The notes under the pieces are model-generated. The model did not search any database, was not told the origin of the DNA, and saw only the letters and a list, made by a program, of their open reading frames with translations. The position numbers were made by a program, and so were the translations under genes. A stretch of DNA of 41,288 bases from Bacteroidaceae bacterium (lineage in GTDB: Bacteria > Bacteroidota > Bacteroidia > Bacteroidales > Bacteroidaceae): NCBI GenBank assembly GCA_017428785.1, contig JAFRQD010000010.1, forward strand, positions 1 through 41,288, in the 5' to 3' direction. Below are positions 1-41,288 of the stretch, one piece after another. The first letter of the stretch is position 1. The number at the start of each line of letters is the position of its first letter.

Positions 1-108
1 CTGAGTAACAACACAAGGACCCAATTCGATAACAGTGCATGGTACATTCTTACCCTCGGCACTGAAAACGGAAGTCATTCCGATTTTCTTTCCTAATAAT
101 CCTGGCAT
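1..108 (-). CDS. rplC: 50S ribosomal protein L3, N-terminal fragment
   Basis: The first 36 codons of ribosomal protein L3 are visible; the rest lies beyond the left edge of the window. The reading begins [15 protein letters not shown] and continues into CTVIELGPC, the conserved L3 amino terminus (seen). L3 is a 23S rRNA-binding protein of the large subunit near the peptidyl-transferase centre (known). The start is the ATG at 106-108, 33 nt after the rpsJ stop on the same strand. This fits the usual S10-operon order rpsJ-rplC and co-transcription with the genes to its right. Confidence 0.93.
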
Positions 109-141
109 TTCTGTTGTTATAAATTAATAAATAATGTGGTA

Positions 142-447
142 TTACACCTTAATCTCTACTTCTACGCCGCTGGGAAGCTCAAGCTTCATGAGGGCGTCGA
201 TAGTCTTTTCGCTGGAGCTGTGGATGTCAACGAGACGCTTGTAGCTGTTCAGCTCGAACTGCTCGCGGCTCTTCTTGTTGACGAATGTAGAGCGGTTGAC
301 GGTGAAGATTCTCTTGCGTGTGGGCAGGGGAATCGGTCCGCTTACTACAGCACCTGTTTCCTTTACAGTCTTGACAATCCTCTCTGCGGACTTGTCGACC
401 AGATTGTGGTCGTAAGACTTCAGTTTGATTCTAATCTTTGGACTCAT
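142..447 (-). CDS. rpsJ: 30S ribosomal protein S10
   Basis: This is a 101-residue protein of normal S10 length, starting [15 protein letters not shown] and containing the conserved GPIPLPTRK loop near residue 40. S10 is part of the 30S head and in many bacteria also acts in NusB-dependent antitermination (known). It lies between fusA (96 nt upstream) and rplC (33 nt downstream), all on the minus strand. That is the Bacteroidetes-style continuation of the str operon into the S10 operon without tuf in between. The gap to fusA holds a 9-bp inverted repeat, listed separately. Confidence 0.97.
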
Positions 448-482
448 TTCTTTAACTATTATATATATTAATAATGTATAGG

Positions 483-532
483 GGATAGGGTATCATCCAC
501 AAAGAGTCATATGCTTGCAGGTGACCCTATCC
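483..532. repeat. 9-bp inverted repeat between fusA and rpsJ
   Basis: GGATAGGGT at 483-491 pairs perfectly with ACCCTATCC at 524-532 across a 32-nt loop. The repeat begins 12 nt beyond the fusA stop codon. No T-run follows on the minus strand, so it is not a standard intrinsic terminator. It could be an RNA processing or attenuation hairpin in the fusA-rpsJ spacer, but the long loop makes this uncertain. Confidence 0.45.
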
Positions 533-543
533 TTCTTTTCTTG

Positions 544-2661
544 TTATACCAGATCTACGCGACCTCCCATTTCTTCGAGTACACTCTTAGCGATACCTGC
601 GCTCACGGGTGCGTGGTGGTCGTAGGTCATTGAACTGGTAGCGCGACCTGAGGTGATGGTACGCAGAGCGGTAACATAGCCGAACATCTCTGCGAGAGGA
701 ACCATTGCCTTCACGAGGCGGGCGCCGGTGCGAGTGGAATCCATTCCCTCCACCTGTCCGCGACGCTTGTTGAGGTCGCCGATTACGTCACCCATGTTCT
801 CTTCCGGAGTAACGACTTCCAGTTTCATCATGGGCTCCATGAGTACGGGCTTTGCCTTAGCGCAGCATGCCTTGTATGCCATCTGAGCAGCGAGCTCGAA
901 CGAGAGCTGGTCAGAGTCAACGGGATGGAAGCTGCCATCCACGAGCTCCACCTTCAGGCTGTCCATGGGGAAGCCGCCGAGCACGCCATTCTTCATGGCA
1001 GCCTCGAAGCCCTTCTGAACGCTGGGGATGAACTCCTTGGGGATATTGCCGCCGGTCACGCTGTTGATGAACTGCAGACCTCCCTGAGTGAAGTCTGGAT
1101 CAACGGGACCTACGTTCACGATGATGTCGGCGAACTTACCGCGACCACCGGACTGCTTCTTGTAAACCTCGCGGTGATTGACAGTCGTTGTGATGGCTTC
1201 CTTGTAGTTCACCTGGGGCTTGCCCTGGTTGCACTCCACCTTGAACTCGCGCTTCAGGCGGTCGATGATGATGTCGAGGTGCAGCTCGCCCATACCGCTG
1301 ATGACGGTCTGACCGCTCTGCTCGTCTGTGCGAACAGTGAAGGTCGGGTCTTCTTCGGCAAGTTTTGCAAGTCCGTTGCTGAGCTTGTCGAGGTCTTTCT
1401 GGGTCTTGGGCTCGACGGCGATGCCGATAACGGGATCGGGGAAGTCCATGGACTCGAGCGTGATGGGTGCATTCTCGTCGGTGAGTGTATCACCGGTGTG
1501 AATGTCCTTGAAGCCTACACCTGCGCCGATATCGCCTGCGCTGATTTCGTCGACGGGGTTCTGGTGGTTGGAGTGCATCTGGAAGAGGCGGCTCACGCGC
1601 TCTTTCTTGCCACTGCGAACGTTGTAGATGTAAGAGCCAGCCTGCACCTTACCGCTATAGACGCGGAAGAAGGTCAGACGGCCTACATACGGGTCGGTTG
1701 CAATCTTGAACGCAAGGGCTGCAGTCTTCTCGTCCTCGCTGGGCTGACGTGTCTCCGTCTCGCCTGTCTCGGGGTTGACGCCCTCGATGGCAGGAGTGTC
1801 CAGAGGAGAGGGAAGGAACATGCAGACATAGTCGAGCAGTGTCTGCACACCCTTGTTCTTGAACGAAGAGCCGCAAGTCATGGGCACGATGTTGAGAGCG
1901 AGGGTTCCCTTACGGATAGCAGCGATGATTTCCTCTGTTGTTACAGAGTCGGGGTCCTCGAAGTACTTCTCCATGAGAGCCTCGTCCTGTTCAGCAGCTG
2001 CCTCCACGAGCTTAGCGCGCCATTCGTCGCACTCATCCTTCATGTCGGCTGGAATATCCTCGACGTCGTACTCGGCACCCATCGTCTCGTCGTGCCACAG
2101 GATGGCTTTCATCCTGAGGAGGTCGACGATGCCCTTGAAGTTCTCTTCAGCACCGATAGGGAGTGCCACAACAACAGGATTTGCACCCAGGACTTCCCTC
2201 ATCTGGCGTACAACCTCGAAGAAGTCGGCACCGGAGCGGTCCATCTTGTTGACGTAACCCATACGAGGCACGTTGTACTTATCGGCCTGACGCCAAACGG
2301 TCTCGGACTGGGGCTCAACGCCGCCCACTGCACAGTAGGTGGCCACGGCTCCGTCGAGCACGCGCAGTGAACGCTCCACTTCAGCAGTGAAGTCCACGTG
2401 TCCCGGAGTGTCGATCAGGTTGAACTTGTACTTGTTGCCGCCATAGTTCCAGTATGCTGTGGTAGCAGCGGAGGTAATCGTGATGCCACGCTCCTGCTCC
2501 TGTTCCATCCAGTCCATAGTGGCACCGCCTTCGTGCACCTCGCCTATCTTGTGGGTCTTGCCCGTGTAGAAGAGGATACGCTCGGAGGTAGTTGTTTTGC
2601 CGGCATCAATATGGGCCATGATACCGAAGTTACGCGTCAAATGTAAATCTTGCTTTGCCAT
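544..2661 (-). CDS. fusA: Translation elongation factor G
   Basis: This 705-residue GTPase drives ribosomal translocation and, with RRF, ribosome recycling. The G1 P-loop AHIDAGKTT lies near residues 16-24. The G2/switch region contains [10 protein letters not shown]3 is DTPGHVDF and G4 is NKMD. The C-terminal half has the expected domains II-V, including [20 protein letters not shown] and a closing region with [14 protein letters not shown]. The length matches bacterial EF-G. The next genes are rpsG upstream and rpsJ downstream on the same strand, so expression is probably from the str promoter upstream of rpsL. No second copy is seen in the window. Confidence 0.98.
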
Positions 2662-2727
2662 TCTTTCTTTTTAATCCAAACAATCTAAATGAGAACTAAT
2701 CGTTTGAAGTAAATAGTCATTTAGTTA

Positions 2728-3204
2728 TTAGAAGCGGAAGTGAGCGAATGCACGGTTAGCTTCGGCCATACGATGCATATCTTCTTTGCGCTTGAATGCG
2801 CCGCCCTGCTCATTGTAGGCGTCCATGATTTCGGCAGCGAGCTTGTCGGCCATTGTCTTGCCACCGCGCTTGCGAGCGAACTGGATCATGTTCTTCATGC
2901 AGATGCTCTCCTTGCGGTCGGGGCGGATCTCAGTAGGAACCTGGAATGTGGCACCACCGATACGGCGGCTCTTTACTTCGACCTGAGGAGTGATCTTGTC
3001 GAGGGCTTCCTTCCAAATGGTGAGAGAGTCCTTCTCCTCGTTGGCCATCTTGGTCTTCACAATCTCGAGAGCATTGTAGAAGATCTCGTACGAAATGCTC
3101 TTCTTGCCGTCATACATCAGGTGGTTGACGAACTTAGACACCTTCACGTCGCCGAATACGGGATCGGGAAGGATGATTCTTTTCTTTGGTTTAGCTTTAC
3201 GCAT
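2728..3204 (-). CDS. rpsG: 30S ribosomal protein S7
   Basis: This 158-residue protein begins [19 protein letters not shown] and contains the S7 signatures [13 protein letters not shown] and [16 protein letters not shown]7 nucleates assembly of the 30S head by binding the 3' domain of 16S rRNA (known). It is the second gene of the str cluster, 96 nt after rpsL and 66 nt before fusA. S7 represses the str operon translationally in E. coli; I see no obvious equivalent operator in these spacers. Confidence 0.97.
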
Positions 3205-3300
3205 TGTTTTGTTTGTTTTTGTTCAGGGTTGTCTTTCCTGGTCTTCAACGTTCCCTCCGGAACATTTACTCAACCTTACTTACAAGCCAAAACGGGTTAA

Positions 3301-3678
3301 TTACTTTTGTTTGGGACGCTTTGCTCCGTACTTGGAACGACGCTGGGTGCGACCTGCTACGCCAGCGGTGTCGAGCGTACCGCGAACGATGTGATAACGT
3401 ACACCGGGGAGATCCTTCACCCTGCCGCCGCGAACCAGCACGATGCTGTGCTCCTGCAGATTGTGACCCTCGCCGGGAATGTAGCTGTTCACTTCTTTTG
3501 AGTTTGTTAAACGCACGCGTGCGACCTTGCGCATCGCGGAATTAGGCTTTTTAGGTGTTGTGGTGTAAACACGAACACAGACGCCACGACGCTGAGGACA
3601 GTTGTCCAGAGCGGGGCTCTTGCTCTTGTCTACCAACACCGTACGGCCTTTTCTGACCAATTGTTGAATTGTAGGCAT
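3301..3678 (-). CDS. rpsL: 30S ribosomal protein S12
   Basis: This 125-residue decoding-centre protein is the first gene of the str operon. It shows [20 protein letters not shown], the conserved loop that carries the streptomycin-related lysine, here in its usual KPNSA context, and [10 protein letters not shown] followed by [14 protein letters not shown]. The start ATG at 3676-3678 gives the typical [12 protein letters not shown] amino terminus. A Bacteroidetes-type promoter lies about 80 nt upstream. Confidence 0.98.
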
Positions 3679-3760
3679 TGTTTTGTTGTTTTAAATTATA
3701 TATATTATGTATTATTATCTATAATGTATAGAATCGCACCCATTGGGGGCATTCGGGGTG

Positions 3761-3791
3761 CAAAGGTACGACTTTTTATTTAAATGGCAAT
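3761..3791 (-). promoter_or_regulatory. Promoter of the str operon (rpsL)
   Basis: On the minus strand the -7 element TACCTTTG occupies 3768-3761. A near-consensus -33 element (ATTG against TTTG) lies at 3791-3788, 19 nt upstream. This fits the Bacteroidetes TTTG/TAnnTTTG promoter. Transcription should begin near 3754, giving a leader of roughly 75 nt before rpsL. Confidence 0.7.
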
Positions 3792-4133
3792 CCCTCACAT
3801 CTCGAAAAAGGCCCTAAATGCGCCTAAAAACTGCACTTTTAAGATAATTTAACAGTTTGGGGCGCTTTTTAAGTACATTTCGCGTGCTTTTACGGTTATT
3901 ATCCTCTTCAAGAAAAACGGATGAAGAAGGGAGTGAAAAACAACCGCGCCTACAAGAAAGATTATTTCCTGCTCCTGCATATATCACCGCCCCTCGTTTA
4001 TATCTTGATACGCAAGCTGCGTATGCAGAAATGCAATTTGCGTACGAGCATCTGCAACTTGCGTTTCCGGAGACGCAAGCTGCGTTTCCAGAACATCATG
4101 TGCCGGAGAGGGAAATCCCTGACTCAGAAAGGT
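3792..4133. other. Intergenic region between dsbD 3' end and str promoter
   Basis: This stretch has no convincing gene. The left part is AT-rich and lies upstream of the str promoter. The right part holds the four-unit 21-bp repeat (4010-4093) and a short hairpin, AGGGA-AAT-TCCCT, near 4109-4121. An open frame runs through the repeats on the plus strand only because a 21-bp period keeps phase; its translation is a degenerate heptad series and I do not regard it as a protein. Confidence 0.6.
4010..4093. repeat. Four-unit 21-bp palindromic-core repeat, copy 1
   Basis: Four consecutive 21-bp units occupy 4010-4030, 4031-4051, 4052-4072 and 4073-4093. Each carries a near-palindromic core of the form ACGCAAGCTGCGT, with unit variants CAATTTGCG and CAACTTGCG, and then a diverged spacer ending mostly in GAA. 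The array ends 40 nt beyond the dsbD stop codon. A second four-unit array with the same period and core is at 39535-39618, also just beyond the 3' end of a minus-strand gene. Confidence 0.85.
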
Positions 4134-6212
4134 TTATTTCCGGTAGTTCTGAAGACCTTTTTCGAGAAAGGCTCGATAAGCTGCCACATCCTCATTATAG
4201 GAGTACGAGCCTGTGAGGGGATGTCCGGCGTTGTCAATCAGGACATAGAAGGGCTGGGCATTGGCGCCGAACTTGCTGCGCTGCAGGTAGCTCCAGCGGT
4301 CGCCAACGGTGCGGAGCGTGACGGCGGAGCCATTTTCCTGCACCGTAACCTTCTCTGGCAGAGGCGTTTTCTCGTCGACATAGAGTGTGATGAGCACATA
4401 CTCCTCTCTCATGAGGTCAGCCACTTGCGGGTCTGTCCACACGGCCGCCTCCATCTTACGGCAGTTGACGCAGCCGTAGCCGGTAAAGTCGAGCATCACC
4501 GGCATTCCGTGAGCCTTGGCGTAGGCCATTCCCTCGTCGTAGTCGTTGAATCGTGCCTCCACCGAAGCGTCTCCGAGCCGGAAGTCCTGCGTGCTCATCG
4601 GAGGAGCGAAAGCGCTGACCGCCTTACAGGGAGCGCCCCAAAGCCCGGGCACCATATAGAGGGCGAAGCCAAAGGCGGCAAGGGCCATGAAGAAGCGAAT
4701 CACGCTGGTTCGCGGCCTTTGGACAACCTCGCCCATCTCGTCGTACTCGTCCTCGTCGTGCGGGAAGCGTATCCAGCCAATGAGATAAGCGCCCATCAGG
4801 GCAAAGATGACGATCCACAGGCAGAGGAAGACTTCCCTGTCCATCAGGTGCCAGCCGTAAGCGAGGTCGGCCACGCTGAAGAACTTCAAGGCAAAGGCTA
4901 TCTCGAGCAGGCCGAGGCAGACCTTGATGCAGTTCATCCAATTGCCGCTCTTGGGCATCTGCTTGAGCCAAGCAGGGAAGAGAGCGAAGAGGGTGAAGGG
5001 CAGAGCGAGAGCCAGGGCAAAGCCCAGCATGCCTATGGTCGGTGCGAGGAGGGAGCCGGTTGTGCTGACCTCGACGAGCAGGAAGCCGATAATGGGGCCT
5101 GTGCATGAGAAGCTGACCAGGCTCAGGGTGAAGGCCATGAGGAAGATGCTCAGCAGGCCTGTCGTGCTGCTCGACTTCTTATCCACAGCGTTTGTCCAGC
5201 TGCTGGGAAGCGTTATCTCGAAGCCTCCGAGGAAACTTGCGCCAAAGACGAGGAGCATGAGGCAGAAGAAGATGTTGAAGACGGCGTTCGTGCTGAGCGC
5301 ATTCAGGGCGCTGGCTCCGAAGATGAGGGTCACGAGAAGCCCCAACAGGACGTAGATGACGACGATACTGATGCCGTAGGTGATGGCGTCGCGGATGCCT
5401 TTCCTCTTGTCCTCGGAGCGTTTAAGGAAGAAGCTGACCGTCATGGGAATGATGGGCCAGACGCAAGGCGTGAGCAGGGCGATGAGTCCGCCGAGGAGGC
5501 CCAGCAGGAAGATGCTCCAAAGCCCTCCTGCAGACCCTCCCCTGCCCTCCCTTAAAGGGAGGGAGGAAGATGCTTCCTCGAAGGCTTTCAGCTCGTCCAC
5601 GACAGGTGACCACAAAGCCCCCTCCAAATCTCCCCTTGGGGAGACTTCCTTCGTCGAGTTCTCGTCTGAAGGAGAGATAGCGATGGAAGCCGTATCTGTA
5701 GCAATAACAGGTTCAGAAGCAACTTTGTCCTCCCCCTTTAAGGGGGAGTTAGAGAGGGCCTTCTCCCCCTTGAAACGGAACTCCACATCGGTTGGCGGGA
5801 TGCAGTTCTCGTCGTTGCAGGCGCCATAAGTCAGGTAGCCTGCCACTTCGTACTCGGGCTCGGTGATGATGAAGCGCTGGACGAACGAGGCCGCTCCCTC
5901 CATATAGCTGACCTCCATGCCGAACATCTCGTCCATCTTCTTCTGCACTTTGCCGGTGGCACGCAGCTTGCCGTCGGGCTTCACACCCTTCTGCGTCTCC
6001 AGAGTCAGCTCGGCCCGAGTGGGACCGCCATCAGCTATGTCTGTGCCATAAACATGCCAGCCGGCAGCGATTGTGCCTTGGAAGATGACCTCCAAGACAT
6101 CGTCGGCAACCTTCTTCTGCGTGGCAGAGAAGGTGACAGGATTCTGGAACTGGGCCAATGCCTCAGCCCCTACAAATATAAATAATGTAAGGAGGAATGA
6201 GATGCGCTTCAT
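4134..6212 (-). CDS. dsbD: Thiol:disulfide interchange protein DsbD family
   Basis: This 692-residue membrane protein should pass electrons from cytoplasmic thioredoxin to periplasmic thiol oxidoreductases. The order is: signal peptide (residues 1-22, MKRISFLLTLFIFVG), an N-terminal DsbD-alpha domain with cysteines 132 and 137 in ACNDENCIPP, a central eight-helix CcdA-like domain with the redox cysteines in TPCVWPIIP and SFSCTGPII, and a thioredoxin-like C-terminal domain with CVNC at 581-584. The start at 6212 is preferred over an upstream in-frame ATG because a promoter lies at 6239-6269, inside the longer frame. The linker at about residues 145-225 is encoded by DNA containing three CTCCCC-type palindromes and is probably an in-frame repeat insertion. 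Confidence 0.9.
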   Translation of the reverse strand: MKRISFLLTLFIFVGAEALAQFQNPVTFSATQKKVADDVLEVIFQGTIAAGWHVYGTDIADGGPTRAELTLETQKGVKPDGKLRATGKVQKKMDEMFGMEVSYMEGAASFVQRFIITEPEYEVAGYLTYGACNDENCIPPTDVEFRFKGEKALSNSPLKGEDKVASEPVIATDTASIAISPSDENSTKEVSPRGDLEGALWSPVVDELKAFEEASSSLPLREGRGGSAGGLWSIFLLGLLGGLIALLTPCVWPIIPMTVSFFLKRSEDKRKGIRDAITYGISIVVIYVLLGLLVTLIFGASALNALSTNAVFNIFFCLMLLVFGASFLGGFEITLPSSWTNAVDKKSSSTTGLLSIFLMAFTLSLVSFSCTGPIIGFLLVEVSTTGSLLAPTIGMLGFALALALPFTLFALFPAWLKQMPKSGNWMNCIKVCLGLLEIAFALKFFSVADLAYGWHLMDREVFLCLWIVIFALMGAYLIGWIRFPHDEDEYDEMGEVVQRPRTSVIRFFMALAAFGFALYMVPGLWGAPCKAVSAFAPPMSTQDFRLGDASVEARFNDYDEGMAYAKAHGMPVMLDFTGYGCVNCRKMEAAVWTDPQVADLMREEYVLITLYVDEKTPLPEKVTVQENGSAVTLRTVGDRWSYLQRSKFGANAQPFYVLIDNAGHPLTGSYSYNEDVAAYRAFLEKGLQNYRK
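5545..5748. repeat. Cluster of three CTCCCC/GGGGAG palindromes inside dsbD
   Basis: Three short palindromes lie within the coding sequence: CCCTCCC/GGGAGGG at 5545-5563, TCTCCCCTTGGGGAGA at 5629-5644, and CTCCCCC/GGGGGAG at 5730-5748. All are in frame and code for the proline-, serine- and glutamate-rich linker between the periplasmic N-domain and the membrane domain (SPLKGE, SPRGDLEGA, SLPLREGRGG). The same type of palindrome occurs in the helicase gene and in several intergenic spots of the window. Confidence 0.8.
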
Positions 6213-6238
6213 CTGATTGGGTGTTTTGTTTTGGTGTG

Positions 6239-6269
6239 CAAAGTTACGAATAAGCAAGAACAATACAAA
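6239..6269 (-). promoter_or_regulatory. Promoter of dsbD
   Basis: The minus strand has TAACTTTG at 6246-6239 as the -7 element and TTTG at 6269-6266 as the -33 element, separated by 19 nt. The predicted start of transcription is just upstream of the ATG at 6212. This supports 6212 as the true start of dsbD. Confidence 0.75.
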
Positions 6270-6384
6270 AGAAAAAGCCAAGTTTTTTCTTATTATTGCC
6301 GAGCGAGAGAAACTTCGGCCGCAGGTCAAACACACGGCAAAGGTCGCACTCCGGCAAGCGAAACGCATCAAAAACAGACACACC

Positions 6385-6450
6385 ATGTTTCGAAACATAA
6401 CACGTGATGTCGGTCAATTTAACACGTGATATTTTGCATTTTAACACGCT
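6385..6450. promoter_or_regulatory. Operator-like region: palindrome plus three direct repeats at 22-bp spacing
   Basis: A perfect 14-bp palindrome, ATGTTTCGAAACAT, lies at 6385-6398. It is followed by AACACGTGAT at 6399-6408, AACACGTGAT at 6421-6430 and AACACGCT at 6443-6450. The three AACACG starts are exactly 22 bp apart, about two helical turns, and lie 70-120 bp upstream of the -33 box of the large LamG gene. This arrangement suits a regulator bound on one face of the DNA. No regulator gene is recognised next to it. Confidence 0.6.
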
Positions 6451-6517
6451 TAGATTGTCAACTATATACACTATGTTTGCCCACAAAAAAAAATTGGCAG
6501 AAAATTATTCTTTTTTC

Positions 6518-6549
6518 TTTGAAAAAAAGAAAAAAAAAAGGTAAATTTG
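6518..6549 (+). promoter_or_regulatory. Consensus promoter of the 1513-aa LamG/GLUG gene
   Basis: TTTG at 6518-6521, 20 nt of nearly pure A/G, then TAAATTTG at 6542-6549 gives a full match to the Bacteroidetes -33/-7 consensus. The surrounding A- and T-tracts (6484-6540) could add curvature. The leader to the ATG at 6622 is about 65 nt. Confidence 0.8.
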
Positions 6550-6621
6550 CGGCGGCTAACAAAGGAAAAGAGTCTGATTCGTTATAATACATATTCATTA
6601 ACCCCCCAAAACAACACTATT

Positions 6622-9600
6622 ATGAAAAAAGGACTACTCTTCACACTCCTGCTTGCTTTATTTGGTTTGGTAGGAGGAAGTTTGACAGTAAAGGCTCAGA
6701 CACCTGAACCTACTGCCAAGTGGACATTCGACAACGCCGAGGACCTGATGGCTCCCGCGGTTGGCAATTTAGCCATGACACCCTGTCTGATACCGGAAGA
6801 CAAGACTAACCCGAAGTTTGTCACGCCCACAGACATCGCCACTGCCGGTATCGTCAGGGCAGACGATGAGGAAAAAGGCATCACGGCTATCTATGTGCCC
6901 AGAACCAGCGCATTGAAGGTGCCGCGTGCTGAAGATGCAGAGGAATCTACGACCTACACCATACTCATGGACATTATGGTGCCCAGTGCACAAACCTGGG
7001 TCGGCTTGCTCCAGATGGACGAAAATAACCAAAACGACGGAGACCTCTTTATAAATAATCATAAGGTAGGAATCGCCTCACTGGGAGCCTATGCCGGCAA
7101 CATCGAGGACGGGAAATGGCATCGCATCGTGTTCACCTACAACACAGACTACGAAAGCGGCCAAGGCAGACTCTACTTGGACGGCAAGAAGATTAGGGAA
7201 GGCGGAGAAAACGCACGCCACATCATGCAGCCCTTCGGCTTCTATCTGCTCTGTGACGAAGACGGCGAAGTGAACGACGCATACGTGTCGCAAGTCGCCT
7301 ACTGGGAAACACCGCTTACCGACGAAGAGGTGGCAGAACTGGGTAACGCCATGCCTGCCCATGAACACAACTTCGTCGACTTCTTCTGCACCACATGCGG
7401 CGCCTTCCAGGACGACTACCTGACGCCCAACACCGACGGCTTCTATGAGATTGGCTCAGCAAAGGACCTCTCATGGTTCGAGCTAAAGGTGAACTTGGGC
7501 GAACTTACCGCCAACGCCATCCTCACCGCCGACATCGACTTCGCAGACCTCATGCCAGAAGATGCAAACCCAGATGGGACAGAGATTGACTGGACGCCCA
7601 TCGGCGACTGGGGGCAGTTCAGAGGCACAAGCAACGCTGGCTACCAAGGACACTTCGATGGACAGGGACACACCATCAAGAACCTCAACACAACCTCCAA
7701 GAAGAACTGGTTCGGACTGTTCGGCGTCATCTCGTCAAACTGCATCATCGAGAACTTCGACATCTACGGAACGTATAACATCAGAACTACATATGCAGGC
7801 GGCGTGGCAGCATACTCCCGCGACATCAACCCAACAATCCGCAACGTCCACAGCTTTGTGAACATCAACAACACAAGCGCTGGCGGCAGACAGGGAGGCA
7901 TCCTTGGTGCAGCAATGGTCGACAATGCAAACTATAAGACCACCATCGAGAACTGCATCTACTCCGGCACGCTCGACGGCAACGATGCTGGCGACAGCGG
8001 CAACTACGGCGGCATACTGGGCTATGCCAACAGCAATGTCAACAACATCGTTGTCATCAGCAACTGTCTGTTCGACGGCAAGGTCGTCAACCTCAACGAG
8101 AATCCCGGCGGCTGCACCTTTGGCGGTATCGTCGGTTACTGCAACTCCGCAACAATGAACGTCCAAGGCTGCCTGTCCATCGGCACAGTCAGCGCTGCTG
8201 AGAAGAAGTTCGGCCAACTCTTCGGAGCCCTCAATGGCAACAACACTACCATTACCAACTGCTGCTATCTCGGCGAGTTTGCCAACGGCACAGGCGGTGT
8301 CGGCACAGCAAACGGCGACACACCGGTCTCGGTTGATGAAAGCCAACTTAAAAGCGGCGAGGCCTGCTGGCTGCTGAACGGAGAGACATTCGTCAATCCG
8401 GCATGGCATCAGGTTCTCGGTGAACAGGACTGTCCTCTGCCCTACGGCGAAGGCGTTGTCTACCGGACTGTTGATGGCTATGACATGATTGACTTTGACA
8501 ATTTCGCCGGCTTCCTCAGTGCTGTCCTTGCAGCAGAGACAGCCTACGTCGAAGACGAAGAGCTGGTTGCCTACAATGTATATGTTGATGCATACAAGGC
8601 AACGCTCCAGACTTGGGAAGGCCTCTCGTCGTTCGAAGAACTCTACGAGGCTTACGAGGCCGCTGCCGAGCAGAGGAACGCCCTCAAGGCATCCGCTGCC
8701 AAGTACGCAGAGTACAAGGAGGCTTGCGAAGCCGCTGCCGCTTACATCGAGGAGAACCATCTTGCAGGCGAGAAGACAGACATCCTGCTTGATTACCTTG
8801 AGGACAGCGACATTGAGCCTGGAAGCGAGGTTTATCCCAACGGAGGCTATCCCTACATCATGGCGCACGGCAACCTCGACAACGACGGCATCGACGCTGA
8901 GATTGCATTCGTGAGCAACATGCTCGACATAGCCATTGCTTCCGACGGTATCGCATCGGGCGACGACGTCTCACGCTTCTTCACCAACCTGTCCTTCGCC
9001 GATGGCTTTGAGGGCTGGACGACAGAGAACGACAAGGATGTCAAGCTTGCAACAGGTGGTGTTACTCAAGTGATGCCCCTCGTACACGGATACGGCAAGG
9101 GAGCGTTCAGTGTCTCACAGACTGCCACAGGCCTGCCGAACGGCATCTACATGACTAAGACAAACGCCTTGTTCAGCACAAACGACAACATCAACTTGAG
9201 TTTCTACGCAGGACAGGTCTTCATAAACAACACCGTGAACTATGTCATGGCTCCAGGCGAAGACCTCCTTCCCGAGGACGAAGCGGAGGAAGGCGTCAAC
9301 TATCTGTCCAGCCAGTACCTACTATACGACGGACAGCTCGGCACAGGCTATGTGCCCGTTTCCAGAAACGGCTGCTCATATGCATTCAGCACCGGTCGCT
9401 ACAAGAACTACTGTGCAGCGGAAGTTACTGACGGCTCGCTGACCGTAGGCGTTCGCGCCCTCGGCACCGGCTTGGCATTAGACTGGTTACCATTCAACGG
9501 CATGGAAGTCATCTATCTCGGCACGCCAGACGAAGCCAACTCATATCTCACGGATGTGCTCAAAGCATACTGCGACCGCGCTCAGGTTATCTTGGACTCC

Positions 9601-11163
9601 ACCTGGGACGATACGGACTGTGCTGAGTATCCCAACATGTCTGAAGCCCTGAAGAGCCAGCTTGCAGAGGCTGTTGCTGCTGCTGAAACTGCCGCAAGCG
9701 GCGAGAGCAAGATGGCTGCCATCAATACCTTCTCCGGCCTCTTCAACGATGTATTTGCTTGCCGCATGACCTACATCGAGATGGCTACTACAGCCAACAA
9801 GCTCTACGACTTCATCAACGACTTGGTTGACAATGGCCTCATCTCAGCAGAGTCTGACGAATACAAATACTGGGATGGCGAAATCAATGCCGCTCTGGAT
9901 CACTACCGGATGGGCGATGTGACAGTTGAACAGGCTCAGGAAATCATCGACGCCTTGAACAATTGCGATTTGAAGTTGACTCCCGTTGACGGTGTCTACC
10001 AGCTGGCAAATGTAAAGGATATGATACTCTTCCAGAAGTTAGTGAACGAGGGTAACGACAAGGCCGACGCCGTGCTCACAGCCGACATCGACTTCAGCGA
10101 GTTGGTACCAGAAGGCGAGACTGAAATCACATGGACGCCTATCGGCAACTGGGGGCAGAACGGCATCGGAGTGAAAGATGCTGCCTACAGAGGTCACTTC
10201 GACGGACAAGGCCACACCATTAAGAATTTCAACATCACCGCAAGCCAGCACTACTCCGGTCTCTTCGGTGTCCTCTCCAATGGTGCTGTCATCGAAAACT
10301 TCAGCATCAGCGGTAGCATCTACAACGATAACTACAATCAGTGCGGAACCATCGGCTTTGCCCGCGACAGGGACGTCATAATCCGTAACGTACACAGTTC
10401 TTTGAACATCACAAGCGAAGTCAATACAAGGACCTTCGGCGGCATCCTGGGTCACGCCTTTATCAACAGTACGGTGTACATTGACCGCTGCTCATACTCC
10501 GGCACATTTACCGTGACGGATAATGGCGGAAGCGACGACGGTATGTATGGCGGCATCCTCGGCCATTCCTATAACAATGCCTCCACAAACGTCAACATCA
10601 CCAACTGCCTGTTCGATGGCAAATTAGTGAACACCTTAGCAGAAGAGTCGCCAGTCAACGGCGGCGTCATGGGCGGTATTGTAGGCTGGATAGGTACAAA
10701 TGTCAAGTACAGCATCGACAACTGTCTGTCCATCGGCGAGGTATCGAACACCTGCGCAGGCCAGATTGCCGGCGCACTCCAGAACAATGGTGTCTCCTAC
10801 AGCAACAACTATTATAAGGGTGAAGCTGCCTTTGGTGCTGTAGCGAAATCGACGAATGCCACCACATTGGTAACGGACGAGCAGTTGGCAAGCGGTGAGA
10901 TCTGCTACAAGTTGAACGGCGACCAGAGCGACATCGCTTGGTACCAGACTCTTGCCACGGACAGCTATCCCGTGCTCTTCAAGGACCATCTGCAAGTATG
11001 GCTTGACAATGACACTTACACCAACATCGATCCCGATGGCATTGCTGACGTTCGGGCAACCGAGGCTGTCCAGAACGGCATCTTCAACCTGGCAGGCCAG
11101 CGCCTGAGCAAGCCGGCGAAGGGCATCAACATCGTGGGCAGCAAGAAGATTCTGGTTAAGTAA
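6622..11163 (+). CDS. Secreted LamG- and GLUG-repeat surface protein (1513 aa)
   Basis: This is a large exported protein of unknown exact function, probably an adhesin or glycan-binding protein. The signal peptide MKKGLLFTLLLALFGLVGG ends near VKAQ. A LamG/concanavalin-like domain covers about residues 27-245. A HEHNF...CTTCG linker leads to a first GLUG-type beta-helix block (about 263-600, with GHFDGQGHTIKNLN). A helical, alanine-rich region and a beta-rich region follow (about 620-1110). A second GLUG block (about 1123-1440) contains a near-identical GHFDGQGHTIKNFN. The tail GQRLSKPAKGINIVGSKK resembles a type IX secretion sorting signal. The ATG at 6622 is preferred because the frame upstream starts inside the promoter. 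The 1610-aa protein at 29195-34027 is a relative. Confidence 0.85.
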   Translation: MKKGLLFTLLLALFGLVGGSLTVKAQTPEPTAKWTFDNAEDLMAPAVGNLAMTPCLIPEDKTNPKFVTPTDIATAGIVRADDEEKGITAIYVPRTSALKVPRAEDAEESTTYTILMDIMVPSAQTWVGLLQMDENNQNDGDLFINNHKVGIASLGAYAGNIEDGKWHRIVFTYNTDYESGQGRLYLDGKKIREGGENARHIMQPFGFYLLCDEDGEVNDAYVSQVAYWETPLTDEEVAELGNAMPAHEHNFVDFFCTTCGAFQDDYLTPNTDGFYEIGSAKDLSWFELKVNLGELTANAILTADIDFADLMPEDANPDGTEIDWTPIGDWGQFRGTSNAGYQGHFDGQGHTIKNLNTTSKKNWFGLFGVISSNCIIENFDIYGTYNIRTTYAGGVAAYSRDINPTIRNVHSFVNINNTSAGGRQGGILGAAMVDNANYKTTIENCIYSGTLDGNDAGDSGNYGGILGYANSNVNNIVVISNCLFDGKVVNLNENPGGCTFGGIVGYCNSATMNVQGCLSIGTVSAAEKKFGQLFGALNGNNTTITNCCYLGEFANGTGGVGTANGDTPVSVDESQLKSGEACWLLNGETFVNPAWHQVLGEQDCPLPYGEGVVYRTVDGYDMIDFDNFAGFLSAVLAAETAYVEDEELVAYNVYVDAYKATLQTWEGLSSFEELYEAYEAAAEQRNALKASAAKYAEYKEACEAAAAYIEENHLAGEKTDILLDYLEDSDIEPGSEVYPNGGYPYIMAHGNLDNDGIDAEIAFVSNMLDIAIASDGIASGDDVSRFFTNLSFADGFEGWTTENDKDVKLATGGVTQVMPLVHGYGKGAFSVSQTATGLPNGIYMTKTNALFSTNDNINLSFYAGQVFINNTVNYVMAPGEDLLPEDEAEEGVNYLSSQYLLYDGQLGTGYVPVSRNGCSYAFSTGRYKNYCAAEVTDGSLTVGVRALGTGLALDWLPFNGMEVIYLGTPDEANSYLTDVLKAYCDRAQVILDSTWDDTDCAEYPNMSEALKSQLAEAVAAAETAASGESKMAAINTFSGLFNDVFACRMTYIEMATTANKLYDFINDLVDNGLISAESDEYKYWDGEINAALDHYRMGDVTVEQAQEIIDALNNCDLKLTPVDGVYQLANVKDMILFQKLVNEGNDKADAVLTADIDFSELVPEGETEITWTPIGNWGQNGIGVKDAAYRGHFDGQGHTIKNFNITASQHYSGLFGVLSNGAVIENFSISGSIYNDNYNQCGTIGFARDRDVIIRNVHSSLNITSEVNTRTFGGILGHAFINSTVYIDRCSYSGTFTVTDNGGSDDGMYGGILGHSYNNASTNVNITNCLFDGKLVNTLAEESPVNGGVMGGIVGWIGTNVKYSIDNCLSIGEVSNTCAGQIAGALQNNGVSYSNNYYKGEAAFGAVAKSTNATTLVTDEQLASGEICYKLNGDQSDIAWYQTLATDSYPVLFKDHLQVWLDNDTYTNIDPDGIADVRATEAVQNGIFNLAGQRLSKPAKGINIVGSKKILVK

Positions 11164-11212
11164 ACCCCGACCCGACCCCTCCTCCAAAGTGAGGGGAAAG
11201 GCAGAACAAAAC

Positions 11213-11247
11213 AAGCCCGCCTGTGCATCTCCGCATAGGCGGGCTTT
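11213..11247. terminator. Intrinsic terminator after the LamG gene
   Basis: AAGCCCGCCT at 11213-11222 pairs perfectly with AGGCGGGCTT at 11237-11246 around a 14-nt loop. A short T-rich stretch follows on the plus strand, and AA precedes the hairpin for reading from the other side. It sits 50 nt beyond the stop of the 1513-aa gene and upstream of the convergent anti-sigma-like gene, so it may act in both directions. Confidence 0.8.
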
Positions 11248-11253
11248 ATGTGT

Positions 11254-11343
11254 AAAAACGCCGCGTGCGGCGATGGCAATCCCCGGCTGCGGCGATGACC
11301 ATTTCCGCGTGCGGCGTTGGCAATCTCCGCACGCGGCGTTTTT
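11254..11343. repeat. Four-unit 22-bp palindromic element, copy 1
   Basis: Units at 11259-11280, 11281-11302, 11303-11324 and from 11325 share the core CCGCGTGCGG or its reverse complement CCGCACGCGG. The outer ends, AAAAACGCCGCGTGCGG at 11254-11270 and its exact reverse complement at 11327-11343, form a 17-bp perfect terminal inverted repeat. Related copies lie at 23764-23863 and 34247-34342. Confidence 0.88.
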
Positions 11344-11386
11344 CATCCCCCTACAGGGGCATTTTCAAAGCCTGAATGAGGGCTCC

Positions 11387-11806
11387 TCACATCACTGCCC
11401 AACTCCTGTTTTCCTTCATGCTCCGCCGCATGTCTATTATGTCCAAAATATTCGACATGATGATGCAAGCGGCAAATGTCATCAGCATGGGGAAGAAGGC
11501 AGCTGCAAGGAGACGGGAGTTTTGAATGAACCAAAGCAGGAAGGTCGTCTGCGTCTGGATGTTGACAGAAGGCAGTTCGATGGGCGACGAGAGCAGCCAA
11601 ATCGTACTGACAGTTCCGCTGACGATGCCCACCACAAAGGCAACGGCTATTACTATCCTGTATCGACGGATGGTTCGCTCCTGATATTGTTTGATGAACT
11701 CAACTGCCTCGAGCCGCTTCGTCAACTTCTGCATGAACTCGGCGCTGTCGTCGAACGTCGGCTTCTGAGCGAGGAAAAGCTCCTCCAATTCTTTATCTTT
11801 TGTCAT
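11387..11806 (-). CDS. Membrane protein of ECF sigma module, possible anti-sigma factor
   Basis: This 139-residue protein is encoded last in a three-gene operon and overlaps the sigma factor gene by 4 nt. The N-terminal 45 residues are soluble and charged (KPTFDDSAEFMQKL, then RLEAVEFIKQYQERTIRRYR). One membrane segment lies at about 50-72 and a second hydrophobic region at about 88-123. Small proteins of this shape next to ECF sigma factors commonly hold the sigma factor at the membrane (known of such pairs). No zinc-binding HxxxCxxC motif is present, so the anti-sigma role is inferred from context only. Confidence 0.6.
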   Translation of the reverse strand: MTKDKELEELFLAQKPTFDDSAEFMQKLTKRLEAVEFIKQYQERTIRRYRIVIAVAFVVGIVSGTVSTIWLLSSPIELPSVNIQTQTTFLLWFIQNSRLLAAAFFPMLMTFAACIIMSNILDIIDMRRSMKENRSWAVM

Positions 11807-12279
11807 AGTTTCAACCTTTCTCTAAGTTTGTCGCGACCCCGCGAGAGTTGTTGCTTCACGGCTTCTTCCGAGGCATCAGTAATCGCAGCTATCTCCTTGA
11901 CGCTGTAACCGTTAAGGTAGAACAGCGTGATGGCGGAGCGTTCTTTTGGCGGAAGGGTTCGGAGGGCGAGATAGAGGCTTTGATGCTCGAAGCCGGAGTC
12001 GGCAGCAGAACTACTGACAAGCATTCTTGCCTCATCGATACTTTCCGTAGTTTGCAGGCTTCGTTTGTGACTGAGGAACATGTTGTGGGCAATCTTGAAG
12101 AGCCACGAACGGAACTTCCCCCCGTCGCGAAAGCCGGAGCAGGCAAGGTAGGCCTTCACCAAAGCATCTTGCGCCAGGTCGTCTGCCTCGTCCCTGTTGC
12201 CGCAGCAAAGGGCGAGCAAGAAGCCTCTGAGTGCCTCCTGCTCGCGCTCCACGCAAGCTATGAATTGTTCTCGACTCAC
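11803..12279 (-). CDS. ECF-family RNA polymerase sigma factor
   Basis: This 158-residue protein has only regions sigma-2 and sigma-4, as expected for an extracytoplasmic-function sigma factor. Sigma-2 is at about 10-75, with DDLAQDALVKAY and GKFRSWLFKIAHNMFLSHKR. Sigma-4 is at about 100-155, with LRTLPPKERSAITLFYLNGY, then VKEIAAITDASEEAVKQQLS as the helix-turn-helix. Its ATG overlaps the stop codon of the upstream gene (ATGA), and its own end overlaps the next start, so the three genes are translationally coupled. It probably directs transcription of its own operon and of unknown cell-envelope genes. Confidence 0.9.
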   Translation of the reverse strand: MSREQFIACVEREQEALRGFLLALCCGNRDEADDLAQDALVKAYLACSGFRDGGKFRSWLFKIAHNMFLSHKRSLQTTESIDEARMLVSSSAADSGFEHQSLYLALRTLPPKERSAITLFYLNGYSVKEIAAITDASEEAVKQQLSRGRDKLRERLKL

Positions 12280-12734
12280 AGATTTGCCTCTGCCATCAGT
12301 TTCTTCTCCTCAGCCTCAATCTCTTTAGCGAGTATCTTCTTACCCACAAAGTAATAGATAATGAAGGCGAGGCCCACAGCAAAGAGCACTCCACCACAGA
12401 AATAAAGGAAGTGAATCTCATCTGGATCTGAGCCTCCACACCAATCTATCCATAAGCCGCAGCAAAAAACAATAAAGCCAAGCGGGGAGAAAATGCAGCC
12501 CCATAATAGTTTCGACAGCAGCTTCTCCTTCAGCAATTTCTGTTTGGGAGCCATCTTCTTAAGCAGTTCCTCCACGTCCGTCTCTTTGTTCTTCTCGATT
12601 GCAGCCAGCACAATCTGCTTACGCACATCGGTTTCATTCATCTTCCGGCGAGTGTTCAGGAAGGAAATAACAATAGGAAGCACACATAAACAGGCAATTA
12701 CAAATATTATACCTGCAATAGTATCAGCATACAT
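12276..12734 (-). CDS. Small membrane protein of ECF sigma module (DUF6249-like)
   Basis: This 152-residue protein is first in the sigma factor operon. It has an N-terminal membrane helix (about 5-25), a charged helical stretch (about 30-72, containing NETDVRKQIVLAAIEKNKE), two further membrane helices (about 75-97 and 110-130), and a Lys/Glu-rich tail. The pattern resembles DUF6249-type proteins of Bacteroidetes; that assignment is from memory of the family and is tentative. A sensor or partner role for the sigma factor is inferred only from the 4-nt overlap. Confidence 0.65.
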   Translation of the reverse strand: MYADTIAGIIFVIACLCVLPIVISFLNTRRKMNETDVRKQIVLAAIEKNKETDVEELLKKMAPKQKLLKEKLLSKLLWGCIFSPLGFIVFCCGLWIDWCGGSDPDEIHFLYFCGGVLFAVGLAFIIYYFVGKKILAKEIEAEEKKLMAEANL

Positions 12735-12847
12735 AATCTTTTAGTTTTAATCGTTTAACTTATGTTTCTTTTGTTTCTCTCGACCCTGGTCACTAACATA
12801 ACGCATCTGGAAGGCAAAAGGTGACGTCGGCGATGAAATTTCTTTTG

Positions 12848-12855
12848 CAAAGGTA
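12848..12855 (-). promoter_or_regulatory. -7 element of the ECF module promoter
   Basis: TACCTTTG reads on the minus strand at 12855-12848, about 115 nt upstream of the first gene of the sigma module. I see no good TTTG at the expected -33 distance, which would fit dependence on an alternative sigma factor or an activator. It lies almost back to back with the transposase promoter at 12899. Confidence 0.5.
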
Positions 12856-12898
12856 CGCATTTCCTTCCTCTTATTTCTCCTTTTTATCAAAAAAGTTG

Positions 12899-12906
12899 TA
12901 CCTTTG
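12899..12906 (+). promoter_or_regulatory. -7 element of the RAYT transposase promoter
   Basis: TACCTTTG at 12899-12906 matches the Bacteroidetes -7 box, with TTTC at 12874-12877 as a weak -33 element 21 nt upstream. The transcript would begin just before the REP hairpin at 12934-12954, placing that hairpin in the 5' leader of the transposase mRNA. Confidence 0.6.
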
Positions 12907-12913
12907 CATCCGT

Positions 12914-12954
12914 CCCGTATGTTGCGTTCCGTATGTTGCGTTGCCAACGCAACA
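12914..12954 (+). repeat. REP sequence, left copy (half unit plus full unit)
   Basis: A half unit (CCCGTATGTTGCGTT, 12914-12928) precedes a full unit. The full unit has CCGTA followed by the perfect 9-bp hairpin TGTTGCGTT/AACGCAACA at 12934-12954 with a GCC loop. The unpaired CCGTA just 5' of the hairpin is comparable to the conserved 5' tetranucleotide of enterobacterial REPs. Confidence 0.85.
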
Positions 12955-12981
12955 CACAAAACCCGCAAAACCAAGCCAGAC

Positions 12982-14019
12982 ATGAAGAAGGAAACCTTCG
13001 AAGCCCAGAAAGCCTTTGCCGGCGAGAAGAAGCCCTCCATGCTTCGCCGCTGCGTGGGGCACGACTACACAGGCCGCCAAATATACATGATTACGATGGT
13101 GACCGAGGGCCGCCGTCCGCTCTTTGGGCAAGTCGTAGGCAAAAGCGACGCCCCCGAGGACAGCGAAGAGAAGCCCCGCATCGAGCTCACCGAACTGGGG
13201 CAGCGTGTGGCCGACGAGTGGTGGGCAGCATCGCAGCACCATCCCGAGATAGAGGTCGTTGCCCTCCAGATGATGCCCGACCACCTGCACGGCATCCTCT
13301 TCGTCAAGGAAAAGATGGAAGCGCCCCTCGGCATGGCCCTGCGCGGCTTCAAGCAAAGCTGCAACCGCCACTACCGCGAACTGGTGCTTGGCGTCCCGTA
13401 TGTTGCGTTGCCAACGCAACAAACAGGACCGCGCGACCGCCGAGGCGAGGACCGCAGCCACGGCCTGCTCTTTGCCCGCGGCTACAACGACCGTCTTCTG
13501 CTCCGCTCCGGCCAGCTCGACACTTGGCTTCGCTATCTTGCCGACAACCCCCGCCGCCTCTTGATGAAGCGCGAGCACCCCGACCTGTTCCGCGTGCAGC
13601 GCCATGTGCAAGCCGCAGGCTTCACCTTCTCTGCCATCGGCAACCGCTTCCTGCTCGACCGCCCTTTCCTCTTGCAAGTGCAATGCTCGCGCCGCCTCAC
13701 CGAAGCAGAGATACAAGCCCAGGTGCAGGAGTTCCTCTCCGCCGCACGGCAGGGCGCAGTGCTCATCTCTCCCTCCATCTCGCCTGGCGAGAAGGCCGTC
13801 ATGCGCGCTGCCTTCGATGCAGGCTTTCCCTTGATTTGTTTACAGGAGAACGGCTTCACCGACCTTGCCAAGCCCGGCGGCAGCCGCATGGAAGCCTGTG
13901 CCAGAGGTCAGCTCCTCATCCTTGCCCCCTGGGAGCATCACAACGAACAGCTCGCCATCCGCCGCGGCCAATGCCTGGCCCTGAACGACATCGCCCGCAA
14001 GCTCGCCGAGGGCAGGTAG
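12982..14019 (+). CDS. REP-associated tyrosine (HUH, Y1) transposase with extra C-terminal domain
   Basis: This 345-residue protein has the Y1 single-strand nuclease fold of IS200/RAYT proteins. The metal-binding HUH pair is His101-Leu-His103 in MMPDHLHGILF, and the probable catalytic tyrosine is Tyr185 in WLRYLADNPRR. REP hairpins flank the gene, and one full REP (13393-13429) lies in frame within it, coding for a loop with VPYVALPTQQT. After about residue 205 comes a second domain of roughly 140 residues (LISPSISPGEKAVMRAAFDA, NGFTDLAKPGG, LLILAPWEHHNEQ) that resembles a Rossmann-like DprA/SLOG fold; this is inference. The ATG at 12982 is chosen because a longer frame would begin with TTG inside the promoter. 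Confidence 0.85.
   Translation: MKKETFEAQKAFAGEKKPSMLRRCVGHDYTGRQIYMITMVTEGRRPLFGQVVGKSDAPEDSEEKPRIELTELGQRVADEWWAASQHHPEIEVVALQMMPDHLHGILFVKEKMEAPLGMALRGFKQSCNRHYRELVLGVPYVALPTQQTGPRDRRGEDRSHGLLFARGYNDRLLLRSGQLDTWLRYLADNPRRLLMKREHPDLFRVQRHVQAAGFTFSAIGNRFLLDRPFLLQVQCSRRLTEAEIQAQVQEFLSAARQGAVLISPSISPGEKAVMRAAFDAGFPLICLQENGFTDLAKPGGSRMEACARGQLLILAPWEHHNEQLAIRRGQCLALNDIARKLAEGR
13393..13429 (+). repeat. REP sequence inside the transposase gene
   Basis: The hairpin TGTTGCGTT-GCC-AACGCAACA is at 13401-13421. GTCC at 13393-13396 and GGAC at 13426-13429 can pair outside it, with CGTA and AACA as an internal loop. The reading frame stays open through the repeat. The right-hand REP copy (14036-14072) has exactly the same 37-nt organisation. 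Confidence 0.88.
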
Positions 14020-14020
14020 G

Positions 14021-14072
14021 CGTTCCGTATGTTGCGTCCCGTATGTTGCGTTGCCAACGCAACAAACAGGAC
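14021..14072 (+). repeat. REP sequence, right copy (half unit plus full unit)
   Basis: A half unit (TTCCGTATGTTGCGT) is followed by the full unit at 14036-14072, with hairpin arms at 14044-14052 and 14056-14064. It fills almost all of the 60-nt gap between the convergent transposase and acetyltransferase genes and could also act as a transcription barrier for both. Confidence 0.86.
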
Positions 14073-14079
14073 TGGCGAC

Positions 14080-14700
14080 TTAGCGCAGCTGCCCTATCTC
14101 CCTTTGCAGCGCATCGAGGAAGCGGGCGGCATGGGCGCCGTCCATCTGGGTGTGATGGAACTGGAAAGAGACCTTGAGGGTCGTCCTGAAGAAACCGCGT
14201 TTGTAGCGCGCCCAAATGAGAAAAGGATTGTTGAAGATGCCGCTATACATGCCGACTGCGCCGTCGATGTCATACTGCGCCAAAGCCGATGTGCCGATGA
14301 CCATCGCGTCAGGAAGGTCGTGATTCCTGCAAGTCTCAGCCACCTCCTTCGTGAGCCTCAGGTATTTCTCGTTGAAGAGGGACAAGTCCTCGCAGAAAGG
14401 GATGTCGCACGAACTGACCTCGCCCTGCTTATTGGCAACGATGGTATTGACGGCGAGGCTGTCGAACTGCATCAGCCTACCGCCCTCGGGCAGCAGATAG
14501 AACTCTTTGATACCGCTCGCCGCCTTGCCTATGCACCAGCACATCAGCATGTTAAACTTCAGTCCTTTCCTTTTGCTCATTCTCACAAGATGGCTTACGT
14601 CGAGCGTCTTGAAGAATGTCACCATCGGCATCGGCGCCTTCATCCACATCTCGAAAGCATAAGCGCGGCTCGTCTCTTTTGGGTTGATTTCCTGCTTCAT
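14080..14700 (-). CDS. Chloramphenicol-acetyltransferase-like (CatA family) acyltransferase
   Basis: This 206-residue protein matches the CatA fold in length. The active-site motif FQFHHTQMDGAHAARFL lies near the C terminus, giving the catalytic histidine and the structural aspartate of the HHxxxDG signature. Other family landmarks are TRAYAFEMWMKAPMP at the N terminus and NTIVANKQGEVSSCDIPF. CatA enzymes are trimeric acetyl-CoA-dependent O-acetyltransferases. Chromosomal Bacteroidales relatives are common and their natural substrates mostly unknown, so resistance to chloramphenicol is possible but not shown. It is a single gene with its own promoter, convergent with the transposase. Confidence 0.85.
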   Translation of the reverse strand: MKQEINPKETSRAYAFEMWMKAPMPMVTFFKTLDVSHLVRMSKRKGLKFNMLMCWCIGKAASGIKEFYLLPEGGRLMQFDSLAVNTIVANKQGEVSSCDIPFCEDLSLFNEKYLRLTKEVAETCRNHDLPDAMVIGTSALAQYDIDGAVGMYSGIFNNPFLIWARYKRGFFRTTLKVSFQFHHTQMDGAHAARFLDALQREIGQLR

Positions 14701-14729
14701 TGTGTTGCTTCTGCTCTTTTATTTATGTG

Positions 14730-14737
14730 CAAAGGTA
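14730..14737 (-). promoter_or_regulatory. -7 element of the CatA-like gene promoter
   Basis: TACCTTTG on the minus strand (14737-14730) lies 30 nt upstream of the ATG. A good -33 TTTG is not seen at the expected distance, so the promoter may be weak or activated. Confidence 0.5.
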
Positions 14738-14787
14738 CGAATTTATTGACAATAATATCCTTTACATGACCCACTTATGCCAAGAAA

Positions 14788-14819
14788 TTTGCAGGTATCA
14801 TTCTTTTTCCATATATTTG
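14788..14819 (+). promoter_or_regulatory. Consensus promoter of the M60/sialidase gene
   Basis: TTTG at 14788-14791, a 20-nt gap and TATATTTG at 14812-14819 form a full Bacteroidetes consensus promoter. It lies 43 nt upstream of the ATG at 14863 and has the same spacing as the promoter of the 1513-aa gene. Confidence 0.8.
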
Positions 14820-14862
14820 CAGCGGAATCTTTTGTCCAAGACTAACAATTAACAAACATAAT

Positions 14863-17800
14863 ATGAAACTAAGAACCTTATTGACCACGTTGCTTCTGCT
14901 CATTGCAGGAGCAGCATCCGCAGCCATCACATCCGGCTACTACCACATCTTGAGCTATAACGGCAAGTATATGACCGAGAACATCAGCGACCACACGCTT
15001 GTATGCTCCGACCTTGCCACACCAACCAATTATGCGCAGGTGTGGTATATCACTGTGTCGGGCTCTTCTGTCACCTTCAAGAATGCTTTGACAAACAGGT
15101 ATATACTGTTCAGCAATTCAGCTTATACCACAAACACCACCCAAAAGACAAGCTTCACGGCGAACGAATCGTCGGGCGTTTATACCTTTGCGAATCAAAG
15201 CGGTGCAGGTTTGCATTGCGACAACGCGAACTTTGTCGTATTTTACTACACCAACGAGGCCAAGTCCAAGTGGACACTCGAGTCAACAACTGTGAATTCA
15301 ACGGAATTGACAAACCAACAAACAGCCCTCACAGAAGCCAACACATCGCAGCTGCAGGCCGTGTTCACAGACTTGTCATGCAGCGCACTGAAGAGCGGCT
15401 ACACAAACAGCGCCGTGAACGCACTGCCCGCCTCCACACAAGCACTGGTCACAAAGATCAAGAACAACACTTGGACCACCTATAGCGGATGGACCAAGAC
15501 AGAGAAGACCTTCCGCATTGCTGACTATAAGGCATACAGCGACCATGACCGCTGGAAGGAAATCTTCGGTTTCACCAACTATACGATGGGGCGCCTCAGC
15601 AATCCCACAGGCATCTGGGTCAACTCGGGAGACATCATACAGGTTTATGTCGGCACCATCCCAAGCGGGCAGAGTGTGAAGCTCGAAGTGGCAGACTACC
15701 AACAAGCATCTGGCACAACCTACGCCCTTCACGAAGGAATGAATTCCCTACTGATAGCCTCCAAGGGCAACTGCTTCGTCAACTATGAGGTTGACAACAC
15801 CACCAATGGCCAAACACCTTATAAGCTGATGTCCACCTATGCCGATGTGACCGTACACATCGAAGGCGGCACCGTGCAGGGCTACTTCGACCTCACCAAA
15901 GGCGATACCGACACCGACTGGGCACAGATGAAGACACACCTCCTGACAGATGTCAGCAACAGGTCCAATGTATGCCTTAAGACAGACAAGCATGTCTTTA
16001 ACCTCAACATAACGAGATTGGAAACATCTCTGGGCACAGGAAGCCTCACGGAGATGCTTAATGTATGGCGGAATGTGGCTCAATGGGAAGACGAATTGAT
16101 GGGACGCTCCGACAACCTCGACAGTAACGGCGGACAGACCAGATACGGGCAATACTGTAACACGCTTTTCTCTGTTACGATGACGACTGACGGCTATGCT
16201 CACGCCTCAAACCATGGCACCTTCTATCCCGCTTTCTACGATGACAACATATACAATGCGAGCAATCTGTTGGGGGTAGCCGACGACATGTGGTGCATCG
16301 CCCACGAACAAGGGCACAACCGCCAAAGTCCCATCAACATGGCTGGCAACACGGAGATATCTAACAATCTCTTCTCCAATGTAGCCATTTACAAGCAGGG
16401 ACGCTTCACCAGCCGCACGGCCAGCATCCAAGAAGTGTTCCGCGATTTCGCCGATGGATTGTCTTGGCCAGAGCGCGTAGCAAAGTCTTGCGACAGCTAT
16501 GGGAATTACAACCAGCAGATGCTGCACCTCAACTGGTCACTCTATCTCTATTTCCATGTCCTGGGCAAAGACCCCGACTTCTTCCCCCGCCTCTTCGACG
16601 CGCTGCGTGCCGACCCGATGACAAAGGTGAAAAGCGGTTCAGCAGATAACAGCACGCTCACTCCTGCAAGCACCGACTACCTGAAGTACTATGTGAAGTG
16701 CTGTGAGGTCAGCGGCTACGACCTCACCGAGTTCTTCGCCACCTACGGCTTTTTCATTCTTCCGGCGGAAAGAGACTACTCAATCACTTATAATAATGTC
16801 ACCACCAACCGCTTTGCCACTCTCAACGACTATGGCTATTACTATCTCTACGCCACACAGGACATGATAGACAATGCCAAGGCACAGGTCGCTAATATGA
16901 ACTTGCCTAAGTGCAACATCACCTTCATTGAGGACCGCGTCACCGCTCCCGATGCCACATACGAAGGCGCGCCATCCGGTACCAAGAGGACTATCAACCC
17001 CGATGCGCCTGTATCAGCCTTCGGACAGGTCGGCGAGACAGGACAATACACCGACTTCGACGCCGAATGCTCGGCATATAAATATAATGTAAAGAATAAC
17101 GCCGTTACGATGGAAGGCACAGGTGCAGTAGGCTTCAAGGTCTATGACAGTGAAGGCAATCTTCGAGGAGTCTACAACACTTATCACTTCACCCTGCCCA
17201 ATGACATCGGCACTGGCTACACCATAAAAGCAGCTGCCGGAAACGGCACTGATGCTGCTGCGACATTCGACGCCAACGTAGGCATCATCACATCGGATGT
17301 GACGGATGTTCTCAGCGCAGGTGCGAAAGTCACGGCCGAGAGCCAACTCATTAGCGGGAAATTGTACTTGCTGCGTAACACGGCAACAGGCAATCCCTGG
17401 ATTACCGACGCCGGAACGTATTACTCCGTAGGCAACAATGGTGGCACCTTTGACGAACGCTGCATGTATTATCTGATTAAGGATGGCGATACATGGAAAA
17501 TAAAGAACTACGTTACAGGGAAATACTGGGGCAAGCCAACCGCAGCTTCTACAACTAACCAAGGAGGTTTCGTGCCCACTGATGAAGCAAATGCCGGCAG
17601 TTGGAGCTTGAACTTTAATAATAACGGTAATATCGACCCACAATGTAATGGATTCTATATTAACCGTGCTTCGCAGAAATTGCACGCTTGGAACGCCTCT
17701 TTGTCATCTCAAATATACGAAGTCATCCTCACCTATCCTCCCTTCTCCGACTTTACCAACAAAGACATTAGCGTCAGCACCGAAGCTGCGGCCTCATTAG

Positions 17801-20800
17801 AAACCGGCAAATGGTATGCGATGTTCGACCGCGGTGCCAATCACGGCTACCTCTATGAGAACAATCAGAACAAGCTCTACAATACTAACACTGTACCCTC
17901 TGGCTCTGCTACGAACAATGCCAAGTACCTCGTCCGCATCGTCGGCTGGGACAACGAGTACTATCTCCAGACAGGCCTCGGCAACTTCTTCGGAAACATA
18001 CAGGGAAGCACGACCGTTCCCACGACAGCCACAGCCACAGAGCAGATTACCATCAAGAAGATTGCAGGCACAGACGGACACTTCTACCTGATGTCTGCTG
18101 CCGGTGTTGTCCTCGATGCCAACGATACAAGAAACGGTGACGCCACTGTCGTAGGCTGGGGCACAACAGCTCCCACTGCCACTGGCGGCAACAACGACTG
18201 GGCATTCTATCCTGTGGAGTTTGTTGATGCATGGGTTCCCACGGCTTCTGATGTCTATACCATCAACAATACGAACAGCGGCCGTGGCGCACTGACCTAT
18301 GAACCAAACAAATCAACAACCTATGTATGGTCAAGTGGAAAGTCGGGGGCTACAGCCTTTGATGCCACAAACCAGAATCATCAATGGGTCATCATTCCCA
18401 CAGGAACAGCGGGACAATACTATTTATATAATGTAGGGGCAGGCAAGTTTGCCATTCCTACAGGCATTGCTCAGAGTGCCGACCTCTCTTGGGTATTCAG
18501 CGACAATGCCGTAGCTGTTATTTTCGAGGATCAAAGCGACGGCACGAAGAAGATTAAGATGGCTTCGAATCCAGTCAACGGCACCAACGCTGCCTATATG
18601 GCCGTCAGCAACAACTACACAGGCCCCATCATCAACTACAATGACGTGGGCGGCAACTTCACCATTACCAAGGTGGGCGGTCAAGACCAGAGTGCAGCCG
18701 CCAACGCAGCCGTTGCCAAGCTCGTCAAGAACCAGACGGCGCTCACAGCTGCACCCACAGCGAGTGGATGGTATGCCTTACAGATCAAGACTGCCGGAAA
18801 TGCCAGCTATGTGAACCGCTATGTTAAAGCAGCAGACAGTGAATACAACTACAACGGCACTTATTATCCGCTTACCTTCACGGGAGCCGTGGATATCCAG
18901 CCTTCCATCAAGGATGCCACTTTCTTTACTTACATTGACATGAGCAGTGGCGCCAAGTGGCAGATGCCGAATGGTAAGTACCTCGTGAATAACAGCAACA
19001 AGTTCCCAACGAGTTCTTCAACGGCTAACAACATTACGATTAGCTCTGACAATAACGGGATATATTTCAAGGGAGGTTACTACTATGCTGTTCCTTACAA
19101 TAGCGGTCAGAACTATTTCATCGGTGAGACATCCCAGGCAGCCAAATACTACAATGTATATCCCATCGACCTCTCTGCTGCTAGTCTCACGGCATGGCAG
19201 GTCCTCTGCGACAATGCTCCAGAAACTGCTCAGATTACCTGCTCTCGCAGCGATGTCAGTGGCTTGACGGCTGTCTATAAGAACGGCTTCTTCTTCCTGC
19301 CCACTGGCGTGACACCTGTAAGCACAGACTTCAACTTGGAGGGAGCAACCAATGTGACCGTGAGTGCAACAGCCAAGACCGTCACCTTTGCTTACGACCC
19401 GACTCTTGCCATTGTTGCTGACGGTGTTACCGTGGAGCAAGGCTGGCAGACGGCAGGTCGCGGTGGCGAGGTGATGCTGCTTCGCGTCACAGCTAAGCCA
19501 TTCAAGGCTGCCACGAGCACGACGCTTACCGTCAACCTCAAGGATGGTTCCGAGAGTAACATCTCCGCCTTGAAGCTTTATGAGGCCAACTCCAACTCAC
19601 CTGAGATCTACTCTACAGGCGACGGAGCACCGACAAAGACAGTGGTTGCCACGACATCCATCTCTGGCTCTACTGCTACCTTCAACATCGGCAATCTCGC
19701 TGCTGGCACACACTACTACTGGATTGGTGCTACGGTGAAGAGCGATGCGACACTTGGAGCCGTTCTCGATGCAGCCGTCACTGGCATCTCCTATCAAGTG
19801 GCTGGGCAAACGGCACAAGCCCTCGACCTGACCTCTGTTGGCGACCCTGCCGACCGTGGCGCAATGGTCTTCAATGCACAGTCCTATCCCTTCCTGCCTC
19901 GCGACAACAGCAGCCGTGTTTATCGTATTCCAGCCATGATTGTTGCCGACGACGGCAGCATCGTCGTGGCTTGCGACAAGCGTTATAACAGCCACACCGA
20001 TATCGGCGCAGGCCACGTCATCGACATCGTCGTGCGTCGCTCTACCGACGGCGGCAAGACATGGAGCAGTCCCATTACCATTGCCAAGGGTCTCGGCACT
20101 GCCGACGATGCCAAGTGCGGCTATGGCGACCCGAGCCTCGTGAAGGGCAAGGACGGCAAGCTCTACTGCCTGTTCGTGGCCGGCAACATCGGTTACTTCT
20201 ATGGGCAGAAGCGTATCGCCATGTCAACCAGCACGGACAACGGCGTGACATGGAGCAGCAACGAGAGCACACCGCCCATCGACCTCCTGGAGAGCGGCCG
20301 CCTTAAAAACTACAACACGGTTGGCGAGGCTGGCTACGGCCTCTATGACTACTTCGTAACCTCTGGTCGCGGCCTCTACATCCCCGACGACGACATCCTG
20401 ATGTACCTCATCCCGGCACAGACAATGACAAGCGCCACCGAGCACACCAGCGACTCACAAGACTACATCTTCTACTCCAGAGACGGCGGTGAGTCATGGT
20501 ACTTCAGTGAGAACCCCATGGTTCAAGGAGGCGACGAAGCCAAGATTATCCAGATGAATGATGGCTCGCTCTTCGGCTCCATCCGCAAGGGAGGTCCACG
20601 CCGCTTCAACACCGCCACCTATACAAAGAACGACGACGGCAAGACGCTCAGCTTCAACTTCGGCACGCAATGGGAAAACAACCAGCTCTATCAGTCCAGC
20701 CAGAACAACCAGGACATCTTCTATTACCAGCGCGAGACGACAGAGGGCAAGACCGACGTCATCATCCACTCCATCACGACTGGCAACCACGCCAACTTCA

Positions 20801-22092
20801 AGCTCTACTACAGCACCGACAAGGGTGTCAACTGGACAGAGTTCCTGAACGTGCAGACCAAGGGCACACGCTATGTGACGATGGACAAGAATCCGGCCAA
20901 CGGCAGCCTGTACCTCTTCTTCGAGGACCAGAGCCTCAACAGCGCCGGCGGCTACACCGACTACAACCACTATCCCTTGAACTTCATCGAGATTACACGC
21001 GACCAGCTTGTGAGCCTCATTCCTGCTCTGGAGGAATACAATGTGCCCGAATACCTGGAGGCAAAGGATGTGAAGATTGTCAACGGATTATCTGGCGAAA
21101 GCAACTTCGGCTCATGGAGCGGCCTCACCTGGACTTCCAATGCTGCCAGCGGAGTTGCAGGGCTGACCATGACACTGAGCGACGGCGCATACAACAGATT
21201 CTCGAATTTTAACGGCCGCTACAATCTGGCTTATCACCCCGCCGCAGCCAACACCAACTCCACCATAACGCTGACGGCACCCGAAGGCTATGTCATCACG
21301 GGCTATTCCGTACAGACAGGCGTATATCAGGGTACCACATACACCCTGACGGCTTCCGACGGCACATCCGTAACACCGGCCAACCTCGGCAGCACCTACA
21401 CGCCTCTCGAGGTTACTGGCTTGTCGGCAACATCAACAACTATCACCGTCACCACGACTGATGCCAGCAAGTGGCTGTCTTTGGCCAACTTCACTGTTTC
21501 CCTCGCCAAGACTCTCCCGCTCAATGTTGTGGGCGACAAGAGCTATGCAACGCTCTACCTGCCGTTCGATGTGACGACGACAGGCGCAACGAAGGCATAC
21601 TACATCGAGACAGCCAGCAACAGATATGCTCATCTGACCGCTACGGGCAACGATGGCACGGAGATTCCTGCCCGTACCGCTGTGGTGCTCGTCAACGAGG
21701 ACGCAGAGCCAAGCACCATCCTCAACATGGCCAGCGACCTGACCTCCGTGGTCAGCGAGAGCGCCAACCTGCTGAAGGGTACCTTGGTGCCGATGAGCCT
21801 CGACCTCAGCGATGGCACTCCCTATTATTCCATGGGACGCCTGAACGGGGAGATTGGCTTCTACAAATATACAGACGGCACCATCACGCTCGGTGCCAAC
21901 AAAGCCTACCTCGAGGTGCCTGCAAGCGGCGGTGCCAAGGGCTACACGCTCGACTTCGACGATGCCACAGGCCTTAAAGACCTTAAGGGCCTTAAGGACT
22001 CTGATGACCTCATCTACAATCTCTCTGGCCAGCGCATGAGCAAGCCTGTCAAGGGTATCAACATCATCAACGGAAAGAAAGTATTGAAATAG
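14863..22092 (+). CDS. Secreted M60-like metallopeptidase fused to GH33 sialidase (2409 aa)
   Basis: This giant exported protein appears to join two mucin-attacking enzymes. After the signal peptide (MKLRTLLTTLLLLIAGAASA) and a beta-rich N-domain, an M60/enhancin-type peptidase carries HEQGH at 481-485 and a third metal ligand at Glu498 (HExxH, 12 residues, E). A long middle part (about 840-1560) contains repeated lectin-like beta modules. About 1560-1680 resembles the domain that precedes bacterial sialidases. The GH33 beta-propeller follows, with YRIP at 1687-1690 and four Asp-boxes (STDGGKTW 1727-1734, STDNGVTW 1790-1797, SRDGGESW 1872-1879, STDKGVNW 1984-1991). The SIRKGG segment supplies a likely second arginine of the triad. 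The protein ends with a SYATLYLPF domain (about 2216-2290) and a GQRMSKPVKGINIINGKK tail. It leads a four-gene plus-strand run. Confidence 0.9.
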   Translation: MKLRTLLTTLLLLIAGAASAAITSGYYHILSYNGKYMTENISDHTLVCSDLATPTNYAQVWYITVSGSSVTFKNALTNRYILFSNSAYTTNTTQKTSFTANESSGVYTFANQSGAGLHCDNANFVVFYYTNEAKSKWTLESTTVNSTELTNQQTALTEANTSQLQAVFTDLSCSALKSGYTNSAVNALPASTQALVTKIKNNTWTTYSGWTKTEKTFRIADYKAYSDHDRWKEIFGFTNYTMGRLSNPTGIWVNSGDIIQVYVGTIPSGQSVKLEVADYQQASGTTYALHEGMNSLLIASKGNCFVNYEVDNTTNGQTPYKLMSTYADVTVHIEGGTVQGYFDLTKGDTDTDWAQMKTHLLTDVSNRSNVCLKTDKHVFNLNITRLETSLGTGSLTEMLNVWRNVAQWEDELMGRSDNLDSNGGQTRYGQYCNTLFSVTMTTDGYAHASNHGTFYPAFYDDNIYNASNLLGVADDMWCIAHEQGHNRQSPINMAGNTEISNNLFSNVAIYKQGRFTSRTASIQEVFRDFADGLSWPERVAKSCDSYGNYNQQMLHLNWSLYLYFHVLGKDPDFFPRLFDALRADPMTKVKSGSADNSTLTPASTDYLKYYVKCCEVSGYDLTEFFATYGFFILPAERDYSITYNNVTTNRFATLNDYGYYYLYATQDMIDNAKAQVANMNLPKCNITFIEDRVTAPDATYEGAPSGTKRTINPDAPVSAFGQVGETGQYTDFDAECSAYKYNVKNNAVTMEGTGAVGFKVYDSEGNLRGVYNTYHFTLPNDIGTGYTIKAAAGNGTDAAATFDANVGIITSDVTDVLSAGAKVTAESQLISGKLYLLRNTATGNPWITDAGTYYSVGNNGGTFDERCMYYLIKDGDTWKIKNYVTGKYWGKPTAASTTNQGGFVPTDEANAGSWSLNFNNNGNIDPQCNGFYINRASQKLHAWNASLSSQIYEVILTYPPFSDFTNKDISVSTEAAASLETGKWYAMFDRGANHGYLYENNQNKLYNTNTVPSGSATNNAKYLVRIVGWDNEYYLQTGLGNFFGNIQGSTTVPTTATATEQITIKKIAGTDGHFYLMSAAGVVLDANDTRNGDATVVGWGTTAPTATGGNNDWAFYPVEFVDAWVPTASDVYTINNTNSGRGALTYEPNKSTTYVWSSGKSGATAFDATNQNHQWVIIPTGTAGQYYLYNVGAGKFAIPTGIAQSADLSWVFSDNAVAVIFEDQSDGTKKIKMASNPVNGTNAAYMAVSNNYTGPIINYNDVGGNFTITKVGGQDQSAAANAAVAKLVKNQTALTAAPTASGWYALQIKTAGNASYVNRYVKAADSEYNYNGTYYPLTFTGAVDIQPSIKDATFFTYIDMSSGAKWQMPNGKYLVNNSNKFPTSSSTANNITISSDNNGIYFKGGYYYAVPYNSGQNYFIGETSQAAKYYNVYPIDLSAASLTAWQVLCDNAPETAQITCSRSDVSGLTAVYKNGFFFLPTGVTPVSTDFNLEGATNVTVSATAKTVTFAYDPTLAIVADGVTVEQGWQTAGRGGEVMLLRVTAKPFKAATSTTLTVNLKDGSESNISALKLYEANSNSPEIYSTGDGAPTKTVVATTSISGSTATFNIGNLAAGTHYYWIGATVKSDATLGAVLDAAVTGISYQVAGQTAQALDLTSVGDPADRGAMVFNAQSYPFLPRDNSSRVYRIPAMIVADDGSIVVACDKRYNSHTDIGAGHVIDIVVRRSTDGGKTWSSPITIAKGLGTADDAKCGYGDPSLVKGKDGKLYCLFVAGNIGYFYGQKRIAMSTSTDNGVTWSSNESTPPIDLLESGRLKNYNTVGEAGYGLYDYFVTSGRGLYIPDDDILMYLIPAQTMTSATEHTSDSQDYIFYSRDGGESWYFSENPMVQGGDEAKIIQMNDGSLFGSIRKGGPRRFNTATYTKNDDGKTLSFNFGTQWENNQLYQSSQNNQDIFYYQRETTEGKTDVIIHSITTGNHANFKLYYSTDKGVNWTEFLNVQTKGTRYVTMDKNPANGSLYLFFEDQSLNSAGGYTDYNHYPLNFIEITRDQLVSLIPALEEYNVPEYLEAKDVKIVNGLSGESNFGSWSGLTWTSNAASGVAGLTMTLSDGAYNRFSNFNGRYNLAYHPAAANTNSTITLTAPEGYVITGYSVQTGVYQGTTYTLTASDGTSVTPANLGSTYTPLEVTGLSATSTTITVTTTDASKWLSLANFTVSLAKTLPLNVVGDKSYATLYLPFDVTTTGATKAYYIETASNRYAHLTATGNDGTEIPARTAVVLVNEDAEPSTILNMASDLTSVVSESANLLKGTLVPMSLDLSDGTPYYSMGRLNGEIGFYKYTDGTITLGANKAYLEVPASGGAKGYTLDFDDATGLKDLKGLKDSDDLIYNLSGQRMSKPVKGINIINGKKVLK

Positions 22093-22158
22093 CCCTCTCT
22101 CACCAAATTTGATACAGATGGCTGAATCGTTAAACAAACATTAATAAGTCTAATCGTT

Positions 22159-22341
22159 ATGAACAAACGTATATATATATCCCCTTGTGCTTGTGTCTGC
22201 GAGATTTCAGGAAGAGGCATGATGTCCACATCGATAAAAATAGGTTCTTCGGAGGAAAAGGTCAGCAATAGCGAAGATATCGGTTTCGCCAAAGAACAAA
22301 ATTCCCAGGAAGACAGAGGCCTCTGGAACGATGAATGGTAA
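22159..22341 (+). CDS. Small 60-aa protein ending in LWNDEW
   Basis: A short frame, MNKRIYISPCACVCEISGRG..., ends with LWNDEW and lies 66 nt after the sialidase gene. It overlaps the start of the SGNH hydrolase gene by 11 nt, which suggests translational coupling. Short Bacteroidales proteins with an N-terminal YISP and an acidic, tryptophan-containing end are familiar as unannotated neighbours of surface-protein genes, but no function is known to me. It has three cysteines, no membrane segment and no signal peptide. No maturation enzyme is seen nearby. Confidence 0.6.
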   Translation: MNKRIYISPCACVCEISGRGMMSTSIKIGSSEEKVSNSEDIGFAKEQNSQEDRGLWNDEW

Positions 22342-23734
22342 TTGCATTCTGAGGAGGCTTCTCCTTGGCCTACTGCTTTCGCCCTGTGTCTGCACGCTTA
22401 TGCAGGCACAGGGTGTTGCACCTTTCAAGGAGGGAGACCGCGTGGCGTTCGTGGGCAACAGCATCACCGACGGCGGGCACTACCACTCCTACATTTGGCT
22501 CTACTACATGACGCACTTCCCCAGGATGCGTCTGTGGATGGCAAACTGCGGCGTGGGCGGCGATACGGCGAAAGAGATACTGGCACGCTTCGACGACGAT
22601 GTGCTGGAGAAGAACCCGACCGTCCTGACCTTCACCTTCGGCATGAACGATACGGGCTACTACGAGTACAACAGCGCCGATTCTGCCCGCTTCGCCCATC
22701 AGAAGCTGCAGGAAGCCAGGGAGCGGTTCGCGCTTTGCGAAGAGAAGCTGAGGAGCCTCAAAGGTGTCCGCACCGTGATGATCGGCACTTCGCCTTACGA
22801 CCAGACTTCCACCTTCAACGACGACATCTATGCCCGCAAGAACGACAACATGCAGCGCGTCGTCGCCCTACAGAAAGAGGCTGCCAGGAGAAACAACTGG
22901 GAGTTCCTGGACTTCAATGCGCCGATGGTGGCGCTCAATATGAAGCAACAGGAGACCGACCCAGCCTTCACGCTCATCGGCTCCGACCGCGTGCATCCGG
23001 ACAACGACGGGCACATGGCCATGGCCTACCTCTTCCTGGAGGCTCAGGGCATGAAGGGCAAGAAGGTGGCCGACATGCAGTTGGATGCCGCCAAAGGCAA
23101 AGCGACGAAAGCCGACAACTGCCGCATCACGAAGGTGAGGGCGACAGCCGACATGTTGCAGTTCGACTGCCTGGCAGAGTCCCTACCCTTCCCTCTCGAC
23201 ACCATTCCCCGTGGCTGGGGCTTCAAGCATGGAGCGGCACAAGTCACGAAGGTCATCCCCACATTCATCGACGACCTGAGCGACGAGCACCTGACCGTAA
23301 CAGGCCTTAGCGGCAGCTACGAGCTGAGCATCGACGCCATCACTATTGATACGCTTTCAGCCGCCATGCTTGCCCAAGGCATCAACCTCTCCCGATACCG
23401 CCACACGCCGCAATATCAGCAGGCCCTGACGGTGATGGCTCTGAACGAGACGCGCTGGGATGTGGAACGCAGGTTCCGCGAATGGGCATGGGTCAACTAC
23501 AACTTCATGATGCCGGCGGGCTTCCTGAACGACTGCAGCGAGCAGGCTGCGCAGAAGTACCGCGAGCTATGCAAAGGCAACGACTGGCTGGCGAGCAAGC
23601 GAGGCACCTACGACCAGATGGTCCGCCCCGAAGTGCGGGATGCCTATCAGAAGGAGATGGACCTCCTCGTAGGCCGGATATACGAACTGAACCAGCCGAA
23701 GAAGCACACTTTCCGGCTGAAAAAACTGACATAA
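22331..23734 (+). CDS. Secreted SGNH/GDSL-family hydrolase
   Basis: This 467-residue exported esterase-type enzyme has a signal peptide at about 1-27 (RRLLLGLLLSPCVCTLMQAQ). The SGNH blocks are clear: block I VGNSITDGG with the nucleophile serine, block II NCGVGGDT with glycine, block III FGMNDT with asparagine, and block V DRVHPDNDGH with the catalytic Asp and His. Residues after about 240 form a separate helical and beta region with no recognised motif. Family members de-acylate sugars or lipids. Beside a sialidase, a sialate or mucin O-acetylesterase role is plausible but unproven. The start codon lies inside the preceding 60-aa gene. Confidence 0.85.
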   Translation: MNGNCILRRLLLGLLLSPCVCTLMQAQGVAPFKEGDRVAFVGNSITDGGHYHSYIWLYYMTHFPRMRLWMANCGVGGDTAKEILARFDDDVLEKNPTVLTFTFGMNDTGYYEYNSADSARFAHQKLQEARERFALCEEKLRSLKGVRTVMIGTSPYDQTSTFNDDIYARKNDNMQRVVALQKEAARRNNWEFLDFNAPMVALNMKQQETDPAFTLIGSDRVHPDNDGHMAMAYLFLEAQGMKGKKVADMQLDAAKGKATKADNCRITKVRATADMLQFDCLAESLPFPLDTIPRGWGFKHGAAQVTKVIPTFIDDLSDEHLTVTGLSGSYELSIDAITIDTLSAAMLAQGINLSRYRHTPQYQQALTVMALNETRWDVERRFREWAWVNYNFMMPAGFLNDCSEQAAQKYRELCKGNDWLASKRGTYDQMVRPEVRDAYQKEMDLLVGRIYELNQPKKHTFRLKKLT

Positions 23735-23763
23735 AAAGGGGCGTCTGAAACCGCTCCGTGCGA

Positions 23764-23863
23764 CCCTTGAAAACGCCGCGTGCGGCGATGCCCAACGCCG
23801 CACGCGGAAATGCCCATCGCCGCACGCGGGGATTGCCATCGCCGCACGCGGCGTTTTCAAGGG
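23764..23863. repeat. Four-unit 22-bp palindromic element, copy 2
   Basis: Units start at 23774, 23796, 23818 and 23840, each 22 bp with the core CGCCGCACGCGG or its reverse complement. The 27-bp ends at 23764-23790 and 23837-23863 are perfect reverse complements and begin CCCTTGAAAACGCCGCG. The element lies between the co-directional SGNH hydrolase and phosphoesterase genes. It could fold into a strong hairpin in the mRNA and lower expression of the downstream gene. Confidence 0.9.
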
Positions 23864-23908
23864 CCTCTGCGGGGGACAATTCTCCCAACCTATCAAACAC
23901 CGAAAACC

Positions 23909-25042
23909 ATGAACAGAAGAGACTTTCTGACACTATCCGCCACGGGAATCATCGGCCTCGGCGCCAGCAGTTTCCCGCTGTCAGCACTTGCAAAAGGGAA
24001 GGGCGACAGGTCGTACTCGATGATTATCCTGGGCGACACACACTTCGATGCCGACCCGCCATCGATATATCACGCACATTACAACGAGCCGAACGAGAGG
24101 CTCAACAAGATACAGCGCGGCGAGTTCGCCCGCAACGGGGAGATGTGGAAAGACCGTTGCCCCCGCCTCCTCAAAAGGGCGGCCAGGCTGATTGACAAGG
24201 ACACGCGCATGGTGCTGCAGATGGGCGACCTCGTTCAGGGCGACTGCGGCAGCGGCGAGGTGCACAAGAAGATGCTCTCCGACGTCATGAACCGCTTCAA
24301 GCACGAGCTGGGCGGCCTCCCCTTCGTCACCGTAGTGGGCAACCACGATATCCGCGGCACAGATGCCCTCGAGGCCTATCACTCATTCATGCCGCCCCGC
24401 ATGTCAGAAGAGCTGGGCAAAAGCATCAGCAAGACCACTTTTGCCTTCAATGTGGGCGACGACGCATTCATCGTCATCGACTTCAACAATCCCGATGACG
24501 CAGAGGTGGACCGACTGCTGGACGACACGAAGGGAGCACGCCACACCTTTGTCATGACCCACGGCCCCGTGCTTCCACCGGACATCAGCAGCTGCCGATG
24601 GTTCTTCCACGGAGGAGCATCCGAAGCCAACACACAGGCACGCCGCCATTTCCGCCAAGCCTTCGCCAAGCGCAACGCCATCGTGCTGTGCGGACATACC
24701 CACTACACCGACTTCATGGACTGGTGGGGAGACGGCGGACGCATCACGCAGATGACCATGAGCAGCGTCTGGACGGCAGAGGAACAGAAGCAATACGCCG
24801 TCCGCAACGAGGGAGCAGAGAACTACGGCTTGATGCGCAAGAAGATGATGGAGAAGCCCGACGGCGCCAACCTCAAGGACGAGTCAGCGCTCTTCGAGGA
24901 ATATCTGCCCGGCACCCGTCAGCTCATCAATTCCCGCTCGCAGGGTTCCTACAAGCTGAACGTCAGCAAGAAGCACATCAGCATCGATTTCTATGGCGGC
25001 GACTCGGAAGAAGTGTCGCACAGGTTCGTCATCCGAGAGTAA
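23909..25042 (+). CDS. Exported calcineurin-like metallophosphoesterase
   Basis: This 377-residue protein contains the full set of metal-ligand motifs: GDTHFD near residue 37, MGDLVQGDCGS, VGNHDIRG, MTHGPV and CGHTHYTDF. The start MNRRDFLTLSATGIIGLGA gives a twin-arginine-like motif and a hydrophobic stretch, so it is probably exported; whether by Tat or Sec cannot be told. A longer frame begins inside the upstream 22-bp repeat element and is not believed. The family hydrolyses phosphomonoesters or diesters with two metal ions. The substrate is unknown. It is last in the plus-strand run that starts with the sialidase. Confidence 0.87.
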   Translation: MNRRDFLTLSATGIIGLGASSFPLSALAKGKGDRSYSMIILGDTHFDADPPSIYHAHYNEPNERLNKIQRGEFARNGEMWKDRCPRLLKRAARLIDKDTRMVLQMGDLVQGDCGSGEVHKKMLSDVMNRFKHELGGLPFVTVVGNHDIRGTDALEAYHSFMPPRMSEELGKSISKTTFAFNVGDDAFIVIDFNNPDDAEVDRLLDDTKGARHTFVMTHGPVLPPDISSCRWFFHGGASEANTQARRHFRQAFAKRNAIVLCGHTHYTDFMDWWGDGGRITQMTMSSVWTAEEQKQYAVRNEGAENYGLMRKKMMEKPDGANLKDESALFEEYLPGTRQLINSRSQGSYKLNVSKKHISIDFYGGDSEEVSHRFVIRE

Positions 25043-25106
25043 CGCCGACGTTCATTCGTACGAAGCATCGGGAAAGGACGCGCCCAAAAACACAGTCGAT
25101 ATAATA

Positions 25107-25195
25107 CAACAACGGATTGAACGGATTTGACGGATTATTTTATTAGCTGACGACCAGCTTGCTTAAATCCGTCAAATCCGTTCAATCCGTTGTTG
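25107..25195. terminator. 30-bp perfect inverted repeat between convergent genes
   Basis: The arms at 25107-25136 and 25166-25195 are perfect 30-bp reverse complements built from GGATTGAACGGATTTGACGG-type sequence. The 29-nt loop itself contains AGCTG/CAGCT. It lies between the stop codons of the phosphoesterase (plus) and the esterase (minus), where it could terminate both transcripts. The arms lack a terminal T-run, so it may be a dispersed repeat doing a terminator's job. Confidence 0.7.
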
Positions 25196-25212
25196 ATATT
25201 TGTGGCGCCCTC

Positions 25213-26067
25213 TTACTTTGCGAAGTTGCGGGAGGCGAAAGGAAGGGCTGTGCGCAATGCCGTGTGCCAGTATTCCCAGTTGTGCACGCCGTTGCGGATG
25301 CGCAGCTCGTCGTGAATCCAAGCCCTGCGCATCAGCTGGTGCAGCTTGACGCTCTGGTCGAAAAGGAAGTCATCGTCGCCACAGTCGAAGAACCACTTGA
25401 CAGTGCGCAGCTTCTCCTTTGTGGCATCGTCAGCCTGCTCTACGAAACGAAGGGCGCTGTGCTTCGTCACAGCCTCAGTCACATAGTAGCGCTTGTCCTT
25501 CTCCTGGCCGGGATTGACATTGTTGCTCTCGTTGTCGAGCCAAGCACTCATGGCATAGCACGACGAGAACATGTCGGGGTGCCTCTGGCAATAGACCGTG
25601 CTGCCGCCGCCTCCCATCGAGAGGCCCATCACGGCACGATGCTCCTTGTCACCCACAACGCGGTACTTCTTCTCGACCGCAGGCAGGAACTCCTGAAAGA
25701 AGAAGTCCTCATACGACCAGCCGGGCATGTTGAAGTAGCCGTTCCAAGTGTTGTGTGTGTCGGGACCGCCTGCATTCGGCATAACGATGACGACAGGTAC
25801 ACATTCGCCCGTGCCGATGAGTTCATCGACCACAGTCTGCATCTGTCCCCTGTCGCGCCAGGCACGATAGTCGTCGCTGAAGCCATGAAGCAGGTAGATG
25901 ACGGGATAGCGCTGGCCCTCATTCTTTTCAAAGCCATCAGGCAGATAGACATTGCAGGGCACATCGGCGCTGAGGATTTTACTCTTCACCGTGTCCGTCA
26001 CGATTCGGCCTGCAGACGAGGGCAGGCAAAGGAGCAGCAATAGTGCTGCAAAAGCAAGTTTCTTCAT
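25213..26067 (-). CDS. Secreted alpha/beta-hydrolase esterase (esterase D / PF00756 type)
   Basis: This 284-residue exported hydrolase has a signal peptide MKKLAFAALLLLLCLPSSA. The family landmarks are PVIYLLHGFSDDYRAW (oxyanion region), the nucleophile elbow GLSMGGGGS with the catalytic serine, an acidic residue in FFDCGDDDFLF and a C-terminal histidine in GVHNWEYWHTAL. Relatives include feruloyl and acetyl-xylan esterases and S-formylglutathione hydrolases; the signal peptide favours an extracytoplasmic carbohydrate esterase. The ATG at 26067 is chosen because it gives the signal peptide; it lies 19 nt after the preceding gene, indicating an operon. Confidence 0.85.
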   Translation of the reverse strand: MKKLAFAALLLLLCLPSSAGRIVTDTVKSKILSADVPCNVYLPDGFEKNEGQRYPVIYLLHGFSDDYRAWRDRGQMQTVVDELIGTGECVPVVIVMPNAGGPDTHNTWNGYFNMPGWSYEDFFFQEFLPAVEKKYRVVGDKEHRAVMGLSMGGGGSTVYCQRHPDMFSSCYAMSAWLDNESNNVNPGQEKDKRYYVTEAVTKHSALRFVEQADDATKEKLRTVKWFFDCGDDDFLFDQSVKLHQLMRRAWIHDELRIRNGVHNWEYWHTALRTALPFASRNFAK

Positions 26068-26086
26068 ATTACTGTATGTTGAGTAT

Positions 26087-26836
26087 TTACCAATCGTCGT
26101 CATCGCTGCCAGCCACTCCGTTCTTGATGGCCTCCTCCACCTTATCGAGGATGGCGTTCGAGTAGGCATGCGTCATCACTAATGCCTTGGAGCAGGTGCG
26201 CTTCTGGGCGTCCTTTTCCACGAAGGGATAGTGCTTGGCTATCTCCCACTGCTCGTCATAGAGGCGGCGGTCGGTCTTGTCGTCCTTCATCCGCTTGCCG
26301 TCGCTGAAGACATTCTGATTGTTCCTCCTGTTGTCACTATTGTCGAACAAACCGCCAATCCAGCCAGCATCCTGGGCTTTCAGGATGTCGTAGTTCTGCA
26401 CAGTGTAGGTCACACGCACCTTCTCGTCCTTGATGTCGAGGCGGATGATGGGCGTGATGCTCACCACATAGCGGTTCAACGTGCCAGTATGGTCGGCAAT
26501 TCCGTCGATGGTGGAAGAGACGATGATGCAACCCGCATCCTTGTCATTGAGGGTGATGGCTTGCTTGTCCTGGAACGTCGCCGTGACCCAGTAGTTCAGG
26601 GAAACATAGAGCTGGCTCTTGGTCTTGCCGGGAGCAGGCACAACCTCTTGATAGGTCAGAGCCTGATTCTTGTCGAGAGTCAGGTCTTTCGAGAGATTCA
26701 TGGCTGCATCCACCCACTTGTCGCCGTACTTCTGTTTGGCATACTTCTCCAAATCGGCAGTCTTCATCACCTGACCGAACATGCTGCCGCAGCACAGCGC
26801 TGTGCTCAGCAGCAAGAAAAGTCTAAAGTGTTTCAT
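26087..26836 (-). CDS. Exported DUF4468-like protein
   Basis: This is a 249-residue protein with a signal peptide MKHFRLFLLLSTALCCGSMFGQ. Its central region (YWVTATFQDKQAITLNDKDA, then GCIIVSSTIDGI and VVSITPIIRLDIKDEKVRVT) resembles DUF4468, a TBP-like-fold domain common in Bacteroidetes secreted proteins. The end is acidic, GVAGSDDDDW. The function is unknown. It lies between the EEP-family gene (73 nt upstream) and the esterase gene (19 nt downstream), so it is probably co-transcribed with both. Confidence 0.75.
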   Translation of the reverse strand: MKHFRLFLLLSTALCCGSMFGQVMKTADLEKYAKQKYGDKWVDAAMNLSKDLTLDKNQALTYQEVVPAPGKTKSQLYVSLNYWVTATFQDKQAITLNDKDAGCIIVSSTIDGIADHTGTLNRYVVSITPIIRLDIKDEKVRVTYTVQNYDILKAQDAGWIGGLFDNSDNRRNNQNVFSDGKRMKDDKTDRRLYDEQWEIAKHYPFVEKDAQKRTCSKALVMTHAYSNAILDKVEEAIKNGVAGSDDDDW

Positions 26837-26909
26837 TCTATATCTTTATTATAATGTTTTCCGATGCAGGATTAATACTGCTGTATTTGGAGAACTGAGG
26901 CAGACCTTT

Positions 26910-29093
26910 CTACTTCAGCACTTTCTTCCCATTGAAGATGTAAACGCCTTGCGGCAACTTACCATTGCCGTTCACCATTTGGCCGCTGAGGTCGAACACG
27001 GCACTGTCCGCTGCCGACCGGCCATTGTCTATTGCCCCTACATTGCCAATGTCTGTGGGGTCGCTGAAGCCAACGATGAGGTCGGCAACGATGGGCATGT
27101 GGTCTGATGTCACCTTGTCGTTGACCACCTCGTAGCTTACCTTCTCCACGCCTCCTATCGGGTCGTAGCTGATAATGTGGTCGATGACATAGATGCCGTC
27201 GCTCCAGGTGGGAGTGGTGAGGTCGGAGTGATAGGTGAAGCCGTTCTGCTGCAGATACTGGGTAAGCACGCCTCGTGCTCCCTGCATCTCGTCGTCGGTG
27301 CCGTCGTCGTTGAAGTCACCGGCAATGATGAGAGGCTTGCCCTTTTCCACCCAACGCTCTGCCTCTGCCTTGATGATGGGGCCGGTGCCACGCCTTGCGC
27401 TTGCATTGAGACCTACATGGAGGCTTGCAAAGACATAGTTCTGGTACTCGGCAATCAACATGCGGCGAGGCTCGAAGTCGGACGTGAGGGCCACAACCTT
27501 GATGGAGAGCGGCAGTTCCTTCGAAAGGATGCCTATGCCATAGCCGGTGAGTGCGCTGCAGAAGATGCCGTACATGCCTGTGGCCTCCGCCAACTCCTTC
27601 AGCTGATACTTGTAGTTGGAGCGAGACGAGAAGACACTATCCAACTCTTGCAAAGCCACCACATCGGCTCCCTGAGCAGCAATGACCTTTGCCGTGCGGG
27701 GCAGGTTCAGGCCGTCTTTGTTGCCGGCGCAGTGCTTCACGTTGTAACTGAGCACCCGCAGCGGCTGCTTCTGGTACTTGTTGTAGACAGGCTCCTCATA
27801 TTCGCCTTTCGCAGCAGCGTCGAGTTCGCTGATAAGCCTCTCGTAGAGAATATCGCAGGTGCCGCTCACAAGAGTCGCGTCGGCCTTGTTCCATAAGTTG
27901 CGGAATGCCTGAAGCTGCTCCTCGCTGAGGTTGTCGTGAGCCACACAGTCGGGATGGCCTACCTCATCCAGCTTGCGGGCAAGAGCCAGCCTCAACTGTG
28001 CTGAAGGGCTCTCCAGCGAGGTCTTATCCACCTTCTGAAGCTTCCATGTTGCCTGCTCGTCGCTGAACCCGGAGGCTGCCGCAAAGATGTGGAAGCCTGC
28101 TTCAGCATCGCCTGCATAAAGGGTTTCTGCATCAACATTACTTATATATAATGACCTGCGGTCTCCCGGAACTGTCCTGAATGTAAAGGGATCATCTTCA
28201 TCCTCCACCATGAACACATAGCCTTCCTGCGCCGTAGCATACTTGTCTGTCACATAACTGCGAACCTGATACAGCCCGTAGTTCTTGTCGACAGCCTCGA
28301 TGTAGTAAATGCATCGCGGGTCGTCGTTGTGCAATGTGCTCAAAATGGTGCTGGCATCATTCTCGTAGGCAAACATGTCTGTCTTCTTGTCTGTCCAGCA
28401 CTTCTTCTCTTCGAGGCTGGGATTTGCACTCACAATGTTGTAGTAACCATCGGCTACGGTATAGAATTCGGGCTGCGGGTCATCGCCTGAGCCGCCCTCC
28501 ACAGCATAGAATTGCCAACGGGCAGGGTAGCCATTGGTTGCCACGTCATCTACATACGAAGTGACGCCGACATCCTGCTTAGCAAGACAGTTGTTGGGGC
28601 GGTCGCTGCGCACGAAGCCCTGCACATGCGGAGAACGTGAATCCTCGCTGCTAATCATGTAAAACCGTCCCGCACCGTCCTCAAGGTCAGTCAGCGTATA
28701 GCCTACAGGAGTAGCAGAGAAGAGGACATCGTTGTCGCTGCCGGTTTTTCTGCCGATGTATTGCCCCTTGACTTTGTTCTTGAAAGCCCATTGGTCGTCG
28801 CCCACCTTCTCGGCAATCCACTGGAAGGCCTCCTCTTCTTCATCGAAGTCGCCCCAATAAACATACTGTTCGCCCCATTTGATCTTGTAGCTGCCCAACT
28901 GTGTGGACATACCCTTGGGTTTGCCCGAGCTGTTGCCGGCGAACTTAGTGCGGTCGCTGATAATGAAATAGGCCTTGCCTTCCTTCAGGTCATCAGCATA
29001 GAAGACGCGTGCATAACCCTCCAACAGGTTTTGAGCCTTCACTCCAGCCACCACTGCCAAGAAGAGCAGCAAGAAAGATTTCAACCTTCCCAT
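26910..29093 (-). CDS. Secreted endonuclease/exonuclease/phosphatase (EEP) family protein
   Basis: This is a 727-residue exported two-part protein. After the signal peptide (MGRLKSFLLLFLAVVAGVKA) comes a domain of about 170 residues containing FIISDRTKFAGNSSGKPKGM and VGYTLTDLEDGAGRFYM, shared with the 1610-aa protein encoded just upstream. A linker region follows. The EEP catalytic domain covers about 445-670 with LSYNVKH, ALQELD, AGDFNDDG, IDHII and SDHMPIVADL. These motifs support metal-dependent phosphodiester cleavage, possibly as an extracellular nuclease; a phospholipase or phosphatase is also possible. It ends in a GVYIFNGKKVLK tail. The ATG at 29093 gives the signal peptide. Confidence 0.85.
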   Translation of the reverse strand: MGRLKSFLLLFLAVVAGVKAQNLLEGYARVFYADDLKEGKAYFIISDRTKFAGNSSGKPKGMSTQLGSYKIKWGEQYVYWGDFDEEEEAFQWIAEKVGDDQWAFKNKVKGQYIGRKTGSDNDVLFSATPVGYTLTDLEDGAGRFYMISSEDSRSPHVQGFVRSDRPNNCLAKQDVGVTSYVDDVATNGYPARWQFYAVEGGSGDDPQPEFYTVADGYYNIVSANPSLEEKKCWTDKKTDMFAYENDASTILSTLHNDDPRCIYYIEAVDKNYGLYQVRSYVTDKYATAQEGYVFMVEDEDDPFTFRTVPGDRRSLYISNVDAETLYAGDAEAGFHIFAAASGFSDEQATWKLQKVDKTSLESPSAQLRLALARKLDEVGHPDCVAHDNLSEEQLQAFRNLWNKADATLVSGTCDILYERLISELDAAAKGEYEEPVYNKYQKQPLRVLSYNVKHCAGNKDGLNLPRTAKVIAAQGADVVALQELDSVFSSRSNYKYQLKELAEATGMYGIFCSALTGYGIGILSKELPLSIKVVALTSDFEPRRMLIAEYQNYVFASLHVGLNASARRGTGPIIKAEAERWVEKGKPLIIAGDFNDDGTDDEMQGARGVLTQYLQQNGFTYHSDLTTPTWSDGIYVIDHIISYDPIGGVEKVSYEVVNDKVTSDHMPIVADLIVGFSDPTDIGNVGAIDNGRSAADSAVFDLSGQMVNGNGKLPQGVYIFNGKKVLK

Positions 29094-29138
29094 AATATAA
29101 TAAGATGTATTATATGACACGAATGACTCTATCAAATT

Positions 29139-29166
29139 CCCCGCCTCCTTTTTGGGGGAGGCGGGG
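29139..29166. repeat. GC-rich hairpin between the 1610-aa gene and the EEP gene
   Basis: CCCCGCCTCC at 29139-29148 pairs perfectly with GGAGGCGGGG at 29157-29166 around an 8-nt loop. It lies 28 nt past the stop of the 1610-aa gene on the minus strand. It belongs to the CTCC/GGAG palindrome type seen elsewhere in the window. It may attenuate transcription into the downstream EEP gene. Confidence 0.65.
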
Positions 29167-29194
29167 TTAGGATTCGAGGTATCTTACTTTATTA

Positions 29195-32100
29195 TCACTT
29201 AACAAGAATCTTCTTGCCGTTCACGATATTGATGCCCTTCTGCATCTTCTGCAAGCGCTGGCCAGCGAGGTTGTAGACAGCATTGTCGGTGCCCTTCGCT
29301 TCGTTAAGGTCTGCGATGCCGGTACTATTGTCCTCTCCGAATATGAAGGCCTTCACGCCGCTAGCGTTTTCAAGGTAAGCCTTGCCTGCCTTGATGACGC
29401 CAGAATCAGCCAGATAGAAGCCAACAGGTTCGCCTTCGGGCTGTGCAAGAACATACTTGCCGACAGCATCGATATCCTCAGCCGCTCCCTTCAGGACATT
29501 GCCTGCAATGTTGTCGGGATAGCCTGAATAGGTTATCGTCATGCTGATGATGCGCCATTGCTTGGAGCCTGTGTTGGAGAATGTTATGCTCTCAGCGCTG
29601 CCTGTCCATGTAGTGGTGGCGAGGGCATAGCTGCCTTCACTGATCTGATAGCTTCCGCTCTGGAGAGCATAGTTATTGACAAAGGTGAACTCTATCTTGG
29701 TAATAGGTGCTACGGCAGAGATAGTCATAGTGTTGCCTGCATAGATGCGTGCTGCAGCACCGCTGGTGTAGTACTTTGGTACTAAGTCTGCGGTATTACT
29801 GCCTTGAGCGAAGCCAATGGTCAAGCCTCCCTGCTGAAGAGGAGTGAGGTCTGCTGCATTTTCAAAGCCCAGATCAGCAAAGACTATTTCTGTGCTCTTC
29901 TCTTCAGCAGTTGCCGGCATGAAGCCATAGAAGCCAGGAGCGCCCTTGAGCACTACAGGCTCCCAAGCGGGAACAGTGCCCTCCACAGCATTGAGCTTCA
30001 GCCAGCTCTCTTCGTACTCGCCTGTGAAGACCTCAACGCCTGCAGGAATATCCACAGAGTTGGGAATGTACATCGTGGCATAGCCTGCCTCGGTAATCTC
30101 CTTCACGACAGCATGTGTCTTGTCGAAGACGGGATAAGCATCCTCGCCGATGTTCTGGTACCAGCCTTGGCCGAGCTTAGCACAGAGCGAGCCGTTGGCA
30201 ACCTCCTCGGCTGTAATGGCCGTGCCCTGTACTGTACCAATCGCGTTGAGATAGTAGCAGTTGTTGTAGGTTCCTCTGTCGTTATGGATGAACGTGAAGC
30301 AGCTGCCGGTGCCGGTGCCTTCGGTGAGCTCGCTGATGGTGTAGCAGTTATTGAGGGTAGCGGAAGAAGCGCCGTGGCTGAATCCAGAGAAGCCGCTATA
30401 CATCGAGCTGCCTTCATAACCCATCTTGCCGAGCGTAGCGCAGTTGTTGAATGTGATGTTGCCATAGAGGGCGCCGAGCACGCCGCCATCGCCGGTCACG
30501 CCGTTTTTCTGACCTGTGATGTTGACGTTGGTGATGACATTCTCAACGAGCACATTGCCTTCTGCACGGCCGATGAGGGCGCCATAGTGGATAGCTGTCA
30601 CGATGGCATTGCCCTCTACAATCAGGTTGCGGATGGTAGCGCCGCTGACGTATCTGAAGAGGCCGCAGTAGTTGCTGGAGACGGTGTAGCTATAGGTGAT
30701 GGTGTGTCCTGCTCCGTCGAATGTGCCGGCATACTTGTTGGTTTCCGAAGCAATCATCAGGTCGGGATAGTCGCTTGTGGTAAGGTCGATGTCAGCCGTC
30801 AGGAGGCCATCGATAGCTGTTGCACCGGATGCAATCTTCTGTGCGAACCAGTTCAGCTTTTCTGCATTGTCGATGAGGTAGAAGCCGTCCTTGTTCTGCA
30901 TCACGCTGCCGCATACTGTGCAGTAGCCGTCGGCGTTGTACTGGTGGTCGGGCTTGTTCATCTGACCTTCCACATTGCTGTAGGTGACGGGGCTGTCGGG
31001 AATCTCTGCACCGTCGCAACGAACAGTACCGTTGGCATAAACCTGTCCGTGAGAGGCGAAGGGAACGGGCTTGGCGTCGGTGCCGACCGTCTGATACCAG
31101 TTGATTTCGCTCTGGTCGCCGTTGAGCTTGTAGCAGAACTCGCCGCTTGCGAAGTCTTCGGTGATGAGGTTGCCCTGTACTTTTCCAACCTCATAGAGGT
31201 AGTAGCTGTTGTTGATTTCGACTGGGCCGCCCTCATGTGTCAGGGTGAAGCAGTTGCCAGTACCGGTGCCAGCGGTGAGCTTGCAAGTGGTGTAGCAGTT
31301 GTTGAGTGTTGTCTTGCTGTTGGCATTCGACCATCCGGAGAAGCTGCTGTACATTGAGGTGCCCTCGTTGCCCATTTCGCCGAGCGTAGCGCAGTGGTTG
31401 AAGGTGATGTTGGCGTAGTTAGCGCCCAGCATGCCTGCGTCGCCCTGCACACCTTTTGGGGACTTGCCTGTGATGTCAACATCTGTCACGACATTCTCGA
31501 CGAGAACCGTGCCATAAGCCACACCGATGAGTGCTCCGAAGTGAATGTCCGTCGAGGTAGCGCTGCCCTCAACGCGAAGGTTGCGGATGGTGGCGTTCTC
31601 GACGGAACGGAAGAGGCCGCGCCACTGGGCGGTGACATTAGCGTAATTATATGTGATGGTGTGCTCCTGGCCGTCGAAGATGCCGCTGAACCTGTTGCTT
31701 TCGGAAGCGACCATGAGGTCGGGATAATCGGTTCTCAGGTCGATATCGGCCGTCAGCCTTATATTAAGTGAGGGATTGCCCTTTTCCATGTACTCGGCAA
31801 ACCAAGCAAATTCTTTTGCATTGGCAATGAGGCTGTACCCTTCGCCATCAACAGGAAGCTTATAGTTTGCATCCCATGTGCCGCAGACAGAGCACCAGCC
31901 GAAGCCGCCATCGAAGGTGTGAGGAGGAATCACGGAGGTTGAAGAATTGCTGTAAGTAAGCTCTCCATCGCCAGCGCTCGTGCCGTCGCACTTCAGCTCA
32001 CCGTTAGCGTAAACCTGAAGATGAGAATCGAAGGGAACGGGCGTGGCGTCCTCGCCGAGCGTCTGATACCAGTTGACTGAGCTCTGGTCGCCGTTGAGCA

Positions 32101-34027
32101 TGTAGCAGAACTCGCCAGTTGCCAATGTTGCTGCGTCGATGGCCGTGCCCTGAACCACACCTATTGCGTTGAGATAGTAGCAGTTGTTAGGCTGATACTT
32201 ACCGCGGCAGAATGTGTAGCAATAGTCGGTGCCGGTGCCTTCGGTCAGCTCGCAAGTGGTGTAGCAATTGTTGAGGATGGAAAGAGCGGTATCAGTAGCG
32301 AATGCCACGAAGCCGCAGTACATTGAGGTGCCGGGATTACCCATCTTGCCGAGGGTTGCGCAGTTATTGAAGGTCACTTGACCATCCACATATCCTGCCA
32401 TGCCACCGTCGCCGGTCACGCTGCTGCGGTCGCCGGTGATGTTGACATTCGTCACCACGTTCTCGACGAGCACGTTGCCATGATAATCGCCTGCAAGTGC
32501 ACCGAAATGGATGCCCTGCACAATGGCACTGCCTTCAACATACAGGTTGCGGATGATGGCTCCGTCGTTCAGGGCCTTGAAGAGGCCGCTATGGTTGCCA
32601 ACAGTCGTATAGTTGTAGGTAATCTTGTGGCCCTTGCCGTCGAAGGTGCCTGCATACGCGCCAACCATTGTGTTGTCGGTCAGCTCGATGTCGGCTGCCA
32701 GATAGGCTTCCAAGTCTGTCTGTCCGCTGTTTACTGCTTCTGCAAAGGCAAGGAAGTCGTCGAGTGTCTCAATCTTCATGCCTGTTTCCACGGGTTCGTC
32801 GGCATTGAGCTTCAGCAGACGCCAGCGGCCGGGATAGCCGCATTGAGCGGAAGCAGCACGCTCGTAGCCGTCGTCGCCCACTTCCTGCTTCGCCAGGCTG
32901 TTGTTCGGTCGGTTGGCCATCAAGTAGCCCTGTACGTGTGGAGAATGCTCGGAGTCGTCGCTGGTCAGGAAGAAGCGTCCGGCACCTTCTTTGAGGTCGG
33001 TGAGTGTGTAGCCCACGGGGGTGTCGGAGAAAATGATGTCGGCCTCGCCCTCGTTCATATTGCCCAGGTACATTTGTTTCTCCTTATTGAAGAAAGCCCA
33101 TTGGTCGCCCACCTTCTCGGCAGTCCAGACGAAGCCGTCGGACTCCTCGTTGAGGGTGCCCCAATAGACGTACTGGTCGCCCCAGTTGACGGTGTAGTCG
33201 GACTGAGCGGTGGACATGGCCTTGGGCTTGCCCGACGTATTGCCGGCAAACTTGGCGCGGTCGCTGATGATGAAGAACTGGTCGCCTTCCTTGATCTGAG
33301 CCACATCGGTAATCCAGGGAAGGAGGTCGATGCTGCCCATCTCGCTCACCTCTGCGTCAGTGAGGGGCGTTTCCCAGAATGCTATCTCGGACACATAGGT
33401 ATCCACCTTCTCGCCGTCCTCGTCGGAGAAGAGGTAGAAGGCGGGGTCGAGCTCCCAGCGCCCTTCGGTGGTGGCATATTCAAGGACTTTCTCGCCGTTC
33501 ACATAAACCTTGAGGGAGCCTTCGCTGTTGGTGAACACCACGCGGTACCACATGTCGTTCCACATGCAGCCGAAGTAGCCGCCCATGGCGCCTGCGCCGA
33601 TTTGGCACTTGCTGATGAAGAGGTCGCCGTCGTTGGAGTTGGCGAGGTTCGTCTGGAGCAAGCCGTCGTAGTTGTAGGCATCGGGCACCTTCAGGTCCAT
33701 CTTGATGGAGTACGATTTTGTGGCAGGCGCCCCTTCGCCGCGATCCACCTTCAGGGCGGATGTGGCGGGCACGAGGATGGCGGCGCTGCCAGCCGTCGGG
33801 CCGTCAGCAGCCTTGATGCCTGCTTCGTCGACGGTGGAGGCCGAGATGCTGTGGTCGCCTATCGCATAAGGCGTCATCAGCAGACTGCCCTTCGAGGCTG
33901 CCATCAGGTCGGCAGTGTTCTCAAAAGTCCATAAACCGTCGGGCTCCGGCGTTTGAGCCGTTGCCGTCACATTTCCTACAAGGCCAACCAGCGCAAGCAG
34001 GAAAGAGGATAGTAATTTACGTTTCAT
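29195..34027 (-). CDS. Secreted LamG- and GLUG-repeat surface protein (1610 aa)
   Basis: This large exported protein is related in design to the 1513-aa protein. The order is: signal peptide (MKRKLLSSFLLALVGLVGNV), LamG-like domain (about 25-232), a domain of about 170 residues shared with the neighbouring EEP protein (about 240-405, FIISDRAKFAGNTSGKPKAM), and three GLUG-type beta-helix blocks (about 420-650, 720-970 and 1040-1285). The blocks are separated by linkers of the form HTFDGGFGWCSVCG and HQYNADGYCTVCG. A YATMYIPNSVDIPAGVEV domain follows (about 1300-1380), then a tail GQRLQKMQKGINIVNGKK. It is probably an adhesin or glycan-binding protein. Each block ends with the same GEFCYxLNGDQS segment, showing internal duplication. 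Confidence 0.85.
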   Translation of the reverse strand: MKRKLLSSFLLALVGLVGNVTATAQTPEPDGLWTFENTADLMAASKGSLLMTPYAIGDHSISASTVDEAGIKAADGPTAGSAAILVPATSALKVDRGEGAPATKSYSIKMDLKVPDAYNYDGLLQTNLANSNDGDLFISKCQIGAGAMGGYFGCMWNDMWYRVVFTNSEGSLKVYVNGEKVLEYATTEGRWELDPAFYLFSDEDGEKVDTYVSEIAFWETPLTDAEVSEMGSIDLLPWITDVAQIKEGDQFFIISDRAKFAGNTSGKPKAMSTAQSDYTVNWGDQYVYWGTLNEESDGFVWTAEKVGDQWAFFNKEKQMYLGNMNEGEADIIFSDTPVGYTLTDLKEGAGRFFLTSDDSEHSPHVQGYLMANRPNNSLAKQEVGDDGYERAASAQCGYPGRWRLLKLNADEPVETGMKIETLDDFLAFAEAVNSGQTDLEAYLAADIELTDNTMVGAYAGTFDGKGHKITYNYTTVGNHSGLFKALNDGAIIRNLYVEGSAIVQGIHFGALAGDYHGNVLVENVVTNVNITGDRSSVTGDGGMAGYVDGQVTFNNCATLGKMGNPGTSMYCGFVAFATDTALSILNNCYTTCELTEGTGTDYCYTFCRGKYQPNNCYYLNAIGVVQGTAIDAATLATGEFCYMLNGDQSSVNWYQTLGEDATPVPFDSHLQVYANGELKCDGTSAGDGELTYSNSSTSVIPPHTFDGGFGWCSVCGTWDANYKLPVDGEGYSLIANAKEFAWFAEYMEKGNPSLNIRLTADIDLRTDYPDLMVASESNRFSGIFDGQEHTITYNYANVTAQWRGLFRSVENATIRNLRVEGSATSTDIHFGALIGVAYGTVLVENVVTDVDITGKSPKGVQGDAGMLGANYANITFNHCATLGEMGNEGTSMYSSFSGWSNANSKTTLNNCYTTCKLTAGTGTGNCFTLTHEGGPVEINNSYYLYEVGKVQGNLITEDFASGEFCYKLNGDQSEINWYQTVGTDAKPVPFASHGQVYANGTVRCDGAEIPDSPVTYSNVEGQMNKPDHQYNADGYCTVCGSVMQNKDGFYLIDNAEKLNWFAQKIASGATAIDGLLTADIDLTTSDYPDLMIASETNKYAGTFDGAGHTITYSYTVSSNYCGLFRYVSGATIRNLIVEGNAIVTAIHYGALIGRAEGNVLVENVITNVNITGQKNGVTGDGGVLGALYGNITFNNCATLGKMGYEGSSMYSGFSGFSHGASSATLNNCYTISELTEGTGTGSCFTFIHNDRGTYNNCYYLNAIGTVQGTAITAEEVANGSLCAKLGQGWYQNIGEDAYPVFDKTHAVVKEITEAGYATMYIPNSVDIPAGVEVFTGEYEESWLKLNAVEGTVPAWEPVVLKGAPGFYGFMPATAEEKSTEIVFADLGFENAADLTPLQQGGLTIGFAQGSNTADLVPKYYTSGAAARIYAGNTMTISAVAPITKIEFTFVNNYALQSGSYQISEGSYALATTTWTGSAESITFSNTGSKQWRIISMTITYSGYPDNIAGNVLKGAAEDIDAVGKYVLAQPEGEPVGFYLADSGVIKAGKAYLENASGVKAFIFGEDNSTGIADLNEAKGTDNAVYNLAGQRLQKMQKGINIVNGKKILVK

Positions 34028-34421
34028 AGGTTAAACTTTTTAGGTTAATAATTTGAAGTTTTTTTAGGTTTGAATTGTATTTTGCTTATGAAAATTCATT
34101 TATTGCGCTTAAAATTATAATTAAATAAGGTAACTGCAAAATTTTTTTATGAATTTATAGTCTATTTTTTTCGATTTTGAATATGGTTTTGCAAAACAGG
34201 CGCAAAACGACCTCTTTTGCGGGCGTTTTTTATGCCTTGAAGGGCACTTGAAAACGCCGCGTGCGGCGATGCCCAACGCCGCACGCGGGGATTGCCATCG
34301 CCGCACGCGGAAATTGCCATCGCCGCAGGCGGCGTTTTCAAGCCCCTCTGCCGGACTTTTGACTTTCCACACAACAGACTGAAAATCACAGAGTAAAGGC
34401 CTCTGTCTCTTTATACGGGTC
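34028..34421. other. Intergenic region upstream of the 1610-aa gene
   Basis: The left part (34028-34190) is very AT-rich and probably holds the promoter of the 1610-aa gene, but I see no clean TAnnTTTG. A short hairpin, CGCAAAA/TTTTGCG, lies at about 34201-34221 and may end the patatin transcript. The four-unit 22-bp element, copy 3, occupies 34247-34342. No gene is supported. Confidence 0.55.
34247..34342. repeat. Four-unit 22-bp palindromic element, copy 3
   Basis: Units start at 34255, 34277, 34299 and 34321, all 22 bp, with cores CGCCGCGTGCGG, CGCCGCACGCGG (twice) and CGCCGCAGGCGG. The 25-bp ends at 34247-34271 and 34318-34342 are reverse complements with one mismatch and begin CTTGAAAACGCCGC. 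The right flank (CCTCTGC, then GG) is shared with copy 2, so the mobile or duplicated unit may extend slightly beyond the inverted ends. Confidence 0.9.
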
Positions 34422-35264
34422 TCATACAAATTCCCGTATCGCGGACAGCATTTCCTCTGCTTTGACCCGACCCATCGCATAGACGCGGCGCATCTTCCGC
34501 TCATCCTGCTCCGTCCGCCCGATAGGAAGCGTGTCCTGAGGATAGATGAGGAGGATGTTGCCCTGGCGTTCCTGCTCCTCGAGAAAAGCCAGCTCGGCGT
34601 TATACATGAGGTGGCGGCGCGACATAGCCCGGACAATGGCGGGATAGCACCTCATGAAGAGATGGAAGAGAGGCATCAGCTTAGTCCGCCTCTTGTAGAA
34701 GCCCTTGGGTTGCGTCAGCACCACCACGTTGCGCCCGAAGCCCTGCTCCTGGAAGTAGCGGAGGGGTATGGAGTCACTGATTCCTCCGTCGAGAAGAAGC
34801 CTGCCCTCTATGCAGACCGGCTTGGAGACGAGCGGCATGGAGGCCGATGCGCGTATCCATTCCAGACCATCATCGTCCATGCAATCGAGGCGATGATACA
34901 CGGGCTCGCCCGTCCGGACATCGGTGCAGACCACATGAAACTCGGCGGGGTCGGCGTTGTAGGCATCGAAATCGAAGATGTCCAGCTCGTTCGGCAAGGT
35001 ATGATAGCTGAACTCTGCCGCCACGAGGTCGCCCGTCTTCAAAAGGCTCCGCAGCCCCATGTAGCGGGGGTCGTCCTTGAACCGGATGTTATAGCGCAGG
35101 ACACGGCCTATCTGGTGCGACTTGAAGTTGCAACCGAACGTAGCGCCGGCCGAAACGCCCACGATGCCGTCGAAACGGATGCCATGCTCCATCATCACAT
35201 CCATCACGCCAGCCGTGAACAAACCGCGCATCCCGCCACCTTCTAAAACCAGTCCTTTCTTCAT
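34422..35264 (-). CDS. Patatin-like phospholipase family protein
   Basis: This 280-residue protein has all patatin signatures near the expected places: the oxyanion-hole motif LEGGGMRGLFTAGV at residues 7-20, the nucleophile GVSAGATFG (about 36-44) and the DGGISDSIP motif with the catalytic aspartate (about 160). Ser and Asp form a dyad that cleaves phospholipid acyl esters. No signal peptide or beta-barrel domain is present, so it is probably cytoplasmic. It is a single gene transcribed away from the helicase; their promoters share a 77-nt divergent spacer. Confidence 0.9.
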   Translation of the reverse strand: MKKGLVLEGGGMRGLFTAGVMDVMMEHGIRFDGIVGVSAGATFGCNFKSHQIGRVLRYNIRFKDDPRYMGLRSLLKTGDLVAAEFSYHTLPNELDIFDFDAYNADPAEFHVVCTDVRTGEPVYHRLDCMDDDGLEWIRASASMPLVSKPVCIEGRLLLDGGISDSIPLRYFQEQGFGRNVVVLTQPKGFYKRRTKLMPLFHLFMRCYPAIVRAMSRRHLMYNAELAFLEEQERQGNILLIYPQDTLPIGRTEQDERKMRRVYAMGRVKAEEMLSAIREFV

Positions 35265-35271
35265 CGCTCGG

Positions 35272-35279
35272 CAAAGTTA
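35272..35279 (-). promoter_or_regulatory. -7 element of the patatin gene promoter
   Basis: TAACTTTG on the minus strand at 35279-35272 lies 7 nt upstream of the ATG at 35264, so the leader would be extremely short or absent. No clear -33 TTTG is seen; that position is taken by the CTATGAA repeats. Confidence 0.55.
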
Positions 35280-35287
35280 CGAAAAAA

Positions 35288-35315
35288 CTATGGACTATGA
35301 ACTATGAACTATGAA
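35288..35315. repeat. Four tandem 7-bp CTATGAA units between divergent promoters
   Basis: CTATGGA at 35288-35294 is followed by three perfect CTATGAA units to 35315. The array lies between the minus-strand -7 box at 35272 and the plus-strand -7 box at 35326. A related CATAAACTATGAACTA segment lies upstream of the pckA promoter near 40414-40430. Confidence 0.8.
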
Positions 35316-35325
35316 CTTTTTTCCG

Positions 35326-35333
35326 TACCTTTG
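35326..35333 (+). promoter_or_regulatory. -7 element of the DEAD-box helicase promoter
   Basis: TACCTTTG at 35326-35333 lies 8 nt before the ATG at 35342, predicting a leaderless or nearly leaderless mRNA. The downstream bases CAGCCGA resemble the start region after the pckA promoter. Confidence 0.6.
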
Positions 35334-35341
35334 CAGCCGAT

Positions 35342-37297
35342 ATGAAAAATTTCACCGAACTGGGGCTTGTCCAGCCGCTGCTGCAAGCCATCGAAGAACT
35401 GGGATACGAGCGCCCCATGCCCGTGCAGGAGGAAGTGATTCCCTACCTGCTGAACAATGATACCGACCTTATTGCACTGGCTCAGACCGGCACAGGAAAG
35501 ACGGCAGCCTACGGGCTTCCGCTGCTGCAGAAGCTGGCCCCCTCCCCGCTCCCCCTTTGGGGGAGTGCTTTAGATGGCGAGTCAGCAGAGACTGTGGCAC
35601 TCCCCCAAAGGGGGAGCGGGGAGGGGCCTTCCATTCTCATCCTCAGCCCTACACGCGAGCTCTGCCTGCAGATTGCCGACGACTTGGAGGGTTTCAGCAA
35701 ATATCTGCCCGAAACGGAAATCGTGGCTATCTATGGCGGCACGAACATCGAGCCGCAGATACGCGCCCTGCAGCACGGTGTGGACATCATCGTGGCAACA
35801 CCCGGCAGGCTGATGGACCTGATGAACCGAGGCGTGGCGGACCTCTCGAAGGTGCAATACGTAGTGCTCGACGAGGCCGACGAGATGCTGTCGATGGGCT
35901 TTCAGGAAGAGCTGGACAGCATCCTCGCAGGCATCCCCAGCCAGCATCGCACACTGCTCTTCAGCGCCACGATGAGTCAGGAGATAGAACGCATCGCGCA
36001 GAACTACCTGACCGATGCCAAGCAGATTCAGGTGGGCAGCCGTAACGAGGGAGCCGAGAACGTCAACCATATATATTATATGGTACACGCGCGTGACAAA
36101 TACCTCGCCCTGAAGCGCATCGTGGACTACTACCCGCGCATCTACGCCATCATCTTCTGCCGCACACGCCTCGAGACACAAGAGGTGGCAGACAACCTGA
36201 TTCGCGACGGCTACAACGCCGATGCCTTGCACGGCGAGCTGTCACAACAGCAGCGCGAGCTCACGATGCAGAAGTTCCGACGCCATCGCATCCAGCTCCT
36301 TGTGGCAACCGATGTGGCGGCTCGTGGCTTGGATGTGGACGACCTGACGCACGTCATCAATTATGGCATGCCCGACGATGTGGAATACTACACGCATCGG
36401 TCTGGCCGCACGGGGCGCGCAGGCAAGAAGGGCACAAGCATCTGCATCATCGGCATGCGCGAGAAGAGCAAGATCAAGCACATAGAAAAGGAGATTCAAA
36501 AGACCTTCGAGCAAGGCACACTGCCCGAACCGCGCGACATCTGCACCAAGCAACTCTATCATGTCATCGACGACATCGAACGAATCGAGGTGGACGAGGA
36601 AGAGATCGCGCCCTTCATGGACGAAGTTCAGAAGCGCTGGGAATGGCTCGACAAGACCGACCTCATCAAGCGCATACTCTCGCGTGAGTTCGGCCGCTTC
36701 CTGCAGTACTACGCAGTAGAGGCTCCCCTTTCATCTCCCCAAGAGGGAGAGAAATCATCCCGCTCAAGAGACAAGAGAGGCGCTGCCAAGCGGACAGCCG
36801 AGGAAGGCTACGTCCGTCTGTTCCTCAATGTGGGCAAGATAGACGGCATGTATGCTCGCGAGATCATCGGCCTCATCAACAAGAATGTGCAAGGCGACAA
36901 GGTGGCTGTGGGCAGGATAGACCTGATGAAGAACTTCTCGTTCATCGAGGTGAAACAGGTCGACCTGAACCGCGTCGTGAAGGGCTTGAAGCATGGCGTT
37001 ACGGTGAAGGGAAGAAGCGTGGTCTGCGACATAGCAACGGATGAACCTCAGCAGAAAGATAATAAGCCCATTCGCAAAGAAAAACCTGCCAACAAGCCTC
37101 ACCAAGAGAAACCGGGCAAGCCATCTCGCGAAGAACGCGGCTACACGGCTCCTCGAGGCAAGAAGTATTATAAGAAAGAGGACTGGATGAAGTTCCTCCA
37201 CCCTGAGAAGCCCGGCAAGAAGAACGAGCTGAAAGGTGAGGTTCCCGACTTTAGCGAAGAAGGCTGGGCAAGAAGGAAGCCAAAGAAGAACAAATAG
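35342..37297 (+). CDS. DEAD-box ATP-dependent RNA helicase with DbpA-type RNA-binding domain
   Basis: This 651-residue helicase has the Q motif near 15-28, motif I AQTGTGKT at 47-54, Ia PTREL, TPGRL, motif II DEAD at 177-180, SAT near 207, and motifs IV-VI including ARGLD and HRSGRTGRAG (about 350). A DbpA/CsdA-type RNA-binding domain lies at about 488-565 (GYVRLFLNVGKIDGMYAREI), followed by a basic Lys/Pro-rich tail. It probably remodels rRNA during ribosome assembly or mRNA in the cold. Residues about 66-97, between motifs I and Ia, are encoded by an 88-bp inverted-repeat element. A smaller palindrome near 36735-36750 encodes the linker before the RNA-binding domain. Confidence 0.93.
   Translation: MKNFTELGLVQPLLQAIEELGYERPMPVQEEVIPYLLNNDTDLIALAQTGTGKTAAYGLPLLQKLAPSPLPLWGSALDGESAETVALPQRGSGEGPSILILSPTRELCLQIADDLEGFSKYLPETEIVAIYGGTNIEPQIRALQHGVDIIVATPGRLMDLMNRGVADLSKVQYVVLDEADEMLSMGFQEELDSILAGIPSQHRTLLFSATMSQEIERIAQNYLTDAKQIQVGSRNEGAENVNHIYYMVHARDKYLALKRIVDYYPRIYAIIFCRTRLETQEVADNLIRDGYNADALHGELSQQQRELTMQKFRRHRIQLLVATDVAARGLDVDDLTHVINYGMPDDVEYYTHRSGRTGRAGKKGTSICIIGMREKSKIKHIEKEIQKTFEQGTLPEPRDICTKQLYHVIDDIERIEVDEEEIAPFMDEVQKRWEWLDKTDLIKRILSREFGRFLQYYAVEAPLSSPQEGEKSSRSRDKRGAAKRTAEEGYVRLFLNVGKIDGMYAREIIGLINKNVQGDKVAVGRIDLMKNFSFIEVKQVDLNRVVKGLKHGVTVKGRSVVCDIATDEPQQKDNKPIRKEKPANKPHQEKPGKPSREERGYTAPRGKKYYKKEDWMKFLHPEKPGKKNELKGEVPDFSEEGWARRKPKKNK
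35539..35626. repeat. 88-bp inverted-repeat element in frame inside the helicase gene
   Basis: The arms at 35539-35568 and 35597-35626 are perfect 30-bp reverse complements around a 28-nt loop. Each arm contains its own hairpin, CTCCCCC-TTT-GGGGGAG. The sequence is translated as part of the helicase (SPLPLWGSALDGESAE, then ALPQRGSGEG) without breaking the frame. It is the longest member of the CTCCCC palindrome family in this window. Confidence 0.9.
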
Positions 37298-37302
37298 AAA
37301 GG

Positions 37303-37323
37303 CCCCCTACCCCATTCAGGGGG
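37303..37323. repeat. Short CCCCCT/AGGGGG palindrome after the helicase gene
   Basis: CCCCCT at 37303-37308 pairs with AGGGGG at 37318-37323 in the 62-nt space between the helicase and the peptidase gene. It belongs to the same palindrome type as those in dsbD and the helicase. A weak hairpin in a probable two-gene transcript is the most that can be said. Confidence 0.5.
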
Positions 37324-37359
37324 AACAATTGATAAATGAAACAAATGGTAAACGACAAG

Positions 37360-39504
37360 ATGAAAAAGATAATCCTTTGCGCCGCATTGTGTGCGCTTTC
37401 GTGCCTCTCCCGTGCCGACGAAGGCATGTGGATGCTGAACCGTATCGACGAGAAGACCGCCGCAGCCATGAAGAGCCTCGGTCTTGAGCTGACGCCCGAC
37501 CAACTCTACAGTACTGAACACGCCAGCCTGAAGGACTGCGTGGTGGACTTCGGCGACTTCTGTTCGGGTGTCGTGGTAAGCAAAGACGGCCTCGTCTTCA
37601 CCAATCATCACTGTGGCTACGGGGCGATCCAGAGCCTCTCGACGCCGGAAGACGACATCCTGACGAACGGCTTCGTGGCCTACAAGCGCAAGCAGGAACG
37701 CCCCGTGGACGGGCTGTTCGTGAAGTTCCTGCAGCGCACAGAGGAATGCACCGAGCGCGTCGTGCAAGCCCTCAATGAAATCTATGAGGCGCACCCCGAG
37801 GAATCGAAGGCCGAGCTCAACAAACAAAAGACAGACAGCATCATGGGAGCCGTTGAGAAGGAGTTGCGAGAGGCCAACCCGGGGCTGGAGTGCACGGTCA
37901 AGCGCTACTATAGCAGCAACGCCTTCTACGCCAGCTACTACAAGGTCTATCGGGACATCCGCCTCGTCTTCACGGCGACAGAGACGCTGGGCAAGTTCGG
38001 CGGCGACACCGACAACTGGATGTGGCCCCGCCAGACGTGCGACTTCAGTGTCTTCCGCATCTATGCCGACAAGAAGGGCGAGCCGGCCGAATACAGCCCG
38101 AGGAATGTGCCTCTGCGCTGCCAGAACTATGCCCGCATCTCCACTGAAGGCTTCCGCAACGGCGACTTCTGCATGACGGTCGGCTACCCGGGAAGCACCA
38201 GCCGCTACCTCAGCTCATGGGGTATCGACGAGCGCATCAATGCCAAGAACGTCAGCACGATACAGGTTCGCGGCAAGAAGCAGGAGGTGTGGAAGCGCTT
38301 CATGGACGCCGACCGCGCCGTAGGCATCAAGTACGCCAGCAAATGGGCCAGCAGCAGCAACTACTGGAAGAACAGCATCGGCATGAACAAAGCCATTGCC
38401 GACCTGGGCGTCATCGGCCAGAAGCAGCAGCTCGAGGAGAAAGTGCGCCAGTGGTATGAAGGCCGCCTGGACCTCAAGGAACGCTTCGGCGACATGTTCC
38501 ACGAGCTCGAGCAAGCCTACGGCAAGCGCCGCAACGATGTCTATGCAGCCGGCTTCTTCCGCGAGACATTCATGCGAGGCATCGAACTCTATCGTGCCGC
38601 CAACATGCTCAACTCGATGCCGCAGGATGCCGACAGCACCGAGGCTGCCCAGGTGCGCAGCAGCATGGAGGCTTTCTTCAAGGATTACGACGCGAAGCTC
38701 GACGAAGCAACCATGGTGGCCCTTCTCCGCAACTACCGCAATCAGGTGCAGGACAAGAGCTATTGGCCCGAATGCTATGCCACAATCGACAGCCTCTACG
38801 GAGGCGACGAGGCAGCCTACGCCCACGATGTCTTTGCCCGCACCATCTGTCTCGACCCCTCGGCTGTGGACAAGGTGCTTGCCGACAGCACCCTTCGCGA
38901 CACAGACCTCGCCCTGCTCTATGCGCAGGACATCCCGACCAAGATTCAGGAGATAAGCGGCAACAGTCGCGACGCCACGACCGCTATCGACTACAACGAG
39001 CATCTGCTGACGCAGGCGCTCCTCGAGATGGATCAGGAGACGCCGCACTACAGCGACGCCAACTTCACGATGCGTCTCTCCTATGGCTACATCCAGGACT
39101 ACACGGCGAAAGGCACTCACTACCAGTACTACACCAACGTCCAAAGCCTGCTCGACAAGGCCGCCAAGCAAGGCGAAATAGAGGACTACAAGCTGGAGGA
39201 CGACATCATCAGCCTCCTCAAGAAAGGCGACTGGGGGCGATATGCCGACAAGACGACGGGCGACATGCACCTCTGCTTCCTTTCCAATAACGATATCACG
39301 GGCGGCAACTCCGGTTCTCCGATGTTCAACGGCAAAGGCGAGCTGCTTGGCCTGGCATTCGACGGCAACTGGGATGCCATGTCGGGCGACATCTCCTTCG
39401 ACCACAACCTGCAGCGATGCATCGGCGTCGATGTCCGCTTCGTACTCTTCATCATCGACAAATGGGGACACGGCAAGCGGATAATCAAGGAACTGCTGCC
39501 TTGA
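37360..39504 (+). CDS. S46-family dipeptidyl-peptidase, DPP7-like
   Basis: This 714-residue exported serine exopeptidase releases dipeptides from oligopeptides in the periplasm or at the surface. The signal peptide is MKKIILCAALCALSCLSRA. The catalytic histidine lies in FTNHHCGYGAIQ (about 83-84), the aspartate in DNWMWPRQTCDFSVFRIYAD, and the serine in GGNSGSPMFNGKGE (Ser651). The residue 18 positions after the serine is Gly669. From knowledge of the Porphyromonas enzymes, glycine here goes with DPP7 (hydrophobic P1), while DPP11 (acidic P1) has arginine. An alternative start lies at 37336; 37360 gives the cleaner signal peptide. The length matches DPP7. Confidence 0.92.
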   Translation: MKKIILCAALCALSCLSRADEGMWMLNRIDEKTAAAMKSLGLELTPDQLYSTEHASLKDCVVDFGDFCSGVVVSKDGLVFTNHHCGYGAIQSLSTPEDDILTNGFVAYKRKQERPVDGLFVKFLQRTEECTERVVQALNEIYEAHPEESKAELNKQKTDSIMGAVEKELREANPGLECTVKRYYSSNAFYASYYKVYRDIRLVFTATETLGKFGGDTDNWMWPRQTCDFSVFRIYADKKGEPAEYSPRNVPLRCQNYARISTEGFRNGDFCMTVGYPGSTSRYLSSWGIDERINAKNVSTIQVRGKKQEVWKRFMDADRAVGIKYASKWASSSNYWKNSIGMNKAIADLGVIGQKQQLEEKVRQWYEGRLDLKERFGDMFHELEQAYGKRRNDVYAAGFFRETFMRGIELYRAANMLNSMPQDADSTEAAQVRSSMEAFFKDYDAKLDEATMVALLRNYRNQVQDKSYWPECYATIDSLYGGDEAAYAHDVFARTICLDPSAVDKVLADSTLRDTDLALLYAQDIPTKIQEISGNSRDATTAIDYNEHLLTQALLEMDQETPHYSDANFTMRLSYGYIQDYTAKGTHYQYYTNVQSLLDKAAKQGEIEDYKLEDDIISLLKKGDWGRYADKTTGDMHLCFLSNNDITGGNSGSPMFNGKGELLGLAFDGNWDAMSGDISFDHNLQRCIGVDVRFVLFIIDKWGHGKRIIKELLP

Positions 39505-39534
39505 TTCACATTTTCCGCACCCGCAATTCTTGAT

Positions 39535-39618
39535 TCGCAGCTTGCGTTTCGAGAAATGCAGGCTGCAAACCGACTGATGCAGGTTGCGCTTCTACAGACG
39601 CAGCCTGCGTCTCTATAA
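39535..39618. repeat. Four-unit 21-bp palindromic-core repeat, copy 2
   Basis: Units lie at 39535-39555, 39556-39576, 39577-39597 and 39598-39618, with cores TCGCAGCTTGCGT, ATGCAGGCTGCA, ATGCAGGTTGCG and ACGCAGCCTGCGT. Period, unit number and orientation match the array at 4010-4093. It fills the spacer between the convergent dipeptidyl-peptidase and upp genes, 25 nt past the upp stop codon. Confidence 0.83.
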
Positions 39619-39643
39619 TCTCCTGTACCCAAAAGGGTTATTC

Positions 39644-40306
39644 CTAAAGCTTGGAGCCATAAGCCAGGTCGCCGGCATCGCCAAGCCCGGGCACGATGTA
39701 GCTGTGCTCGTTGAGGATGGGGTCGATGGCTGCGCACCAGAGCTCCACTTCTTCGTACTCGCCCAAACTCTGCTTTATATGCGCCACACCCTCCTCGCTG
39801 GCAATGGCACTCACCAAGATAGCTCGGCGCGGCCTACCGTTCTTGAGTAAGGCAAACAGGCCCAGCTCTATGCTGTAACCCTTTGCCAGCATGGGATCGA
39901 CGATGATGAGCGTCTTGTCCGTCAGGTCGGGCGACGCCATATACTCCACATTCACGCCCACCTTGCTGCATTCCTTGTCCTTATAGTAGCGGAAGGCACT
40001 GACGAAACCATTCTCCGCCCTGTCGAAGACATTGAGGAAGCCCTGATGGAAGGGCAGCCCGGCACGGAAGATGGTGGCCAGCACAATGTCCTCCGAAAGG
40101 CATTGGCACTGGCTGGGAGCCAATGGCGTCTGCACCGTAGTCTCCTTATAACTGAAGCCTTTGCTTATTTCAAACGCCATCATTTCCCCAATGCGCTCCA
40201 GGTTTCTGCGGAAACGCATGCGGTCCTGCTGAATCTGGGCATCGCGAAGTTCACTCACATACTGGTTGATGACGCTCGGCGTCTCGCTCATATTGACAAC
40301 TTTCAT
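39644..40306 (-). CDS. upp: Uracil phosphoribosyltransferase
   Basis: This 220-residue enzyme makes UMP from uracil and PRPP (pyrimidine salvage). The PRPP-binding loop is IIVDPMLAKGYS, where most family members have DPMLATG followed by Gly or Asn; Lys and Tyr here are variants. The uracil-binding C-terminal segment is VPGLGDAGDLAYGSKL. RAGLPFHQGFLNVFDRAENG is the usual central signature. The ATG at 40306 (MKVVNMSETPSVINQYVSEL) is chosen because a promoter lies at 40335-40366, inside the longer frame. It is divergent from pckA. Confidence 0.93.
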   Translation of the reverse strand: MKVVNMSETPSVINQYVSELRDAQIQQDRMRFRRNLERIGEMMAFEISKGFSYKETTVQTPLAPSQCQCLSEDIVLATIFRAGLPFHQGFLNVFDRAENGFVSAFRYYKDKECSKVGVNVEYMASPDLTDKTLIIVDPMLAKGYSIELGLFALLKNGRPRRAILVSAIASEEGVAHIKQSLGEYEEVELWCAAIDPILNEHSYIVPGLGDAGDLAYGSKL

Positions 40307-40334
40307 AGCTGTGTTTTCTTTTAGTTCCTGCCTG

Positions 40335-40366
40335 CAAAGATACAAAATCACATCATAATTGCCAAG
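40335..40366 (-). promoter_or_regulatory. Promoter of upp
   Basis: On the minus strand TATCTTTG at 40342-40335 is the -7 box, and CTTG at 40366-40363 is a near-consensus -33 box 20 nt upstream. The leader to the ATG would be about 22 nt. Confidence 0.7.
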
Positions 40367-40437
40367 TTTGCTTTGCAAAAAAGCAAACAAAACAAATAAT
40401 TATGAACGATGAGCCATAAACTATGAACTAATTTTCG

Positions 40438-40445
40438 TATCTTTG
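40438..40445 (+). promoter_or_regulatory. -7 element of the pckA promoter
   Basis: TATCTTTG at 40438-40445 lies 54 nt before the pckA ATG. No clean -33 TTTG is present; the region upstream carries a CTATGAA-type segment as at the helicase promoter. Confidence 0.6.
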
Positions 40446-40499
40446 CACCCGCTTAAGAGACAAGAAAGTATAAGTCTAACTATAAAATCAACAACACAC

Positions 40500-41288
40500 A
40501 TGGCAACATTGAATTTGGAACAGTACGGCATCACTGGCAGTACCGTGATCGCCCACAATCCTTCCTACGAGTTCCTCTTCAAAGAAGAGACAAAGGCTGA
40601 GCTGACAGGCTACGACAAAGGTCAAGAGACTGAACTCGGCGCTGTAAACGTGATGACAGGCGTCTTCACCGGCCGCTCTCCTAAGGACAAGTACATCGTG
40701 GACAACGACGAGAGCCACAACAATGTATGGTGGACCTCCGAGGCTTACAAGAACGACAACCACCCCATGACCGAAGAGGTATGGGCAAAGGTGAAGGACA
40801 TCGCCATCAAGGAGCTCTCAGGCAAGAAGCTCTACGTGGTGGACGCCTTCTGCGGTGCCAACGAAGCTACCCGCCTGGCTGTCCGCTTCATCGTAGAGGT
40901 GGCTTGGCAGGCTCACTTCATCAAGAACATGTTCATCCAGCCCACAGAGAAGGAGCTCGCTGAGTTCCAGCCCAACTTCGTCATCTTCAACGCCAGCAAG
41001 GCTAAGGTTGAGAACTACAAGGAACTCGGCCTCAACTCCGACACCTGCGTAGCCTTCAACACAAAGGCCCGTCAGCAGGTTATCATCAACACATGGTACG
41101 GCGGCGAGATGAAGAAGGGCATGTTCTCCATGCAGAACTACTACCTGCCCCTGCAGGGCATCGCCTCTATGCACTGCTCCGCCAACACCGATATGGAAGG
41201 CAAGAACACCGCCATCTTCTTCGGCCTCAGCGGCACAGGCAAGACCACACTCTCTACCGACCCGAAGCGTCTCCTCATCGGCGACGAC
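40500..41288 (+). CDS. pckA: Phosphoenolpyruvate carboxykinase (ATP type), N-terminal part
   Basis: The first 263 codons are present; the gene runs off the right edge. The reading starts [20 protein letters not shown] and includes [16 protein letters not shown], the substrate-site region [20 protein letters not shown], and the kinase-1a P-loop [11 protein letters not shown], ending in the metal-binding LIGDD. The enzyme interconverts oxaloacetate plus ATP and PEP plus CO2. In succinate-producing Bacteroidales it commonly runs in the carboxylating direction. The start ATG at 40500-40502 is the only sensible one. Confidence 0.96.

What the first reader, a model, noticed from the sequence alone, without database searches (positions are those of the whole stretch)
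14863..22092. Single-chain fusion of an M60 mucin-type peptidase and a GH33 sialidase
HEQGH plus Glu498 and, 1200 residues later, YRIP with four Asp-boxes are in one open frame of 2409 codons. M60-like proteases of gut bacteria cut O-glycosylated mucin-type proteins, and sialic acid on the glycan can affect such cleavage. A tethered sialidase could clear the way for the protease on the same molecule. The middle carries several lectin-like modules that could hold the substrate.
Basis: partly seen in the sequence, partly recalled or inferred. Interest (0 to 1): 0.8.

Follow-up and report, generated by a model that had tools for sequence, protein, structure and literature searches.

The report
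Mucin-cutting protease fused to sialidase
A gut bacterium related to ruminant-stomach species carries one very large, probably secreted protein that joins a mucin-cutting protease to an enzyme domain expected to strip sialic acid from mucin, and that sialidase domain has an unusual, rearranged active site.

Summary
One 2,409-codon frame (14863-22092 +) encodes a signal-peptide-like start, an M60 O-glycopeptidase, about 700 residues with beta-trefoil lectin-like modules, and a sialidase propeller with YRIP, four Asp-boxes and catalytic Asp, Glu and Tyr. It is not an assembly join: eight genomes, of 139 of the genus searched, carry an M60-sialidase fusion. Of 18 close M60 domains (window included), 8 are fused to a sialidase; 9 of the other 10 lie in a same-strand cluster with a sialidase catalytic domain, and the tenth lies next to a sialidase-type gene cut by its contig end. 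Published work shows that sialidase in trans can raise or enable M60 cleavage.

Of 62 distinct sialidase domains from the genus, 31 show both changes, 29 neither, none only one; 2 are partial. The 30 such domains on the tree form one clade. Best reading: a cis-acting desialylate-then-cut mucinase with a rearranged arginine triad. New architecture as far as my searches show, from known parts. No activity was measured.

The parts
14863..22092 (+). whole gene, 2,409-residue M60-lectin-sialidase protein
   Evidence: one open frame, ATG start, no stop inside
14863..14922 (+). signal-peptide-like N-terminus (about residues 1-20)
   Evidence: read by eye from the translation; no signal-peptide predictor was run
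14923..15312 (+). N-terminal module, residues 21-150, lectin-like by eye
   Evidence: found before the M60 domain in all 18 close M60 domains by blastp; fold not predicted
15325..17262 (+). M60 O-glycopeptidase region, residues 155-800 (PF13402 at 371-629, M60_C at 738-797)
16303..16317 (+). zinc site HEQGH, residues 481-485
   Evidence: H481, E482, H485 in 18 of 18 close M60 domains, window included
16354..16356 (+). third zinc ligand Glu498
   Evidence: 18 of 18
16291..16293 (+). Trp477, expected contact to the first GalNAc (W321 of AM0627)
   Evidence: 18 of 18; W-to-R spacing 41 as in AM0627 W321/R362 (PMC9118916 passages)
16414..16416 (+). Arg518, expected GalNAc contact (R362 of AM0627)
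   Evidence: 18 of 18
16282..16284 (+). Asp474, three before Trp477, the place of AM0627 D318, which is reported to help block a sugar on GalNAc O6
   Evidence: present in 9 of 18; 8 have Gly, 1 Ser
17305..19392 (+). middle region, residues 815-1510, with beta-trefoil lectin-like modules
   Evidence: model pLDDT 74, pTM 0.59; Foldseek top hits are multi-trefoil fascins and two-trefoil HA33 lectins, with low whole-length TM scores
18220..18705 (+). best-defined beta-trefoil, about residues 1120-1281
19390..19872 (+). N-terminal beta-sandwich of the sialidase, residues 1510-1670 (BNR_assoc_N-like)
   Evidence: PF14873 19.9 bits, below its 25 cut-off; 8gn6_B aligns over model residues 9-547
19885..20997 (+). 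sialidase propeller, residues 1675-2045
19924..19926 (+). Arg1688, first triad arginine (YRIP)
19999..20001 (+). Asp1713, acid/base
   Evidence: 31 of 31 like domains; aligned to D219 of PG0352 (PMC10553830 passages)
20536..20538 (+). Glu1892, partner of the catalytic Tyr
   Evidence: 31 of 31
20584..20586 (+). Arg1908, second triad arginine
   Evidence: 31 of 31
20788..20790 (+). His1976 where the third triad arginine should be
   Evidence: H in 30 and F in 1 of 31; R in 29 of 29 other genus sialidases
20869..20874 (+). Arg2003-Tyr2004: arginine directly before the catalytic Tyr
   Evidence: R2003 in 31 of 31; A or C in 29 of 29 others
21055..21522 (+). beta-rich module after the sialidase, residues 2065-2220
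   Evidence: modelled as strands; shared with many relatives
21520..22089 (+). C-terminal region and tail, residues 2220-2409, possible secretion or sorting tail
   Evidence: shared by many relatives; no NCBIfam match to residues 2221-2409

Best explanation
A secreted, cis-acting mucin-degrading enzyme. The beta-trefoil modules hold O-glycosylated protein. The C-terminal sialidase domain removes the terminal sialic acid that shields the inner GalNAc. The N-terminal M60 O-glycopeptidase then recognises the exposed GalNAc (Tn or T) and cuts the peptide just before it. Because both enzymes sit on one chain, the product of the first is made beside the second. A likely natural substrate is salivary mucin reaching the rumen, which is rich in sialyl-Tn. 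The sialidase binds the sialate carboxylate with two canonical arginines plus Arg2003, which has taken over from the lost third arginine. Shown here: the single frame, its recurrence, the domain identities and residues, and the linkage to sialidase genes. Inferred: secretion, both catalytic activities, sugar binding by the middle, the habitat and substrate, and the role of Arg2003.
For: Both domains pass curated Pfam cut-offs and match solved enzymes. M60 zinc and GalNAc-contact residues are invariant in 18 of 18 close M60 domains. The fusion is seen in eight genomes of 139 searched. Of the 10 non-fused close M60 genes, 9 sit in a same-strand cluster with a sialidase catalytic domain and the tenth (L104) next to a sialidase-type gene cut by the contig end; intergenic gaps -1 to 560 bases. 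The fused/separate state changes at least four times on the M60 tree, so the pairing is kept while the join comes and goes. Sialidase in trans boosts or enables some M60 enzymes. D474 matches an AM0627/BT4244 residue reported to block a sugar on GalNAc O6. Catalytic Asp, Glu, Tyr, second Arg, D1756 and E2021 are kept in 31 of 31 domains with the unusual triad, which argues against decay. Of 11 named related contigs, two titles say sheep rumen, two yak reticulum, one red deer; six are RUG isolates, which I recall as rumen genomes. Bovine secreted mucins are reported transcribed from the abomasum onwards, and most bovine submaxillary mucin glycans are sialyl-Tn.
Against: No activity was measured. 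The third arginine is missing from its normal place. D474 is Asp in only 9 of 18 M60 domains, so the steric argument does not hold for all fused members. Some M60 enzymes accept sialylated glycans: ZmpB, ZmpC and IMPa, and BcM60F with no significant loss on 2,3-sialyl core 1; AM0627 itself was found cutting at sialyl-T sites. Most genomes of the genus showed no fusion, so being on one chain is not essential. The own genome's three other M60 genes were not checked for sialidase neighbours. The middle model is only moderately confident. [quoted passage not shown]
Confidence: 0.6

Rival explanations
1. Two mucin enzymes are simply co-packaged for secretion and surface display; both are active but do not help each other in cis.
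For: The same lectin, sialidase and tail modules are joined to GH20, SGNH and M60 heads in the genus, which looks like combinatorial packaging. The neighbouring-gene form (10) is as common as the fusion (8) among close M60 domains.
Against: M60 stays with a sialidase gene or domain in 17 of 18 close cases and probably in the eighteenth. Published trans data show that desialylation aids some M60 enzymes.
Confidence: 0.25
2. The sialidase domain is catalytically dead or very weak and serves as a sialic-acid-binding anchor for the M60 protease.
For: The third triad arginine is absent in the whole clade. In several clusters a canonical sialidase lies next to the unusual one (L106, L107, L112, L121), which could supply the activity.
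Against: Catalytic Asp, Glu, Tyr and second Arg are present in 31 of 31, and Arg2003 is found beside the Tyr in exactly those. GH181 sialidase is active with Gln at the third-arginine place (PMC10067855 passages), although its mechanism differs.
Confidence: 0.15
3. The unusual sialidase is active but on a different acid sugar or linkage (O-acetylated Neu5Gc, Kdn, internal or branched sialic acid), and the coupling to M60 concerns that sugar.
For: Coupled change at 1976 and 2003-2005 plus other positions that separate the two groups, and co-occurrence with canonical sialidases in clusters.
Against: Residues at the places of PG0352 Arg213 (O4), Asp256 and, one position off, Glu504 (R1707, D1756, E2021) are kept.
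Confidence: 0.2
4. The fusion is an assembly or frameshift artefact joining two genes.
For: The side-by-side form exists in relatives, and the named relatives are draft assemblies, mostly MAGs.
Against: Eight genomes carry a fusion, with no stop inside the matches.
Confidence: 0.01

Closest known systems
BT4244-type M60-like O-glycopeptidases (BT4244 5kd2, AM0627 7sci, B. caccae BcM60K/C)
   Same: HExxH...E zinc site, GalNAc-contact Trp and Arg with the same 41-residue spacing, Asp before Trp as in AM0627 and BT4244
   Different: Known ones carry binding or adhesion modules such as CBM32, BACON, Ig-like or FN3. Table 4 of PMC3267712 (section 8 read) lists Pfam partners of 415 M60-like proteins and names no glycoside hydrolase catalytic domain; here a sialidase and beta-trefoils are on the chain.
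P. gingivalis sialidase PG0352/SiaPG (8gn6, 8feb)
   Same: Top sequence and Foldseek match, N-terminal beta-sandwich included; YRIP, Asp219 and Glu382 equivalents. H1976-to-Y2004 spacing is 28, as Arg460-to-Tyr488
   Different: Arg460 place is His1976 and Arg2003 stands just before the Tyr. The PG0352 sequence alignment stops at 1938, so this equivalence rests on the genus and order alignments and the spacing.
GH181 sialidase AmGH181 (Amuc_1547)
   Same: Also lacks the third GH33 arginine and changes the residue pair at the nucleophile position (PMC10067855 passages)
   Different: GH181 has Gln in place of Tyr and inverts; the window keeps the Tyr and has Arg before it.
SiaBb3, bifunctional GH123-sialidase of Bifidobacterium bifidum
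   Same: A sialidase tethered to a second mucin-acting enzyme whose step needs prior desialylation (PMC12856340 passages)
   Different: The partner is a glycosidase, not a peptidase; different phylum and modules.
HC11 of B. fragilis
   Same: M60 mucinase that needs its binding module and prior desialylation of native mucin (PMC13003899 passages)
   Different: There the sialidase acts in trans; in the window protein a sialidase domain is in cis.

Membership tests
Peptidase M60-like (PF13402) | Profile match over the curated cut-off | tested here: met
   67.5 bits against 25.8; M60_C 39.5 against 26.2
Peptidase M60-like (PF13402) | HExxH with distal Glu, GalNAc-contact Trp and Arg | tested here: met
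   H481, E482, H485, E498, W477, R518 in 18 of 18 close M60 domains, window included
Peptidase M60-like (PF13402) | O-glycan-dependent peptide cleavage | not testable with these tools
   needs an assay
GH33 sialidase | Propeller fold and sequence kinship | tested here: met
GH33 sialidase | Y/FRIP motif and Asp-boxes | tested here: met
   YRIP at 1687, four Asp-boxes
GH33 sialidase | Catalytic Asp, Glu and Tyr | tested here: met
   D1713, E1892, Y2004; each in 31 of 31
GH33 sialidase | Canonical three-arginine cluster | tested here: not met
   first and second Arg present, third is H1976; an Arg is found at 2003 instead. I therefore call it a sialidase domain of GH33 fold and sequence kin, not a proven canonical GH33 sialidase
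GH181 | Gln in place of the catalytic Tyr | tested here: not met
   Tyr at 2004 in 31 of 31 (feature)
Beta-trefoil (ricin-B-like) lectin modules | Beta-trefoil fold | tested here: met
Beta-trefoil (ricin-B-like) lectin modules | Sugar binding | not testable with these tools
   no Pfam lectin match in this protein at E 0.01; two fused relatives have RicinB_lectin_2 matches below the cut-off
Type IX secretion cargo | PorU sortase in the genome | tested here: met
   NF033707 996 bits, cut-off 420
Type IX secretion cargo | Recognised C-terminal sorting domain | tested here: not met
   no NCBIfam match to residues 2221-2409 at E 5; secretion route left open

The most novel reading that the evidence does not exclude
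A clade of GH33-fold sialidases has moved the third carboxylate-binding arginine from its ancestral strand to the residue next to the catalytic tyrosine. That gives a new active-site layout, probably with altered sialic-acid or linkage preference. These Bacteroidales have repeatedly welded this enzyme and its canonical sisters to the protease or hexosaminidase whose step follows or accompanies it, giving single-chain mucin-degrading assemblies.
Probability: 0.4. Interest if true: 0.72.

Novelty: new variant of a known kind. Interest (0 to 1): 0.6.

Why it matters
Mucin breakdown is usually described as separate exoglycosidases and proteases acting in sequence, often from different bacteria. 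Here a protease and a sialidase domain expected to unmask its target share one chain, and the same pair appears as neighbouring genes in related species. That gives a natural system to test whether cis coupling speeds mucin cutting. The fusion also suggests a substrate (sialylated salivary mucin in the rumen) and could serve as a one-enzyme mucinase for sialylated glycoproteins. Separately, the coupled His1976/Arg2003 change is a clean natural case for asking how a textbook active-site arginine can be replaced.

Tried and rejected
Assembly artefact: rejected after eight fused genomes. Loss of Tyr/Glu: rejected. Canonical type IX tail: not found by NCBIfam. Sialate lyase as a sign of sialic acid use: TIGR00683 matched in 30 of 31 genomes but over its cut-off in 0 of 31; it rang in 14 of 14 control genomes, over the cut-off in one, so it is uninformative.

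Other M60-sialidase fusions outside the genus: no row pair of that kind in a phylum sample of 395 genomes, and no M60 match in the frames of the 29 order-level loci held. At most two or three candidates per genome were scored and the loci were short, so this is weak. Not every kind of genome was sampled.

Limits of the counts. The 62 distinct sialidase domains come from loci fetched for their likeness to the window protein, so 31 against 29 is no census. One sialidase of L102/L117 fell out as a duplicate in that script. Two of 62 (L011, L099) lack the residues and were not counted; these two and L112_7100 were left out of the tree, which was rooted at the midpoint for drawing only and carries long-branch warnings. 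In the other-family check I had loci for 29 of the 40 matches; 28 are fully covered and canonical, and of the split L060 only the two pieces were looked at, apart. Two further close M60 matches (G019, G496) end at contig ends and were not fetched.

Alignment A1 used a wrong stretch of L002 and was discarded. VIA-align rows cover little beyond the best-defined trefoil, and whole-length Foldseek TM scores for the middle are low. No coordinates were available, so the distance of R2003 from a bound sialate was not measured.

Literature: searches listed no paper on an M60-sialidase fusion or on an arginine relocated next to the sialidase Tyr. Only an open-licence library was searched, and most hits were seen as listings only.

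Full report
What is there. The window lies in a 2.98-Mb, 71-contig genome assembly. Eleven named contigs that encode relatives are labelled Bacteroidaceae or Bacteroidales; two titles say sheep rumen, two yak reticulum, one red deer, and six are RUG isolates, which I recall as rumen genomes. That the window's own bacterium lives in a rumen is inferred from these. Frame 14863-22092 (+) is open for 2,409 codons. It starts with a signal-peptide-like stretch (read by eye), then a small module, an M60 region (PF13402 at 371-629; 5kd2 matches 161-768 at E 1.6e-54), a middle of about 700 residues, a sialidase (BNR_2 at 1721-2000; 8gn6 E 3.7e-31 over 1652-1938), a beta-rich module and a C-terminal tail.

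It is not an artefact. In a search of 139 genomes of the genus (two candidates scored per genome, so a lower bound), near-full-length matches with an M60 and a sialidase in one frame appear in G000, G016, G497, G495, G467, G479 and G015. An eighth, G001, joins the same M60 type to a canonical sialidase; the G015 sialidase is canonical too (domain maps, residues).

The pairing is kept while the join comes and goes. Among 18 close M60 domains (window included; 50% identity or more), 8 are fused and 10 are separate genes. Nine of the 10 lie in a same-strand cluster with at least one sialidase catalytic domain (L021's is a divergent sialidase). In the tenth, L104, the neighbour has the lectin modules and the start of the sialidase region and is then cut by the contig end. 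Intergenic gaps in these clusters run from -1 to 560 bases when each frame is taken from its first Met. Two further M60 matches, in G019 and G496, sit at contig ends and were not fetched; the own genome's three other M60 genes were not examined for neighbours. On the M60 tree the fused or separate state needs at least four changes. In G503 and G457 the order is unusual sialidase, GH20-sialidase, M60 (L106, L107).

A wider shuffling system. The same lectin, sialidase and tail modules are found with GH20 hexosaminidase heads in 11 of the 59 genus sialidases placed on the tree, with SGNH heads in 2 and with M60 in 8.

The unusual active site. By published numbering PG0352 uses Arg194, Arg398 and Arg460 for the carboxylate, with Asp219, Glu382 and Tyr488 (PMC10553830, passages). 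The window protein has R1688, R1908, D1713, E1892 and Y2004, but H1976 at the Arg460 place: the spacing to the Tyr is 28 in both, and the genus and order alignments agree. The sequence match to PG0352 itself stops before this part. The residue before the Tyr is R2003 instead of Ala or Cys. Of 62 distinct genus sialidase domains, 31 have His or Phe at 1976 together with Arg at 2003, 29 have Arg at 1976 with Ala or Cys at 2003, 2 are partial, and none is intermediate. In the 31, Asp1713, Glu1892, Arg1908, Tyr2004, Asp1756 and Glu2021 never vary, and Asp1891 is Asn in two. The 30 of them on the tree are the 30 rows of one group at 100/100. Of sialidases from other families of the order, I aligned those of 29 loci (of 40 matches): all 28 fully covered ones are canonical, as is the C-terminal piece of a 29th that is split by a stop. 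So a canonical ancestor most likely changed both positions. My reading is that Arg2003 stands in for the lost arginine; a dead, binding-only domain and a changed sugar preference remain open. GH181 is a precedent for activity with another residue at the third-arginine place, by a different mechanism (PMC10067855, passages).

How it most likely works. M60 O-glycopeptidases such as OgpA cut before a glycan-bearing Ser or Thr (PMC7518263, start of abstract in a listing; that OgpA belongs with the M60-like enzymes is recalled). In trans, sialidase raises BcM60K rates 3- to 5-fold, though BcM60F showed no significant preference (PMC13355702, passages). It lets HC11 cut native mucus (PMC13003899, passages) and helps AM0627 on MUC2, although AM0627 can accommodate sialyl-T (PMC9118916, passages). 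The last paper names a Tyr and an Asp in AM0627 and BT4244 that block a sugar on GalNAc O6. The Asp equivalent is D474 here, but only 9 of 18 close domains have it, and the Tyr equivalent is uncertain from sequence. Bovine secreted mucins are reported transcribed from the abomasum onwards, with weak MUC19 in one omasum (PMC3056801, passages), and most bovine submaxillary mucin glycans are sialyl-Tn (PMC11992087, passages). That salivary mucin is the substrate is my inference. A mucin-degrading rumen-epithelium species with three GH33 genes, Pseudoprevotella muciniphila, is described (PMC8136628, passages); its kinship to this genus was not tested. The genome has a type IX sortase, but the tail matched no NCBIfam model, so the export route is open.

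Novelty. A survey of 415 M60-like proteins in 2012 lists no glycoside hydrolase catalytic partner (PMC3267712, section 8 read). My six literature searches listed no M60-sialidase fusion and no arginine moved next to the sialidase Tyr. A sialidase fused to a second mucin enzyme is known (SiaBb3, PMC12856340, passages). I therefore rate it a new variant of a known kind, with a bolder reading for the active site.

Noticed in passing
L015 5785-12393, L016 2226-7832, L106 9186-15116 and others: GH20 hexosaminidase and sialidase in one chain in 11 genus proteins placed on the tree, 9 of them with canonical sialidases; reminiscent of enzymes for Sda-type glycans.
   Followed up: partly
L025 3584-8260, L026 2386-7551: SGNH/GDSL hydrolase and sialidase in one chain, a possible sialate O-acetylesterase-sialidase pair.
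   Followed up: partly
L106 3580-19205, L107 1-13945: Tandem cluster of unusual sialidase, GH20-canonical sialidase and M60 on one strand; the two sialidase kinds side by side suggest division of labour.
   Followed up: partly
L102 9381-19649: 3,422-codon frame ending in lectin modules and a sialidase; its first 2,163 residues hold Laminin_G_3, PKD and F5/8 type C domains. Its sialidase gave the same identities as that of the neighbouring frame 1465-8982, perhaps a recent module copy.
   Followed up: partly
L019 1370-8650: 2,426-codon frame with an M60 domain at 1714-1967 and RicinB-like modules, no sialidase match.
   Followed up: no
window 22331-23734 and 23780-25042: Downstream on the same strand: an SGNH/GDSL hydrolase and a metallophosphoesterase; the SGNH could be a sialate O-acetylesterase.
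   Followed up: no
window 29195-34027 (-) and 6547-11163 (+): Two other very large proteins with a Laminin_G_3 match; the first also has a marginal match to the M26 N-terminal region (28.7 bits, cut-off 27.7).
   Followed up: no
L051 (own genome C7, 824-codon frame): A second sialidase-like protein in the own genome with YRIP and three Asp-boxes; BNR_2 below cut-off.
   Followed up: no
L013 3624-11006: The G001 fusion has Lys at the second triad arginine, another departure from the usual triad.
   Followed up: no
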